DNA of 64,000 bases. Source: Branchiostoma floridae. Taxonomy: Eukaryota; Chordata; Leptocardii; Amphioxiformes; Branchiostomatidae. This document shows positions 1 through 64,000 of the stretch, piece after piece. The position numbers were made by a program, and so were the translations under genes. The notes under the pieces are model-generated. The model searched no databases. It saw nothing but the letters and a program-made list of their open reading frames with translations, and was not told where the DNA came from. Where the stretch lies: NCBI RefSeq assembly GCF_000003815.2, contig NC_049985.1:13045567-13109566 (forward strand), read 5' to 3'. Positions within the stretch are counted from its first letter, which is position 1; each line of letters begins with the position of its first letter.

Positions 1-1860
1 ATTTTGGTGCACCCAATTTTCTAGGTTGGGTGCACCAGTGCACATATTCCCAAAAATGAATTTCGAGCACTGGTATCTTTCAGACTGATAACCCTCATTA
101 CTACATGTATTTTCTACCTTAGTACTACCCATGTACTAGTTTATAAGGAGAAAATATAATGTTTCAGTACATTTCCCACAATGCACACTTCACCGACAAC
201 TGATGCTAGACCGACCGTCATGCATTGCATGACCCGAGAGTTCACTATGACGATGACGAAACATCCAAAAATGGGGACGAAACATCCAAAATGGGGACTA
301 AAGGACTAGGGGATGAACGGACAAGGGGACGAAAGACCTGATATCGATATTATATACAACACAATGTTTCCTATTCACAGGAATTATTCCTTTTTACCCA
401 CATTTGCTCCTCGGCATACAAAGTGAACCCTCTACAACGAAAGGAAGACAGAAGCATGTCTGCAAAAACTAGTCTGCCTGAAATCCTTCAGGACCCAACA
501 TTTCTGCTAAATCATGTGCTTCCTGTGGGAGTACTAAGAAAGCATGACTCCTCTAATGGCTGCTCTGCAAACAGTCAACAGACGTATGTCGTCATGAGGT
601 CTAGCAGACTAGCACTGCCCTTGCATACAAATCTATTCAAGACAACGTCAAACAATTAAGTCATTATGCTAATTGTTTAATCCTAATGGATCAATGAATT
701 GCAAATGCATGTTGACATAATTTTAAGTGACAGTTGCATTCAGGATGAATCATGAGTGTTTAGATTCTAGAGTGCTTTCATTTTCAAAGGAAACACCAAC
801 TAGTCCAGACATATTACAATACAATACCGGTAAACAAACAAAACTTTCAAATCCTATAAGCTACTTACAGGTAAGAAATATTGTCCCCTAACTTAAGTCA
901 CTAATGTTGACACAAGATCAAAAAGTTTTGCTGAATTTGCTATTCATGTCCCTGAACTACATTAGCAGACAGTTAGGGGCAAATCAATATGACCAACCAA
1001 GGACGTCCTTGATATGACAAAGATTGGCCAGGTAGGCTGCTTCTTGGTGTAAAGCAAGAAAAAAATCAAGGAGGTCAGGCATCAGACTTGTCGTCATGGT
1101 AACGGGGGAGAAAAACCTGTTTGATTTGTCGTTCAAGCTAGTTTGACCACTCCAGTCCATTGAATATAATTTTGTGGTTGGACATTATTTGCAATTGACT
1201 GCACACAGCTGATCTTTAATTTTATTGCTTTGAGGCGAACATATTCGTCTGGTTTGGCAAACAGAAAGCACATATTGACAATCAAGAATGACAAATCAAA
1301 TGATATAGGAAAATACACCCCTAAAATACCTGAACTGAATCTCTGAATTGCTGTACATGAACAGACAAATTGTCCAGAGCTGCAACTGGGGAGATGAAGC
1401 TTCTTCAACTTGTTCAAGACATCTTGACATGACATGAATCGTACTTACTTTAAAGCACTGAAAATAGGTACTTTCCTATGATGATATCATACTAACATTT
1501 ATAGAACACACATACCTGTTCAATGACGCTTGTTGGCGTTGGTTTAGGGGGATTCTAAAGCGGAAATCGTGTCATGTTTACTCTAACTCTACTCTTGCAT
1601 GAGACATTTCGACAGACAGCCTTGATCAACAACTTCTAGGTCAGGGGTCATACCGCATGGGAACGATAGCAGCGTTCTACGCCATCAAACATGATACTAA
1701 TAATTAGGACCCTTAATGCCATTTATTTCTAATACAATAAATATATACAGTATTTTGCTACAGATTTTTGGTGCTATTTTCTAAAATTACGCCTCATGAG
1801 TTTAAAGTAACGATTTTCTTTAAAGTGCTGATGCGATCTCTAAAAGTTTCCCACAATGCT
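1..1860. other. Upstream intergenic region, no confident gene
   Basis: This AT-rich stretch precedes RPS3A. No recognisable protein family was found in it. On the minus strand there is a good donor context (CAG|GTATGT read leftwards from about 1517) and an open stretch at about 1326-1432 ending in another CAG|GTATTT. A divergently transcribed gene could therefore start near 1570 and run off the left edge. The frames do not give a convincing start-to-exon reading, so no CDS is called. Confidence 0.4.
5..37. repeat. Short perfect palindrome
   Basis: Two 12-bp arms (TGGTGCACCCAA at 5-16 and its complement at 26-37) flank a 9-nt spacer. It may be the edge of an inverted-repeat element cut by the window start. 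No gene is recognised next to it. Confidence 0.5.
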
Positions 1861-1898
1861 CCGCGCCAATCTTCTTCCTCTTTCACGAAACCCCCAAA
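1855..1898 (+). promoter_or_regulatory. RPS3A: RPS3A core promoter and 5' TOP-like leader
   Basis: A pyrimidine-rich run (CTTCTTCCTCTTTC, about 1870-1884) lies just upstream of the start codon, as in 5' TOP mRNAs of ribosomal protein genes, which are translationally controlled through mTOR. A CCAAT word sits at 1865-1869. The start codon is embedded in AAAATGGCGG, a YY1-like context. The exact transcription start is inferred. Confidence 0.6.
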
Positions 1899-4756
1899 AT
1901 GGCGGTGGGCAAGAATAAACGTCTCACGAAAGGAGGCAAGAAGGGTGCCAAGAAGAAGATGTAAGACGAAAGAAACATCTAGATCTATGCAATAGATATC
2001 CCACTTCAAGTAGAATAAGTTTCTGTTGTACGTAGCATTGGATGCGTTAGATGTTAGCTTGATTATAATGAGAGGTTCGCCCTGTGGTTTCAAGTTGGCA
2101 CCTTCTGTGGTCTAACCTTTTCACGTGCTTTTCAGTGTCGACCCTTTCACAAAGAAGGACTGGTACGATGTCAAGGCACCAGCGATGTTCAACATCCGCC
2201 AGATTGGCAAGACTTTGGTCACCAAGACCACCGGAACAAGTAAGCCTGTCAGCAATCGACTCTACTCTACTCTAGTAGTATGGAGATCATGCACATCGTG
2301 CCCCTCCTCAACTTCAACTTGCTGAAGAAAATTTTGCTTTTTGTGTTGTTTGTTGTGAATTGAGGAGATGAGCTGCCAGTTGTTTTCAATGGAAAAATCA
2401 TGATATGTCTCTATATCATATATGTTTCACTTTGTGTGTGTGTGTGACACTGTGTGTGTGTATGTGAAGAAGTGTGCGTGCTTTAAATTATACGTGTGCT
2501 ATAATTTTTGTGTGCTATAAAATAATACAACATGTATAACAGAAAGAAGGCCTTGCACATCAGTCTATTGCATAAGATGGAAACTATAGAAGACCTTTTT
2601 TCAGATTATTTTCCTGATATAAGTCTCTACCGAGCCATTTGTATACAACTTAACTATAAGCTCTTTCGCATAGTTTATACATGTGCGGGGCACAGGAGTC
2701 TTGGGTAATGTGTAAGGGAAGGCCCTAAGACGTTAACAGTCTCATTTTGACCATTGTCTCCATATTTGTAACAACGTGCTGAACGTGATGGTGCCTACAA
2801 AATGAATGAATGTTTACGTTCTACTTCTGGGGCCTTCGCCTTTGACATACTGTAAATGCAGAAATGTTCACAGTAGTTTAATGTTCGCGTCTTTTGTGGT
2901 GGTCTCCTCACAGCGAACTTAAAACCGCTGCGAACATTTTTCCATTATAGTACGAGACTGCAGTCTATGACGCTACCGCGAACTTAAAACCACTGCAAAC
3001 TTATGCATTTACAGTATTACCCAGAATTCCTGTCGCCCGCACATACAGAGTATGAATGAGTGAACAATTAGTTGATATGGAATTGAATATATGAATTGAT
3101 GTAACTGAATTGATATGTAGCTTCCATGATAATCAAAATTGTTTTTAATTATTCCTCCTTTCAGAGATCGCATCTGAGGGTCTGAAGAACCGGGTGTTTG
3201 AGGTTTCCTTGGCTGACCTCCAGAACGACGAGGTGGCTTTCCGCAAGTTCAAGTTGATTGTGGAGGAGGTCCAGGGCCGTAACTGCCTGACCAACTTCCA
3301 TGGCATGAACCTCACTACGGACAAGCTCAGGTCAATGGTCAAGAAGTGGCAGGTAGGTTCTAAATCAAGTGCCTATAGTTGTTTTGCAGTAACTCAATAA
3401 AGTAAGAAAGGGTGCATTGAGTTCAAGGCTGAGATGTAAGAAATCACACAAAGTCATAACAATTAAAGGGATCCTACTTGGATTATACAATGTATCAAAG
3501 AATGGTTCTTGCATTAACAAGAAGAAACAATGTGCAGGCATTTATCATCATTTTTAAAGTATGGCTTCTATCTTCTTTTCACTCCACTGTAGACTCTAAT
3601 TGAGGCCAATGTTGATGTGAGGACGACGGACGGCTACCTGCTGCGTCTCTTTTGCATCGGCTTCACAAAGAAGCGTCAGAACCAGATCAAGAAGACTGCT
3701 TATGCCCAGCACACCCAGGTCAGTCTTTCTGCCTTGTTTAAGTGTCATCAAAAGGAAATTGATATTGTCTCATTTGTATTAGATCAGTGTGTCATTCCTA
3801 GACGTTACAGACTTGTTGGGTATGAAGATAATGTAGCTACATGTTTCCTTGTCTTCTTATTCCTTAGATCCGTGCCATCCGTAAGAAGATGGTTGAGATC
3901 ATGACCAGGGAAGTTTCCAGCAACGACTTGAAGGAGGTGGTGAACAAGCTGTAAGTCTAGTCATCTTTTTGCACAATGACTACAATACTCTTGGTTGTTA
4001 ATTTATGTAAGGAAACCAAGCTCTTGCACACTACAATAGATCCATTGTAGAGGGTAGCTGAATGTATGATTGTTGTCTTAAAGCATTTTGAAGCTATAGA
4101 AAATGTTCTTTTGGTAATAAAGATACAATTTTAAAAAAGGTAGAATAGGAAGTACAACTGTGATATATGTTCCACAAGTGCATGTATGACTGCCTTTATT
4201 TTACCTTCCAGTATACCAGACAGTGTCGGCAAGGACATTGAGAAGGCCTGCCAGGGAATCTACCCCCTTCATGACGTGTACATCCGCAAGGTCAAGGTCC
4301 TCAAGAAGCCCAAGTTTGATGGTGAGTCATGCTCTTAGCAAACTAGACACAGTGTATGGTCTGCCTAGACATCAGTTTTATGTGCATTGATAATGTCGCA
4401 TAGCTTGTAAGCTGTAGGGACAGTTTGGCTGGCAATATTCTGCCAGGCTTATTAGCTGACCTGCCGTTTGTCCCAACCAGTCTTTGATGTTGTTGTTGCA
4501 TACTCGTTGGGGACAGCCTGGCAGATCCATTAGCTCTCCCTTTCCTCGTAGAAAGGTATTTTGTTTCAGTGGCTTAATTTGTCATTTGGTTTTTACTTTG
4601 TGTTAATAATTGTTTTCTATCTGGACAGTTGGCAAGCTGATGGAGCTCCATGGAGAGGGATCAGGTGCTGTGTCCAAGCCTGTTGCCACCACAGAGACGG
4701 GAGAGAAGGTGGACAGACCGGAGGGGTATGAACCACCAATCCAGGAGGCCGTCTAA
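1899..4756 (+). CDS. RPS3A: 40S ribosomal protein S3a (eS1)
   Basis: This is a component of the small ribosomal subunit (eS1) near the mRNA exit site. Seven coding exons join in frame: 1899-1960, 2136-2239, 3165-3352, 3593-3718, 3868-3950, 4212-4321 and 4629-4756, giving 266 residues; the human protein has 264. The N-terminus [20 protein letters not shown] is the hallmark start of the family. Further family blocks include [73 protein letters not shown] and the C-terminal [10 protein letters not shown]. All introns are GT-AG. The codons favour G/C at third positions relative to the surrounding DNA, as expected for a highly expressed gene. Vertebrate RPS3A introns host box C/D snoRNAs; I looked for clear C and D boxes here and did not find a convincing pair. 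Confidence 0.97.
2655..3070. mobile_element. Old palindromic MITE with a second MITE nested in it
   Basis: This lies within RPS3A intron 2. The outer element begins near TATAAGCTCTTTCGCA (2655) and has inverted arms: GTGCGGGGCACAGGAGTCTT (from 2682) against AGAATTCCTGTCGCCCGCAC (3023-3042). The inner element runs from 2850 to 3014 with perfect ends CTGTAAATGCA and TGCATTTACAG, each flanked by TA as in Tc1/mariner-type insertions. A related outer element without the inner insertion is at 50090-50415. Confidence 0.65.
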
Positions 4757-4796
4757 ATAGGATCTCAGCAAGTCCATAGATCCAGATAAAAGAGAC

Positions 4797-4802
4797 AATA
4801 AA
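4797..4802 (+). terminator. RPS3A: Poly(A) signal of RPS3A
   Basis: An AATAAA hexamer lies 41 bp after the RPS3A stop codon. The very short 3' UTR is typical of ribosomal protein genes. Confidence 0.8.
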
Positions 4803-5380
4803 AACATCACATACTGAAATGTTATGGTTGTTTTTCACTCGAGTTCTAACTCTTTGAGTGAGGAATAAGTAGCAGTGATACCCTTTGTCAGAAAAGCACT
4901 TATTGATACCACCAGTAAGCTTCATCTTCAGTCTGATGTTCGACCACTTAACATTTATTTGTAGTAAGAATACAGTAAATTCATGTAGTTTATTTACATA
5001 CCTCTTAACATAAATGATTCATGGCCATGGGATAAAAAAAAATTAGTTATCAAGTCCTCGGGGAAAAATTGTTTTCAGTCCTGAAAAAATTATTAAAATT
5101 AAAATTAGACAGGGATTACTTTTTTTCTAAAGTAGATCAAGCTTAATCCTTGATCAAGCAAAGAAGTGTGCCTGTAAAGAGGACAAAAAAAAACAAGTTA
5201 CATTGTATTTGATTCAGATTTTAAGATGGATGGCCTTATTCTGGGTGCAAGGCGGATCCCTTATAGATACCAAGACTAGGCGATCTGGTCTAGTCTGACC
5301 TGAGTTGTACATTCCTGGTAAAATAAATAAAGTGAAGGCTGGGATGACCTATACTAGTCTCTACCAGACCGACTATGCTG

Positions 5381-5499
5381 GCTGGCTTAATCTCCAAGCA
5401 GATCTTGCTGTGGCAAATCACTGTGGCCAATATCACTCCTCTACCGGCTAAACTTCTTCCCATTTGCCACAACAAGATCTGCTTGGAGATTAGGCTGGC
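5381..5499. repeat. Fold-back inverted repeat
   Basis: Arms of roughly 38 bp (5381-5418 and 5462-5499) are nearly complementary across a core beginning TAATCTCCAAGCAGATCTTG. They are separated by a 43-nt spacer. It looks like a non-autonomous fold-back or MITE-like element. No target duplication was identified. Confidence 0.65.
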
Positions 5500-6340
5500 T
5501 GTCATAAGGAGAATAATTTGCCAGGGGAGTTTGGCTACTAGAGGGTTTGGCCAGCCCTGGAGGGGGAAACATTGACCATAGTGTGGACTGACTCCCCTGG
5601 CAAATTTCCTAATTTTTCCCTACTAAAGAAGGGTATGTCACCTCATAAGGGACAGTATTACTTGATGGAAGGGGCCAGTTCCTGGCCTTTTGCACATATA
5701 TACATGATTTCCTAAGCCTCAAAGTCAAATGACTGATGAGCACACTGAGTGAGGTACATTCTTAAAGGCAAAGTAACAAATAACATGATAACTGATCAGC
5801 TTTGAACTCATGAAGAATGCACACACAGCAAGGCCAACTGCTCTGCATCCTCACATAATTTGGAGTGCCATGGCACGCAATGGAGTGCCATGGCATGCAA
5901 CAATGTAATTCATTTTTGATAAGTCATGTTCATGACAGCAATAGCATGTTACTCTAGCCTCAAACCTGCTGTTCAAAATCCAAACACCTGCTCATCTCTG
6001 GCTTGAATACCAGTCTTCTTTTACTGTGTATAGGTATCTCTTGCTCCCACTGATTGCTACCCTGTTCAATGGCAATGAATATCACCTGAAATAATAATAA
6101 TCATCAGTTTGATTTCCCTATTCCTATCTCAGATTTGAGTACACATGCTCTACACATTAATAGCAACAAGAGCTATGTAGAAATCCCCCATCACTGCTCT
6201 CGTGGCTCTGTGGTAATGAAAAGCTTGCAAAAAGTAAAGAACAACAGACTTCGACCACATGTACAATGACGTCATTGCCTTCTCCGACTCTACCCGATGA
6301 CTGCCGAAAATACCCGAACAACGCCCTCATTACAATCAAG

Positions 6341-9300
6341 ATGGCGGACGGACTCGGTGATTTTGAAGATCAGCCTGCACAACAGCAGCAAGAAGAGGAC
6401 CCCGCGGCCGCCTTTCTGGCCCGGGAGCAGGATGAGCTAGCAGGTATAGAAGATGACGATGTAGCGGGTTCACAAGAGGAGACTCCAGCTGCCCCTGCAC
6501 AAGGTAAAAGGGTCATCCTCGTTCCGGTACACGTAGCATCAGCCTCGTGGGGAGGGGGGTGCCGGTGTTAGTACTGCGCTGAGCTGAGCTGAGGTCGCAA
6601 GCCCAAACGCCTTGATTTGTGGCTTTACAGTTTATCATAGGAAATTTTTTCCCAGAATTTATTTTTGGTAGACCACAGAGGTACAAAAATCACCCGCGAA
6701 ATTATAATAAAACCAATTTTCTGACACTTCCGGCAATCATGTGACTTACGCGTAGCGAAGGTGGTAAATCAGGAACATAGAACCTTTCCTACCCCCCTCC
6801 CACTCATGTAGGAAGAAGAGACACAACACTCTTCATGGTTGTGTTTGACCAATCTAGACAGGAAAGCTATTTTCCATATGACCCACGATTAAAATTGACA
6901 CAACATTCTTTCATGTGCCTGGTATGATGATTATTCATGTACCCATGGGAAATTTTATTGATGTCGTTGTATGTGCCATTATCTGGTAAATTAGCAAATG
7001 CCAATTAGTAGATTGATTTGCATCATACGATGTCTGAAATACACCAAACTATTGTAGAGCATTATCCAACCTCTGTAAATTATGTATTTCTATACTGAAT
7101 CTTAATAATTTGCATAACTGATGGATTAGCATGTGGCTTAACACACCTGTTTTGTACATGTACTTGGTAAGTATCATACAAACACTGTAATATGTTTTCA
7201 ATCCTGTCATTATACGAAAACTTTGTATGAAAGTAGCTTTTTTACATTCAATAGAAAATATTTAAGGTCTAATCAATGTATTCTGTGAAAAAAAGTGCAA
7301 TCATAGTTTAAAGTAGTTTTAATCTAAAGTTTGAATGTTTCTATATGCTACTGTAAGGCAGTTTAACAGTTACATTGATGGTTGACATGTTTGATGACAT
7401 TGATGTACAACATTGCTCTGGAAAAAAAGTAATAATTGAAAATGCCTTGGTTCACAAAGTTTTGTTTTGTTCTCGGACCTTTTAGTTTCAGACATGCATT
7501 TTGTTACTGTGATTTCACCATTCTTGATTTATTATGTCTTGTACATTGTACATGTATTTTAGAAAAAGACTGGAAAGCATGATTATGAGCATGACAGAAA
7601 AGCATGTATTTCACACCTTTATCCATGCAAGCTTTTTGTGAATGTCTTAAAATGAATGAATCTTTGCATGAATTGCTTCATAATTAATATTTTAAGTTGG
7701 GTTTTGTTAAAAGCAACATTTGAGTTTATTATTTTCTTTTCTTTTTTGTTCCTGTTTTGTTTTAGTTCCGAGTGCCATGGATGATAACCTGGACTTTCTA
7801 TCAGGTGGAGGAGGAGACAGTGGTAGTGGGGCAGCAGACTGGGAGGGGGAACAGCAGAACGGAGACATCTTTGGTGCTGACCAGGGAGGGGTGAGGCTTT
7901 TCACACAGGGACATCCATTTTTAGAATGTTTCTTATGTATTTGACTGCTTACAGGTAATTGAGAGACCAGGGAATGTTTTTCACACAAGCAAATGTACCT
8001 GATGACTCAGTGCTGAGTGTTCTGGGCAAGAAGAAATACAATGAAAAGGATTAAAACTATAATAAAATACATCTGGCATCCTAGTTATTTCTTGCACCAA
8101 TAATTCTGATCGTAATAGTCCAAGTTGTGGAAATTGTATTATGTTTTATGATATATATATATAGTAGGAATTTGAGTGTGATGATCAACAATCCGTAAGT
8201 AGTGGTGATCAATGCTCGCAATCAATGATGCAGTTCAGGCAGTATTGATTTTATTTATGTACCTGCTATCATCAGAAACCTGAGATCTATATCTCCTTGT
8301 TCTGATATATGTCATACTTCAGCACCTGCAGTGCTTTATGTGGTTATTTTTTTGCAGAATTGGAAAGAAGGTATGCTTTCTCATGTTTAATTATCCACTC
8401 ATGTTTGAATAGCCACAGAGTAATGGTCCTGTGCCCACCCCGGCACCCAGACGGGAGGAGCCTGAGAAGATCCGCAAGTGGAGAGAAGAGCAGAAGGCTA
8501 TGCTGGAGAAGAAAGGTGCACAGTCTTTTCATGTTAGATTCTATCAATGAAACAATGAATATGATGAAAATAAAATCAATTTAAAGATTTAGTGTTACTG
8601 TACAAATGTATGTTGGATTCTGACAATGAAATATGATGAAGTTTTTTATTTTGTAAAATCAATTTAAAGATCTTAGATAACTACGGGACTGGTGAGATGA
8701 GGTGAGGTGAGATGGTGTTAGCTGTAAATTTTAAGGTTCATTTGTGTGATTGGTCTGTTTCTCAGCCTATTCGTTTTGTTGAAAATAGATGCTGAGGCAG
8801 AGCGACTGCGTGAAGAGTGGAAGAAAGAGGCTGCAGATGAGCTCAGGAAGTGGTATGCACAGAGGGAGGAACAGCTGGAGAAAACCAAGGCTTCTAATAG
8901 GTATCCTCCCTCCCTCGGATGTGTCTGTAAACACATCATTGTCTAACCTGGCTGCTGAATGCTGATGGACTTACACAATACACTTAGAAATGTGCCATAT
9001 TTCAGTTGTTAGGGGGTGAAGAGACATGGCACATTGCCACCTATTTAGTACTAGCATTTCTATAATTTCAAACAGGAACACTAATACAATGTAATCCAAT
9101 GTGCCAGTGCAGCACTGTAAGGTACCTTTAGAGAGCTATACGTCAAACTACAAATACAATTAGATACATTTTCGTATGGTATTTACTTATTGTAAGATTA
9201 CCAAGAACTGAAGTCCAAACTAGTAAACATGATAGTTGGTAACTTTGTTAACCAAGTAAACCAAGTCCATCTTTGTTAGAGAAATTTTTCTTTCTACTTA

Positions 9301-10734
9301 TAGTTGGACAGCATCCTTTAATGTTCTGACAGTCTTGACACAAAAAGAGAGAGAATGGTTTCAGTCACGCACAAGTCTCCTCTGTTGCTTTGATATGCAA
9401 GTCGGACCAAGTCCGAAGTCACGTATTTGTTATTAATTGTTGAAATTTCTGAAGACTTTAAAAGGAAGCTGTACCACTACCTTCTATCAATCTATGTTGT
9501 TGTTTCCTACTAGTCTACTGTTTAAAAGCAATTTCCTGTTGCATGCAATTATTGCACTGCCTGTCATTGCTGTGTACCTGTTCTGTGGACCGCACCATTG
9601 CACGACACCACCACCATCACTACCTCTTTAACTGCAGCTCCATCTACCTTCCACTGTTCTAACTGCATGTTTGTGTGTCCCCCCTCCCCTATTTTCTCTT
9701 GCCCGTCTCGTGGTTGCCGTGGTGATAAGGGTTGCAAACAAGGAACTGCTAAAGCAGCTGGAGGATGATGCTCTTGCGACGCACACGCGCCGCAGCCGCA
9801 CGTATGTGGGATTATGTTGGTGCTCAGTAGCTACACGTAGCCTGCCAGATGCTACTGTAGCGCTGTAGCTTACAGTCGTTGTTGTGGCTTAAGGTTTTGG
9901 TTTTGTATGTTTTGGTGCTTGTACATATTGTTGTGTTACATACATGTACATGCCATGCTTCTTGCTTGTAGTGCTTTTACTGTGCATGCTTGTTGTTGTT
10001 CAGACATATCTTTACTGTTGTTAGCAACTTTAAAATGGACTTGTGAACTGAATGTAAAGCATGTTCTACAATTATTTTATGTCAAGTTACTGTGTATCTA
10101 AATGGATGTTCATGTACCTTTAGGTGTTAAAACCTATTTAGTTACTGTATTATGAAAACTGTTAACTTTGTGAATACATGTAGATGTTTGTGAAATAGTT
10201 TTGTCTATAATTGTTGAATGATCTCAGTTCTCTTGTATGCAAATCTTTTGTGAAATATCCTAAGTGACCACAGTACCTTTATTTGAAATCTATGTTGTAT
10301 AATTTATTTCAGTGAATTTTTAGTTACCAGTGCAAACTAATTTATTCCAGGGTTCATTCACAAGATATTTTCAACCACCCTCTTTGCTTCTTTCAGCACG
10401 TCTTCACATTGTTTTGCTTGTATTTTTCAGACCTTGTTTTATCCAAAGCCATACATTTTTCTTCTGTCATAATATGTGTTTCCTGTATAGGTGTTGTCCA
10501 TCTATTCATAACCTTTCGCGTAAAAGATGAAAGTTGACGAGAGTACTTTGTTTGGAATTCAGGTCCGCAGAAGAGGCATTCCGAGAGGAAGTTGCGGAGT
10601 CCAACCCTGGTCAGGAGTGGGAACGTGTGGCGCGCATGTGTGACTTCAACCCCAAGAGTTCTAAGGGCAGCAAGGACACAGGGCGCATGAGATCCATCCT
10701 TCTTCACTTGAAGCAGGAAGGCCTGCAGCGTTAA
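6341..10734 (+). CDS. CLTA: Clathrin light chain
   Basis: This is the regulatory subunit of the clathrin triskelion, binding the heavy-chain hub and Hip1/Hip1R. Coding exons are 6341-6503, 7766-7890, 8419-8515, 8789-8900, 9730-9801 (cassette) and 10563-10734. They give 246 residues with the cassette or 222 without. The conserved N-terminal consensus reads EDPAAAFLAREQDELAGIED. A helical heavy-chain-binding region follows (EKIRKWREEQKAMLEKKDAE, then WKKEAADELRKWYAQREEQL). The C-terminal block WERVARMCDFNPKSSK is diagnostic of the family. Vertebrates have two paralogues (CLTA and CLTB); an invertebrate chordate is expected to have a single pro-orthologue, so the symbol means the family rather than strict CLTA orthology. 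The start codon sits in AAGATGGCGG. Confidence 0.95.
9730..9801 (+). other. CLTA: In-frame cassette exon of clathrin light chain
   Basis: This exon has 72 nt and encodes about 24 residues around VANKELLKQLEDD and HTRRSR. Upstream and downstream junctions are both phase 2, so exon 4 (ending AAT AG) can join directly to exon 6 (G TCC GCA) without a frame change. The insertion point, between KTKASNR and SAEEAF, is where vertebrate CLTA and CLTB carry their neuron-specific exons. The acceptor TGATAAG has a weak pyrimidine tract. TGCATG words (the RBFOX target) occur at 9540, 9664 and 9983. Alternative use is inferred; no transcript data were seen. Confidence 0.75.
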
Positions 10735-11998
10735 GAAACATAGCCTCTCATTCGAAACAATAGAACATGCTGAAGATAGCAGCACGTCTGAAAATCAGTA
10801 TCTATCACATATATGTATATCCCAGGTAGTGTCATGTAATTGTGCTATTACAGTGGTTTTACTAGAAAGTGTGTGAAGAAGAATGGTCTATGTGGTAGGT
10901 GAAAATTCTAAATAATAGAGAGCCTGTAAGAATAAATTTGATTGTTAGAAAGTAAAAATTCCTTTTTTGTCATAACAAATTCACTTGGGTATTGTAGCCT
11001 TCCTATCGAGTCAATTATTTTTACAGCTTGTCCTTTATGTAAAAGATCAATACTACACCAAACTATGTTGTATCTTAGCACCAAACGATATTTCATAATT
11101 ACCAATAGATTTCCTTGAGTATATACAAACAAGGACAACTATCGTGATGAAGTAGAGGAAAACTTTGTCTAGTAACACTAAAAATAGAGGTGATTCTGAG
11201 AATGCATAATAAAGCAATGTACATTCCCATCCCATTGTGTTGTAAGTCTGTTTTCTTGTCACAGTGTTGACATCTTTAACCTAAAATTAAGCTTTGGGTC
11301 CTTCAGAGGTTTTAGTTTAAAAATCAGTGACCGCCTCTTCATATAAAAGCACCACCTGACCAACATAACCACTTTGGTGGTTCTTAACTTCTTTCGATAA
11401 ATTTTGCCATCAATACAAGAACAAGAATCCTTTTTATAGTACCCAGCTGTCCACATAGAACAAATGATATTGTTCCACTGAGTACTTTTTGAGCAGTTCT
11501 AACTATACAAGGACCTTGCGGGGAGGCTAAAACTGGTCAAAATTTCGACTGCAATGTAACAAAAATGTAATATTGAATGCAAGCAGTGGAGATGTCGGAG
11601 AAACTCAAGGAAAAACATGACAAAATACCCGGGTACTGTTCCTTTTTAATCCTTTCAAAACAAGGCTATTGAACAGTACATCTTGTTCTTTAGATTAAAA
11701 TAAGCTCTGCAGCACAGAATAAATATTCAAATGCTATAAAAATCATCATACTACATGTATATTTCATGAGTTAGTAATAGACAGCTACTTTCAACAGGAA
11801 TACAGGCAGTGAGTTACTAGTATAAGGGATGTCACTATCTCGTAGCTCATTTTTCTGGAGAAAAAATCAAGGTTACACGTACTATATGATGCTTTTCAAA
11901 GGGCTGGGCATTAAACAATTATGGAACATTTTAACAAAGCACTGTCTCAAAAAAATCTCCATGGAATGCAGAGACCTTCCTTGCACAGTTTGACAGCA
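10735..11998. other. Convergent 3' intergenic region
   Basis: This region holds the 3' UTR of clathrin light chain (+ strand) and presumably that of WDR36 (- strand). No other gene or structured repeat stands out. Confidence 0.6.
10931..10936 (+). terminator. CLTA: Probable poly(A) signal of clathrin light chain
   Basis: AATAAA lies about 200 bp after the stop codon. A second candidate (AATAAA near 11208) would give a longer 3' UTR. The gene is tail-to-tail with WDR36. Confidence 0.5.
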
Positions 11999-14900
11999 CT
12001 ACAGAGTAGCACTCTTTAGATAGTTGATGAGGCAAATGCTTTGGTTGAATTTCTCCTGCAAGTGTTGCCATGTTGACTCCTGGGTGTTTAATAACTGCTG
12101 AGCTTGCTGCTGTAGTAGTGGTTCTGTGGTGATGACTCTGCCATGGACCTGGAAATTTAACAGCAACTTAAAGGGTCTTTTTTCATGGTTTATCACAAAT
12201 TTTCAAGCACTTGTTTGTTCATTTTCAATGACAGTCATTCATTATGTAATGCAGAATGTTGGTGGGAAAATAATCTATAGTGCATGGTGAGGTGACACCA
12301 AACTTTTTTCTACTCCATGTATGTTATACATAAGTGTGAGATAATGTATTGTATACAACTACTGTACAACTTGACCATAGTATATTTCATGATACCAAGC
12401 TGTTGTCATCAAAGTATGTACATAAAGTATGTCAACTTTCTTAAGAAAGCCTTACCTTGAGGAACAGCCCTGTCCATGCCTGTGCGAGTTCAAAGTCTTG
12501 TCTTGTTGTGAAGACATGATGTAGGAACTTAAGGAACTCTTCCATAAGTTCCACACTCCCCCCACCCTCCGGAGCCAGGGATCTGATCTCCATATCTACA
12601 GCTGATGGTCCAAGGTCTCGCAACTTGTTCCTGACTGTGTCATCTATGGTAGAAAATATCATTCAACGTTTTAAAAATGCCAAACGGTATGAATTGATCC
12701 AACAATGCAGCAAACATATTCAACAGTTGTACCATTCCAAATGTTCTTCTTTCAGCTTCATTGCTGTATGTATGCCTTTGTGGACTAACAGTAGGTAAAA
12801 CTCACAGTCAGGTTTATCCATGCACCCTTGTAGCAGCCTCTGGAACTCAGATTGGGGTTGAAGACTGCTCAGGTTGATGATCTTAGAAGAGGGCTACAAG
12901 GAAGAGAAAGCGTTGATACATGTTGTAATTAAGTGCTAGTATACTTAACTCTTTAAAAGGAACAAGGATCAATGAACAATCTGTTTTTTTACTGAAAAGT
13001 ACTTGTCCAAAGAGATACATGTACAAACAAGCCCACTGATAAAGTCTATAACAGGAGAGATTGTGCCATGGACACTTACACCTGCAAGTTACAAGTTTTA
13101 AGTAACATGAAGATGAATTGTACATACCTCTTTTGGCCCCTCTTCCTCTGGTGCAAACTTGATCTCCAGTCCAGGAATTGTGGGTAGAAAGAATGGAGCA
13201 GCCTTGGGGACCTTTGGAGGTTCCTTGGGTTTGTTGCGCTTCTGTAGTCATGAAAACAACAAGGCAGTCAGGTCAGCATACAACATTTGTCAGCAGCACA
13301 GAGGATTCCAATCAAGTTAATGACAGAAATGTGAAATATGACATGCTTGGAATTTGCATCAACATTTCAAAACTGTACATCATAAAAAAAACTGGCCATT
13401 GCTGCTTGAGAATAATGTTAATATTGGCAACAAACAAAAGGGCAATTTTTTTGTCTCTTGCTTAAGCTTTCACATTGACGCAAGTGAAATAGTCAAAGAA
13501 GTGTTTGCCTTGCCTTTAGTAGGTTGTGTTTAGTCCCCATCATACTAAACACTTTTAATATGGTACATGTACATACTGCTTTCTCTACTGATCACTCATC
13601 ATTTGGGAAAGAGTGTAGCAGTTGAATACACAGACCACTACCCATTGACTAAGCCCCCGATGTAGCAATTGTACAAAGTTGTATGGCCCAGACCAGCAGA
13701 AATGTAGATCGGCACTGCACTATGTACCATCTGGTGAGGGAAGGACTATAAGTGGAGCATTTACAACTGTAAAGAATATATAAGTCCAGACAGAGATGTG
13801 TATGACATGAGCATCAAACCTTGATGAGTTCCAGGTTAGTCAGACTCTTCCATCTGGAGTCTGGCAGCAGAGACAGGGTGATCAGTTCTGCTGAGATCTG
13901 GTCAGGTGACTTGAAGGCTGGAATCTCATTGGCTGACTCGGGTTCCGCAATGTCCTCCTCTTCTTCATCTACAAACAAAAAACCATTTAACATAAAACAT
14001 GTTGTAAAAATTGATGAATTTTCTGACTTGATTGATGTCAGCAAGGTAACTGCAAAAAAGACCTTCCGGTAAAATTGTTGTGATTATGAAACTATGGGTT
14101 AGCTAGGCATATCAAACAATCATTGACATTTTTGTCTAACCATACTCCTATCTTGTCAACATTTATATCATCACTTTTATTTGTCTACAAATAAACCACA
14201 GGTAGATTTTAGTGTAAAGAGTTCTGTAACTGACCATCAGATGGGGCCCGTGTGCCTGGCATGACAATGGTCAGTGGTTGGTACGTGGAGGGCAGTGGTC
14301 TGAGGGACACATGGCTGTACAAGGTGGCATTGGACCTGTGGGAAAGACAGAATATAGTGATAGGCCTGTCAGCATTGAGGTTTGTAAGTGGCAAAATTGC
14401 AGGGCTTGGAAATATGTTGAATGACATTACATTGATCATGTTTTCAATAAAACCTTGAATTAAGTTCTTGAATTCAGTCACCGTACCAAATGAAAAAAGG
14501 CTGACTGTCACTGGTTTGATTGTGAAACTAGTCTTTTGTACAGTCAAAGGAAATGCATTGCATTGATTTTTGCTGTCACAAATATACACATCAAGCAAAC
14601 TACATTACAGACAATGTAGAATATGACAGCATAAAGGTTTAAGTTCAAAAGTACACTAAGCATAAATCTAGTAGGTTTGGAACAGTACTATACTAACCAC
14701 AGGTAGATGCCAACATCGTCCACATGTGCTGTGGCCAGGAAGTCTCCAGTGGGAGACATGGTCAGGCTGGTGCAGGCTGCATCTAACAGGAAACAGTCCA
14801 GCAGGCTGGGGAGGGGGGCGGTGGAGAACATGTCAACTTATAGGCATTTTCTCTTCACAAATTGTATGCACTCTTCACAAACACACTCACTCACTCACTC

Positions 14901-17900
14901 ACTCACTCAGTAATCTAAAGGGATGGGGAGCTTTTGTACATATTCATCGTCATGTTCTGCATTTTATGTTTTATCCCAATTTTTGTAGGCCTATAAAGTA
15001 TTACAAATACAGTGATGAGCGGTTAAAAGATATTCTTGTGGTGAATCTAACATCGCAGCCTAAACATCACAGCTAAAAGATCTAGCTTTATCTTCACACT
15101 TCTTTCTTTTCAACCATTTTTGACACAATTGTGTAGCAGCTGATAGAAATGACTTACTTATACATGATAACTGTATAAAAAGTGAAATACATTGAGTAAA
15201 GGAAACAAACTGACCTCCCAGTTGGCAAATCCCATGTCCTGACTGTACAGTCCATTGATGATGTCACCAGCCACCTGGCATCTGGGCTAAAGGTCTGCAT
15301 GTAAGAAGGAAAATAAAGACAGACTTACACCAAGGCTCAAAATGCTTTTCACCATATATTGCTCCATTGCATGTAACAATCAAGATTTCATGCAACACAC
15401 AAAACAAAAAGTCTACCTACAGAACATCAGTCATGTGTTGAAATTCTCACCATGTCTGTGATCCTGTTCTGGTGTCCTGAAAACCTCCTCACCACTCTCC
15501 TTGTCTCCATATCCACAACAACAACTGTGAAGTCATCACACGCTACGGCAAGCATGTTGCTGGGATACAAATGTAAACACAACACTCATGCATGTTTTCT
15601 ATCAGACATGAAGATATAACATAAAACATTTAAAAAGTATAAACAGATAAATTCAGTCTTAATTTCATGCAGGCTCAAATAATGGAACACATCAACATTT
15701 CTACTTGTGAAAGAAAACTTTGTATTTCAACCCAAAGAACCCACCAGTTTGAAGTCGACGTTAAGATGATCTGTACTGTTATCAATGGTAGGAACATCCT
15801 TGTTGTAACAGTGATTTCAAGACCTACCTTTCCCTATGTAGCACCATTTGAGACACAGGTGAGTCCAGTTCTAGAGTGTGGAGGAGTTGTTTTGACTTGA
15901 ACTTCCAGAATTTTAACATGCAGTCTGCGGCCCCTGTGACAGTCACTTGGTTCAGTCCATCTACTGCCACTCCCCTGACAGAGGTATTATGTGCTGCAAA
16001 ACAATGAAATAATGTACACTCCAAATGCCCAGGATTTAGAGTTGGTACGAGTAGATTAGTATGCCTTACAATACAATTTCAAATTTTAACCAATCTACAT
16101 CTACAAAATAAAACAATTGTAATTTATGTTCTCACAGCACTAAAAGGGCTCAAATATTTCCTTCGAATGAAGTGTTTTAGTAAAATCTTAAACGGTTAGA
16201 AAAGTAAAGAGTTACCTTTTGGGCTTCCATATGATCCCCTGTAGATACCAGACTGTATGTTGTAGACATCTACATGTCCTGAGCTCTGTGCAACCACACA
16301 GAAATTACCACAGGATGTGATGGTCACCGCCTAGGGAGACATTGTGACAGAATTCTGTTTTACTCGATGTTGTTGATAAAAAAAGTGACATTCTCTACAA
16401 TATATCAAACAGTATATCACTTTGCATGAAGGAGATGCACTCCTCTCACCAGTGCCTCCACTCCCATGTCGCTCTGTGTTTTCCACCTGTCGTGCTCCAG
16501 CTTGTGTTTTCCCATGGTGCACTTCTGGTAGTTCCATGTTGACGCGACCTTGTGACCTCTGTGGCAGCACACAATGGAGTCCCAGTCACTCTGCCTGGTC
16601 GTCTCTGAGACAAAAATAAAAGGTTGTTTTAAGTTACTTCTTCAAGGAAATATGGTAATTCCAACATGGTCTTAACCATAGTATTCTGAACTTATCATCA
16701 TCGTCATCATCATCTTCGCTGCATATCAGTGTTAGCTGAGGCAGGCTGTCATTGTTCTTCACACTTTTCTATCTGCTGAATTCACTAACCTGGGGATCCA
16801 GAGACATACATAAATGTATATACATGTACATTTCTTGATATTATTTGTTTTGTATCAAATATGTGTATTAAGATATTAGTGCTCAATGTATTTGGGGAAA
16901 GTTAAACTGGAAAGTCTGACAAAAATATGGAGAAAAAATATGGAGGTAAATGTTCATGGAAATACCTTAACCCAATATTAAGTTTCTGTATTCCAATGAG
17001 AATTGATAATTTAAGACCCATACCTGAGGCAAAGTCCATGATGGAAGGAAGCTTGTGCTCATCGTTCTTTATACCCTTCTTCTTAGCCTGTTGTCTCTTC
17101 ATGGAGGCTAGAAAACAGTTTATACATTTGATGACAGAAATTTGTTAACACTATCATGCACTGCAGGTCTTGCACTTTAAAGTATACTGGAAAATATGGC
17201 ATTAGATACAGGCAACTCAAGATTGAACAGTAAGAAGAGGATGGTAGAAAAATAACCAGAATGCAAAGAATGCATTTGGCTGTCTGTAATTTTCATCTTA
17301 TGCTTTATTTAAGACATACCTTGTCCCAGGTTCTTGTTGTGCCTGTCATGTACAGTAGAAAAGGACTGAAGGGTGCTGTCCTGACCTGGAAGGGCAGAAA
17401 AATATATTATCTGAGCAAAAGCTTAAGGTATGCCTCAAGAACTCCAGCAATATCAGAATGTCTTCCTTTGAAATAACTATAAAAAACAGCAATCATGAAC
17501 ATTTTCCCTTTTTTTAAATCTAACTGTTACAGACATTTGTTTTGAAAATCACAATTTACATCCTGCAATCAGCCATTGTGATAGTGGTACTGAAACAACA
17601 TACCTGCACTGAGGATGTTCTGCCCATTGTTGCCATGGAAACGAATCCTGTTGGGCGGGGCCCTGTGGCCACACCTCATCCTCAGCAACCTGCCGCTGCC
17701 ATCAGACTGGTCCAGAACCCATTCCTGAGGTAAGACAATAGAGAGAGAAAACCTTTGATCAGCTCCAAAAAAACATCATATATAGTGACACAGCCTACCT
17801 CTGGGGGCAGCATCAATTTGGTAATTTGGTATTCATGTGTTTGAATCAAATTGAACTATATATTTACTATAAAACATTGTATGTTCTGGAATTTTCCTGT

Positions 17901-20900
17901 TTTTTCTTGCACCTTGATTGAGTTATCTGCAGCTGATGTGATCATCATGGGTTCGGATGGCAGGAACTTCAGCCCTGTCACTGCTGTCCCATGAGCCTCT
18001 CTCATCTGGGCCAGCAGCCGCCTCTCCTCAAGATCCCACAATGCAATGTGGCCAACAGTACTTCCTGTAGCCATCACTGGAGGACCATCTGGGGTATAAC
18101 ATATAAGAAATTGAGGCATGTACTATAAAGTTGTGAGCTACATGTAAGTAGAACTCAACTATTGTACATGTACAGCAAAGCACTTTTGTTTGTGTACAGG
18201 AAAAACGTATTCCCACAATAGACCGTCCATTCACAGCAGTTCAACCATTGGTGTGCAATGACCAGTTTAAAAAAAAATGAAAAGTGGCTGCATGTAACTG
18301 TAAGACATTTCAGTGTTTTTACTCTGCATAAATTTTGTAATTTGGCATATAGTATTGGCAGGTGGTCAGGTCTATAGGATTTATATACTGGCTATCTTTT
18401 ACAAGATCTTTGGTAAGTCTAGATCAGAGGACAAATGGCAAACTTTCCAGGTGAATGAACGATTTGATATCAGATTGTGCCTGACCCACCAGTTCTGAAT
18501 CCGATGGCTGTGATTGGTCCCCAGTCCTGATACAGCTTCATTACTGTCTCGTCAAACTTGATGTTGTGGACCACGATCTGCCCACTCTCTGTTCCCACGG
18601 CAACAACATCCACAGCAGGGGCCTGCAGAGGGCACAGTCTCTACTGTTCATTGGATCACAGCAAAGATCTTTTGCTCTGACTTTTATTATATAGTAATAT
18701 GATAACAATATCTGGTGTATTTGCAGCCATTAGGTACCCAATATTTGGGTAATGAGGCTGATTTATGAGATCGAAAGACGAATTCGTGGAATGCTTCGTC
18801 GGTCTACATACAGCACCCAGTCTTCCTTGGTGGTCTAACATCCAAATACTGTCCGGACCACACGTTGCTTAACAGCTCAAGGGTCTCGGCCACATGGACA
18901 TTGAGTTGATGCACTGGGTTTTGACCAACTGTATGAATGTGTAGTGTACTGACATTCACTAAAGATTTCAACAATTGATTCTGTGAATTTTGCACACAAG
19001 TGCTGCAGCCCCTACCTGTTCCACAACAGTGATTGGGGATCCCCAGCCATCAAACGTATGCAGCAACTTACTGTGAAAATAAACCACAAGCAGAGGGATT
19101 TAATGTGAAAGTCAATGGGAGACATGTCAGCAAAATGTGCAAATACTAATTACCAACAGAGCACTGATGAATTTCCATTTCTGAAGTAACTCAATGAAAA
19201 TATGTATATAAAACAGCCTTATACGACAAAAATCCTTTACACAAATGCTTACAGTTACACGTATGACAAAACATTGAAGTATTGAAAAGTGGCCGTACTT
19301 GGTCCGGATGTTCCATAGCTGCATGCTGCCCTGTCTGCTGCCCAGGAGGATTTTGTTAAGGTAAGAGCTGGGGTGCATCAGGGCAGAGATCTCAAACGTC
19401 CTGTTGTCAAATGTCATCTCCAGATATAACTCTGCAACATACAACATTACCTAAATAAATCTTTCAAAACCAGTACTAGAGTACTGTTAACATCTTAAGC
19501 ACAGAAGGCAAAAGAGATGTACAATTTCAAAGGACTGATAAGTAATTCTATTGTGTACTACTGACAAGCAGACTTTATTGAAGATACAGAAATAACTACA
19601 GCCTACCTTCTGACTGAATGTCCCATATCTTGACTACACTGTCCACATCCACACTGATCAGGTGATTGCTGAATGGCAGCAGCAGATGAACATCCTTCTG
19701 ATGACCTTCATAGGTGTGCTTCACCTGGACAACAAAAAACACAACTTTGTAAACAATCATTAACAAGATTGTGTTCTCGCCGCAATAGTGCCACCTACAT
19801 CGGCTACATAGAACGGCAAGAAGCAGAAGTCCAGTCAGAAGCTCTGAGAAAGGTGTCTGATAGACACTGAAATGTAGGCAAAGTAAGTACATCCTGGTTG
19901 TGAACAAGAATTCTTCTATATCCAATCATCAACAAGACTATCTATATTGGCTCCAGTCCTAAGGTTTCACCAAAATATGTGGCAGGAAAGTCTTGCCTAA
20001 CTAAGAAAATCCTCCACTTGTAACTGACAGGAAACCATAAAAGAAGAAGATTCCATTCAATCATTCTTTGATGACATTTCCCACAATCCTTACATTGCAG
20101 CTTGATTGCATGTACTGTTTGTCCTGTGCGCCATGGCAACCATTAATGCAATAATCAAACATGAAGTGTCCTCCTATAGAAACTTCTAAATGAGATATTC
20201 ATCAATTATATTTCCTATTCATGCTATTGCACCATTGAAACCTAGACACCTGTAATATATCTACACGGATACCATAAAAAAGAAATCAGCAATCAAGAAA
20301 TATACCTTATCTATTCATTCCAGTCAGACCGTACTTATAGACTGATAGAGCCTGTTTCCCTACTGCATACACCTATAGTAATTCAGACAAATTCAGATTT
20401 CTTATGAAGTTACACAAACATGTGATTGCAAAATCAATCTGTTCCTACATTTTAGTATCACTAAGACGCGAGAAGAAGTTGAATTCACTTTGATAGTAGA
20501 ATATAATTCTTGTGTCATTTTGTTGCAACCTGTACTTAACACAGTGGGTATACATGTACAATAAAGGTCTTCATCATTATCAACAACGCTACTGATACAC
20601 AGGCTAAACATCATCAGTTTTGGTGAGATTGCATGGTGTAATCAGCATAGCTTTGCGCTCGGGCCCAAGACATGTTGGTCCTGAGTTCAAAACCTGCCAT
20701 GCCAGTGATCTTGTGTCCTTGGGGAAGGTAGCATAATCTTCAAATAGCTTTGCGCTCAGGCCCAATACAGTGATCTTGTGTCCCTGAGGAAGGCAGCATA
20801 ATCTTCAAATAGCTTTGCACTCTGGCCCAATACATGTAGGTCCTGAGTTCAAAACCTGCCATGCCAGTGATCTTGTGTCCTTGGGGAAGGCAGCATAATC

Positions 20901-22103
20901 TTCAAATAGTTGAAGGCGGCTGCCTTAATCGAAAGAAGAAGAAGAAGGCACTTTACACGACTTTCCTTACTTTACTAAGGTGAAAATGAGTACCTAGCTT
21001 CGGCTAGGGCTGTCCCTTGGATTGGACGTTAAATGGAGGTCCCGTGTTTGGGGAGAGTCACACCCCACGCACGTTAAAGAACCCGCCACACTTATCAAAA
21101 AGAGTAGTTGTCCTTCTTGGTGTGAGTGGATCAAAACTTCCAGTCTTGTGTACGTCTTTCGTACCATGCTTGGAGCCCTCAGCCTAATTAGGTTAGGCAT
21201 GTATAACAAAGAAGAAGAAGAATTGTACCTGTCTGCCCCGTTCGAAGGCCCTGATGACATTCCTGCAGCCTGTGAAGACCAGGTAGGCATCCACAGCCAT
21301 ACAGGTGATGGTGTCAGGGTGGGAGTCACTCACGCTCACAATACCCAGCTTGGAGCACTGCATGGAGAAAAGACATGTCATTATTGAAACTAAAATCGGG
21401 CTTACATCAGTAGGTCATATGACCACATGTAATATAACGTTATAATTGAAACGACAAGAGGGGTAAGTAGAACAGAAAGAAACGATATATACAAATATCC
21501 TGACTCCCGGGAATCAAACCCGGGCCGTCAGATCACAACCCTAGCAGCCAGTGCCTAGCAGCATAACCGATCGAGCCAAAAGCCTGACAGGCGTTTGGTA
21601 TAGTCGGTTGGCGCTACTTGAACCCCAACTGTTACTACTAATATATAATACCTGAACTAACATTTTAATCATGCTTGCGTGCAATCAACCCTTAAAAGGG
21701 CCAACTGGATCAGTTTTTCAAATGTTACATATACCTACAATGTTATTGTTACATGACACATTTCTATTGCAGTCTCTATGTCATACACATGTAGAGTTAG
21801 CTTTTAAGTTTAAAGCCGGTATAAACTTTTCGACGCCCCCCTCCCCAAAATAATTTGCAACTTTGTAACCCATACGTGCACACTATTGAATATCTAACAT
21901 TACATCATAATCACATCAACAACAATAAGACAAAGATCTATAACTCCTCGTAGACTTACATTATAAGTGTGGAAAGCCTTCCCCACACATGTAATGACGT
22001 AGTGTTCCTGATGTTTCTGATGGTAGCGGACCTGTAGAGGAACGTGGTTAGAGTAGTAACCCAGGGCACGGAAACCCACGAAGATCTGGCTCGCTCCGGG
22101 CAT
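11999..22103 (-). CDS. WDR36: WD repeat protein 36 (Utp21), U3 processome subunit
   Basis: WDR36/Utp21 is a UTP-B subunit of the nucleolar small-subunit processome needed for 18S rRNA maturation. Twenty-two minus-strand exons join in frame: 21960-22103, 21229-21357, 19607-19724, 19299-19431, 19016-19070, 18490-18622, 17913-18088, 17604-17724, 17320-17385, 17024-17107, 16450-16604, 16216-16330, 15828-15993, 15451-15559, 15215-15294, 14698-14805, 14235-14335, 13820-13968, 13128-13241, 12806-12893, 12456-12643, 11999-12148. They total 893 residues, close to the human protein. Tandem WD40 propellers fill roughly residues 30-630 (for example GHIALWDLEERRLL, SVRGVAVDGLNQVTVTGA, MDCTVRTWDLPTG). The Utp21-type C-terminal domain follows, with LITLSLLPDSRWKSLTNLEL, APFFLPTIPGLE, DFELAQAW and the terminal FNQSICLINYLKSATL. 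An acidic DEEEEDIAEPE linker separates the two. All introns are GT-AG. The start is the first ATG of MPGASQIFVGFRALGYYSNH, matching the family N-terminus. Confidence 0.95.
14882..14909. repeat. (ACTC)n microsatellite
   Basis: A short tetranucleotide tract lies in a WDR36 intron just beyond exon 16. Confidence 0.85.
19725..20630. repeat. WDR36 intron 2, dispersed repeat fragment
   Basis: From about 19765 to 19930 the sequence (around GAGAAAGGTGTCTGATAGAC and TGGTTGTGAACAAGAATTC) resembles the type of dispersed repeat tail often found in amphioxus introns. This is a memory-based impression without alignment. The remainder is ordinary AT-rich intron. Confidence 0.35.
20634..21190 (+). mobile_element. 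tRNA-derived SINE with tandem internal duplication
   Basis: An A-box-like TGGTGTAATCAG (20634) and a B-box GTTCAAAAC (20685-20693) are spaced as in a tRNA-type RNA polymerase III promoter. A unit beginning AGCTTTGCGCTC and ending CATAATCTTCAAAT is repeated in tandem: 20649-20745, a 65-bp internally deleted copy to 20810, and 20811-20908. A body follows containing GGCACTTTACACGACTTTCC, CCCGTGTTTGGGGAGAGTCA and CACGTTAAAGAACCCGCCAC. Reverse-complement fragments of the GGCACTTT-CCTCAC type recur at 38647-38700 and 56817-56860. Confidence 0.6.
21500..21587 (-). repeat. tRNA-like sequence (SINE head or tRNA pseudogene)
   Basis: On the minus strand an A box TGGCTCGATCGG (complement of 21567-21578) and a T-arm-like CCCGGGTTTGATTCCCGGG (complement of 21506-21524, with a perfect 6-bp stem) are spaced as in a tRNA. 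The anticodon stem and acceptor stem do not fold canonically, so this is not called a functional tRNA. It lies in WDR36 intron 1. Confidence 0.55.
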
Positions 22104-23275
22104 TTCTTCCTCCTTCTCTGTCGTCCAACCGACTGAGTAGTGCTAGAAAAACTTGTACTCGCTGTGGTTCTACAGGAATGTTAATCAATGCGGGTTTAGA
22201 ACCACAAAATCGGTAGAAAATACCATGGCACAATGTACACACATGCACATGTGGTACTTCACCTTTGACCTTAGTGGAAGAGACCATTATTTTTTGTAGG
22301 GGAGATTTTACGGTAATAATTTGGAAAAGGGGCCCCGCCGGGTAGTTAAGGGGCTGCTTTTTTTCACTTTCGGGTGTAACCCTTATGTGGACCCAAGGGA
22401 CACCCTGCGACTATCGGGTTATTTTCGGGTACGGCAGGGCCCCCCGGCTTTTTTTAAGTCGGTGTTAAAATCAACCCGGGACCCGATAACAAATAGACGC
22501 CGTGACCTAATCCCAAAAGCGCCGAGTGGTCGCCCGCGGTATCAGGCAGTCCACCGGGAAAAAAACGCACAATTTTGACCGTAGCATAACGAGGGACGCC
22601 ATTGGATGAATGGACCAAAGGCACAACTTTACCACGCTACCGCTAACGGGAATACGTAACGATGGATGGATGGATGGATGGATGGATGGAACTTAGCATG
22701 AGCTTCAGGAAGAAAATGAAAATTGGGGGAAGGGGAGATGAATACACAGCCTATAGATCGGAATAGAAACACCCGGTACATCCTTCACCTTACTTTCGTT
22801 TGATGGTTGGAAATATGTGCATATAACAAGATTTTATGCGTCAGCGTTATGTATACAATCGTATTCCCTCACAACAAGCCGCACATCCCCCACTTTGAAG
22901 TCAACGGCACCCCCGGGACGAAGGGGCGTTTGGCCACTTTCCCCATGAAACCCTCCGCTATTAAACCATTAAACATCGCACGCAGGCAGTTGTACTGAGT
23001 ACTGATTTGTGGTCGATGAACCCTTTTGTGTTTGTTGTCGTGACATGCCATGCACGTAGCCTCTACCTGGAAAAACCGTAGAAATTAAACAAACAGAGGA
23101 GTAAGCAGGCCAGATAAGTACAGCGGTAGCGTGACCCGCCACCGTGCACGTCGGAATAATGTTAAGGTATCCTACAAACTGTTACAACTTATCAAAGTGT
23201 GTACTTGTGATAGATTCGAAGCCAACAAAATGCAGAAAATCTCTGTGAATAGTAGCTACAATCCTCGAATAGCTA
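22104..23275. other. WDR36 upstream region with an odd GC-rich patch
   Basis: The region contains the presumed WDR36 promoter just above 22103, a GC-rich patch at 22321-22620 unlike its AT-rich surroundings, an (ATGG)n microsatellite, and no recognisable gene. An 85-codon open frame at 22321-22578 has no recognisable motif and is attributed to base composition. Confidence 0.5.
22661..22690. repeat. (ATGG)n microsatellite
   Basis: About 7.5 units of GATG/GGAT are seen. Confidence 0.9.
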
Positions 23276-23490
23276 ACCGAATCGTACTCTCCAAGCAGAG
23301 GTTAGGATCCGGCTGTTTTTGACGTTTTTAAGGCGTTTTATCGGGCTTTCTATTTCGTGCTGAAACCTTGATGTCTCCCGGCCTAACATCAAGATTTCAG
23401 TACAAAATAGAAAGCCCGTAAAAAAACACATAGAAAAACGTAAAAAAAAACAGCCAGAGCCTAACCTCTGCTTCGAGAGTAACCAAATCG
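23276..23490. mobile_element. 197-bp MITE with long terminal inverted repeats
   Basis: The element spans 23285-23481. Its ends are TACTCTCCAAGCAGAGGTTA on the left and the matching inverted sequence (GAAGCAGAGGTTAGG in complement) on the right. The complementarity runs through most of the element, including a shared GGGCTTTCTATTT block. Flanks ACCGAATCG (23276-23284) and ACCAAATCG (23482-23490) look like an 8-9 bp target duplication with one substitution. Confidence 0.75.
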
Positions 23491-24265
23491 TGAAATATAT
23501 GATCACGTTGTCTGTAGATACAAATGCACTTTCAAAATGTCAAAGGACGTTGTCGACGTACGGCACATCCATGTTTCTATAAATGAAAGACAAATGTGAC
23601 AACTTACATTTGTGGCCCCACAACGATAGCGTTTGGTCAAGCTTTTAGTTGGGTACGACGTTTGTGCTTGGTAAATTTTAAGGAGACCATTTGGTTTCAG
23701 CGGCTTAAGTGCACCGTCCTTTTGAGTGGGAGATTATTTTCACCCCTCATGTCAGATTATTTTCATCTCTCGTGCTACATTTCGACCCCGCAGAAGATTC
23801 AGTAACCGGTGTATTCATCCTTACTTTTACACAGAAATCTTGCTGTTGAAGAGGATTCGGAAACCCTCAGATAACGATAACGTTACATGTATGTCAGCGG
23901 GTGCCGTCCTTTGTGCTGAATTGCCGAGTGGTCCCTGTTGTAACGTGCGTCATCAGAAGAAAGATCCCGGTAAACTTGTCATAGATCTTCAGAGGTACCA
24001 TCCAAGCTATCCAATGTAAATATCTATTTACAGGATCTAAGTAGCCTGCCTAGTTTCATAATTGGGAAAGATTATTGAGTTTTTAATATCCTTGAGTTAT
24101 AAGCATGTACCGAAGACGCAGCTGCGCGAACCGAAGAACTTAATCTCTCCTGCCGCCAGTTTTCCGGTAAAGTCCCGCCCATTTCCAGTACAATATTAGT
24201 GACGACACGCACAGCAAAACTCCGCACGCACACAGACTGCCGCCTCATAAGTCAGGGGGAAGGCG

Positions 24266-27175
24266 ATGGTAGACACTCCGGGAGACTTTAACCTCTCGGG
24301 GATGTTGCCGCCGGACTTGTCCGGGGCGTCCCAAGCCTTTCAAACCGCATGGATAGTATCCATCCTCATCGCTAGCGTCCTTTCCAACCTGACTGTTCTA
24401 GCCGTGGTGATGTGTATTGAGGACCTACGGCAGCCGACCAACTACCTTCTGTGCGCCCTGTCAGGCGGGCAGATGCTACAGGTGTTGGTCATGGCACCCC
24501 AGGCGGCGGTACTGCTCACGGTGGCGGGGGCACACATGACTGAGGCGGCATGTGTCGTACAGGTAGGAGGGTATTCCTCTGACGCACATCTGCATTTTAA
24601 AGCCACGTAGGGAGGATGAGTGTTATTGAATTAAAGTTGGGAATGGCTTATTGAAAACTGTCGGCAAGTCTTACAAAACGTATTTGTCAGAAATCTAGCA
24701 AAAATGAAGCAGACGTGAAGTGACGGGGGAAATAAAAGCGCGCGCTGATTACGGTAGAAGCATACGTCTCACTGAAACAAGTTTCCTTACATACAGCAGT
24801 GCACCCAGTAACGATCTTCTGCCAGTCATGTTTATAAGTATTCCAGATGACACTCGGGTGTTTTGTAGCGTTGTGATCAGCGTGCATATACAACTGTAGG
24901 TGTGCCTGATTTCGACATATTACTCCATGATAAAGACTGCGTTGGCGTCTGCGGCCTGCCCAACAAGATGATAATATGGTATCACATAATTTCCTAAATA
25001 CAGGCCTCTTCTCACACAAAACACATATGACAGTACAACTGCAAATGGTTAATTGAATTAACTGTTTTCGAGGATGCAGAAACAGCTAGACCAATGGCAG
25101 TGCAACGGAGATGTATTTTTTCTGTAAATCTAAAACGAAATAACATTGTTTCCGCTAGCTATAGCTTCTATCCACGTCGTCTGTAAAATCAATGTCAAAT
25201 CATGATAGACATGACGTCTGGCCGGTTAGATCAATCCGTAACCACGCAATTGTTATGTATGACATCTGGACGCAACTAATAAGGGAATTCTAGACTTCAT
25301 TGAATGAATAAAATAACCTTTACTGCGGGGTTAAGCCACTAAAGCTAAGTATAACTATATGCGTTTAGGCCGATACTGCCTACTTAGCAGTCTGCTGGGC
25401 CTTTTATTACTTATTAGATGAACGAAGTTTATCTGTTAGTTCTCTAATTTAAAAAAAAAACACGTTAATGTAAACTGTAAGTATTATCTTAAAAGCAGGG
25501 CCTATGAGCTCACACAGTTTTGGGGAGCGAATACACGTCGTACATGTAAAAAGGTGCAAGTTTTCTCCCGGCTTTCTGTTTTCATGTTGAATTTTTTCTT
25601 TAGGATGTCTGAGACCCAAGAGGATAAGTTATGTGGTGTTTTCTGGCTGTGCATATCTTCTGATTGTAACGTACCGGGGGAGGCTCAGCTTACAAGAAAC
25701 CGCGTACAATCAGATCGTAGATGTAGCTAAGCAATCATAAAACAAATTAAGCAATCGGGGCCCAACCTGTAAGGCTGCTAAAGAGCCTCATAATGAATAG
25801 CTATAGGTATACTTAAGCTTCCATGTCAAACTGATCGGTACGTAATGACCAGTAATATATGGGGGTTATTAGATGTAGTTTGCTATGGGTTGCAATAGGT
25901 TCATCCAATTGCAAAGAAAAGCGGTAAAGAGAAGGGTGGAGAAAACTGGTAACCAGGTCTGCTGTGGTGCCCCAACGGACAAATAGAATAAGGTCATAGA
26001 TGAGATGAGATGAGATGAAATCAGATTCTGTTGTACTCTGCAAATTTTTCTATCAATGAAAATTCATCATGAAGGCGTACTGCAAACATAATAGATATCT
26101 ACAATTCATGAAAGAACACAAAAATAGGCACTGTGTCACGACTCTATCACTATTGCGGAAGAACCCTTCTGCTCAATCTTGGAGATGACGAAAACAACGC
26201 TTATCACAAGCACCCTGCACCTGTGCCAACTATCAACAAGCTGATAAAAACCGGCTCAGGTAATTATAATGTGGCTATGCACCTGCATATACTTTTTGAG
26301 CGCAAAACCCGCTGTTTTAATTTGCGGTAAAAATAGAAATGTGCGTAGTTGTCATGAATTTGATACACATGGAAAGTTAGTGGAGGTTACCAATTTCACA
26401 ACACTTCGACCCATGAAGTTCCCTTCAAGGTTTCACAATAACAACAGGCCAAATATCTCATCAGTTTGAAGAAAAAAACACCGTTGAACAGGCAAGACGA
26501 TTAGCATTACAAAGTAGCTTGGGGGTTTGGGATGTATTTGGTTAAGTAAAAATATTTGCCTTCACATGACGAAATCCAAAATACGCCACACTGGCTAAAG
26601 CCAATTGGAAAGTATAACTTTATAGAGTTTTCGGTGGAGTATGAAGAATGTATATCTAGTATACATTTGGCTGCTCTACCGTCGATTGCCAACAAAATGG
26701 TGTTTCTGCAAGAGGCCAGAGTGTTGCCGTTTGACGGTGAAAATAAATGGAGTACTTTCTGTGCAAAGATGCAGGTAATAATTCACTTGTAGGAACGATC
26801 TCCTGAAACGCAATTAGTGAGTCAAGCCGATGTCCAACGTCAGAACGGTTCGCTCCTGATCCTTTTGAGATGTTGTAAAAGCTCGGCTTCCATGAGTTAA
26901 GCCGGTCGATCGATACATCCCCGCTTTGCGGTTTGCACTAAAAAGTGGTCAAGTCTCACTAAAAATAGGAAATGGCCGAACAACAGTGAATTTTCCTAGT
27001 AGTAGTACATATTTCCAGGAAACCCTGTAGGCGCGTCGGAAATGACATTAGAATGCTTGCTTTGCTCTTGTGGTCTAAAGCAAAGGTCTTTGATGCACCA
27101 TCACCTGACGACCTGAAATGAAATTCAATCAAGTTTAGCAAGAAGGCTATATTTTTTGTGCCGTTCGTAAGTGTG

Positions 27176-27241
<66 letters not shown>

Positions 27242-29841
27242 TGTGTCTGTGTGCTTTGTCTGTGTATCTGTGTGTCAGTATAACTCCAGAATCCGTGGAT
27301 GGATTCTCATGATATTTGGTAAGTAGATATTGTTTCAAGTCCTGACCCCGAACAGGCTCCCCCGAGGAAAGTTAATTTAGACAGATAGAAGGTGGAAGCT
27401 AAATTTCCTTGTCTACAGACCTCAAGACGCTAACGGGCTAGCTAGGTGATTTTTTTTCAATGAGAAATTGATCCATATGGATCACGTCGATGGGCCAAAA
27501 CCTTTCAAGTTGGTAAATCACACACAGGAGACGTTACTTTCGGGGGCAAAATGAGAGGAACTTCGACGCGGACATTTCTCACCAAGAAGACGTTTCCCAA
27601 TAGAGGAATCGCCGTGCGCGTCACCAAGTATTAGCACCACTATGTACTCTCGCAGGTATCCGGTATTAACCTCACGACAGTGCACCAAAAATAACTCGTT
27701 TTAGTAAGATCTGTAAGCTGGGAAGGCAGAGGCATTATGCGGTGTCCTTGGTTGGAATAAGACTCCGCAGGGCGCAATTACAGTGAGAGTGAAAGGGCAA
27801 TTTACCATAAATATGAAATATGAAACCCACTGCGTACCAAAAATACCTGCATGAGAGTTTAATTAATCTGACTCAAAGGCATGATCCGTCACTAATGCGA
27901 TTAACCCAATAGCACAACCGTGCAGCGGCTGTACTATTAAGTGCTGGCTGGGCTGGATTCCTAGAAGTGGGCTGGATTACTAGAAGTAGAATTCTACACT
28001 ATGGCACTTTGCCTTTTGCTTTGTAGGATGGAAGCAGTCGTTTTCCGTCGATGTTTTTAAAAGCTTTATTGACAAATAACAATAATTACATACATTGTCA
28101 CAATTACATCTACGGCTTCATAACCACATCTCCGACTACCACAAATATACCCTTACGTGCTTGTACAAAATTGACGGTGTTTTCTCTGTACTTTTACTAT
28201 ATAATTCATACCGTTACATACATACATACATACATACACATACTAAAGCAGAGAAACTATTGAGTGCTAATATCAAAACCATCAAAAACCCAGCTCTCAC
28301 CAGTTTTCCGTCCATGGTACTGAATTGTATGCTGTCACATGTGTGTATAACGTTACGTAGATTGCAGAATATCATTCGACTTTGGATATCTATCAGAAAG
28401 TATGTAAGTAATATATAAGGAAAAGTTGCGGCCCAGTTGCTCCAAAATCTACCATTTCTAAAAAGAAAACTACGGGAATCTTAAGATACTCATCGGTCTC
28501 ATCACCTACGTCCTCATCTACAAATCATGTTGAAATATCAAATGTTTCATAATTCGTTAATTTTTTGCCAAATTAGGGCATCCTGTTCATGGTCTCCATC
28601 ACCTTCACGCCGTGCATTCTGGGAATCCTGTCGTTCGACCGTTATCACTACATCGTCCACCCCACCGAGTATCGCAACCGCTTCACCGGGCGGAGCGTCC
28701 CCACAGGTATACACATTCGTTTGTGATAATTTTGTTACGGTTTCTCCTGTCGATTTTTCGACAAATGATCAGGCAAACAGACACTTGCCGGTCATTAAAA
28801 AGACATGTCAAGGGACTATGGACAGGCGGTTCTGCCTGATATCGGCACCTCAAAGGAACAATGGCAAGTGAAAAACTGTTAGAATTAACAAAGTTGTCTG
28901 TTTGCGGCCAGTGCCACTTATTTGTTCTCCTATGTTTAATCCGCTAACCTGGCAATTCAATAAAATCCACTGACAAATCGGTCATGCAATTAACAGGATT
29001 CTACTTCTATTCATATTAGTGTCAAGACGTTAGTCCGATTAAGGATGATTTTTAATGACCAACCTGCGTATAGCTGAAGAAAATAGGCCCTTTACTTTAA
29101 TAAGATGCATTGGCCCTTGTGATGCAAACTAAGGTAACATTAGAAAAATGTCGTAAATCATAATCTTTCATGCAATGTTATTTCAGATTTGCCGTCGAAT
29201 TGCCGTAGATAATTCTACCGTGATTCCAGCGGAATGTTGTCAGCATTGCCTGTAGAATATATCTAGAATATGCTAATGAGATGTAAATGAGGCACACTAA
29301 CGTTCATTTCTTTGTAGCCATAGCGTGCACCCTCCTGTTCACCTTGACCATGGCGGTGGTGGGGCTCTTCCAGGGGAACTCCTACCGCCTGAACGCCGGC
29401 CTGCTGGTCTGTACCAACAGCGCTGCGGTGTCTGACGTCGCCTTTATCGTCTGCATCCTTCCCGCCATCGGTCTCATCACCTACTCCTACGTCTTCATCT
29501 TCAAGGAAGCTCGCTCCCACTCGCGCAAGATCCTCCCCAGCGTCTGCTACGACGCTCGGCTGAAGGACTTCAAGGCGAAGATCAAGACGGCCAAGACGGT
29601 GATGCTCGCCATCGTGATCTTCTTCCTGACGTGGGTGTCCATGGTGCTGGCCTATGTGGTGTCGTCCTCCCGAGTTGAGCCGGGGCCCGGCGACATGCTG
29701 GTCCTGAGGATGACAAGTCTCATCTTCCTCCTCTCCGCCTTCCCAAACCCCATCCTGTACGCCTGCAGAAACAGGTTCTTCAGGGACGCTGTCAAGCGTC
29801 TGTTCAGGAGAACAGCCAATGCTGTCAAAGACATGGTCTAA
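24266..29841 (+). CDS. Class A (rhodopsin-like) G protein-coupled receptor, orphan
   Basis: This is a seven-helix plasma-membrane receptor with unknown ligand. Exons 24266-24562, 28577-28706 and 29318-29841 (phases 0 and 1) give 316 residues. Class A landmarks are N41 in helix 1, C96 at the top of helix 3, DRY at 120-122 (exactly 25 residues from C96 to R121), C174 in extracellular loop 2, P191 in helix 5, W248 in helix 6 and NPILY at 286-290. Departures from consensus: the sodium-site Asp of helix 2 appears to be Gln69, and helix 6 reads FFLTWVSM instead of FxxCWxP, so its Pro is replaced by Ser250. The N-terminus is about 25 residues and the C-tail about 26, both short. The loops recall small-loop receptors such as the melanocortin/lysophospholipid/adenosine group, but I cannot assign a subfamily. 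Confidence 0.85.
27181..27240. repeat. (GT)30 microsatellite
   Basis: Thirty uninterrupted GT units occur within GPCR intron 1, with imperfect GT/CTGT continuation to about 27275. Confidence 0.95.
28215..28238. repeat. (ATAC)n microsatellite
   Basis: A short tetranucleotide run lies in GPCR intron 1. Confidence 0.85.
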
Positions 29842-29918
29842 TATTTTAGGGGGGAGGGGTGCATATATTGTCCCAGTGCCCTGGATGTAGGGTTTAACCC
29901 CAGGGATTATGCAGAAGC

Positions 29919-29924
29919 ATTAAA
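29919..29924 (+). terminator. Possible poly(A) signal of the GPCR gene
   Basis: An ATTAAA variant hexamer lies 78 bp after the GPCR stop codon. Confidence 0.45.
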
Positions 29925-31490
29925 GTTGTTGTTGTATCTTCATTGCGTTTCTTAATCTATTCAGTTGCCGGGATAGTCTAAAACATCCCCATATTCGACA
30001 ACAATGTTTTCGATTGTTATGTCTATTTTCTGATGATATATCTATTGATAATAAATATTGAGGTATGTTTCTTGTAATGCAACGGTCGGGATCAGGAATG
30101 GCTGTATACACCCTGATGACGTCTTCGATAGGCATGTTGAAAGAAAGAGAAGTGAAGATCTCAACATGACACTGCGTGTTTTACATATTTCGGTTGTGTT
30201 GTAACGTTTTGTGCATATAGTCTGTTCCTTCACCTCGTGTTCAGTTCGGTAAGATAATGTGTGCAGTACGTCGTCGTGTAGGTACAGGAAAGTCCACGTG
30301 TTAGCTCTATTTATTTGCTGTTGTATCTTTAAAGTAAGTTAATGATAGACAATGTTGATTTACTGATATTTGACAGTGTAATATTTTGCGCATCTAGTCT
30401 TTCGTTGCACATTCATGTATGCTGTGTAGGAGATTTGACACCGACTTCTTCATCACAAAAAAGGCACAAGTTAGAACAATCACGTTTCTTTTCGTGATAT
30501 TTCGACATATATAAAATGGGAGTTTGCATGTGCTCATCCCAGGTGCCTTTCCACGCCCATGGCGACAAGATTATTGGTCTTGAGTTGTTTAGGTTTGACG
30601 TCAGTGCAATTGTCAACCATTGTACTCACGGGTTTTCTTTGTTGCAAGATACAGAACAGCACCAACAATATTCTTATATTCAAGTTACTGTTGATTATTA
30701 AGTTCTTTTTCAGTAGCTTTCGCTGGTAAGATTTTCGCTTCACTCATTTCTGTCATGCCAGGTCTAAGGTAAACTTTAACTGAAATCCAAAGCTGACGAT
30801 AGGGTAGCGAATACTCCTGGCGAAGGTAGTTGTCATTAGGAAGTGAAATGTACTAAAGTTTCTAGATTGTAACGTTACCACCCACGGTTTCCTGTTCCAA
30901 GTAGCATCGCATTCACGTCATACGGTTGTACTTAAGATACATCTACGTCACAACGCACGCGATCAATTTTTCATCCTGGCTATGACAGCCATAACAATGT
31001 TCGGCAGAAAATAAAGGACCGGAATACAAAATCAAACGCCAGTAGGAAATGCCAACAACATCCTTTTCAACGTGTAATAGTATTAAAGTTGACATTGGTA
31101 CTTCGCGAATCAGCTTAAAGTGAATAAGAACAGGGAAGAAACAGTATGAAATCTATACTACATTTTATAACAAAACGTTTCAGATTTGTAACAAAACTTT
31201 TCATTTGCAATGGCATATCAATAAATGCAGGAAGAACTGAGAAAGCTGACTAGAAAAACGTCACCTTTGTTTACATTGTGAAGGAAGGGGGAGGAAAGTC
31301 GGAAAGTGGTTAGCTGCATAACATTTGGTATCATCAGTATTCCGCGCACCTCAACGTAGTAAATGTGATGGGCTTTTGTTAAGCCCCCTTTACAAATCAA
31401 GAATTTAGCTCGGCCGAGTTGTCAGCCTAAGCCGTAATTTTAACGAGAGCTCCAGGCCACTACACGTTTTGCACGTCCCATAAATCATTT
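29925..31490. other. Intergenic, no gene seen
   Basis: This is AT-rich sequence downstream of the GPCR. A block at about 31385-31425 (TTTACAAATCAAGAATTTAG, then CTCGGCCGAG) is repeated in reverse complement at about 33147-33183, indicating a dispersed repeat. No coding exon is supported. Confidence 0.5.
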
Positions 31491-31915
31491 TATGTCATAC
31501 CTGGACCGCGAAAACGATCTATCTGGGTGTTCCGGACCGGGTGATAATTTCCCGTATCACATGGGTTCTAAATTTTATCACACTGGCTTCCATCGAATAA
31601 ATCGAACGCACTCCGCGCGGACCGAGTGCGGCGCGATCGAAAATAAGATGGCTGGATTCTGACGTTGGCACATTTTTTTTCTACAAGGACACCCAATTTT
31701 CTCAACTTCTAGCACATGTTGCATCGAAACATGTGTTCTCTTAGGTGGGTATGACATGAATATAATAGAACACGATGTTCTCCACATTACTCTCGGCCCC
31801 AGCCCTCCCGCGGGTCGGATCACCCTCCGACCTTCGCTCGATTCTACCCGCGGTCAGGTACCTTAGCCAGGCTTAGGTGATATGGAATAACGTAACACCT
31901 TGTTGTATGCTATGT
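31491..31915 (+). mobile_element. Non-autonomous dispersed element, copy A
   Basis: This shares its order of motifs and orientation with 50831-51205. The common motifs are TATGTCATACCTGG and CCGCGAAAACG at the start, GGTTCTAA and TATCACAC in the first part, CAACATTTTCTCAACTTCT-like and GGGTATGACAT in the middle, and a tail GATA(T/C)GGAATA followed by TTGTATNCTAT. TATGTCATACC and GGTATGACAT form an inverted pair about 255 bp apart. Confidence 0.65.
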
Positions 31916-32486
31916 ACATGTTAACAATATGTTTTACTGAAGTTCATGCCTCAAGGCACTGCACCGTGAAATCTTAATAGTCTGACCCGGCCGTTAAGCA
32001 AGGTGAGAAATTCTAGTACGTGTCTAGAGATGCTAATGACAACAGAGCTGAGACATGTAACTTTACATCAAACTGAAAATATGTAGAAGTATGCTTTTGA
32101 AAAACCATAGTGGAGTGGCCTACCTGGCCTTTAGAGTTTCATGAAAAAGTGTTTCACGCCATAAACCTAATCTATTTCTATATTCAAACTTCCTTGCAAA
32201 TATTTCATTAGAGACAGTGGTACCAATATTCGCCAATAACGATACCCTAGAATGTGTGATCATATCAAAATCTGCATAAATGATAACAAGTTACATGTTA
32301 ATGGCGAACATATGGACTATAGGGTGCAGGTGGGCCGGACGGAAACCTGCAAGAACCCCACCTCTCCAAATTCTGCACACATAAGCCCATAAGACGTCAT
32401 TTCTTTGTGCCCTGGGGCTGACTGCTGGCAGCGTAATCCGCAGTACGGAATGATCACGTTGTATACGGTTGTAGTGGTTAAGCCTG

Positions 32487-32811
32487 AAGGTGGGTTCACA
32501 CATGCGTATATATTGAAGTCCATTTGAGGTGCGTATGAAGCTCTTAGTCTCTTCCAGGCTCCACAGTGCACAGGTCGCAGGAAAAATAGTACAAATTGGA
32601 CAAATAACGTTATAGATACATAACATGCCAGATGAGTTAGCTGACCGAAAAGTATGGCTAGCAACCCAGCTAACTCGTCCGACATGTTACCTGTTTACGT
32701 TTGTCCAATTTCTGTTATTTTTACGACGTCCTGTGGAGCCTGGAGGGGGCAAATACTTCCATGCGCGCCTCATACGGACTTAAATGTATACGCAGGTGTG
32801 ACCCCACCTTT
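32487..32811. mobile_element. Palindromic MITE, about 325 bp
   Basis: The ends AAGGTGGGTTCACACATGCG and its imperfect complement CGCAGGTGTGACCCCACCTT delimit the element. Complementarity continues inward through CAGGCTCCACAG, AAATTGGACAAA, ACATG and GAGTTAGCTG blocks to a centre near 32650. It looks like a degenerate fold-back element; the target duplication is not certain. Confidence 0.65.
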
Positions 32812-34710
32812 AGCTACTGTAGGAACCGGCGCCAGAAATCTCCCATGAGATGATAGCATCTCTTGGACATGGACGAAGTGACAACCGACTAGCTAAGTAA
32901 AAAGACAATATTTGGACCAACTTGTAATTTCTTTGTTGGAAATGTGCAGGACATGAGTGGGGTGGACGGGCACCAATCGAAAATCTCATAAGAAGCTCAA
33001 AATCGTAGCCGAGGCCTCTCTGAAATTAAGCGCAGCTTCCAAGGACCCCGCGAATGTCGACCGAGCTGCTAAAAATCGTCCGAAGTCCGCTTAATCGCCA
33101 GCACGTCGGTCCTTCTTCGGTCGGAAATGCGCATTTGCAGCTCACCAACACGTCGGCCGAGCTCAATTCTTTATTTGTAACAGGGACTTAACGAATGTTA
33201 AGACTGCTGCTGACTGCATGACCATAACCAGTCTTCCCGTCCCTTCTCCATGACAACAGGAACTACACAGCACGTCTCCACTTGTGTCCACGTGCTATGT
33301 CAGTTTCTGAATGGAGCTCATTTTGCCGATTAATAAGTCTAATTCAAATGAATAATTGCTTATTTCAAACATCTAAGATGTTTAATAGTAGTGAATAATA
33401 ATATCATAGCAGGGAGTGTCACGACTTAAACCATCGGAAAAACATGCGCAGCACCGCTGGCGCTAAAATATATTAAAGACTAATATTCCTGACCATGACA
33501 ATCTAAATGTTGATCTCAAACTCCAACGACAACTTCCCCTATTTTACTGTAGAATCGACATATCAAGAAAAACGAGGTACGAAATCATCAATCAAACAGC
33601 CAGGTGGCTTCCTTGATCCCCACTGACGTATCAGCCGTGTGGGTGGCCTGATTGTTGTTGTTGTTGGCACCTAATGCAATGCACACCTCAAGATATTCTT
33701 GATCTACAGATCACGGCTGGTCAGAAATCAAAGGGAGGAATTATCTAAAGTGCCATGGTCTTCGATGTTAAGAGAGAGTCAGTGACGCAGTCATTGTTGC
33801 TATTTTGATGGGTGACAACTTTGGCCCTGCATAATGCTGAGTTTTCTAGACACTCAATGACGAAGGTTTTGAAATGTTTTTGAATTTTTTCTAGTCTATA
33901 ATTTGTTCATCTGGCTTCCAGCCAGCACTGATCCTGTAAGCCCCCTGCTACATACGTCGTACAGCAGGTAGGACATTCTTTGGCCAGTCGTGAATGTGGA
34001 CGTGATAACTTAGGCCGATGCTGTTACCGAAAAGGTTGTGGTAGATTCTCGCCAATGACATGCCCGCTGATAGCATCGCTGATCAAATAATCGTGCAACG
34101 TCATGTGACTGCAGCTTTGCGGACTCTAAAGTGTTCTTTGTGCTGTCGCTCCCAGATTTCAGCAGTGTCGACATGTTCCGTGACGCAGTCTCTAATATAA
34201 CCTTCAATCTCACTGGAAGGAAATGCATTTTGTGAGCTCCTCAGGCGGGCTCTGTTTCTTCCTCTTCAGACTGTCTTGACGCACATGATCTAACCTTTCT
34301 ACAGTCATACAGTCAATTGCTATACCCTAGAGCGGCGGGAGCCTTCGATATCCTAAATATGTCAAAGGGAGGCCATCCTCCAATGTGCCCTTTAAATTCT
34401 AAGCTGGTTTATTGGTTTCGCAAACAAATCTTTTATCCATATCACATGCAAAACCAGCATTGCAAGCTTCTTCTTGGAAAGAAACTGTCACTTAACGAAG
34501 CAGTTTGTCGTTTCCCTAAACCGCAAGGTAATGAAGGTGTTATCTACCTGGTAGGAACGGCATTTTCTTGTCTTTATCAGGAGATCGTGCTGTTTGCTAC
34601 ACCACAGTCATATTTCGCACATTCACTGCTCCAATCATCCAAAGTCGATGAAGAGATGAGTAGCTGGCTGATGTCACAGCACCTTTTCCGCTCATCTGCC
34701 AAAGTTTGCT
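32812..34710. other. Intergenic, no gene seen
   Basis: Open frames here have no recognisable motif or splice structure. Palindromic GTCGG/CCGAC-rich sequence at 33003-33180 looks repeat-derived and shares a block with 31385-31425. A 131-codon open frame (34317-34712) is considered chance. Confidence 0.5.
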
Positions 34711-34812
34711 AGCTTGGGTACCATCCGATTTCTACCGGGGCTCCTTACACTCGCTACCCTAAAAAATAGCGAGTGTAAGGAGCCCCGGTGGAAATTGGAT
34801 GGTACCCAAGCT
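34711..34812 (+). repeat. Near-perfect 46-bp hairpin
   Basis: Arms 34711-34756 and 34767-34812 are complementary except at two positions, with a 10-nt loop. In a plus-strand transcript both exceptions would be G-U pairs, so the RNA stem would be fully paired. In a minus-strand transcript they would be A-C mismatches. It could be a young fold-back element or a small-RNA precursor. Confidence 0.8.
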
Positions 34813-35174
34813 AAAAGTTTGCCGCTCAAATGCTACAATATGTACATGTAACTCTAGGCGTCGTGAAAATGAGAAATAAAAGTGCAGATATCTGTTCAAC
34901 ATGCTAAAGATCGCAAGTCACGACATATGTCCAGCTGGTATCTCGATTATTGAATTACATCATTAAACGCGCAGTTGGTAGCCTGTAATAAACAGGAGTA
35001 AACTGCTCACCACACACCTGTTTTGGGGGTAATTTGGATGATTTGATTTCGCATCAACGGTGAAGGGTTCATTGTTTGTGTCAACGAAAGCGTTTCATTG
35101 TGTAATGAATAATGTAGTCATTCTCTATACAGGTTTATTTTCAAGGCTTTAAATTCCAACATATAAAAAAAATT

Positions 35175-35226
35175 GCAAACACCTGTTAATGTCAGTAACA
35201 GCAAACACCTGTTAATGTCAGTAACA
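35175..35226. repeat. 26-bp tandem duplication
   Basis: Two identical consecutive copies begin GCAAACACCTGTTAATGTCA. They lie about 200 bp upstream of the promoter of the secreted-peptide gene. Confidence 0.95.
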
Positions 35227-35398
35227 GTTTGAATTTAGGAAATGAAAACCAAACTTTATGTAAGTTGTAAATATTGGTAGCATGGAACCAATTTTTGGTT
35301 TCAATTTAGTCAAATCCTCGTTGATATTTCACCTGAAAGCGTTTAGCCCCTGGGTATGAATATGCAATAAATAACATTGTCATTGTAATTACTCAGTA

Positions 35399-35587
35399 CC
35401 AATCAGAAATGTGCATTTTTCTAGCCAATGGGTGAGCAAAAAAGAGGAAATTATCAGCCAATGGGTGAGCAGAAAAAGGCAAATCAACAAATGAGAGTAG
35501 CGTACAGGGTATATAAACGCACCGCCGACACCACAAGCTTATTAAGTTTTTCTGGAGGAGTTCTGCAGAGTACCGTGGGAGAAAAAG
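35399..35587 (+). promoter_or_regulatory. TATA/CCAAT promoter and 5' leader exon of the peptide gene
   Basis: CCAAT boxes occur at 35399-35403, 35425-35429 and 35458-35462. The last two lie in a 33-bp-spaced direct repeat of AGCCAATGGGTGAGCA. TATATAAA lies at 35510-35517, about 50 bp after the last CCAAT. Transcription probably starts near 35540. A noncoding exon would end at 35587 (AAAAG|GTCAGT) and be spliced to 35747 (TTTTACAG|TGAAC). Confidence 0.65.
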
Positions 35588-35825
35588 GTCAGTTTTGTCA
35601 AGTTTGGTGCCGTTTTGCTGGATATTCCATTGTACTTCCTTACCTTTGTCAGTCATGCAGAATTGTCGAGTAATACTTAGAAAAAAAAAAGATTAACATC
35701 TCGCAACTTCGTGTCACCGCTTTCATCCCTCTTCTTTATTTTACAGTGAACTGTCGGAGAAAAAGGCGTCCAGGTCTCTTCACACGTCCAGTTGCCGTTC
35801 CCCCTGACTTGGATTCACAGCAAAT

Positions 35826-36480
35826 ATGAAGGTAATCGTTTTGACGGGCCAAGACCTTGNNNNNNNNNNNNNNNNNNNNNNNNNNNNNNNNNNNNNNNNN
35901 NNNNNNNNNNNNNNNNNNNNNNNNNNNNNNNNNNNNNNNNNNNNNNNNNNNNNNNNNNNTCTCGTGTAATTGATCTTATTGGTCATGTAATCTAAGGTGA
36001 GACGTGTTATCGTACAACCACTAGAAAAGGGGAAGAAGCGTGGCTATCTTTTTATCTGGGTCTTGTCTTACGTTTATTACGTTCATGTCTCAGGCCAAAC
36101 GTTGCTGGTATCTAGACTGTTTTAAGCGATCCTTTTCCGTAAAACTCTCCATTCTTGTATTTCACTGCAAGATGTTCATGGAACCGTTGGTTTAGATCTT
36201 TATTTTTCCCGCTTAGGTCTCCGTTCTACTGCTGACCGTACTGGTTCTCCTGGCGGCCGCCACAGCTGCAATCGATCTGGAGGACGTCAAGACCAAAAAG
36301 GACGCCCGAGAGTACTTGAAGGCGGCGAAGAATAAGGTCAAGGCCGCCAATGAGCTCCACAGCAGGATGAAGGCCGAGGGCAGGGACAGGCTGGCCGAGA
36401 AGTTCCAGAAGAGGGCCAGGGCTCTGTTGAAAAGGGGCAAGAGGAGAAAGCAGCAGCAGCAGCAGCAGCAGGATGACTGA
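35826..36480 (+). CDS. Secreted basic helical peptide precursor, unrecognised family
   Basis: The coding exons are 35826-35831 (ATG AAG, then GT) and 36217-36480 (after TTAG), joined in phase 0 to give 89 residues. Residues 1-19 form a signal peptide (MKVSVLLLTVLVLLAAATA). The mature part starts near AIDLEDVKTKK and is Lys/Arg/Ala-rich (net charge about +11) and predicted helical. It has no cysteines, so it is not a defensin-type peptide. Near the C-terminus LLKRGKRRK combines dibasic sites with a Gly-Lys-Arg amidation signal, followed by seven Gln (CAG repeats) and DD. Such organisation suggests a processed, possibly amidated secreted peptide (hormone-like or membrane-active), but no family is recognised. 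The 100-N assembly gap lies inside the intron, so an extra exon cannot be excluded. Confidence 0.65.
35860..35959. other. Assembly gap (100 N)
   Basis: Exactly 100 undefined bases occur, a conventional gap length, so the true size is unknown. It falls in the intron of the secreted-peptide gene. Confidence 1.
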
Positions 36481-36749
36481 AATGACGAACGGAAAAGCAC
36501 GCGAACTCTGTACGATTCAGAATGCTCTACTCGACTTAGCTAATGCGAAAATTGTCTACTTGTCATAGTATTGTCTACGTCAAAGATCCCATCTTCATTT
36601 AATTTGATGCACGTGAAATCTGGTCTAAAATACATCTTGGCTCCGTGCACGTTAAATCTTACTCCATGTAAAATACATCTTACATCATTGGACACTAACT
36701 AACGTACAGTAACTAACGTAATTTTCATGTCATAGATATCCGAATGTTC

Positions 36750-36755
36750 ATTAAA
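36750..36755 (+). terminator. Possible poly(A) signal of the peptide gene
   Basis: An ATTAAA hexamer lies about 270 bp after the peptide stop codon. Confidence 0.4.
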
Positions 36756-37422
36756 GATGCCTTTGATCAAATTTTTTATGAATTGCTATCATGTGTTGCT
36801 GTCAATTTTTCCTCACAGAATTTTCTCCAATTTTGAGCAAAACTAGCGTCCCACTTATTATAGCTACTACTCGGATTATTCACGTCTAGCTTCTGGTAAT
36901 TACCTCAAGGCATAAAGATTTCCCATCTACCGGTAGAAATCTGCACATGAACAAAAAAGTTTAGTGTATTAGGAATAACAAATTCCAGACTGTATGCCTG
37001 ACAATAAAAGCAGATTTGCATAATACTGGACACAAAAATATTTCAAAATGTCTCTTCTGGTTTTCTACAAAACACTGTCAAACCAAGCAAGATCAACTCA
37101 ATACTACGACTTTAAGTTTTTGGAAAGATCGTTTCACAAATCATAACGCACAGATACCTAAAAGTTCTTCTTGCCCCTTTGGCTCTAAAAACTTAACCTT
37201 TCTTGTGATTTCCCAAATTAGTGTTTCCCAAAATGGTAAGTTGAAGCAGGCAGTTCACAAATGGACTCATAATTACAACAGTATCAGATAACATGAAAAG
37301 GAGTCGAAGTTACAGCCCGATGGGCACACTTCAAATGAGGTTTTGCTTTTCCCTTAGTAAGATACAAAAACGAGAAAGTTATGTAGCTGGTTATTTGTCA
37401 AATGCAACTCTTTATGATGAGG

Positions 37423-37496
37423 CCACCCTCACACTCAAGGTTGACAATTGCGGCAAAGCCTAACGATATCTTTGTCAACCCTGAGTGTGAGGGTGG
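37423..37496. repeat. 25-bp inverted repeat
   Basis: Arms 37423-37447 and 37472-37496 (CCACCCTCACACTCA and its complement, continuing into GGTTGACAA) match at 24 of 25 positions around a 24-nt loop. Confidence 0.85.
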
Positions 37497-38052
37497 ATGA
37501 AGCGCAAGAAGCAAGTTCTCTTTAGGATAAATCAGCCAATATTGACACTTAGATACAGAAACAATAATTATTTTAGAGATCCTGAAAAATGAGCTTCAAA
37601 TAGAATTATTGATGATCGTAAGGCCACACTGACTTAATTTTATGGATGACATCCTTTGAAGACGCCAAAACTAACACGTGCAGGCGAAAAATCCAGCAAA
37701 AAAATATGCTGCTTAACTACAGGACTAAACATCCAGTCCATTCTTTCACAGGCTTGGTTTGTTCACCTCCACTAAGACTCTAATAATCGTGGCCAGTTAA
37801 ATCACGTTTATATTGCCATTCCAAGTGCGCTGCGGCCACATGCCCTGACCATGTGTCCCCTTACCATGGAGACCAGATCCTCTGGCAAGCATGACATTCT
37901 GATTGACCAGGGATGCTATTTTGTCACATGGGACCATTTGGGGAGAACTGGCAAAAATCAATGCGTTTGTGGATGTCATCAATAAAATTAGCCCTGGACC
38001 TGTCTGTTACAACTTGTTGGATTGACTTGGACTCTGGACGCCCAGGCATGGG

Positions 38053-38199
38053 AAGAGGAGGCCGGGAAGGCCGGCAGCAACATATATTGACATGCTTAGG
38101 AAAGACACAGGCCTGGAAGTTGACAACTTACAAAGAGCAATGATTGACAGGGACGCATGGGCTGCCATCGCAACTCGAGGCCGGATGGACTCGACTTAA
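38053..38199 (+). pseudogene. 3' end of a non-LTR retrotransposon reverse transcriptase ORF
   Basis: The frame reads KRRPGRPAATYIDMLRKDTG, then LEVDNLQRAMIDRDAWAAI, then ATRGRMDST and stop. The pattern RPGRP, D-x-L-x-x-DTGL and A-M-x-DRDAW is typical of the C-terminal tail of LINE-type ORF2 proteins that mobilise by target-primed reverse transcription. The upstream frame (to about 37830) is disrupted, so this is a dead 5'-truncated copy. Confidence 0.7.
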
Positions 38200-39956
38200 G
38201 CAAGCAAGTAAGCAATTTAACTTAAGTAGGGAAAAGGTTGACAGTTGAAAATAAAACACTGCTACGTGTATAACTAAAGATTACTGTTTTAAAGCATGCA
38301 ATGACATTTGAAGGTTTTGTATAAAGTTTATTGCTGAATCAATAAAAAAACACAATAAATGTCATGAAGTATTCTGAGCAACTGTACAGATTGTCTTGAA
38401 TGACAGTGGCAAGAAAGTCCATTTTTTAAATCCTGGATCAATGATATAAGTCACAAATACCATACAACAAGAATAAGTATACCAAGACATAAGAACAAGG
38501 GAAACATATATGTTCATGTTATAGTTGTTTCTTGTTCTCTAGAAAAAAAATCCAAGAACAGAGTTTGTTGTTTTGGTTTAAGCCCTTGACATTGGATCCT
38601 TATAATCATCCTGGCAGACAACATCTAACTCCACTGGCCTTTCTTCAGGTACCCATTTACAGCTGAGTGGAGTGAGGAAAGTGCCGTTCCCAAGGACACA
38701 ACTTCTAGCCAAGAAACCCGTGACCTCTCCATCCCATGTCCACTAGCCTACCTGCTACCTACCTGCTGTATAGGCCATTGATACCACATCTTTTTGTTTT
38801 GTATGTCACCAATACCAATCTAGTGGTACAAATGTAACTACTGTGTATATAAACATTGAAAACGGTATTCTATACATGAAACAGATACAAATGAATACTA
38901 TATGTATTACATAGAAGTACAAAATAAGCAACTATGGTGGACGGAATGAATCAAAGATAATAGCAGCAGAAAGAGCACACACCAGGTCTGACAAGAAAAT
39001 TCTATATTCTACCATATCGATATTTCATAAAAATCAGATCTTACATTTTTTACAAGAATATAGCACCAGAGAATCTCTCAGATGCTTGTTGAGCTATTGT
39101 TGATGATTAAGTTTCAAATAGCATCCTGAACTAAGAAATTGAATAATGGTCGCCAAACATTTTAGTGATTTTAAAGTCATATATATATAAACACACACAT
39201 ACTTTCCTGAGTAACAACATATTTTAACCACATGCATTTCAATACTTATTGATGAAATTCAGGGCACAACACTATTTTTCTCTGCAATTAAAATAATGGC
39301 AGACTGTCAGAAATTTTACCTTAAATTGTTAATATTGCCTGCATTAGGATCCGAGTTCATACCTCCATACCAATGTACATCAATTCAGACGGGAAGTTGG
39401 ACATGGACAAGTCTCAAAAGCCACATGGGAACAGTCTGGCATAAGCCCTTGACTAAAACCTCAGCTACAGAAGAGTACACAAAGGAAGACCAAACCTAGT
39501 TGCAAAGTTAGGATCAGCAAGTGATGGATTTGACCACAACAAATGATGATTCATGCCACCAGCCTGTTGGCAAGCTTTGCTAGCTTTAGTGAGGTCCCAC
39601 TGATTGCTGCCATGTCAACAATGATAGAGCTAACAAGGCTAACATCCAGTCTAACTGAGCTGGAATTATGGGGCATTGCACATTTCTACATCTGTCTACA
39701 TGTGCTTTCAGTTTCTGCCTGCAAATTACATGTAGATATGTTGTGGTCTGAAAAAACATAATTTGGGAACAAATGGTCTCATGTAAACGGAGCAAAATTC
39801 TGACCATTGTAATAAAATATTCTTTACCCTCAATTTGAAATCAACCTGCGCCCTATGATACATTGTACTTGATTCCAGTACAAATAAATGTACATTGCCA
39901 AAAGTGCATAGCCAACACATTTTTAAAACATTTTCCATTGCATTGAAAGTAAATGT
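38200..39956. other. Intergenic, downstream of SCLT1
   Basis: No gene is seen. A short piece at 38647-38700 (GTGAGGAAAGTGCCGTTCCC) is the reverse complement of the SINE-body motif seen at 20950. The rest is AT-rich. Confidence 0.5.
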
Positions 39957-39969
39957 GGGGGGGGGGGGG
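39957..39969. repeat. G13 homopolymer
   Basis: A run of thirteen G on the plus strand lies just beyond the SCLT1 stop codon (poly-C in the transcript). Confidence 0.95.
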
Positions 39970-39999
39970 ATAGAAAAGGTGCAGCTTTATGGAAGAACT

Positions 40000-40005
40000 T
40001 TTATT
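40000..40005 (-). terminator. SCLT1: Poly(A) hexamer overlapping the SCLT1 stop codon
   Basis: Read on the minus strand, the end is GAA TAA AAG, so AATAAA contains the stop codon. If used, cleavage would fall about 20 nt further, beside the poly-C tract, giving an almost absent 3' UTR. Confidence 0.4.
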
Positions 40006-43000
40006 CCAGGTATGTGGATGTCTTCAAGTCTGACAGCAGTAAACTTGGATCCAAACCTCTGAAATACAAAATGAGACGCCATCAGCACATGTACATTTTG
40101 TATATGTATAAAGCTGTATTGTGTTTCTCTGTCTTATCATCATCCTCTATGACATCTGGCATTGGACTGCCGACACACATGGACTCTCTAAGATGAAACA
40201 CTTTTACTCATTTAACTAATGATTTTGGCTTGATTTCTGAGATAATGAGGTTAATGATGAAAATGAATCAATATTCAAAATTGTTCAAATTGTAACAAAT
40301 TGCACCTATTCAACCTCAGTCTACCTCCTTCCCAGAAGTGTGATCCATCGACTGCCACACCATAAACCAAGGGAATACCAACTGTTGAAGTTGTTGAAAT
40401 TCACGTCTTAAAGCCCAATTTGCTACATTGATGGATTAGCTGGAATGTTAGTTAACAAACTCATTGTCAGTTTACACTTAAGGCAATACATCTTCATCAA
40501 TCTCATGTCAAGAAGTGCATGTTTTGGACCAATGGGATGAAATTTTTGTCCGTCCCAGCAATAGAATTTTCCCGGGACTGAAGACAGGTGCCGGAAACAA
40601 CCCTGCATCTGACAGACTCTTCCAACCCACTGGTGCACAGGTCTCTTACCTGCTCCTGGATTTGAGACTCCCAGCACCCCTTGCACTTCCCGGTGGCTGT
40701 TCTAACAGCTGGAAATGGAGACAGATTTCCACATTAGCAAGTCTGACGAGTCAGCAACAAATACTGTAATTCACTTTATCTTCATGGTACCAAATTTTCA
40801 CAGTCTGAGAAAATTGAACTTGTTCTCGGAACTAAATGTTCACTGTCGAGGCAAGTGCGCATGAAAAAAGTCTGTGAATTATTTTTTATATGTAACGATA
40901 AGTTCACGTTACAGTCGTCACCGTGAAAACCGTGAACATAACATTACAGTGAAAAAATCAGGAATTACAGTAGATCTCGTAATATCTTTTATCAATTCTT
41001 GACTCATTGTATGGCACAAATACATTGGTTGATATTTTTCTCCAAGACATTAGTCACCTTTATGGAATCACTTAAGAAGAACCCAAAATTGGAGAGAAAT
41101 GCAGACAAATTAGAATGAATCATGAAATATACATAGAAATATGCAACATCTGGTCAACACCTTAATGGTTGCACTTTTCAATTGAAGTCACTGGAAAGCA
41201 CTACTGGCACAATTACCTATATGCACATTGCACACCTACATGTACATGTATCTATACTTAATACTTACATGTACCCCACATTATGCTGCTCAGTAAGTGG
41301 GTAGAAGAGAGAGAAAAGATTACTGTTGTTTCCTGTGATAAGCAGCTGATCTGAGAAAATTAGTAGGTCACATCATTGCCTTTCTACCTACATGTTCCAA
41401 TTCCCTGGCCAATTTCCATAGTCAACCCCCACAGAGGCCATTTCTGTTTGCAGTTTATCAATCTTAAAGGACATGACATGCTACAAATTACAATATAGCA
41501 CTACTTCAAAGACTCTAAATGATTCTGAGAATGATAGTGTGCTGGGATGAAAGATAAAATGTTCCTACATGTAACAGATCGAGATTGAACATGGTTCCAA
41601 GTGTTATCATAGTAACAGTTACAGTTTATACCTGCTGTAATACCTGCATAATGTAAAACACCGCTGGTAACATTCATTTACATGTACCATTAAAACGCCT
41701 ATTAATAGAATCTTCTAATGGCAGGAAGTATACAACTACATTTGTATATCATAAAGCCTTTTCACAATTCAGAATACAAAGTGTTTTCACTAGAGTTTTG
41801 AGGTAATACAGCTAATTACTATATATATATAGAATAATGCATGCTAAAAAAAAACTGAGCCTTGTCAAACTGCAAAGAATAAAGCCTATAATGTAGAACT
41901 TACACTGTGACAGCACATCACAATGATATGTTTAAGTCATTCTTTTGAGGTTGTCTCAGAGGTCAATTGTCTGATGTCTCTTTGATACTGCTTAAATAAC
42001 AAGATTGCACACATTCTACCTTAAAATACCATTCATTACAGTAATATGCAGACTTCAAAGCAGGCACTGATTTCCAGTATCAAACATGAATAGGGCAATT
42101 TTCAACGACATGAACTAAATATCTCCATAGCAACTAAGCTATTCAGGGGGCTATTTTGAGACATGCCATGCTGAAGTGGCTGCCGCAGTGAAGCCTTAGC
42201 TGAGGGTTGTATTGTCAGAAGAAATTGTTTATCAAGAGTCAGATTCTGCTTACAGAATAATGTACAATGTATAGACCTTAGCATCACATGTGTTATGCAG
42301 TAGCAGTAGACTAGTTTATTCAACAATAGACATAACATTCCTCCTGGAAGCCTGGGAGGCTGAATTGCGAGGATATTACAATAATCATACAAATAACACA
42401 CTCAGTCTGTGAACAAGATATCAAAAACAATGGCTCTATTACAAAATCATGACACTAATTTGGATAGACATCTAAAACTTTGGCAAACAAGACTTGTAAA
42501 AATGAATTTTGTAAGTTAAGGGGCAATGCTAGTGACACCTTGAATAAAGTGCAGTTAAGCTAGAGCTCATTAGTGTATCCACAATGTGTTACATGTATAT
42601 CAAGAAAGTATGGACTCCTCACCTTAGTCACCCTGTTTTCTGCATCCCGTAGTCTCTGTTGTAGCCTGTTATTCTGTTCTTTGTACTCACCAAGCCTTCT
42701 CTCTAGCTACAGATGCCAGACACAAAAAAAAGACACATTCAGCTCTTGGGCTTTGCAGACAGTGTTGTGATCTTATGATAGACTTGTATACAAGTTATAT
42801 TTTGTTTCCGATTATCACTGTATATACCATTGTTGATTCTTATTATTTACTTGGATGTGTACTTTGTTGTACCATTTTTATATGGGAAGTCCAATAAATA
42901 AATAAATAGACATGACAATATCATGTTGGAAAGTATGAGCTAGCAGATGGCAGGACTCAGCAGAAATTTCAATTGAAAGAAATTAAACCACAAACCTTTT

Positions 43001-46000
43001 TATGAAATAGTCTACTTTATTGTGAATACAAAAGTCACATAAGGACATGATTCCTGACTTATTGTGAAGTTATCACTGACTAGTTGACTAACAATTGTAC
43101 AATAACTTGAAAAGCTGGTCTCACCTCAGCGTTTTTCTGTTGGCTGGATTCTAACAAGTCTCGAAGCTCATCATTGTACTTTTTATGTCTGCTGAGTTCA
43201 GACCTGTCAAAGGACATTGACATTGATGACCTTGTGTATAGAATTTACATATTTTCATAATGGCTGTTTTAACATACTGGCATTATACAACAATATGGTG
43301 CATGTAAAGAACAAATGTCACTGCCCAAGAAACAAGAAATGTTATGTTAGGATAGGGTGTAAGAATGACAAAAAGGTTGCATCCTTTTCTTGGAAACTTG
43401 TCACAAAGATTATGAGTCATGGAAAGACTGCAACCTGCAATTACACAGGCTAGCAGGGAGCAAAGTTCATCAAGTTCTGTCAGTAATGTAGGGAACAACC
43501 AGAAGCTCAATCACATCTCTAGGCAAAATTTATTGGTTACTGTACCCATCAAGCAGTAATTCCACAGTAGCCCATTGTCTCTTGAAGACCTCTATTAGAC
43601 TTAAGTACAAATGTTTCTTTGAAAATATGGATATTCCAGGTTGCTCCCTACCAACCTACATGAATTCACAATAAATGCTTCCAATAGTCTATACTTTGCC
43701 TTTGTATTCATTGCTTTCAGTGAAGCTAGCGGTGAAATCTAATGCATAGAAATGGAACAAACTGGGTTTCTCAAAGGTCTGTTCCTAGGATGATGGAAAA
43801 GCTAATGTGGTGCTTAGATGAAGATTAAGCATTAGGCATTCATCACTGTCGTTCAGAAGTTCTACAGAGGTGGAGCGTAAAGTAAGGCATACGGTTACTC
43901 TCCCAATGGTCAGGTCAGAATCCAAGGAAGGGACTGGCTCAGTGTTGTGGCATTACCATATGTAAAATTCTAGCAAGTCACAGATCTACTTAAACCTTTC
44001 AAAGCCCCATTGCAAAATGTGGAAATGCTTGCAACATCCTTGAACTCTGAGTGAATGGTACATAATTTCTACACCATGTACATGTACCAGAGCATTAATT
44101 TTACCTTAATTCTGAAAGCTTGCCCTCAAATTTTCTGGTCAGACCTTTGGATTCTTCTCTCCATCTGTGATAGAAATAAGAACAAAAAAAAAACCACATG
44201 AAAGAATTGTTTTAACATGATCTTGTTTTCATTTAGGAAGTACAGGATGTTACAGATGACAAATGACTACAGCTGATAGTGTAGTGTAACTCTCTGTTGG
44301 CTTTGTGAACAAAGATTTTAGGGAAGACACAATATAGCATATGAACTAAGTTCTAGAATTACGACATGTGAATGAAATTCTTGATAATTCACAAGAAACT
44401 TATCAAGGCATCCAGCAGGAAGCTGTCAACCTTTGAGCAGAAGTAAATGTATTCAAGAGTCAAATCAAGTTCCAACTGAAGTGCAGGACTTTGAAATTGC
44501 AAAGGAAACTACATGTAATTTAGGATTTGAACAGGTAGAATAACAGGAAGCCGGGCATCTCATACAAGCAATTACAGAGGGTGCACAGACACCTTTGCTT
44601 GTTAGTGCAGGATGAGAGGGAAAAGTGTCCAGGTTGAAGACAAATGTTAAGTATTCCACATCATACTCATGAAAGTACAATGATGATCATTACATTCTAC
44701 CCTGTAGACAGGAGGGACTTGAATCAAGTTATATTCTTCTGGGGGTTTGGTACTTTTTTTACCTTAACATTGCACTCCTGGTTCACATCAACTAGTATTG
44801 TGGAAAGCCATCAATTCATGTCAGGTATTACATTTTCTTGCAGCTCAAATACACTAACCTGCTGCCTAAATCCATTATAATTTTCATGTTTTTAGCACTG
44901 CACAAAAAAAGAATCACTGATTTTGAACGAGCATAAATTAAAAAACAACACTTTCAGGATATCACAATAAATCCAGATTTAGTCAAAATTCCCTCATTAG
45001 GTTTTCTTCACCATAAGTTATCTGGCATTCCTACCAGGGCTCTAGCCAGCGTCCGTTTTTCCGTCAATTGACGGAAATTTGCTGCGTGTGACAGAAAATT
45101 TTTAAAACCAATCCGTCAACCTTGACGGACAAAAATCTTATAAGAGCTCTTTAGTGGAAGCTACAGGCTGCTTGGGACGCCGTCCACGGCCGTAAAAGCC
45201 ACACACTGTTTGTTTTGCTATTGTTATGATTATTGACAATGTGTGTCGGTGCCCTTTCGCATACGATAATCTCATTAAAACCCGTTTTTCAAGGTCTCAG
45301 TTCAGTCTCTCTAACTCCAGGAATAGTGTTTTCGCGACAATGGGAATTGGCTGACGGAAAAAAAATTCGAGCTGGCTAGAGCCCTGATTCCTACAAATGT
45401 TTTCCGAAGAAATATGTATCATATAATATACATGTATGGCAGCAAAGGTACTGAGAAGATACCGACAAGTACAAAGTGTAGATTGAGCATATCCTGACAT
45501 ACATGTAACATTATATAGATAAGCTGGAATATTTTCATACTCATACATACTAACAACAAGATGTGCTGAGCATGAAAATAGGTGTAACAAGTTTCCAGCA
45601 TGGTACTCCATTGGTACATCCATTGGCATAATACCGGTCGGTTTACTGCAATTTCTCAAGCAATGCTAATTTGGCAAATGATCAACGCAACATTTTCTCC
45701 AGTTACATGTTGCTGTTACAGCTTACCTTTGCCACTTCTTCTGTGTAAATTATTTTGTCTCTCTGGTCCTGCTAAAAACATAATATCGTAATTGGAACAC
45801 ACCGCGGAATTGCACGGAGAACGGGCGCGTGGTTGGAAGGGGGTGCACTATACCGGCCGAACGAAACACGGCACAATTAACTGCCGCTATGTACCTTTAT
45901 ACATCCTCTGTTGTTCCTTTCTTTCCTGTTAGTAGTTGCACAAAACAAAAATCTGCATGAGCATACAAAAAGTCATGAGAAAATGGGCGTATACTGACAA

Positions 46001-49000
46001 GAATTTTCATTTAATTTTGGTCCGTCACAACCGCTATGACGTAAAACTTTACTGCTGGCCGTAGCATTAAAAATGGCGGGAAAATGGCGGCGTACGTTCA
46101 ATTTGACCCATTCAGCCGTAGATCCGGGCGATAATGCAACGGTTCCTCACACTTTTACACGAGTTGTAGGTCACCAAAAGAAATTCAAGATTGCTGTTGA
46201 ATCATGCTCGTCTTGTGCCGTGAGCACATGTGATTATTATCTACAAATCTGGCGATGAACATGACAGTGTGTTTGTCCCACGACGAGCTCGCCTGCCCCG
46301 AAAATGACCTGAAAACTTTTGGCCTTGTTGTCTTTGAATGCATTGTTATCGATGCTTTGTAAATGATGTATTGGACACCTAGATGTCTGAAGTGTGCATA
46401 CCTCAGAAATAACTATTGTTGCATGTGTAGATCTCTTTAAGTTCCACTATTTTTAATCGACCGGTATAAGGCTTATGACCGGTATTATGCCAATGCATGT
46501 TACAGTAATAACTACTGAAGTGATTTGCAAAAGGACAGGAGTTAAGTTCTGTTATGTAATTCACCCTTTTCCCTCTGCCATAAGCTCAAAACGTTCATTC
46601 CATAATTCAATCAAATCAATTTTCCAGGATCATAACCTTAAACTGGGAAGCTAAATTTTGAGATCTTTGGGCACCAAATTCTTCACCCCTAGGCACTTCA
46701 GTCTGATCCCACTAAATTGGGTAGCTGACTTTTGACAAAGGGAAGTTTGCACAATTTGCATGTTATCATTACTGCAGTCAGCAACTTATAAATGGAGCGC
46801 AGACATTTACATATAAAAATGTTTCCCCTGTCAAAGCTCATAATCATATTTACCGATGAGTAAGCCTACAATGTAATTCCATATGCCTGAACATGGATAC
46901 TTTGATGAGATTTCCTGCAAAGGTCTGAAGCAGAAAATAGCACTCTTTTGTACAAATATGATAAATCCTGCGAAGGTGGTTGTTGTAGCACAATCTATCA
47001 ATTTGAATACAAGTCAAACTTGTAAGGTTGATGATCCACATAAGAGGTATGAAGCAAAATTTGATTTCTCAATCTCTGGTATGACATTGGGATAAGTCAG
47101 TACTTAGAATTCTATCCTCATGTAGTAGATTACATAGTAAGCCCTGAGGGGCTGGCTGGTTGTGACAGATAACATTCTTACACACACTTGTGGACAGGAA
47201 AGGGTCTCAGGGTCAGTCTTAATGGATCACACACACTTGGGAATAACTTGATATAAGCCACACATTCATCACTCATGCATCCTACACTTTAGATGTGTCA
47301 TATTAAGAATACTGTCTTCTTACTATGATCTTAGTTTCATAAGATGGGGAGGTATGGGAGCTCAGGTGAACTAACTAGGATGACACTTAGACACTGCCTC
47401 AAAGAACAAGTACATTTGACTATTGATAGAAGGTGTTAAAGAGCAAATTTGAAAAAGTTGAGCGGCTGTGCTTTTGACCCGTACCCTGACTGTAACATAT
47501 ACTCAGTCTGGCCATCATCTATCATCTTAGCTAAGTCTGTTCTGAATCACATTTTGTCTTGACCCAATAAAATTTACAAATACAAATACAAATAAAAGAA
47601 ATGCAATGCATACAATGTACAATCATGCTTTCACAATCATACCAAAAATACAATCTTAAAGAATCTTAATGACCTAAGACACAACTCTCCAAGGATTACT
47701 TCTCCCAGACAGCGTCTCAGACAGGAATAAGATCATGATCCTTTCTATACTGCAACTTTATTATCAATTGAGCCTGTCTCACCTTGGATGCAAACATGGC
47801 ACTATACTGACGTGGAGCCACTAAGATTAATCATATTGTAATCCTGGAAACTTTGTTGTGTTAACGTCCACATGACTGACACCTATTGAAAGATGAGAAA
47901 CAGCTAGAAAAGAAAGGTTGAATTGAATTTGAAGAAGATTCCTGAGGCAGAGTTGTACAGTGCCCATAAGTCATATTCCAGGCCTTATACTCAGTACAGA
48001 ACTGAGAGAATACAGCATGCCTGCAAAATGGTGTACAAAAAGACTTGGATTGAATAAGCAAAGAAAAAGCCTATTTTCTTACAAATTTTGCATTATGCTA
48101 CAATTGGCCCATAATGGCCTCATACATCATATGCCATTGGCCCAGGGAGAGAGGGAACAATGATGATGTACTTACTTGGCATTCATCTTTTGTTGTGCAG
48201 TGAGCAGTTTCCTGAGTTCAGACATAGACTGTCTGTTGGCATCTTCTGTTCCTTCCAACTTCACTGTAAACTCTCGCTCTCTCTGTTTGTGCTCCTGTTC
48301 CAGCATTGCCACCTTTTGGAGTAACACATATAGAATGTTGCATCATTCACTTTTATTCAGTTTTCCTGCTATACCTTTCCTTCTACAGGTCTACATGCTC
48401 ACATAGACATTGTCAAAAATCAACTTACACGTACAAAATGCATGAGAGAAAACAATTGAGAATATACTGTGTCAAATATTCAGGAAAAAACAAACTCCAT
48501 GCAAATCTCTCATTTACTGAGTATACATTAAACAGTGGGGGAAATGAGCTTTCCTGACACCTGACACAAACAAACAAACAAACAAACCCACCTGTCTAGC
48601 TGCCTTCCTCTGTGCCTCCTCTCCCTGTCTCCTGCCATTGTTGGCCTCCTGCCGCAGTTTGCTGATCTCCTCCTGCAGTTGTATCTTGTCCATAGTCAGG
48701 TCCTCACAATCCTTCCTCAGGGACTCCACACGGTTGGCTGTCTGTGAGAGGATTGCCTCATGCTGCAGTTTGTCCTGGTCTCTGCTACGTGGTGGGGAAA
48801 TGGATTAGTCAAATGTAAAATGTGACTCAACTATACTTCAACAAGGAATGCAAACCTCTACTAGGGGTGACACAGTTTCTGGAAGTGAATTGATAGATTT
48901 ACAAACTCACTCGTCCTCCATTTTCTTCAGTCTCTTCTGCAGTGACCTGAGGTTCATGTCAGCCTCGTCTCTGGCCCTCTCAGCGTTAAACAGCCTGTTA

Positions 49001-52000
49001 GTCAGCTCAGACGCATGTCCTCCCTCTCCTTCTCCTGATTTGTACACCTGATGAAAGAGAACTCTTTCAATATCATCATCACCATTATAAAACAATATTC
49101 AGTGGTAAAAAATGCAGACATGTACAGACATAACGTTACATGTACACGAAACACTGACAACTGAACTAATGTTATACTTTCTTTTTACACATAACAGCTT
49201 TAAAACTGACCAAAAATACTTAATATATTGTTATTAGATATGATTTTTTGAAGCACATAAACATATTACAAGAATACAGTACTAAAAAATCACCGAATAT
49301 TGAATTTGCTGAGTAAATCCATTTGGAAGAAATGGCACTGTCCCAAAGTAATCACCTTTTCCAGCTCCCCCTCTACGGCCCTCTTCTCCCTAATGGCACG
49401 GTCCACCTGAGCCTGTTTCTGTCCAACCTCCATCTCCAGCCCATGGATTTCCTCCATAAGTTTCTCCAGGTTCTTATTGCACTGTTCTCTCACACTGTCC
49501 ACCTGGAATCATAACACCAATTCTTAATGGTGCTTCTGTGACATTCAAATTCCACATCTTCAATTTCCTTGCATAATGACATGAAGACAAAGAGCATGTC
49601 TCACCTCCTTCCTGGTTCTTGCCCCAGCTTCATTCAGCAGTTTTGCCAGCATGGCCTGCAGTCTCTGGATCTCCTGTGCATTCTGCTTCTCACGGACAAT
49701 GGCCTGACAGGATTCCAGGATTAGAAGAAACAAAGAACCACAGACTTACAATTCTCCACCACAGATGGCTGAACTATAATGATATTAACCAAAACATCTG
49801 ATTTTTTAATCCTGAACTGTAACCATTGCTATTTTTAGATTTTGTTGGCAGATACGAAATATGGAAGCCTACAACAGACAGGTAGACAAAAAATTATCAT
49901 CTGATGTTTAATTACATTTCTATAGATCATACCCCAGTTTCTTACATCAACTTTCATCCTGGGTGCAATGTGTTAACAGAAGTCATGTTGGAGAGAACAA
50001 AATTTCCTACCAATACCAATTAGAATTTCACTACAAAATTTATGCTATTCATAACACCAATAATGCTACAATTGAACTACATATACCGGTATAAGCCCTT
50101 TCACAAAGATCAGAACGCATATGGGGCGACAGGAATTCTAAGTAATATGTCAAAGGTGAAGGTCCGGAAAAAGAAAACAAAACCCGCCTGAACGTTTTTA
50201 TGCAAATTAAAACAATGGTTGAGACAAGGACTGTTTTCAATTTCGGGGCCTTTACCTTTGACACATTACCTAGAATTCCTGTTGCCGCACATGCATTCTT
50301 AGTCTGTGTAACACAAACTCCGCTGTCCATGGCTGTAACTTGCCCCTCCCCGCAGGCTGCTATAAGCGAGATTTAATCAGGCTAATGCATTCTGCTCTCT
50401 GTGAGAGGGCTTATACTAGTACATGTGCCATTTGCATGTATTTATTCTTTTTCACCCATACGATATGGATCTTGTCTCACCTGGTCCCTCTCCAACAGTG
50501 CGTTCTCCACCATCTGCACACTGTCTCGCACCTTCTCTGTCACCTCAAACTCCCTCTCCTCCAGCTCAGAGTTCTTAGACATGAGAGAAGACACTCTGTC
50601 CTCCAGCTTCTTCTTCTCTTTCTGGAGACTGTCGATTTCCCTGATGGCATCAGCAATCCTAGGTAGGAAACCACAAGAAAGAAATTTCTTAACATTTGCA
50701 AGTAAATACAACAGGTGTACTTTATTACCCATCATTTCCAAACACACACGTCATTATATCATGTGTACTTATATCTATACAGGCTTGCATGTAAGTATGT
50801 AGTGTATTGTACATGTATGTACTTAATATTTATGTCATACCTGGGCCGCGAAAACGTTTGATACAGGTGTTCTGGACCGTGTGATAACTTTCTGTATCAC
50901 ACGGGTTCTAAGTTGTATCACACAGGCTTCATTTGAGTAAATCAACCTATTTCGAACGGGCCAAATACGGCACGGTTGAAAATTCGAATACCGGATTCGG
51001 ACGTCAGAATTGCTGTTGTTACAATCTTTTGTTTGAGGACACAACATTTTCTCAACTTCTGGTGCATTTTGCATCAATGTGTTTTCTAGGGTGGGTATGA
51101 CATAGATAAAATACATCATATACCTCCTGCCGTCGGGTGATCCTCCCCGCGGTCTGGTTGGTACCTCGGGTGATACGGAATACCCCGTGTTGTATTCTAT
51201 ACATACAGGTATGTATTAAGAAGGTCAGAGGTCAGTCGTAGAATGAGGCTGTTTTTTTTTTTAACGTCTCCACAAATTTGGCAAACCTTTGCCATAATTT
51301 TTTTGCGTGTAGAACACTGAAAGAAGCCAAACTTGTCCATCTGGAGACTCTTGTGGGTCAGCAGAATAATGTCTGACAAAGACATGGGTACCCGACCCTG
51401 GGATAGTGCTTGACATATGCATGATATAATATCATGAGAACATACTTAATCTCCAGGTCCATGGCAATAGTCTGCACCTCCTTCAGTCTGGTCCCTGCAG
51501 CCTCCTCCCTTCCCAGGGCTGCACTGTTCTCCTTCTCCTGTAAACAACAATAACAACAACAACATCAGTTTTCCCTTAAGGGAGTGAACAGTAGAATAGG
51601 ACAATAGGAAATTACAAGAAAAATCAATGCGGAAGCTCCCTCTATTGGAAAAGGTAATCTTTCCACATCATCATTGCTTGACCTACTATTTGATGATGTC
51701 ATCTGTAAGAAAAATACAAATTTGTTGTATGTATGACTCCTGAGCACAAAGATGGTCTAACCGTTTGAGAACATTTTTTCTTTATACCATGATGACCCAA
51801 AAAACGTAATATTGTCTAATTTATATTGATGTGTGTACACATAAAGAAGTAAGGATTAGCAGTATGACAAAGGTCTTCATTAAAACATGTAGAACATTTC
51901 CTTTAAATTCTTGTCACACAAAGCTAGTGTGTTTTGTCAGTCTGATATGTTCAATTCATAAGAATTTTCAGCATGTATCCTTAGGTATCATATTCACATG

Positions 52001-55000
52001 CAAATTGAGCTATTTACATGTTGTATAACCAACTGTTCCTGCTTTGCTGTAAAACAGTTTGACTTTACCTCATGTTGCCTGGGGAAAGGAATGTCAGGTA
52101 TTTTACTTCTTAATTGCTAAATTGTCCTTAATCATCCCTTATCATTCTACAACAAGAAGGGACATTATAAGCCCTGGAATGCCATTGATATTCCAATCAA
52201 AGCACAAATTGCTCAAAGTAATGAATCATGTGCTTCAAACTGTGCTTAAGTGCAATAACCTTAGAGTCTATGAGATAATAATTTTAGATGTATATTTCTA
52301 ACACAATACATACCACACCCTATCATACACTCTCTCTTGCAATGGAGAATAATTCTATATTCATTGACAACAAAGAGGCTTAATTCACAGATATATGCTG
52401 CTATCGTTGCTGCCTATTAATGATCATCAATACACAGTAAATACATATTGTAGTTTACTGTATTATAGTCGTCAAATAATGCTTATCTACCATACCTAGC
52501 TTTGTCACTAAAACAGCACAATCAGTAATTGGAAAAATCAAGGTAATACATCTCAACATACCCCTGCATCTGAGAATACAATAAATGGATGTGACAAAGA
52601 CAGATGCTGTGTGCATAGAAGAATAGGTTACATGGAAATAGCCTAAGGCAATGACAATTATAACAATTAACATGTAGTGCCATGTCTGTCAGAATATGAT
52701 CCACAATATTTCCTATAAACCTATATTTTAGCCATGCAAATTAACAAGACTGTTCAAGAACTGATGAAATACTACAATATACCAACCTGTTTTTCAATGT
52801 CTTACATAACCTAGGCCTGTACCTCCCATAATATGTTGAGAAGAAAATGCACTTCCATCCCTAGCTAATACTAGTATCCCCTATCTCATTTTGCCACTAC
52901 TGCACTAAACAATGGCATATGGAAAACCCTGGGGCTTCATGTCACATTTCATATGCATGATCACCAGTTAGACTGACAGCTAACATTCACAAGGGCCCTG
53001 AACACCTGCCATCAACAATGCAGACATGACAGTCTGCTATATCCATCATCCATTATGCTAGGATGACATCAATAAGACATCATTTGAATAACATTTCTAT
53101 TACGGCAAGTGGTATGATACAAGCAATATTCAAACACGTGGCCGACTTTTGATTATTGTCTATCATTTCTATTGACTTTCAATTTCAGGAAGAGTCTGCA
53201 TTTTTGTTAAATATGACTGCATGTGGTTATTTATGACCATTGGTTCTGTAAAAAACTGCAGCAGTGGTGCGGCATACTTTTTTTTGGTAAACAAGTAGCC
53301 CCCAAATCACAAAATTTTGTTTTATTGCATACCAAAAGTGTTACTGTTAGTGATACAATGTGCGCATTTGTCCAGGGCACTTCTATATTAATACATGTTG
53401 TATTAAATTTCAGGTCATTCGGCTGTAAACCAGGGCAGGATACAAAAATGTCCTTTTTTGTAAAAAAAATGGCCAAAAAAATTGCAAAATTTAGCATTTT
53501 GTTCTACTATATGCCCAAACTGTTATCGAATCTATGTGGGCATATGATCAAGGCGAATTTCAGGTCATCCGGGCTCAGTCCCTTAGCAATGGAATAATGG
53601 TGCTTTACCACCTTTATACGATTTCAGCACCTCTATCTGTATCAATTTTCAAGTCTAGGTTTTGTGCCATGATGCTGAGCCCTGAGTATAACTACAAAGG
53701 AAAAATATTGAATCCAATATCAACAAATTGGGCCAACAACAGGGAGACATTCTAAGACATACCACCTGCTCTCAGAAAGGGCTAATAATCCTGAGGAAAC
53801 ACTACTTTATTCACTTGGGCTTAATTCACAAGGTTAATGGGGTTAATAGAGTTCAGTGCTGTGTGCCTGTTAAGACTGACAGCAGATCTTTGATCTATTC
53901 ATAGATATGCTTGGGCTTAACAATAGCAAGGCAATAATGTGGGGTGCATGGATGAATACACATTGATGTATATATAGACTTGATGTGATACATCTTTAGA
54001 TGTGATGAGGCTGTCTTCCTCTATAGTAGGAGGCAACTAATAATTGGGCAGCAGCTGTTTACAACATACAGTGTTGAGTGGCTGTAAGTAACAATGGCCA
54101 TAGGGAGTCGTCTGACAGTGTATACTTCCCACCATATATATTGATCAGTAAATGTTATTGTGTTTAACTCCACATTTAGAGTTGTGCACATTGGGGAAGG
54201 CTCTCAAAATACATTTGGAATACACACTCCTGAGAGTGGTCACTGTAAGGAATATAGTCAAGCCTACACTCATGACAGAAATCAAGGTGAAGATTTCCAT
54301 TGTAAGTCTTCAGATAGTCATTTTACTTAACTGCTTTAGTGTACAACTTCTGTCTCTCACAATTTTAAGAAAAAGCAACCAAATTTTTTTGCTTCATGTT
54401 GATCAGGTTTCCTAAAAGGAACTGGTACCTTTTCTTTTTGTTTATTTATTCATTTCTGCTCTCTTATAACAGGGTGCCTCCCTCAGTGACTGGTAATTGT
54501 GTACAAACATACAAACAATCTAGTATATATAAGGCAAAAAATATTTGAAGCTCAAATGTAAAAATTGTTATTCATAATTGTTGTGTTTTTAGTCTTCATG
54601 CCAGGTAGTAAGGTTTGGAGGTCAAACCACTCTCCTGTGCAGAGGTTAAAAATTATTCAGATGGTACAGTTTTTATATCCACTAAGAATTTGTTCGAACT
54701 CACTACACCTCCATACTAGTAAGGAAATGTACCAGCTTGAACTTTCAACCCTTTAGATATAATCAATATACAACTAACCCTTCCTTTCAGCTGATCATGT
54801 AGGTCTTCCAGAGTTTTGCGGGTCTCTGTGAGTTGGATGGCACTGGTGTGGGCTTCATACTTGGCCTTCTTCAGCTCTTCTCTCAATCTGTCCATCTCAG
54901 TGTTTTGGCCATTAATGGTTGCAATGTATTGCTGTGTTGCCTGAAACAGTTAAGGTTGTAGATCAACATGACAGAAATGGTAAAAAATAATTATGTGATG

Positions 55001-58000
55001 CAAACAGTAGGGGCATCTTCTCTGGATAGCTTTAAAGAGCGCTTGCAGATAGATGTGCTAAAGTTAGGTGTGACAGGTTGTTCGGTGCAATATAACCAGC
55101 TGCTGCCGCGCCGCGTGCCTGCGAAGCTGGTGTGTTACGCCGAACGGCGGTTATACCGGCTATATAGATACAGATGCAGATATATTACAGGAGACAGAAA
55201 TGAGTATAAAATTCATCAGACTATTTTATTTATAACGTACATTGTAACATAAGTTTACTGACAGGTATCAATTACTGAAGGGAGCAGCAAAGTTTTATTC
55301 ATGGTTAGTATGTAAGAGAGGAATGTCAATTATCCAATCAGATGGTAGGATATAGAAAATCCTTAACCTGCTCTAGTCTCTGATTGGCTAGTTGTACTTG
55401 TTGGCACTTCTGGTTCAGGATCCTGAGCTGTGCACTGCTGGCCTGTTGCTGTCCTGTCTTCAGCTGGAAATCCTGTAGCTGTTCCTTTTTCTCCTGCTGT
55501 ACCCTGTCCAGCTCCCTCTGTGCTGACCGCCACAGGTCCATGGCATGGTCCTTCTCCTGCAAACATATGCCATGACCGAGATGTTAGTTATCTATTCTGG
55601 TCTGCAATGAACAGTAACTTTGCCAGGAAACGTTAACACATAATCTGTGCATTTATTATTCTTCCAGAATATTTTTTACTTTCAGAACTTAAGAATAAGC
55701 TTAATTTAAAAAAGGCTGCCAAACTACAAGTGATATATATATAAGTAGTTGGGACTCAGTGAATGGAAAGTTGTGCAATAAAAGCCACAGAACTGTTCAA
55801 TAATCTGGTAGCAGTGCATATCAGTTACATGTATATAGTAATACTAAACTGCATGAGTAATACAATATACAGACAGATGTTAAGGAAAGGGCATATGAGG
55901 TAATGTAGATTAGATTAGATTTGATTAAAAGCCTTGAATATCCTACCATAATTTTTTCTTCAATATCCATTATCAATCCTACCTGGTTAGCCAGCTGAAG
56001 CTGCTCTTGCAGGTTATTGAGTGGATCCCCCTCCTCAGGTGCAAAAGTGCCCCCTGCCTGAACCCTGGCTAACTCCAGTTGGGACTGTACATTCTGATGC
56101 AGCTCTCTCTGTAGCCTAAAGCAAGGTACCATCATATTGTATTATTAGCATAGATATTTGGTATTTATTGACAATAGATATACATATTGTTGTAACATTA
56201 TATAGGAAATATAGTGAAGACAACACATTCATTTAATGGTACTGGAATTATGCATTTCAAATAACTCATTTCATGTCAACAATATACAATGTATCTCTTG
56301 TGTATTCCTGTGTTGGTAATACATGTGTATCAGGGTTTTGATACGTGACAAAATTACATGAAAATAAAAACAATTGAAATCCATTTGTTTACAAAAAGCA
56401 AGAATTTAAGGAAAAGGTTTGGTGGTGGAGAAGCATATGAAATATTCCCATGTGATATAAAGGTATTCTCCTGTCGATTGGACAGATGAGGAGGCAGACA
56501 GGCTATTTTGCCTGTTTGCCTGACCTGCACATGACTTTTTAAGGTGAAGGAGGGGTGTGCAATTCCTTCTCCACCCTCTCGTCTACTGGAGCACTAAGTC
56601 TCATAGGGGCAACTGTATGCAACGTGTGAGGCGGCTCCAGCAGATGCAGCTTTGTTGTTCGGAGTATCCGTCTCCTAGGAGGACTTCCAACCAAGGATGT
56701 AAGGGGTTCCTCCTACCCCCGACTCGTGTGTCATGGTGGGTGCGTCATGCCCGAACATGCCCCTAAGGGCAGTCTCGGCCACATAGCCCCACCAAGCCAC
56801 ACAAGGCCACTAGATACTCATTTACACCTGAGTTAAGTGAGGAAAGTCGTGTAAAGTATAAAGGTATACTGCAGTAGTAAATACTAGTACTTAGTACAGT
56901 AGAAGGCAATCAATGTAACAAATAATCAAGTACCTAACAGATATTTAATATATGGCAAGAAAACACTAACCTTCTTTTCTCCCTGAGCAACTTTTCAACA
57001 CTCCCAACTAATCTTGCATGTTCTAACTCATATCTGTAATACAGCTGTCTCTCTCTCTGTGACTGTGGACTGTATCCAGTCATGGTCTACTCAAAATGAT
57101 ACTGTAGACCATACAGACTGCTGTGGCCAATGTTGAAACTAACATTTCATTCCAGATATGTCATTGTCCATCCACTTATCAATGTTTTTCATGAGGGGAG
57201 GGGGATGACTTTCTTCGTAGATAAAACAGTAAATAGGTTTTTCCTATTCCTGAATTATAAATCCTGCCTTAAACTGATGAAGGTGGGTGTTTGTTCACTG
57301 CAACAAATAGAAAATATGAGTTTTGCTGAAAGATTATCTGTCGCATATGCCTAGCCGTGATGTATGCTGCCATTGCTTGAAATGTATATCTTTATCCAAT
57401 CTGTATGGATCTGCTGTACTGTAAGAGCCAGCTGGTGCAGACCTGTTGTTTTCTGTGACCAGCTGTTCCACCCTGTCCTTCAGCCTGCCCTGGTCTGCCC
57501 TGCACTGCTCGAGCTGCTCCTTCTGTGTCTGCATCACATGGTCATACTCCGCCAGCAGGGGGGACAGCAGGCTACGGTCAGTCAGCCACTGGGCAGGGGG
57601 GTCGTCCGGGGCAAACAGGCCCCCCTGAAAAATATTGTGTGGTGTCCTGAATTGCATAGTATCCTAATTGTCTTTACATGATGTTCTCTTGCATGTTAGG
57701 CAAGCTATGACCAATGTGCAGGTGGGCTTTATTTGTCTATATTTTCAACTTTATACAATTATGACAAGCATTTAAAAACAACATCAAATGCCATTGAAGA
57801 CTTTTTGTTATTGCAGGCCAGTATTTGATTATACATTTACTAGTAGTATAATACACACATTCGGTGACATATTATGATATACATGCATTGCAGTTATTGA
57901 GATAAATCAAACTTAAAAGCATGTAATGATGTTCCCTACCTCCCCTGACCCCTCATTGACTGGCAGGTATCTATCCTGGTACTGACTTAGTACAGCATTC

Positions 58001-58714
58001 AGACGTTGCACTGGAGAAGAGAAAAGGATATTGATCATAGAAAGTCAGAAATGTACAAGTTCAGATGTGAGCCTGAAGTTTTGTCATGAGGCAAAAATGA
58101 TATAGGGATTATTTTGCAGTACTGGTAGAAGTGGAAGGAGGATTTGAGGCTTCAGAATCAGCCAAAAAGTCTCAAATGAAAATCATATACTAGTAGTTGC
58201 TTGCAATGTGAACAAATGTATCTTGTTCATATCATCATATATACTCTCGCATGTAGCAAGCTTATCACAATTTTGATTTTACAAATATTCTGCTGATTCT
58301 CAGACATATATCACATATTCCAATGCTTACTGGGAAGATGTTTTTGAAGCTATAGGTTATTCAAAAACAACAATTGATTATGAATAATTCATAACTAGAC
58401 AACAACAACAACAACAACAACAACAAGTAACAACAACATAAATGATTATACCATCAACGTGTGATTACCAATCTGTGTTGTTTCTGACATGTCTGTGGTC
58501 AGGTAAAACGTTCGATAGATTTATTTCAAGAGTGTTATGATGACCGGATACACACGTTGTTTGTATAAAGGAAAAATTCATACACATAGGGTCAAATTAC
58601 CCCCCTCCCATTGACTCACACAGATCAAGCATATCGAAGCTTTTGTAGAGAATACTCTAACAGATCTTCACACTTACCTTGCTCCCGAAGAAAGTTCACT
58701 TCATCCGACGACAT
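40001..58714 (-). CDS. SCLT1: Sodium channel and clathrin linker 1 (distal appendage protein)
   Basis: SCLT1 is a coiled-coil protein of centriolar distal appendages required for ciliogenesis. It was first described as linking a voltage-gated sodium channel to clathrin heavy chain. Nineteen minus-strand exons join in frame: 58678-58714, 57940-58010, 57443-57624, 56971-57033, 55983-56115, 55368-55556, 54779-54940, 51446-51537, 50481-50658, 49605-49703, 49356-49502, 48911-49047, 48592-48781, 48176-48312, 44105-44164, 43125-43203, 42623-42706, 40650-40708 and 40001-40058. They total 718 residues (human 688). Family blocks include the start MSSDEVNFLREQ, LLSPLLAEYDHVMQTQKEQL, NNLQEQLQLANQEK near residue 155, KLMEEIHGLEMEVGQKQAQV, AIREKRAVEGELEKVY, and ELRSELSRHKKYNDELRDLL. 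Nearly the whole protein is heptad-rich coiled coil. The last two exons (ending TSTYLE) are less conserved and less certain. Confidence 0.92.
40709..42622. other. SCLT1 intron 17
   Basis: This is AT-rich intronic sequence. A small palindromic patch occurs at 40790-40975 (TTCACAGT/ACAGTGAA words), and no nested gene is evident. Confidence 0.5.
42785..42911 (+). mobile_element. Probable LINE 3' tail
   Basis: The sequence ends in GGGAAGTCCAATAAATAAAT, a simple AATAAATAAA tail after a T-rich 3' UTR. This is typical of CR1/L2-type LINE 3' ends and is truncated immediately upstream. It lies in an SCLT1 intron in antisense orientation. The family assignment is from pattern only. Confidence 0.45.
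45027..45394. mobile_element. hAT-type MITE with intact 8-bp target duplication
   Basis: The element spans 45035-45386 (352 bp). Its perfect 16-bp terminal inverted repeats are CAGGGCTCTAGCCAGC and GCTGGCTAGAGCCCTG. The identical 8-mer ATTCCTAC precedes (45027-45034) and follows (45387-45394) it. An 8-bp duplication plus CAGGG ends fits hAT transposons. There is no transposase ORF. Internal palindromes of CCGTCAA/TTGACGG are present. It lies within SCLT1 intron 14. Confidence 0.92.
45727..45768 (-). other. Candidate unassigned minus-strand exon
   Basis: A 42-nt segment lies between a good acceptor (TTTTTAGCAG, complement of 45769-45778) and a consensus donor (AAAG|GTAAGC). It reads DQRDKIIYTEEVAK in one frame. 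It cannot be inserted between SCLT1 exons 14 and 15 without a stop, because that junction is phase 2. It may be an alternative 5' exon of a short SCLT1 transcript driven by the adjacent CpG-rich island. Confidence 0.35.
45780..46092. promoter_or_regulatory. Promoter-like CpG-rich island inside SCLT1 intron 14
   Basis: The segment is locally GC- and CpG-rich (CGCGG, GGGCGCGTGG, CGGCCGAACG). It carries a CRE-like TGACGTAA at 46037-46044 and two YY1-like AANATGGCGG words at 46070-46091. It resembles the start regions of RPS3A and clathrin light chain in this window. Promoter activity is inferred. Confidence 0.4.
46073..46258 (+). CDS. Small open reading frame in the SCLT1 intron, uncertain
   Basis: This is a 61-codon frame starting MAGKWRRTFNLTHSAV, on the strand opposite SCLT1. 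The ATG lies in AAAAATGGCGGG right after a CRE-like site. No family, signal peptide or membrane helix is recognised. Cysteines cluster near the end (CSSCAVSTC). It could be the first exon of a nested antisense gene, a retroposed fragment, or a chance frame in a promoter island. Confidence 0.25.
   Translation: MAGKWRRTFNLTHSAVDPGDNATVPHTFTRVVGHQKKFKIAVESCSSCAVSTCDYYLQIWR
46259..48175. other. SCLT1 intron 14, remainder
   Basis: AT-rich intron. At 47460-47600 a segment ends in AATAAAATTTACAAATACAA plus further CAAATA units, resembling a retroelement 3' tail. No other gene is seen. Confidence 0.45.
50090..50415. mobile_element. Palindromic MITE, about 325 bp
   Basis: Ends TATAAGCCCTTTCACA (50090) and the complement of TATAAGCCCTCTCACA (to 50415) are near-identical. 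Inner arms GCGACAGGAATTCT (from 50126) and AGAATTCCTGTTGC (from 50271) continue the symmetry. TA dinucleotides at both edges suggest a TA target site. A piece of the same family lies in reverse orientation at 60465-60545, and an older copy at 2655-3070. Confidence 0.75.
50831..51205 (+). mobile_element. Non-autonomous dispersed element, copy B
   Basis: This is the second copy of the element at 31491-31915, in the same orientation, in an SCLT1 intron. Shared landmarks include TATGTCATACCTGG, CCGCGAAAACG, GTATCACACGGGTTCTAA, TTTTCTCAACTTCT, GGGTGGGTATGACAT and TTGTATTCTAT. The two copies differ by many substitutions, so they are old. Confidence 0.65.
51538..54778. other. SCLT1 intron 7, 3.2 kb
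   Basis: This long AT-rich intron has no recognised nested gene. A plus-strand 124-codon frame at 53223-53597 is low complexity and unsupported by motifs. Confidence 0.5.
55000..55230 (+). repeat. Probable retroelement-derived fragment
   Basis: A frame reading SSLDSFKERLQIDVLKLG, then RVPAKLVCYAERRLYRLYRY, then RCRY looks like the degenerate tail of a repeated ORF, and its GC-rich sequence contrasts with the intron. The identification as a dispersed repeat rests on pattern only. Confidence 0.35.
56550..56865 (-). mobile_element. Probable SINE-like repeat in SCLT1 intron
   Basis: A GC-rich block ends with CATTTACACCTGAGTTAAGT and GAGGAAAGTCGTGTAAAG, the reverse complement of the SINE-body motif CTTTACACGACTTTCC at about 20950. 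Confidence 0.45.
58400..58426. repeat. (CAA)9 microsatellite
   Basis: Nine uninterrupted CAA units lie in SCLT1 intron 1. Confidence 0.95.
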
Positions 58715-59084
58715 CCTAACTTGTTTAAGTCCACACCAAAGGCTAAAATTGGTCAATTTTCATCAATTCAGTTCAAATTCGCGCTCTTTCTTTCCAAAGT
58801 CGGCCATCTTGGGTCACCTGTACGGTCGGAACAATTTGGACCAATCAGCGCGCTCCATTCGTAACCCTGGGATCGAGCTCATGTAATCTCGTCCCCAGCG
58901 TCCTCTCCCCTGACCTCGGGCATGTGTTCATGTGTCTGACCCTCCAAACTTTTTTCTCATCGATGACAACTCCAATATCTTCACATTAGAACCGTTATAG
59001 AGGATTTATCAGACATATATAAAGACTAGAGACTTGCTCGGTACTTGTGGAAGATCCAGAAGGAGCTGTGAGGAGTTTGCAGAG
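58715..59084. promoter_or_regulatory. Bidirectional promoter between SCLT1 and AIFM1
   Basis: The two start codons are 370 bp apart and diverge. The interval contains an inverted YY1-like CGGCCATCTT (58801-58810), an NF-Y-type CCAATCAG (58841-58848) followed by CGCGC, and no TATA box. This is the usual make-up of a shared housekeeping promoter. Confidence 0.75.
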
Positions 59085-62000
59085 ATGTTTCGAATAGCAG
59101 GCGCAGGATCAGTCACCGCTGCACGACTGTCTGCAGCGTGCTGCAGGGTGGTCACCTCTAAGCAGTTCCAAGTTCACGGTCAGGCCCACTATTTTGTCAC
59201 TGTCTCTAAAATCATCCTGATAACAGGAATATGATACTAAAACCTTGACATCGTTGCAATGGTGCATTGGATGAATCTGTGTGCTGTCCGCCATTATGAG
59301 GGGGGGGGGGGGGGCGTAGGATTCAAGAATAACGACCTTGGCCTCATTATAAAGGACATTAAAATTAGTGAACTTGATATGTCGTCAAAATATGGTGTTC
59401 AATATTTAATGTGTTGTAATGGATATCATTGCATTACAAAAACATTGTGTGGATTATGACTTATGTATATTGTGAGTGGATCACTTTGTGTATTATGTAA
59501 CATTATGGCAAATATTACACAAGATCGTCTTCCATCATACTCTGGAAAACAAAGGCCGTTTACCAGAATATGGAGTTTGATTGGCAAACCATGTGATTTG
59601 TTTGATTTGTCTGCAAGTCATCTGATCATACTGATTGGAGGTGTGGCAATTTTACCTTCATATGACCTTTGACCTTAAACACCTGTCCAGTCCTACATTC
59701 GTATATCACTGTTATTTCTATAGGCTAGTTGGGAAATCATGAAGTATGCAGTTCGTTGAGGAGAGTCTTTTTATACTGTTTTTATGCTTTAGATCCTTGA
59801 GAAAGACGAACAAAGTAGAAACAGGTTGAATTTCAGAGTCTCTGCCATCATTGCTCCATACCTTATCGATATGTCTTCATGGTTACGATTGTTAATGAAA
59901 AAGAACTTGCTGTCCGAGTTGTCCCCAGTATCTTTTGAAAAATCCTTTTTGCTTGAGTTTTGAGTTGTGTGTTTCTGCTGTTCTTCACAGGTGCCAGTCT
60001 GCATGTCTTGTCATCAGAAGCCTCCAGGAAGACCAGAAATGGCCCTGCTCACAGGACCCCTCCATCATGGCAGAGTGTGCGGGCTATGGCATCCGCAGGA
60101 GAGTCCCAGTCCAAGATTAACTATATCTTTTATGGGCTAGCTGTGTTATTTGGTGGTGGAGGCATTGTTTATGTGAGTATCTGGTGGACATGTATGTTTT
60201 CAGTCTACTTCTTGTTGAGTGAGATGTTGCGTGAATATTATTACTAAACCTTTTTTTTGGCAAAATGGTGATATGTAAGCTGGAGAAGAAAAGCTTTTGT
60301 TACGGTATTGTAAAAATATTCAAGTCAGTACTAGTGTGAAATTAAATGGTGTCTGTCTTCTCTTCTGTGGTCACTACATTTCCTCATTCCATACCCTGTA
60401 TGCTGTCTAACAAACTTTAACACCTCCTTATACTAAAAAGTATGTAATGAACAAAGCAGAGAATTGAATAGCCTGATTAAATCTTGCTGGAGGGGCGCAG
60501 TTACAGATCATGGACAGCAGAGTTTGTGTTACACAGACTAAGACTTGAATACAATGATTATTGAATGATTCATAATCATACCTATTGTCACAGATCTTTG
60601 TGGGTGCTTTATCCATAGCTTTAGCCAGTGTTTGACAATCACTAATTCTTACCCTTCCCGTCTTCCCCAGTAGTGTTCCTTAACCAATCTTGGTTTCTTC
60701 TCTTGCATGTTCACCCCAGTGGTGGTCACGGAAGGTGAGGTAGTCCTTAGTACAGCTACTCAGCCTACTGTCTCGTGTTTCCTTGCTATATTATCTTTAA
60801 GTTATACCTTCAACATCAGTCCATCTCCATCCCATGCCTTAATTCTGAGTCTTGTACCACACTCAGTATAATATCAAAAGACTGTCTTCTGTTTGCAAAC
60901 TGTCAGGCGATATTTTATTGGCAGCATTGCACATACCGGTACTGTATTTCAAATTTCCTGTACTGTACATATGGATATGGTACTTAACATGCATCAATAT
61001 ATACTGATGATGTGGTCTGATTCTGGGGCTTTGAAAGTTTTAACAGTCCTTCCAAATTAAGTTTCTTTTCAGCTTCTTTCTTAGGACTATTGTGGGCAAA
61101 TTTCTATACTCTATATACTGTACTAGTGTTGTTTTGTGTTGTTTTGTGTTGTGCTGTGCTGTGCTGTGATACACTGTATGGTGTGAGTTTTTTTGTTGCA
61201 ATTTCTGTTGTCCTGGATTGTTGCGTGTGACAGCTTATTCTCAGACTGAACTGAAATTCAGGACAGGTTTGGTGATTTCAAGATCTACAGTCATGTATTT
61301 GCCAACATCAACAGTTGATAGTACTCCTGATATACATGCACAGTTTGTTTTCACAAGGGAGTAAAATGTTATTAATCTGTTCTACAGTACATGCGAGAAA
61401 CATCCAAAGATGGTAGTACGTTAAAGAAAGCTGCTGCACCTGCGGCAGCTGCAAGTAAGGAAGCCACAGAGCCAGTTGCTGAGACACCTGTCACAGAAAC
61501 TACTAAATCTGGTACGTATCACACAACTAGTATAACATGAACTTAAACTGCTTTGTCAAAAATTGCATTAGTAGTGTGTATTGTAGAAATCTTATTGTCT
61601 ATATTACCAGGTGTTCAGCTGACATACTTATGTTATACAAACTTTAGGAAAATTGCTGTCAATAGAGATTTGTTAGCTTTAGTAAGATGCTAAATTAATG
61701 AATGAAAATATATACATACTCAATTTTAATACATACATGTATTTGGAATCATCTCTCTACTGCTGCAGTAAAATTTAATTACTTCAATTACTGTCTACTA
61801 TCTTGAGCATCCAAATGTTGATTTACATGTCTGTTTCTTTGATCATCCTTGTATGTACACATCATCATTCACTTGACACGTACAGTAGACCCACAATAGT
61901 CCATGTTTTCCTTAAACAAGCTGCCTTTGCTGCTGGTATACCAGTAGCTGTGTGTCAGGCAGCCGAGCAATCCTCGGGAATTGTAAACCAATATTCAGAC

Positions 62001-63870
62001 GATCATACTCTTATGGATTTGGCAGGTATAACCTACATATATGCCCCCTTCTCTTCCCATCTTTCCTTACAGAATTACATTGTCAACATTATATAAACTA
62101 AACATTTCAGTTCCTTCCAGTTATACTACCATTGAAAGTCCTTTGTAGCACATTGCTATCATAATCATTATTATACATTGCTATAGTCGTTGGCTGTTTC
62201 AGTTCACTTTGCTTGAACATGGGCTGTGGCATTCTTTCCCTTTATATTGCACGAATGTCTTACTTTTCCCTTGTTTATGGCTATTTTTGTTTTATGCCAT
62301 TCTGTCTGTCTAAGCTTTAATGCTACTTCACTTTATAAGTTGTACTTGTCCTTTTGCAAGTAGAAGCTCCACCTGCCCAGCCAGCAGCTGCAGAAGCACC
62401 TGCTGAAGCAGTGCCTGATGCTGAAAGTGAGTCATGGAATGATGGATGGAGAAAATAACCTGCATTATTTGCCCCTCCCCCTTCAGAGATACATACATTT
62501 TTGTATTTCCATGCTGATATGATTAGTAGCTTGCATGCCTATTGGATTGTACTAATCTCTAGCACAATTAGGTGCAAAATGGTTTTAAGGTTGTTGTTAC
62601 TCTCATGTAGATACATGAAAGTACATGCATCTTAAATGTTGCTCCATGATACTAACATACATTTGCACTTAACCATGTGCATCTTTTAGCCTTGTTGTAG
62701 GGTGCAAGGAACTGTTGGCTTTACAAGATACTCATTTTGCATCTTCTCTTACCCTCTACAGGATAGTTTCTTACAAGGAAACGGTAATGAAGGTCAATGC
62801 ATGCTACTAATGCTAATACATATTTGATAACCACTTTAATAACATTGAACTGAAGGTACCATGTGTGTTGTCTGTGTCTAGGCAAGAAACTGTTGGATGC
62901 CACACCTCAGTCCTACCCTGACTATGAGGTCATGCCTGAAATCCCGGGCCATGCCAAGTACTTGCTGATTGGAGGGGGGACAGCATCCTTTGCTGCCTTC
63001 AGAGCAATCAGGGCAAGTGATGCAAAGGCTCAGGTAAAACTTTTTCCATTGATATTGGGTGTGAAAAGATGGTATTGGAGTAGCAATTATACTCTCTCCC
63101 TGGCCATAACAAAAACACAGAAATGGCGTTAGGAGAGAGGATCAGATGGTATTTGACACATACGAAAGGAAGGATCAGGGGCAAAGCTACATGTAATTAA
63201 TAAGGTCTGTGTCAAGGTGTTTGTGTCAAGTGCTAATGAGTAGAAGTGAACTGTATTGCTATTTTTGGTGGTGAAAAAATATACAAACACCAGCATTTAC
63301 ATATCTTTCAAAATGTTCAAGTAAATTTTGCAAGCTCTCTTGCCATCAGAACACAATGTACATCCTGGTCATTTCACCCTGCATGTTGTTAGTAAGACAA
63401 TGAGCTTCCCTACCCTAGGAGTGATGGTAACATGCATGGTGCGAGTTTGCCTCAACAGAATAATCTCTTCACCTGTCAATCATGTTGGCAGGTCCTTGTA
63501 GTGACAGAGGAGGAGGAGCTTCCCTACATGAGGCCACCCCTGTCCAAGGAGCTGTGGTACAGCGATGAACCCAAACTGGTGGAGAAAATGAAATTCAAAC
63601 AGTGGAATGGCAAGGAGAGAAGGTTGGGCCAATGCACCTTATGTACAAATAACGAAAACCAGTTTAGTGCAAAAATTAGTGCAATGGTGCAATTAAAGTT
63701 GTTTAAAATAATTCAAGAGTTGTATGTGTGACTTGTTTCAAATGTCTGAGTTTTGACAATCATATCTTCACCATTACAGCGTCTACTACAACCCACCATC
63801 CTTTTATGTGGAGCCTAAAGAGTTGGCCTACCAGGAAAATGGAGGAGTGGCTGTTGTCAAAGGAAGAAAG
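59085..63870 (+). CDS. AIFM1: Apoptosis-inducing factor 1, mitochondrial (5' part)
   Basis: AIFM1 is an FAD-dependent NADH oxidoreductase anchored in the inner mitochondrial membrane. It supports respiratory-complex biogenesis through CHCHD4 and promotes chromatin condensation when released. Exons seen are 59085-59178, 59991-60172, 61388-61511, 61921-62025 (possible cassette), 62361-62426, 62882-63033, 63492-63622 and 63780-63870. They encode 315 residues, all in frame. The N-terminus [20 protein letters not shown] is a typical mitochondrial presequence. A single membrane segment lies near residues 75-95 ([20 protein letters not shown]), followed by an Ala/Pro/Glu-rich linker. The FAD-binding Rossmann motif is [49 protein letters not shown] and [19 protein letters not shown] match the family closely. 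The gene continues beyond the right edge; the NADH-binding and C-terminal domains are not in this window. Confidence 0.95.
59300..59314. repeat. G15 homopolymer
   Basis: A run of fifteen G occurs in AIFM1 intron 1. Confidence 0.95.
60173..61387. other. AIFM1 intron 2
   Basis: Apart from the MITE fragment and a short TGTGCTGTGCTG-type repeat near 61140-61165, this is plain AT-rich intron. Confidence 0.55.
60465..60545 (-). mobile_element. Fragment of the 50090-type palindromic MITE
   Basis: The reverse complement contains TTAGTCTGTGTAACACAAAC, then CTGCTGTCCATG, then AGATTTAATCAGGCTA. It matches 50305-50390 with few changes. It lies in AIFM1 intron 2. Confidence 0.7.
61921..62025 (+). other. 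AIFM1: Possible in-frame cassette exon of AIFM1
   Basis: This is 105 nt, flanked by phase-1 junctions on both sides, so inclusion or skipping keeps frame. It encodes [20 protein letters not shown], then [15 protein letters not shown], within the variable linker after the membrane segment. The acceptor AAACAAG is weak and the donor GCAG|GTATAA acceptable. Confidence 0.55.
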
Positions 63871-64000
63871 GTTAGGCATGCACTTGTTATATTCTTCTGA
63901 CTGTTCGACATCCGCCGACCCCATCAAAAAGATAACTGAAGTTTAAACTCTTGATCCAACACTTTAAAAGACTCACCAAAACTTCCTCTTGTTGAGTTGA

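Follow-up and report, generated by a model that had tools for sequence, protein, structure and literature searches.

A 64-kb stretch of Branchiostoma floridae DNA (64,000 nucleotides; hereafter the window) holds, on its forward strand, what its sequence indicates is very probably a real small protein-coding gene, the product of which is probably a secreted, basic protein of predicted helical structure. Whereas the gene itself is well supported, we infer what its product does, and the reading that we prefer—with a probability of about 0.42—is a three-exon gene for a secreted cationic helix that would bind anionic surfaces, perhaps for defence. Annotation easily overlooks small genes for secreted proteins when their coding sequence opens with an exon of two codons. 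In a cephalochordate such as this one, the gene would add a candidate cationic peptide to a group for which BjAMP1 is the only one named in a passage of a 2025 review (PMC11767717); otherwise it would be another small secreted protein that belongs to no known family.

Predicted promoter and exon structure

Three CCAAT boxes, which we take to be of the NF-Y type, were located by motif search on the forward strand at 35399, 35425 and 35458 (35399-35462), upstream of a TATAWAR match on the same strand, the TATA box TATATAA at 35510-35516; both elements had been proposed in the first-pass annotation, and both are present. The second and third CCAAT boxes fit RRCCAATSR and fall one in each copy of a 33-base tandem duplication (35404-35436 and 35437-35469; 73% identical). 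Among 43 forward-strand TATAWAR matches, the one at 35510 is alone in having three same-strand CCAAT motifs within 150 bases upstream, an arrangement found at 0 of the 25 reverse-strand matches in the window. The CCAAT cluster taken alone is only mildly unusual and provides modest evidence, since the forward strand has two such same-strand triplets packed into 80 bases (the other being 50010-50057) and the reverse strand none, with an expectation of 0.33 per 64-kb strand derived from six Markov sequences. Further upstream, about 280 bases from the TATA box, lies a perfect 26-base tandem duplication (35175-35226).

The gene model begins with a noncoding leader exon on the forward strand (35540-35587), its start placed about 30 bases beyond the TATA box and its end set by a donor after 35587. 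Exon 2 (35747-35831, forward), delimited by acceptor and donor scores, would carry the remaining 5' leader followed by ATG AAG (35826-35831), and the coding part of exon 3 (36217-36480, forward), assigned from its acceptor, third-position GC content, signal-peptide score and predicted helix, would supply the rest of the signal peptide, a basic helical region, GKRRK, Gln7, Asp2 and the stop codon. ATG AAG and 36217-36480 join in phase 0 to give 89 amino acids. If transcription starts at about 35540, the spliced message has no ATG before ATG AAG, which carries A at -3; without splicing, an ATG in intron 1 at 35655 would come ahead of it. A likely polyadenylation signal, ATTAAA, is found at 36750-36755 on the forward strand, with an AATAAA further downstream at 37003.

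Splice sites were scored on both strands with consensus weight matrices, covering 7779 GT and 7755 AG sites in the window. The acceptors before 35747 and 36217 rank 11th and 14th among the AGs; both donors are fair, not good, ranking 96th (after 35587) and 245th (after 35831) among the GTs and deviating from the consensus (C at +3; T at +5). These ranks and the phase-0 join uphold the leader exon, six-base coding exon and main coding exon that had been suggested from inspection of the sequence. The end of exon 1 is covered by one copy of a 28-base direct repeat (35561-35588 and 35739-35766; 79% identical) and the acceptor and first bases of exon 2 by the other, the pattern that duplication of a piece of the leader exon would leave.

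Intron 2 contains an assembly gap of exactly 100 N (35860-35959), a length that is probably conventional. With this gap in intron 2 and both donors off consensus, there is a slight chance that the gene model is partly wrong, the start or an extra exon lying within the gap, or that the locus is decayed or unexpressed. Against such an error stand the strong acceptors, an intact frame with strong codon bias, the lack of any ATG ahead of ATG AAG in the spliced message, and a phase-0 join that sets MK directly ahead of the hydrophobic core; moreover, a hidden exon in the gap would need to preserve the frame.

Codon usage of exon 3

The third-position GC content of exon 3 is 0.82 (71 of 87 positions; binomial P 2e-15 versus 0.40), the second highest among 606 stop-to-stop frames of 45 amino acids or more in the window, frames crossing the N gap being omitted. 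Ranks 1 and 3 (0.84 and 0.80) are held by exons of a rhodopsin-family receptor in the window that match Pfam 7tm_1, and the first exon of that receptor reaches 0.69. In its two remaining phases, exon 3 has values of 0.60 and 0.35. Two long antisense frames over exon 3 (36216-36539 and 36229-36516) were taken as shadows of its biased codons. Searches of the window for structured RNAs gave 0 Rfam matches at the gathering score and 0 tRNAs.

The predicted product is basic and probably secreted

The predicted protein of 89 amino acids has a pI of 10.4 and contains no Cys, Pro, Trp or N-glycosylation site. Scored with von Heijne weights, its signal peptide reaches 12.0 for cleavage at Ala19|Ala20 (LAAATA|AIDL) and 9.5 at Ala20|Ile21; in a control that scored residues 1-60 of all 606 stop-to-stop frames in like manner, only one frame came out higher, namely an antisense frame of the same exon 3. 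The 70 residues after Ala19 carry a charge of +10.6 at pH 7.4, with a pI of 10.4. Coding bias, splice-site and signal-peptide scores and charge are properties of the sequence itself; the helix is a prediction. AlphaFold2, run with single-sequence input on the 87 residues encoded by exon 3, placed helices at exon 3 residues 2-23 and 27-86 (the latter corresponding to protein residues 29-88), so that the signal helix is followed by a single long one. Of five models, the best has a mean pLDDT of 77.5 (range 66.3-77.5) and a pTM of 0.38, with pLDDT values of 80-93 in ten-residue blocks over exon 3 residues 31-80. The first-pass annotation had described a signal peptide followed by a strongly basic, Cys-free helical chain, and each of these features was recovered, the helix as a prediction from one sequence.

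The strongest 18-residue helical moment, 0.67, lies at RLAEKFQKRARALLKRGK and is matched in 5.9% of 5000 shuffles of residues 21-79. Treated as a single ideal helix, residues 20-75 reach just 0.15, and large hydrophobic residues make up 21% of them; membrane lysis is therefore doubtful. Charge pairs that would stabilise a helix show no excess (P 0.22 at i,i+4; P 0.98 at i,i+3). The Gln7 tail (36451-36471) is written as seven consecutive CAG codons, so that its length may differ between individuals.

Search for relatives

A Pfam-A scan of the protein gave nothing above cut-off and, with filters that discard most matches above about E 0.1, four matches with E up to 10, i.e., a helicase domain (E 0.033), conotoxin (1.1), DUF7261 (1.3) and DUF4398 (1.4), all far below their cut-offs and rejected. 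The PDB search returned no acceptable match (two, at E 7.5 and 8). The original statement that no family could be recognised is thus sustained by both databases. Nor does the 64-kb window hold a second copy: tblastn with the 89 residues recovered the gene itself plus weak matches at E 0.49 or more, and blastn of 35301-36800 against the window recovered only itself. Pattern searches in collections without animals, which are therefore weak tests, yielded 261 stretches in prokaryote contigs and 28 in viral contigs, with 0 confirmed relatives in either. Six 9-residue strings of the protein had no match in a full-text search of 5.39 million papers, and among the candidates listed by the literature searches none was recognisable as this protein.

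Comparison with known cationic peptides

Cecropins and other linear cationic helical antimicrobial peptides are secreted, Cys-free, basic and helical, as the protein here is by prediction; of the traits of this class it has the charge (+10.6), the absence of Cys and, predicted from one sequence, the helix. It differs from cecropins in its low hydrophobicity and in the position of its strongest amphipathic stretch, which lies towards the C-terminus, and the four Pfam matches with E up to 10 include none of that kind.

The comparison with BjAMP1 (Branchiostoma japonicum antimicrobial peptide 1) follows its description in part of the published report (PMC4683396): a precursor of 97 amino acids with a pI of about 5.1, in which an anionic region is followed by a mature part of 21 residues, two of them Cys. 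The two share a small precursor, a signal peptide and a cationic C-terminal part (PMC4683396). Residues 20-75 of the protein have a mean hydrophobicity of -0.46 and 38% hydrophobic residues, against -0.44 and 38% in the mature peptide mBjAMP1, which carries a charge of +6 and is reported in the same account to recognise LPS and LTA (PMC4683396). However, the protein here has 89 residues, a pI of 10.4 and no Cys, and is basic over its whole chain; compared by that partial description, it lacks the hallmark of the BjAMP1 family, a two-Cys mature part after an anionic region (PMC4683396). Given the two Cys of mBjAMP1 and the pI of its precursor, the two proteins resemble each other in gross composition only.

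Possible functions of the product

An alternative role, proposed together with the gene, was that of a precursor whose Gly-Lys-Arg-Arg string directs cleavage by a prohormone convertase and C-terminal amidation. We consider an amidated peptide hormone or neuropeptide a minority reading, and an improbable one. A convertase would cut at RGKR (furin-type RXKR), a carboxypeptidase would trim the basic residues, and an amidating enzyme would convert Gly76 to leave an Arg75 amide. Consistent with this route are the signal peptide, the single predicted helical chain, the fact that RGKR is the sole RX[KR]R site, and the Gly followed by three basic residues, which appears in 5.8% of 100,000 shuffles of residues 21-89. 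Of the same shuffles, however, 18.7% contain G[KR][KR], and 74.6% have at least as many dibasic pairs as the protein, which has six if overlapping ones are counted (P 0.75), so that such pairs show no enrichment; since this composition often yields GKRR by chance, the string is compatible with amidation and is no evidence for it. Dibasic pairs are also present at residues 29-30, 67-68 and 74-75, where cuts, if made, would fragment the helix ahead of the Gly, those at the KR pairs 67-68 and 74-75 falling just upstream of it. Nor are there repeated peptide copies within the 89 residues, and the four Pfam matches with E up to 10, led by the helicase domain at E 0.033, include no hormone. CRF- and PACAP-type amidated helical hormones likewise have a helix followed by Gly and basic residues; no Pfam match of their kind was obtained here, where the motif is often given by composition. 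In sum, the first-pass annotation holds for a secreted, basic, Cys-free, probably helical product with no recognised family, and is not supported, on the evidence of the shuffles, for GKRR as a processing and amidation signal. There is little chance that the gene represents a new family, restricted to its lineage, of secreted cationic single-helix proteins that release a C-terminally amidated membrane-active or hormone peptide.

A secreted basic protein with no part in defence—one that binds acidic polymers as, for instance, a structural, mucus, egg or gamete protein—is a more substantial alternative, though still an unlikely one; the high charge with low hydrophobicity, the promoter with its TATA box and three CCAAT boxes, and the Gln7 tail would all suit it, and nothing specific was found against it. 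In our preferred reading of a cationic surface-binding helix, the three-exon gene would probably be well expressed and yield an 89-residue precursor, from which the signal peptide would be removed, most likely after Ala19. Once secreted, the chain (about 70 residues, charge near +11) is predicted to form one long, partly amphipathic helix that most likely acts whole, perhaps after trimming at its basic C-terminus. It would then most likely bind anionic surfaces such as a microbial envelope, nucleic acid, or sulphated or sialylated glycans, and might thus serve as a host-defence or surface-coating cationic protein.

Neighbouring genes

Neighbouring genes were identified by scanning 20 chosen frames of the 606 against Pfam; six of the 20 had no match at E 0.01, and several others had weak matches only. 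The nearest recognised gene upstream of the peptide gene is a rhodopsin-family receptor of three exons (24251-29838, forward), which match Pfam 7tm_1 at E 1.5e-4, 1.1e-5 and 1.6e-7; the last exon alone passes the cut-off, and its best PDB match is GPR52 (E 1.9e-8). In the regions 3149-21414 and 63396-63728, exons match ribosomal protein S3a, clathrin light chain and apoptosis-inducing factor 1 (all forward) and WDR36/Utp21 (reverse). Together with the receptor, these neighbours are in keeping with an animal genome. Several coiled-coil-like frames with sub-threshold Pfam matches (e.g., centrosomal CCCAP, E 0.0035) occupy 48517-57663 on the reverse strand.
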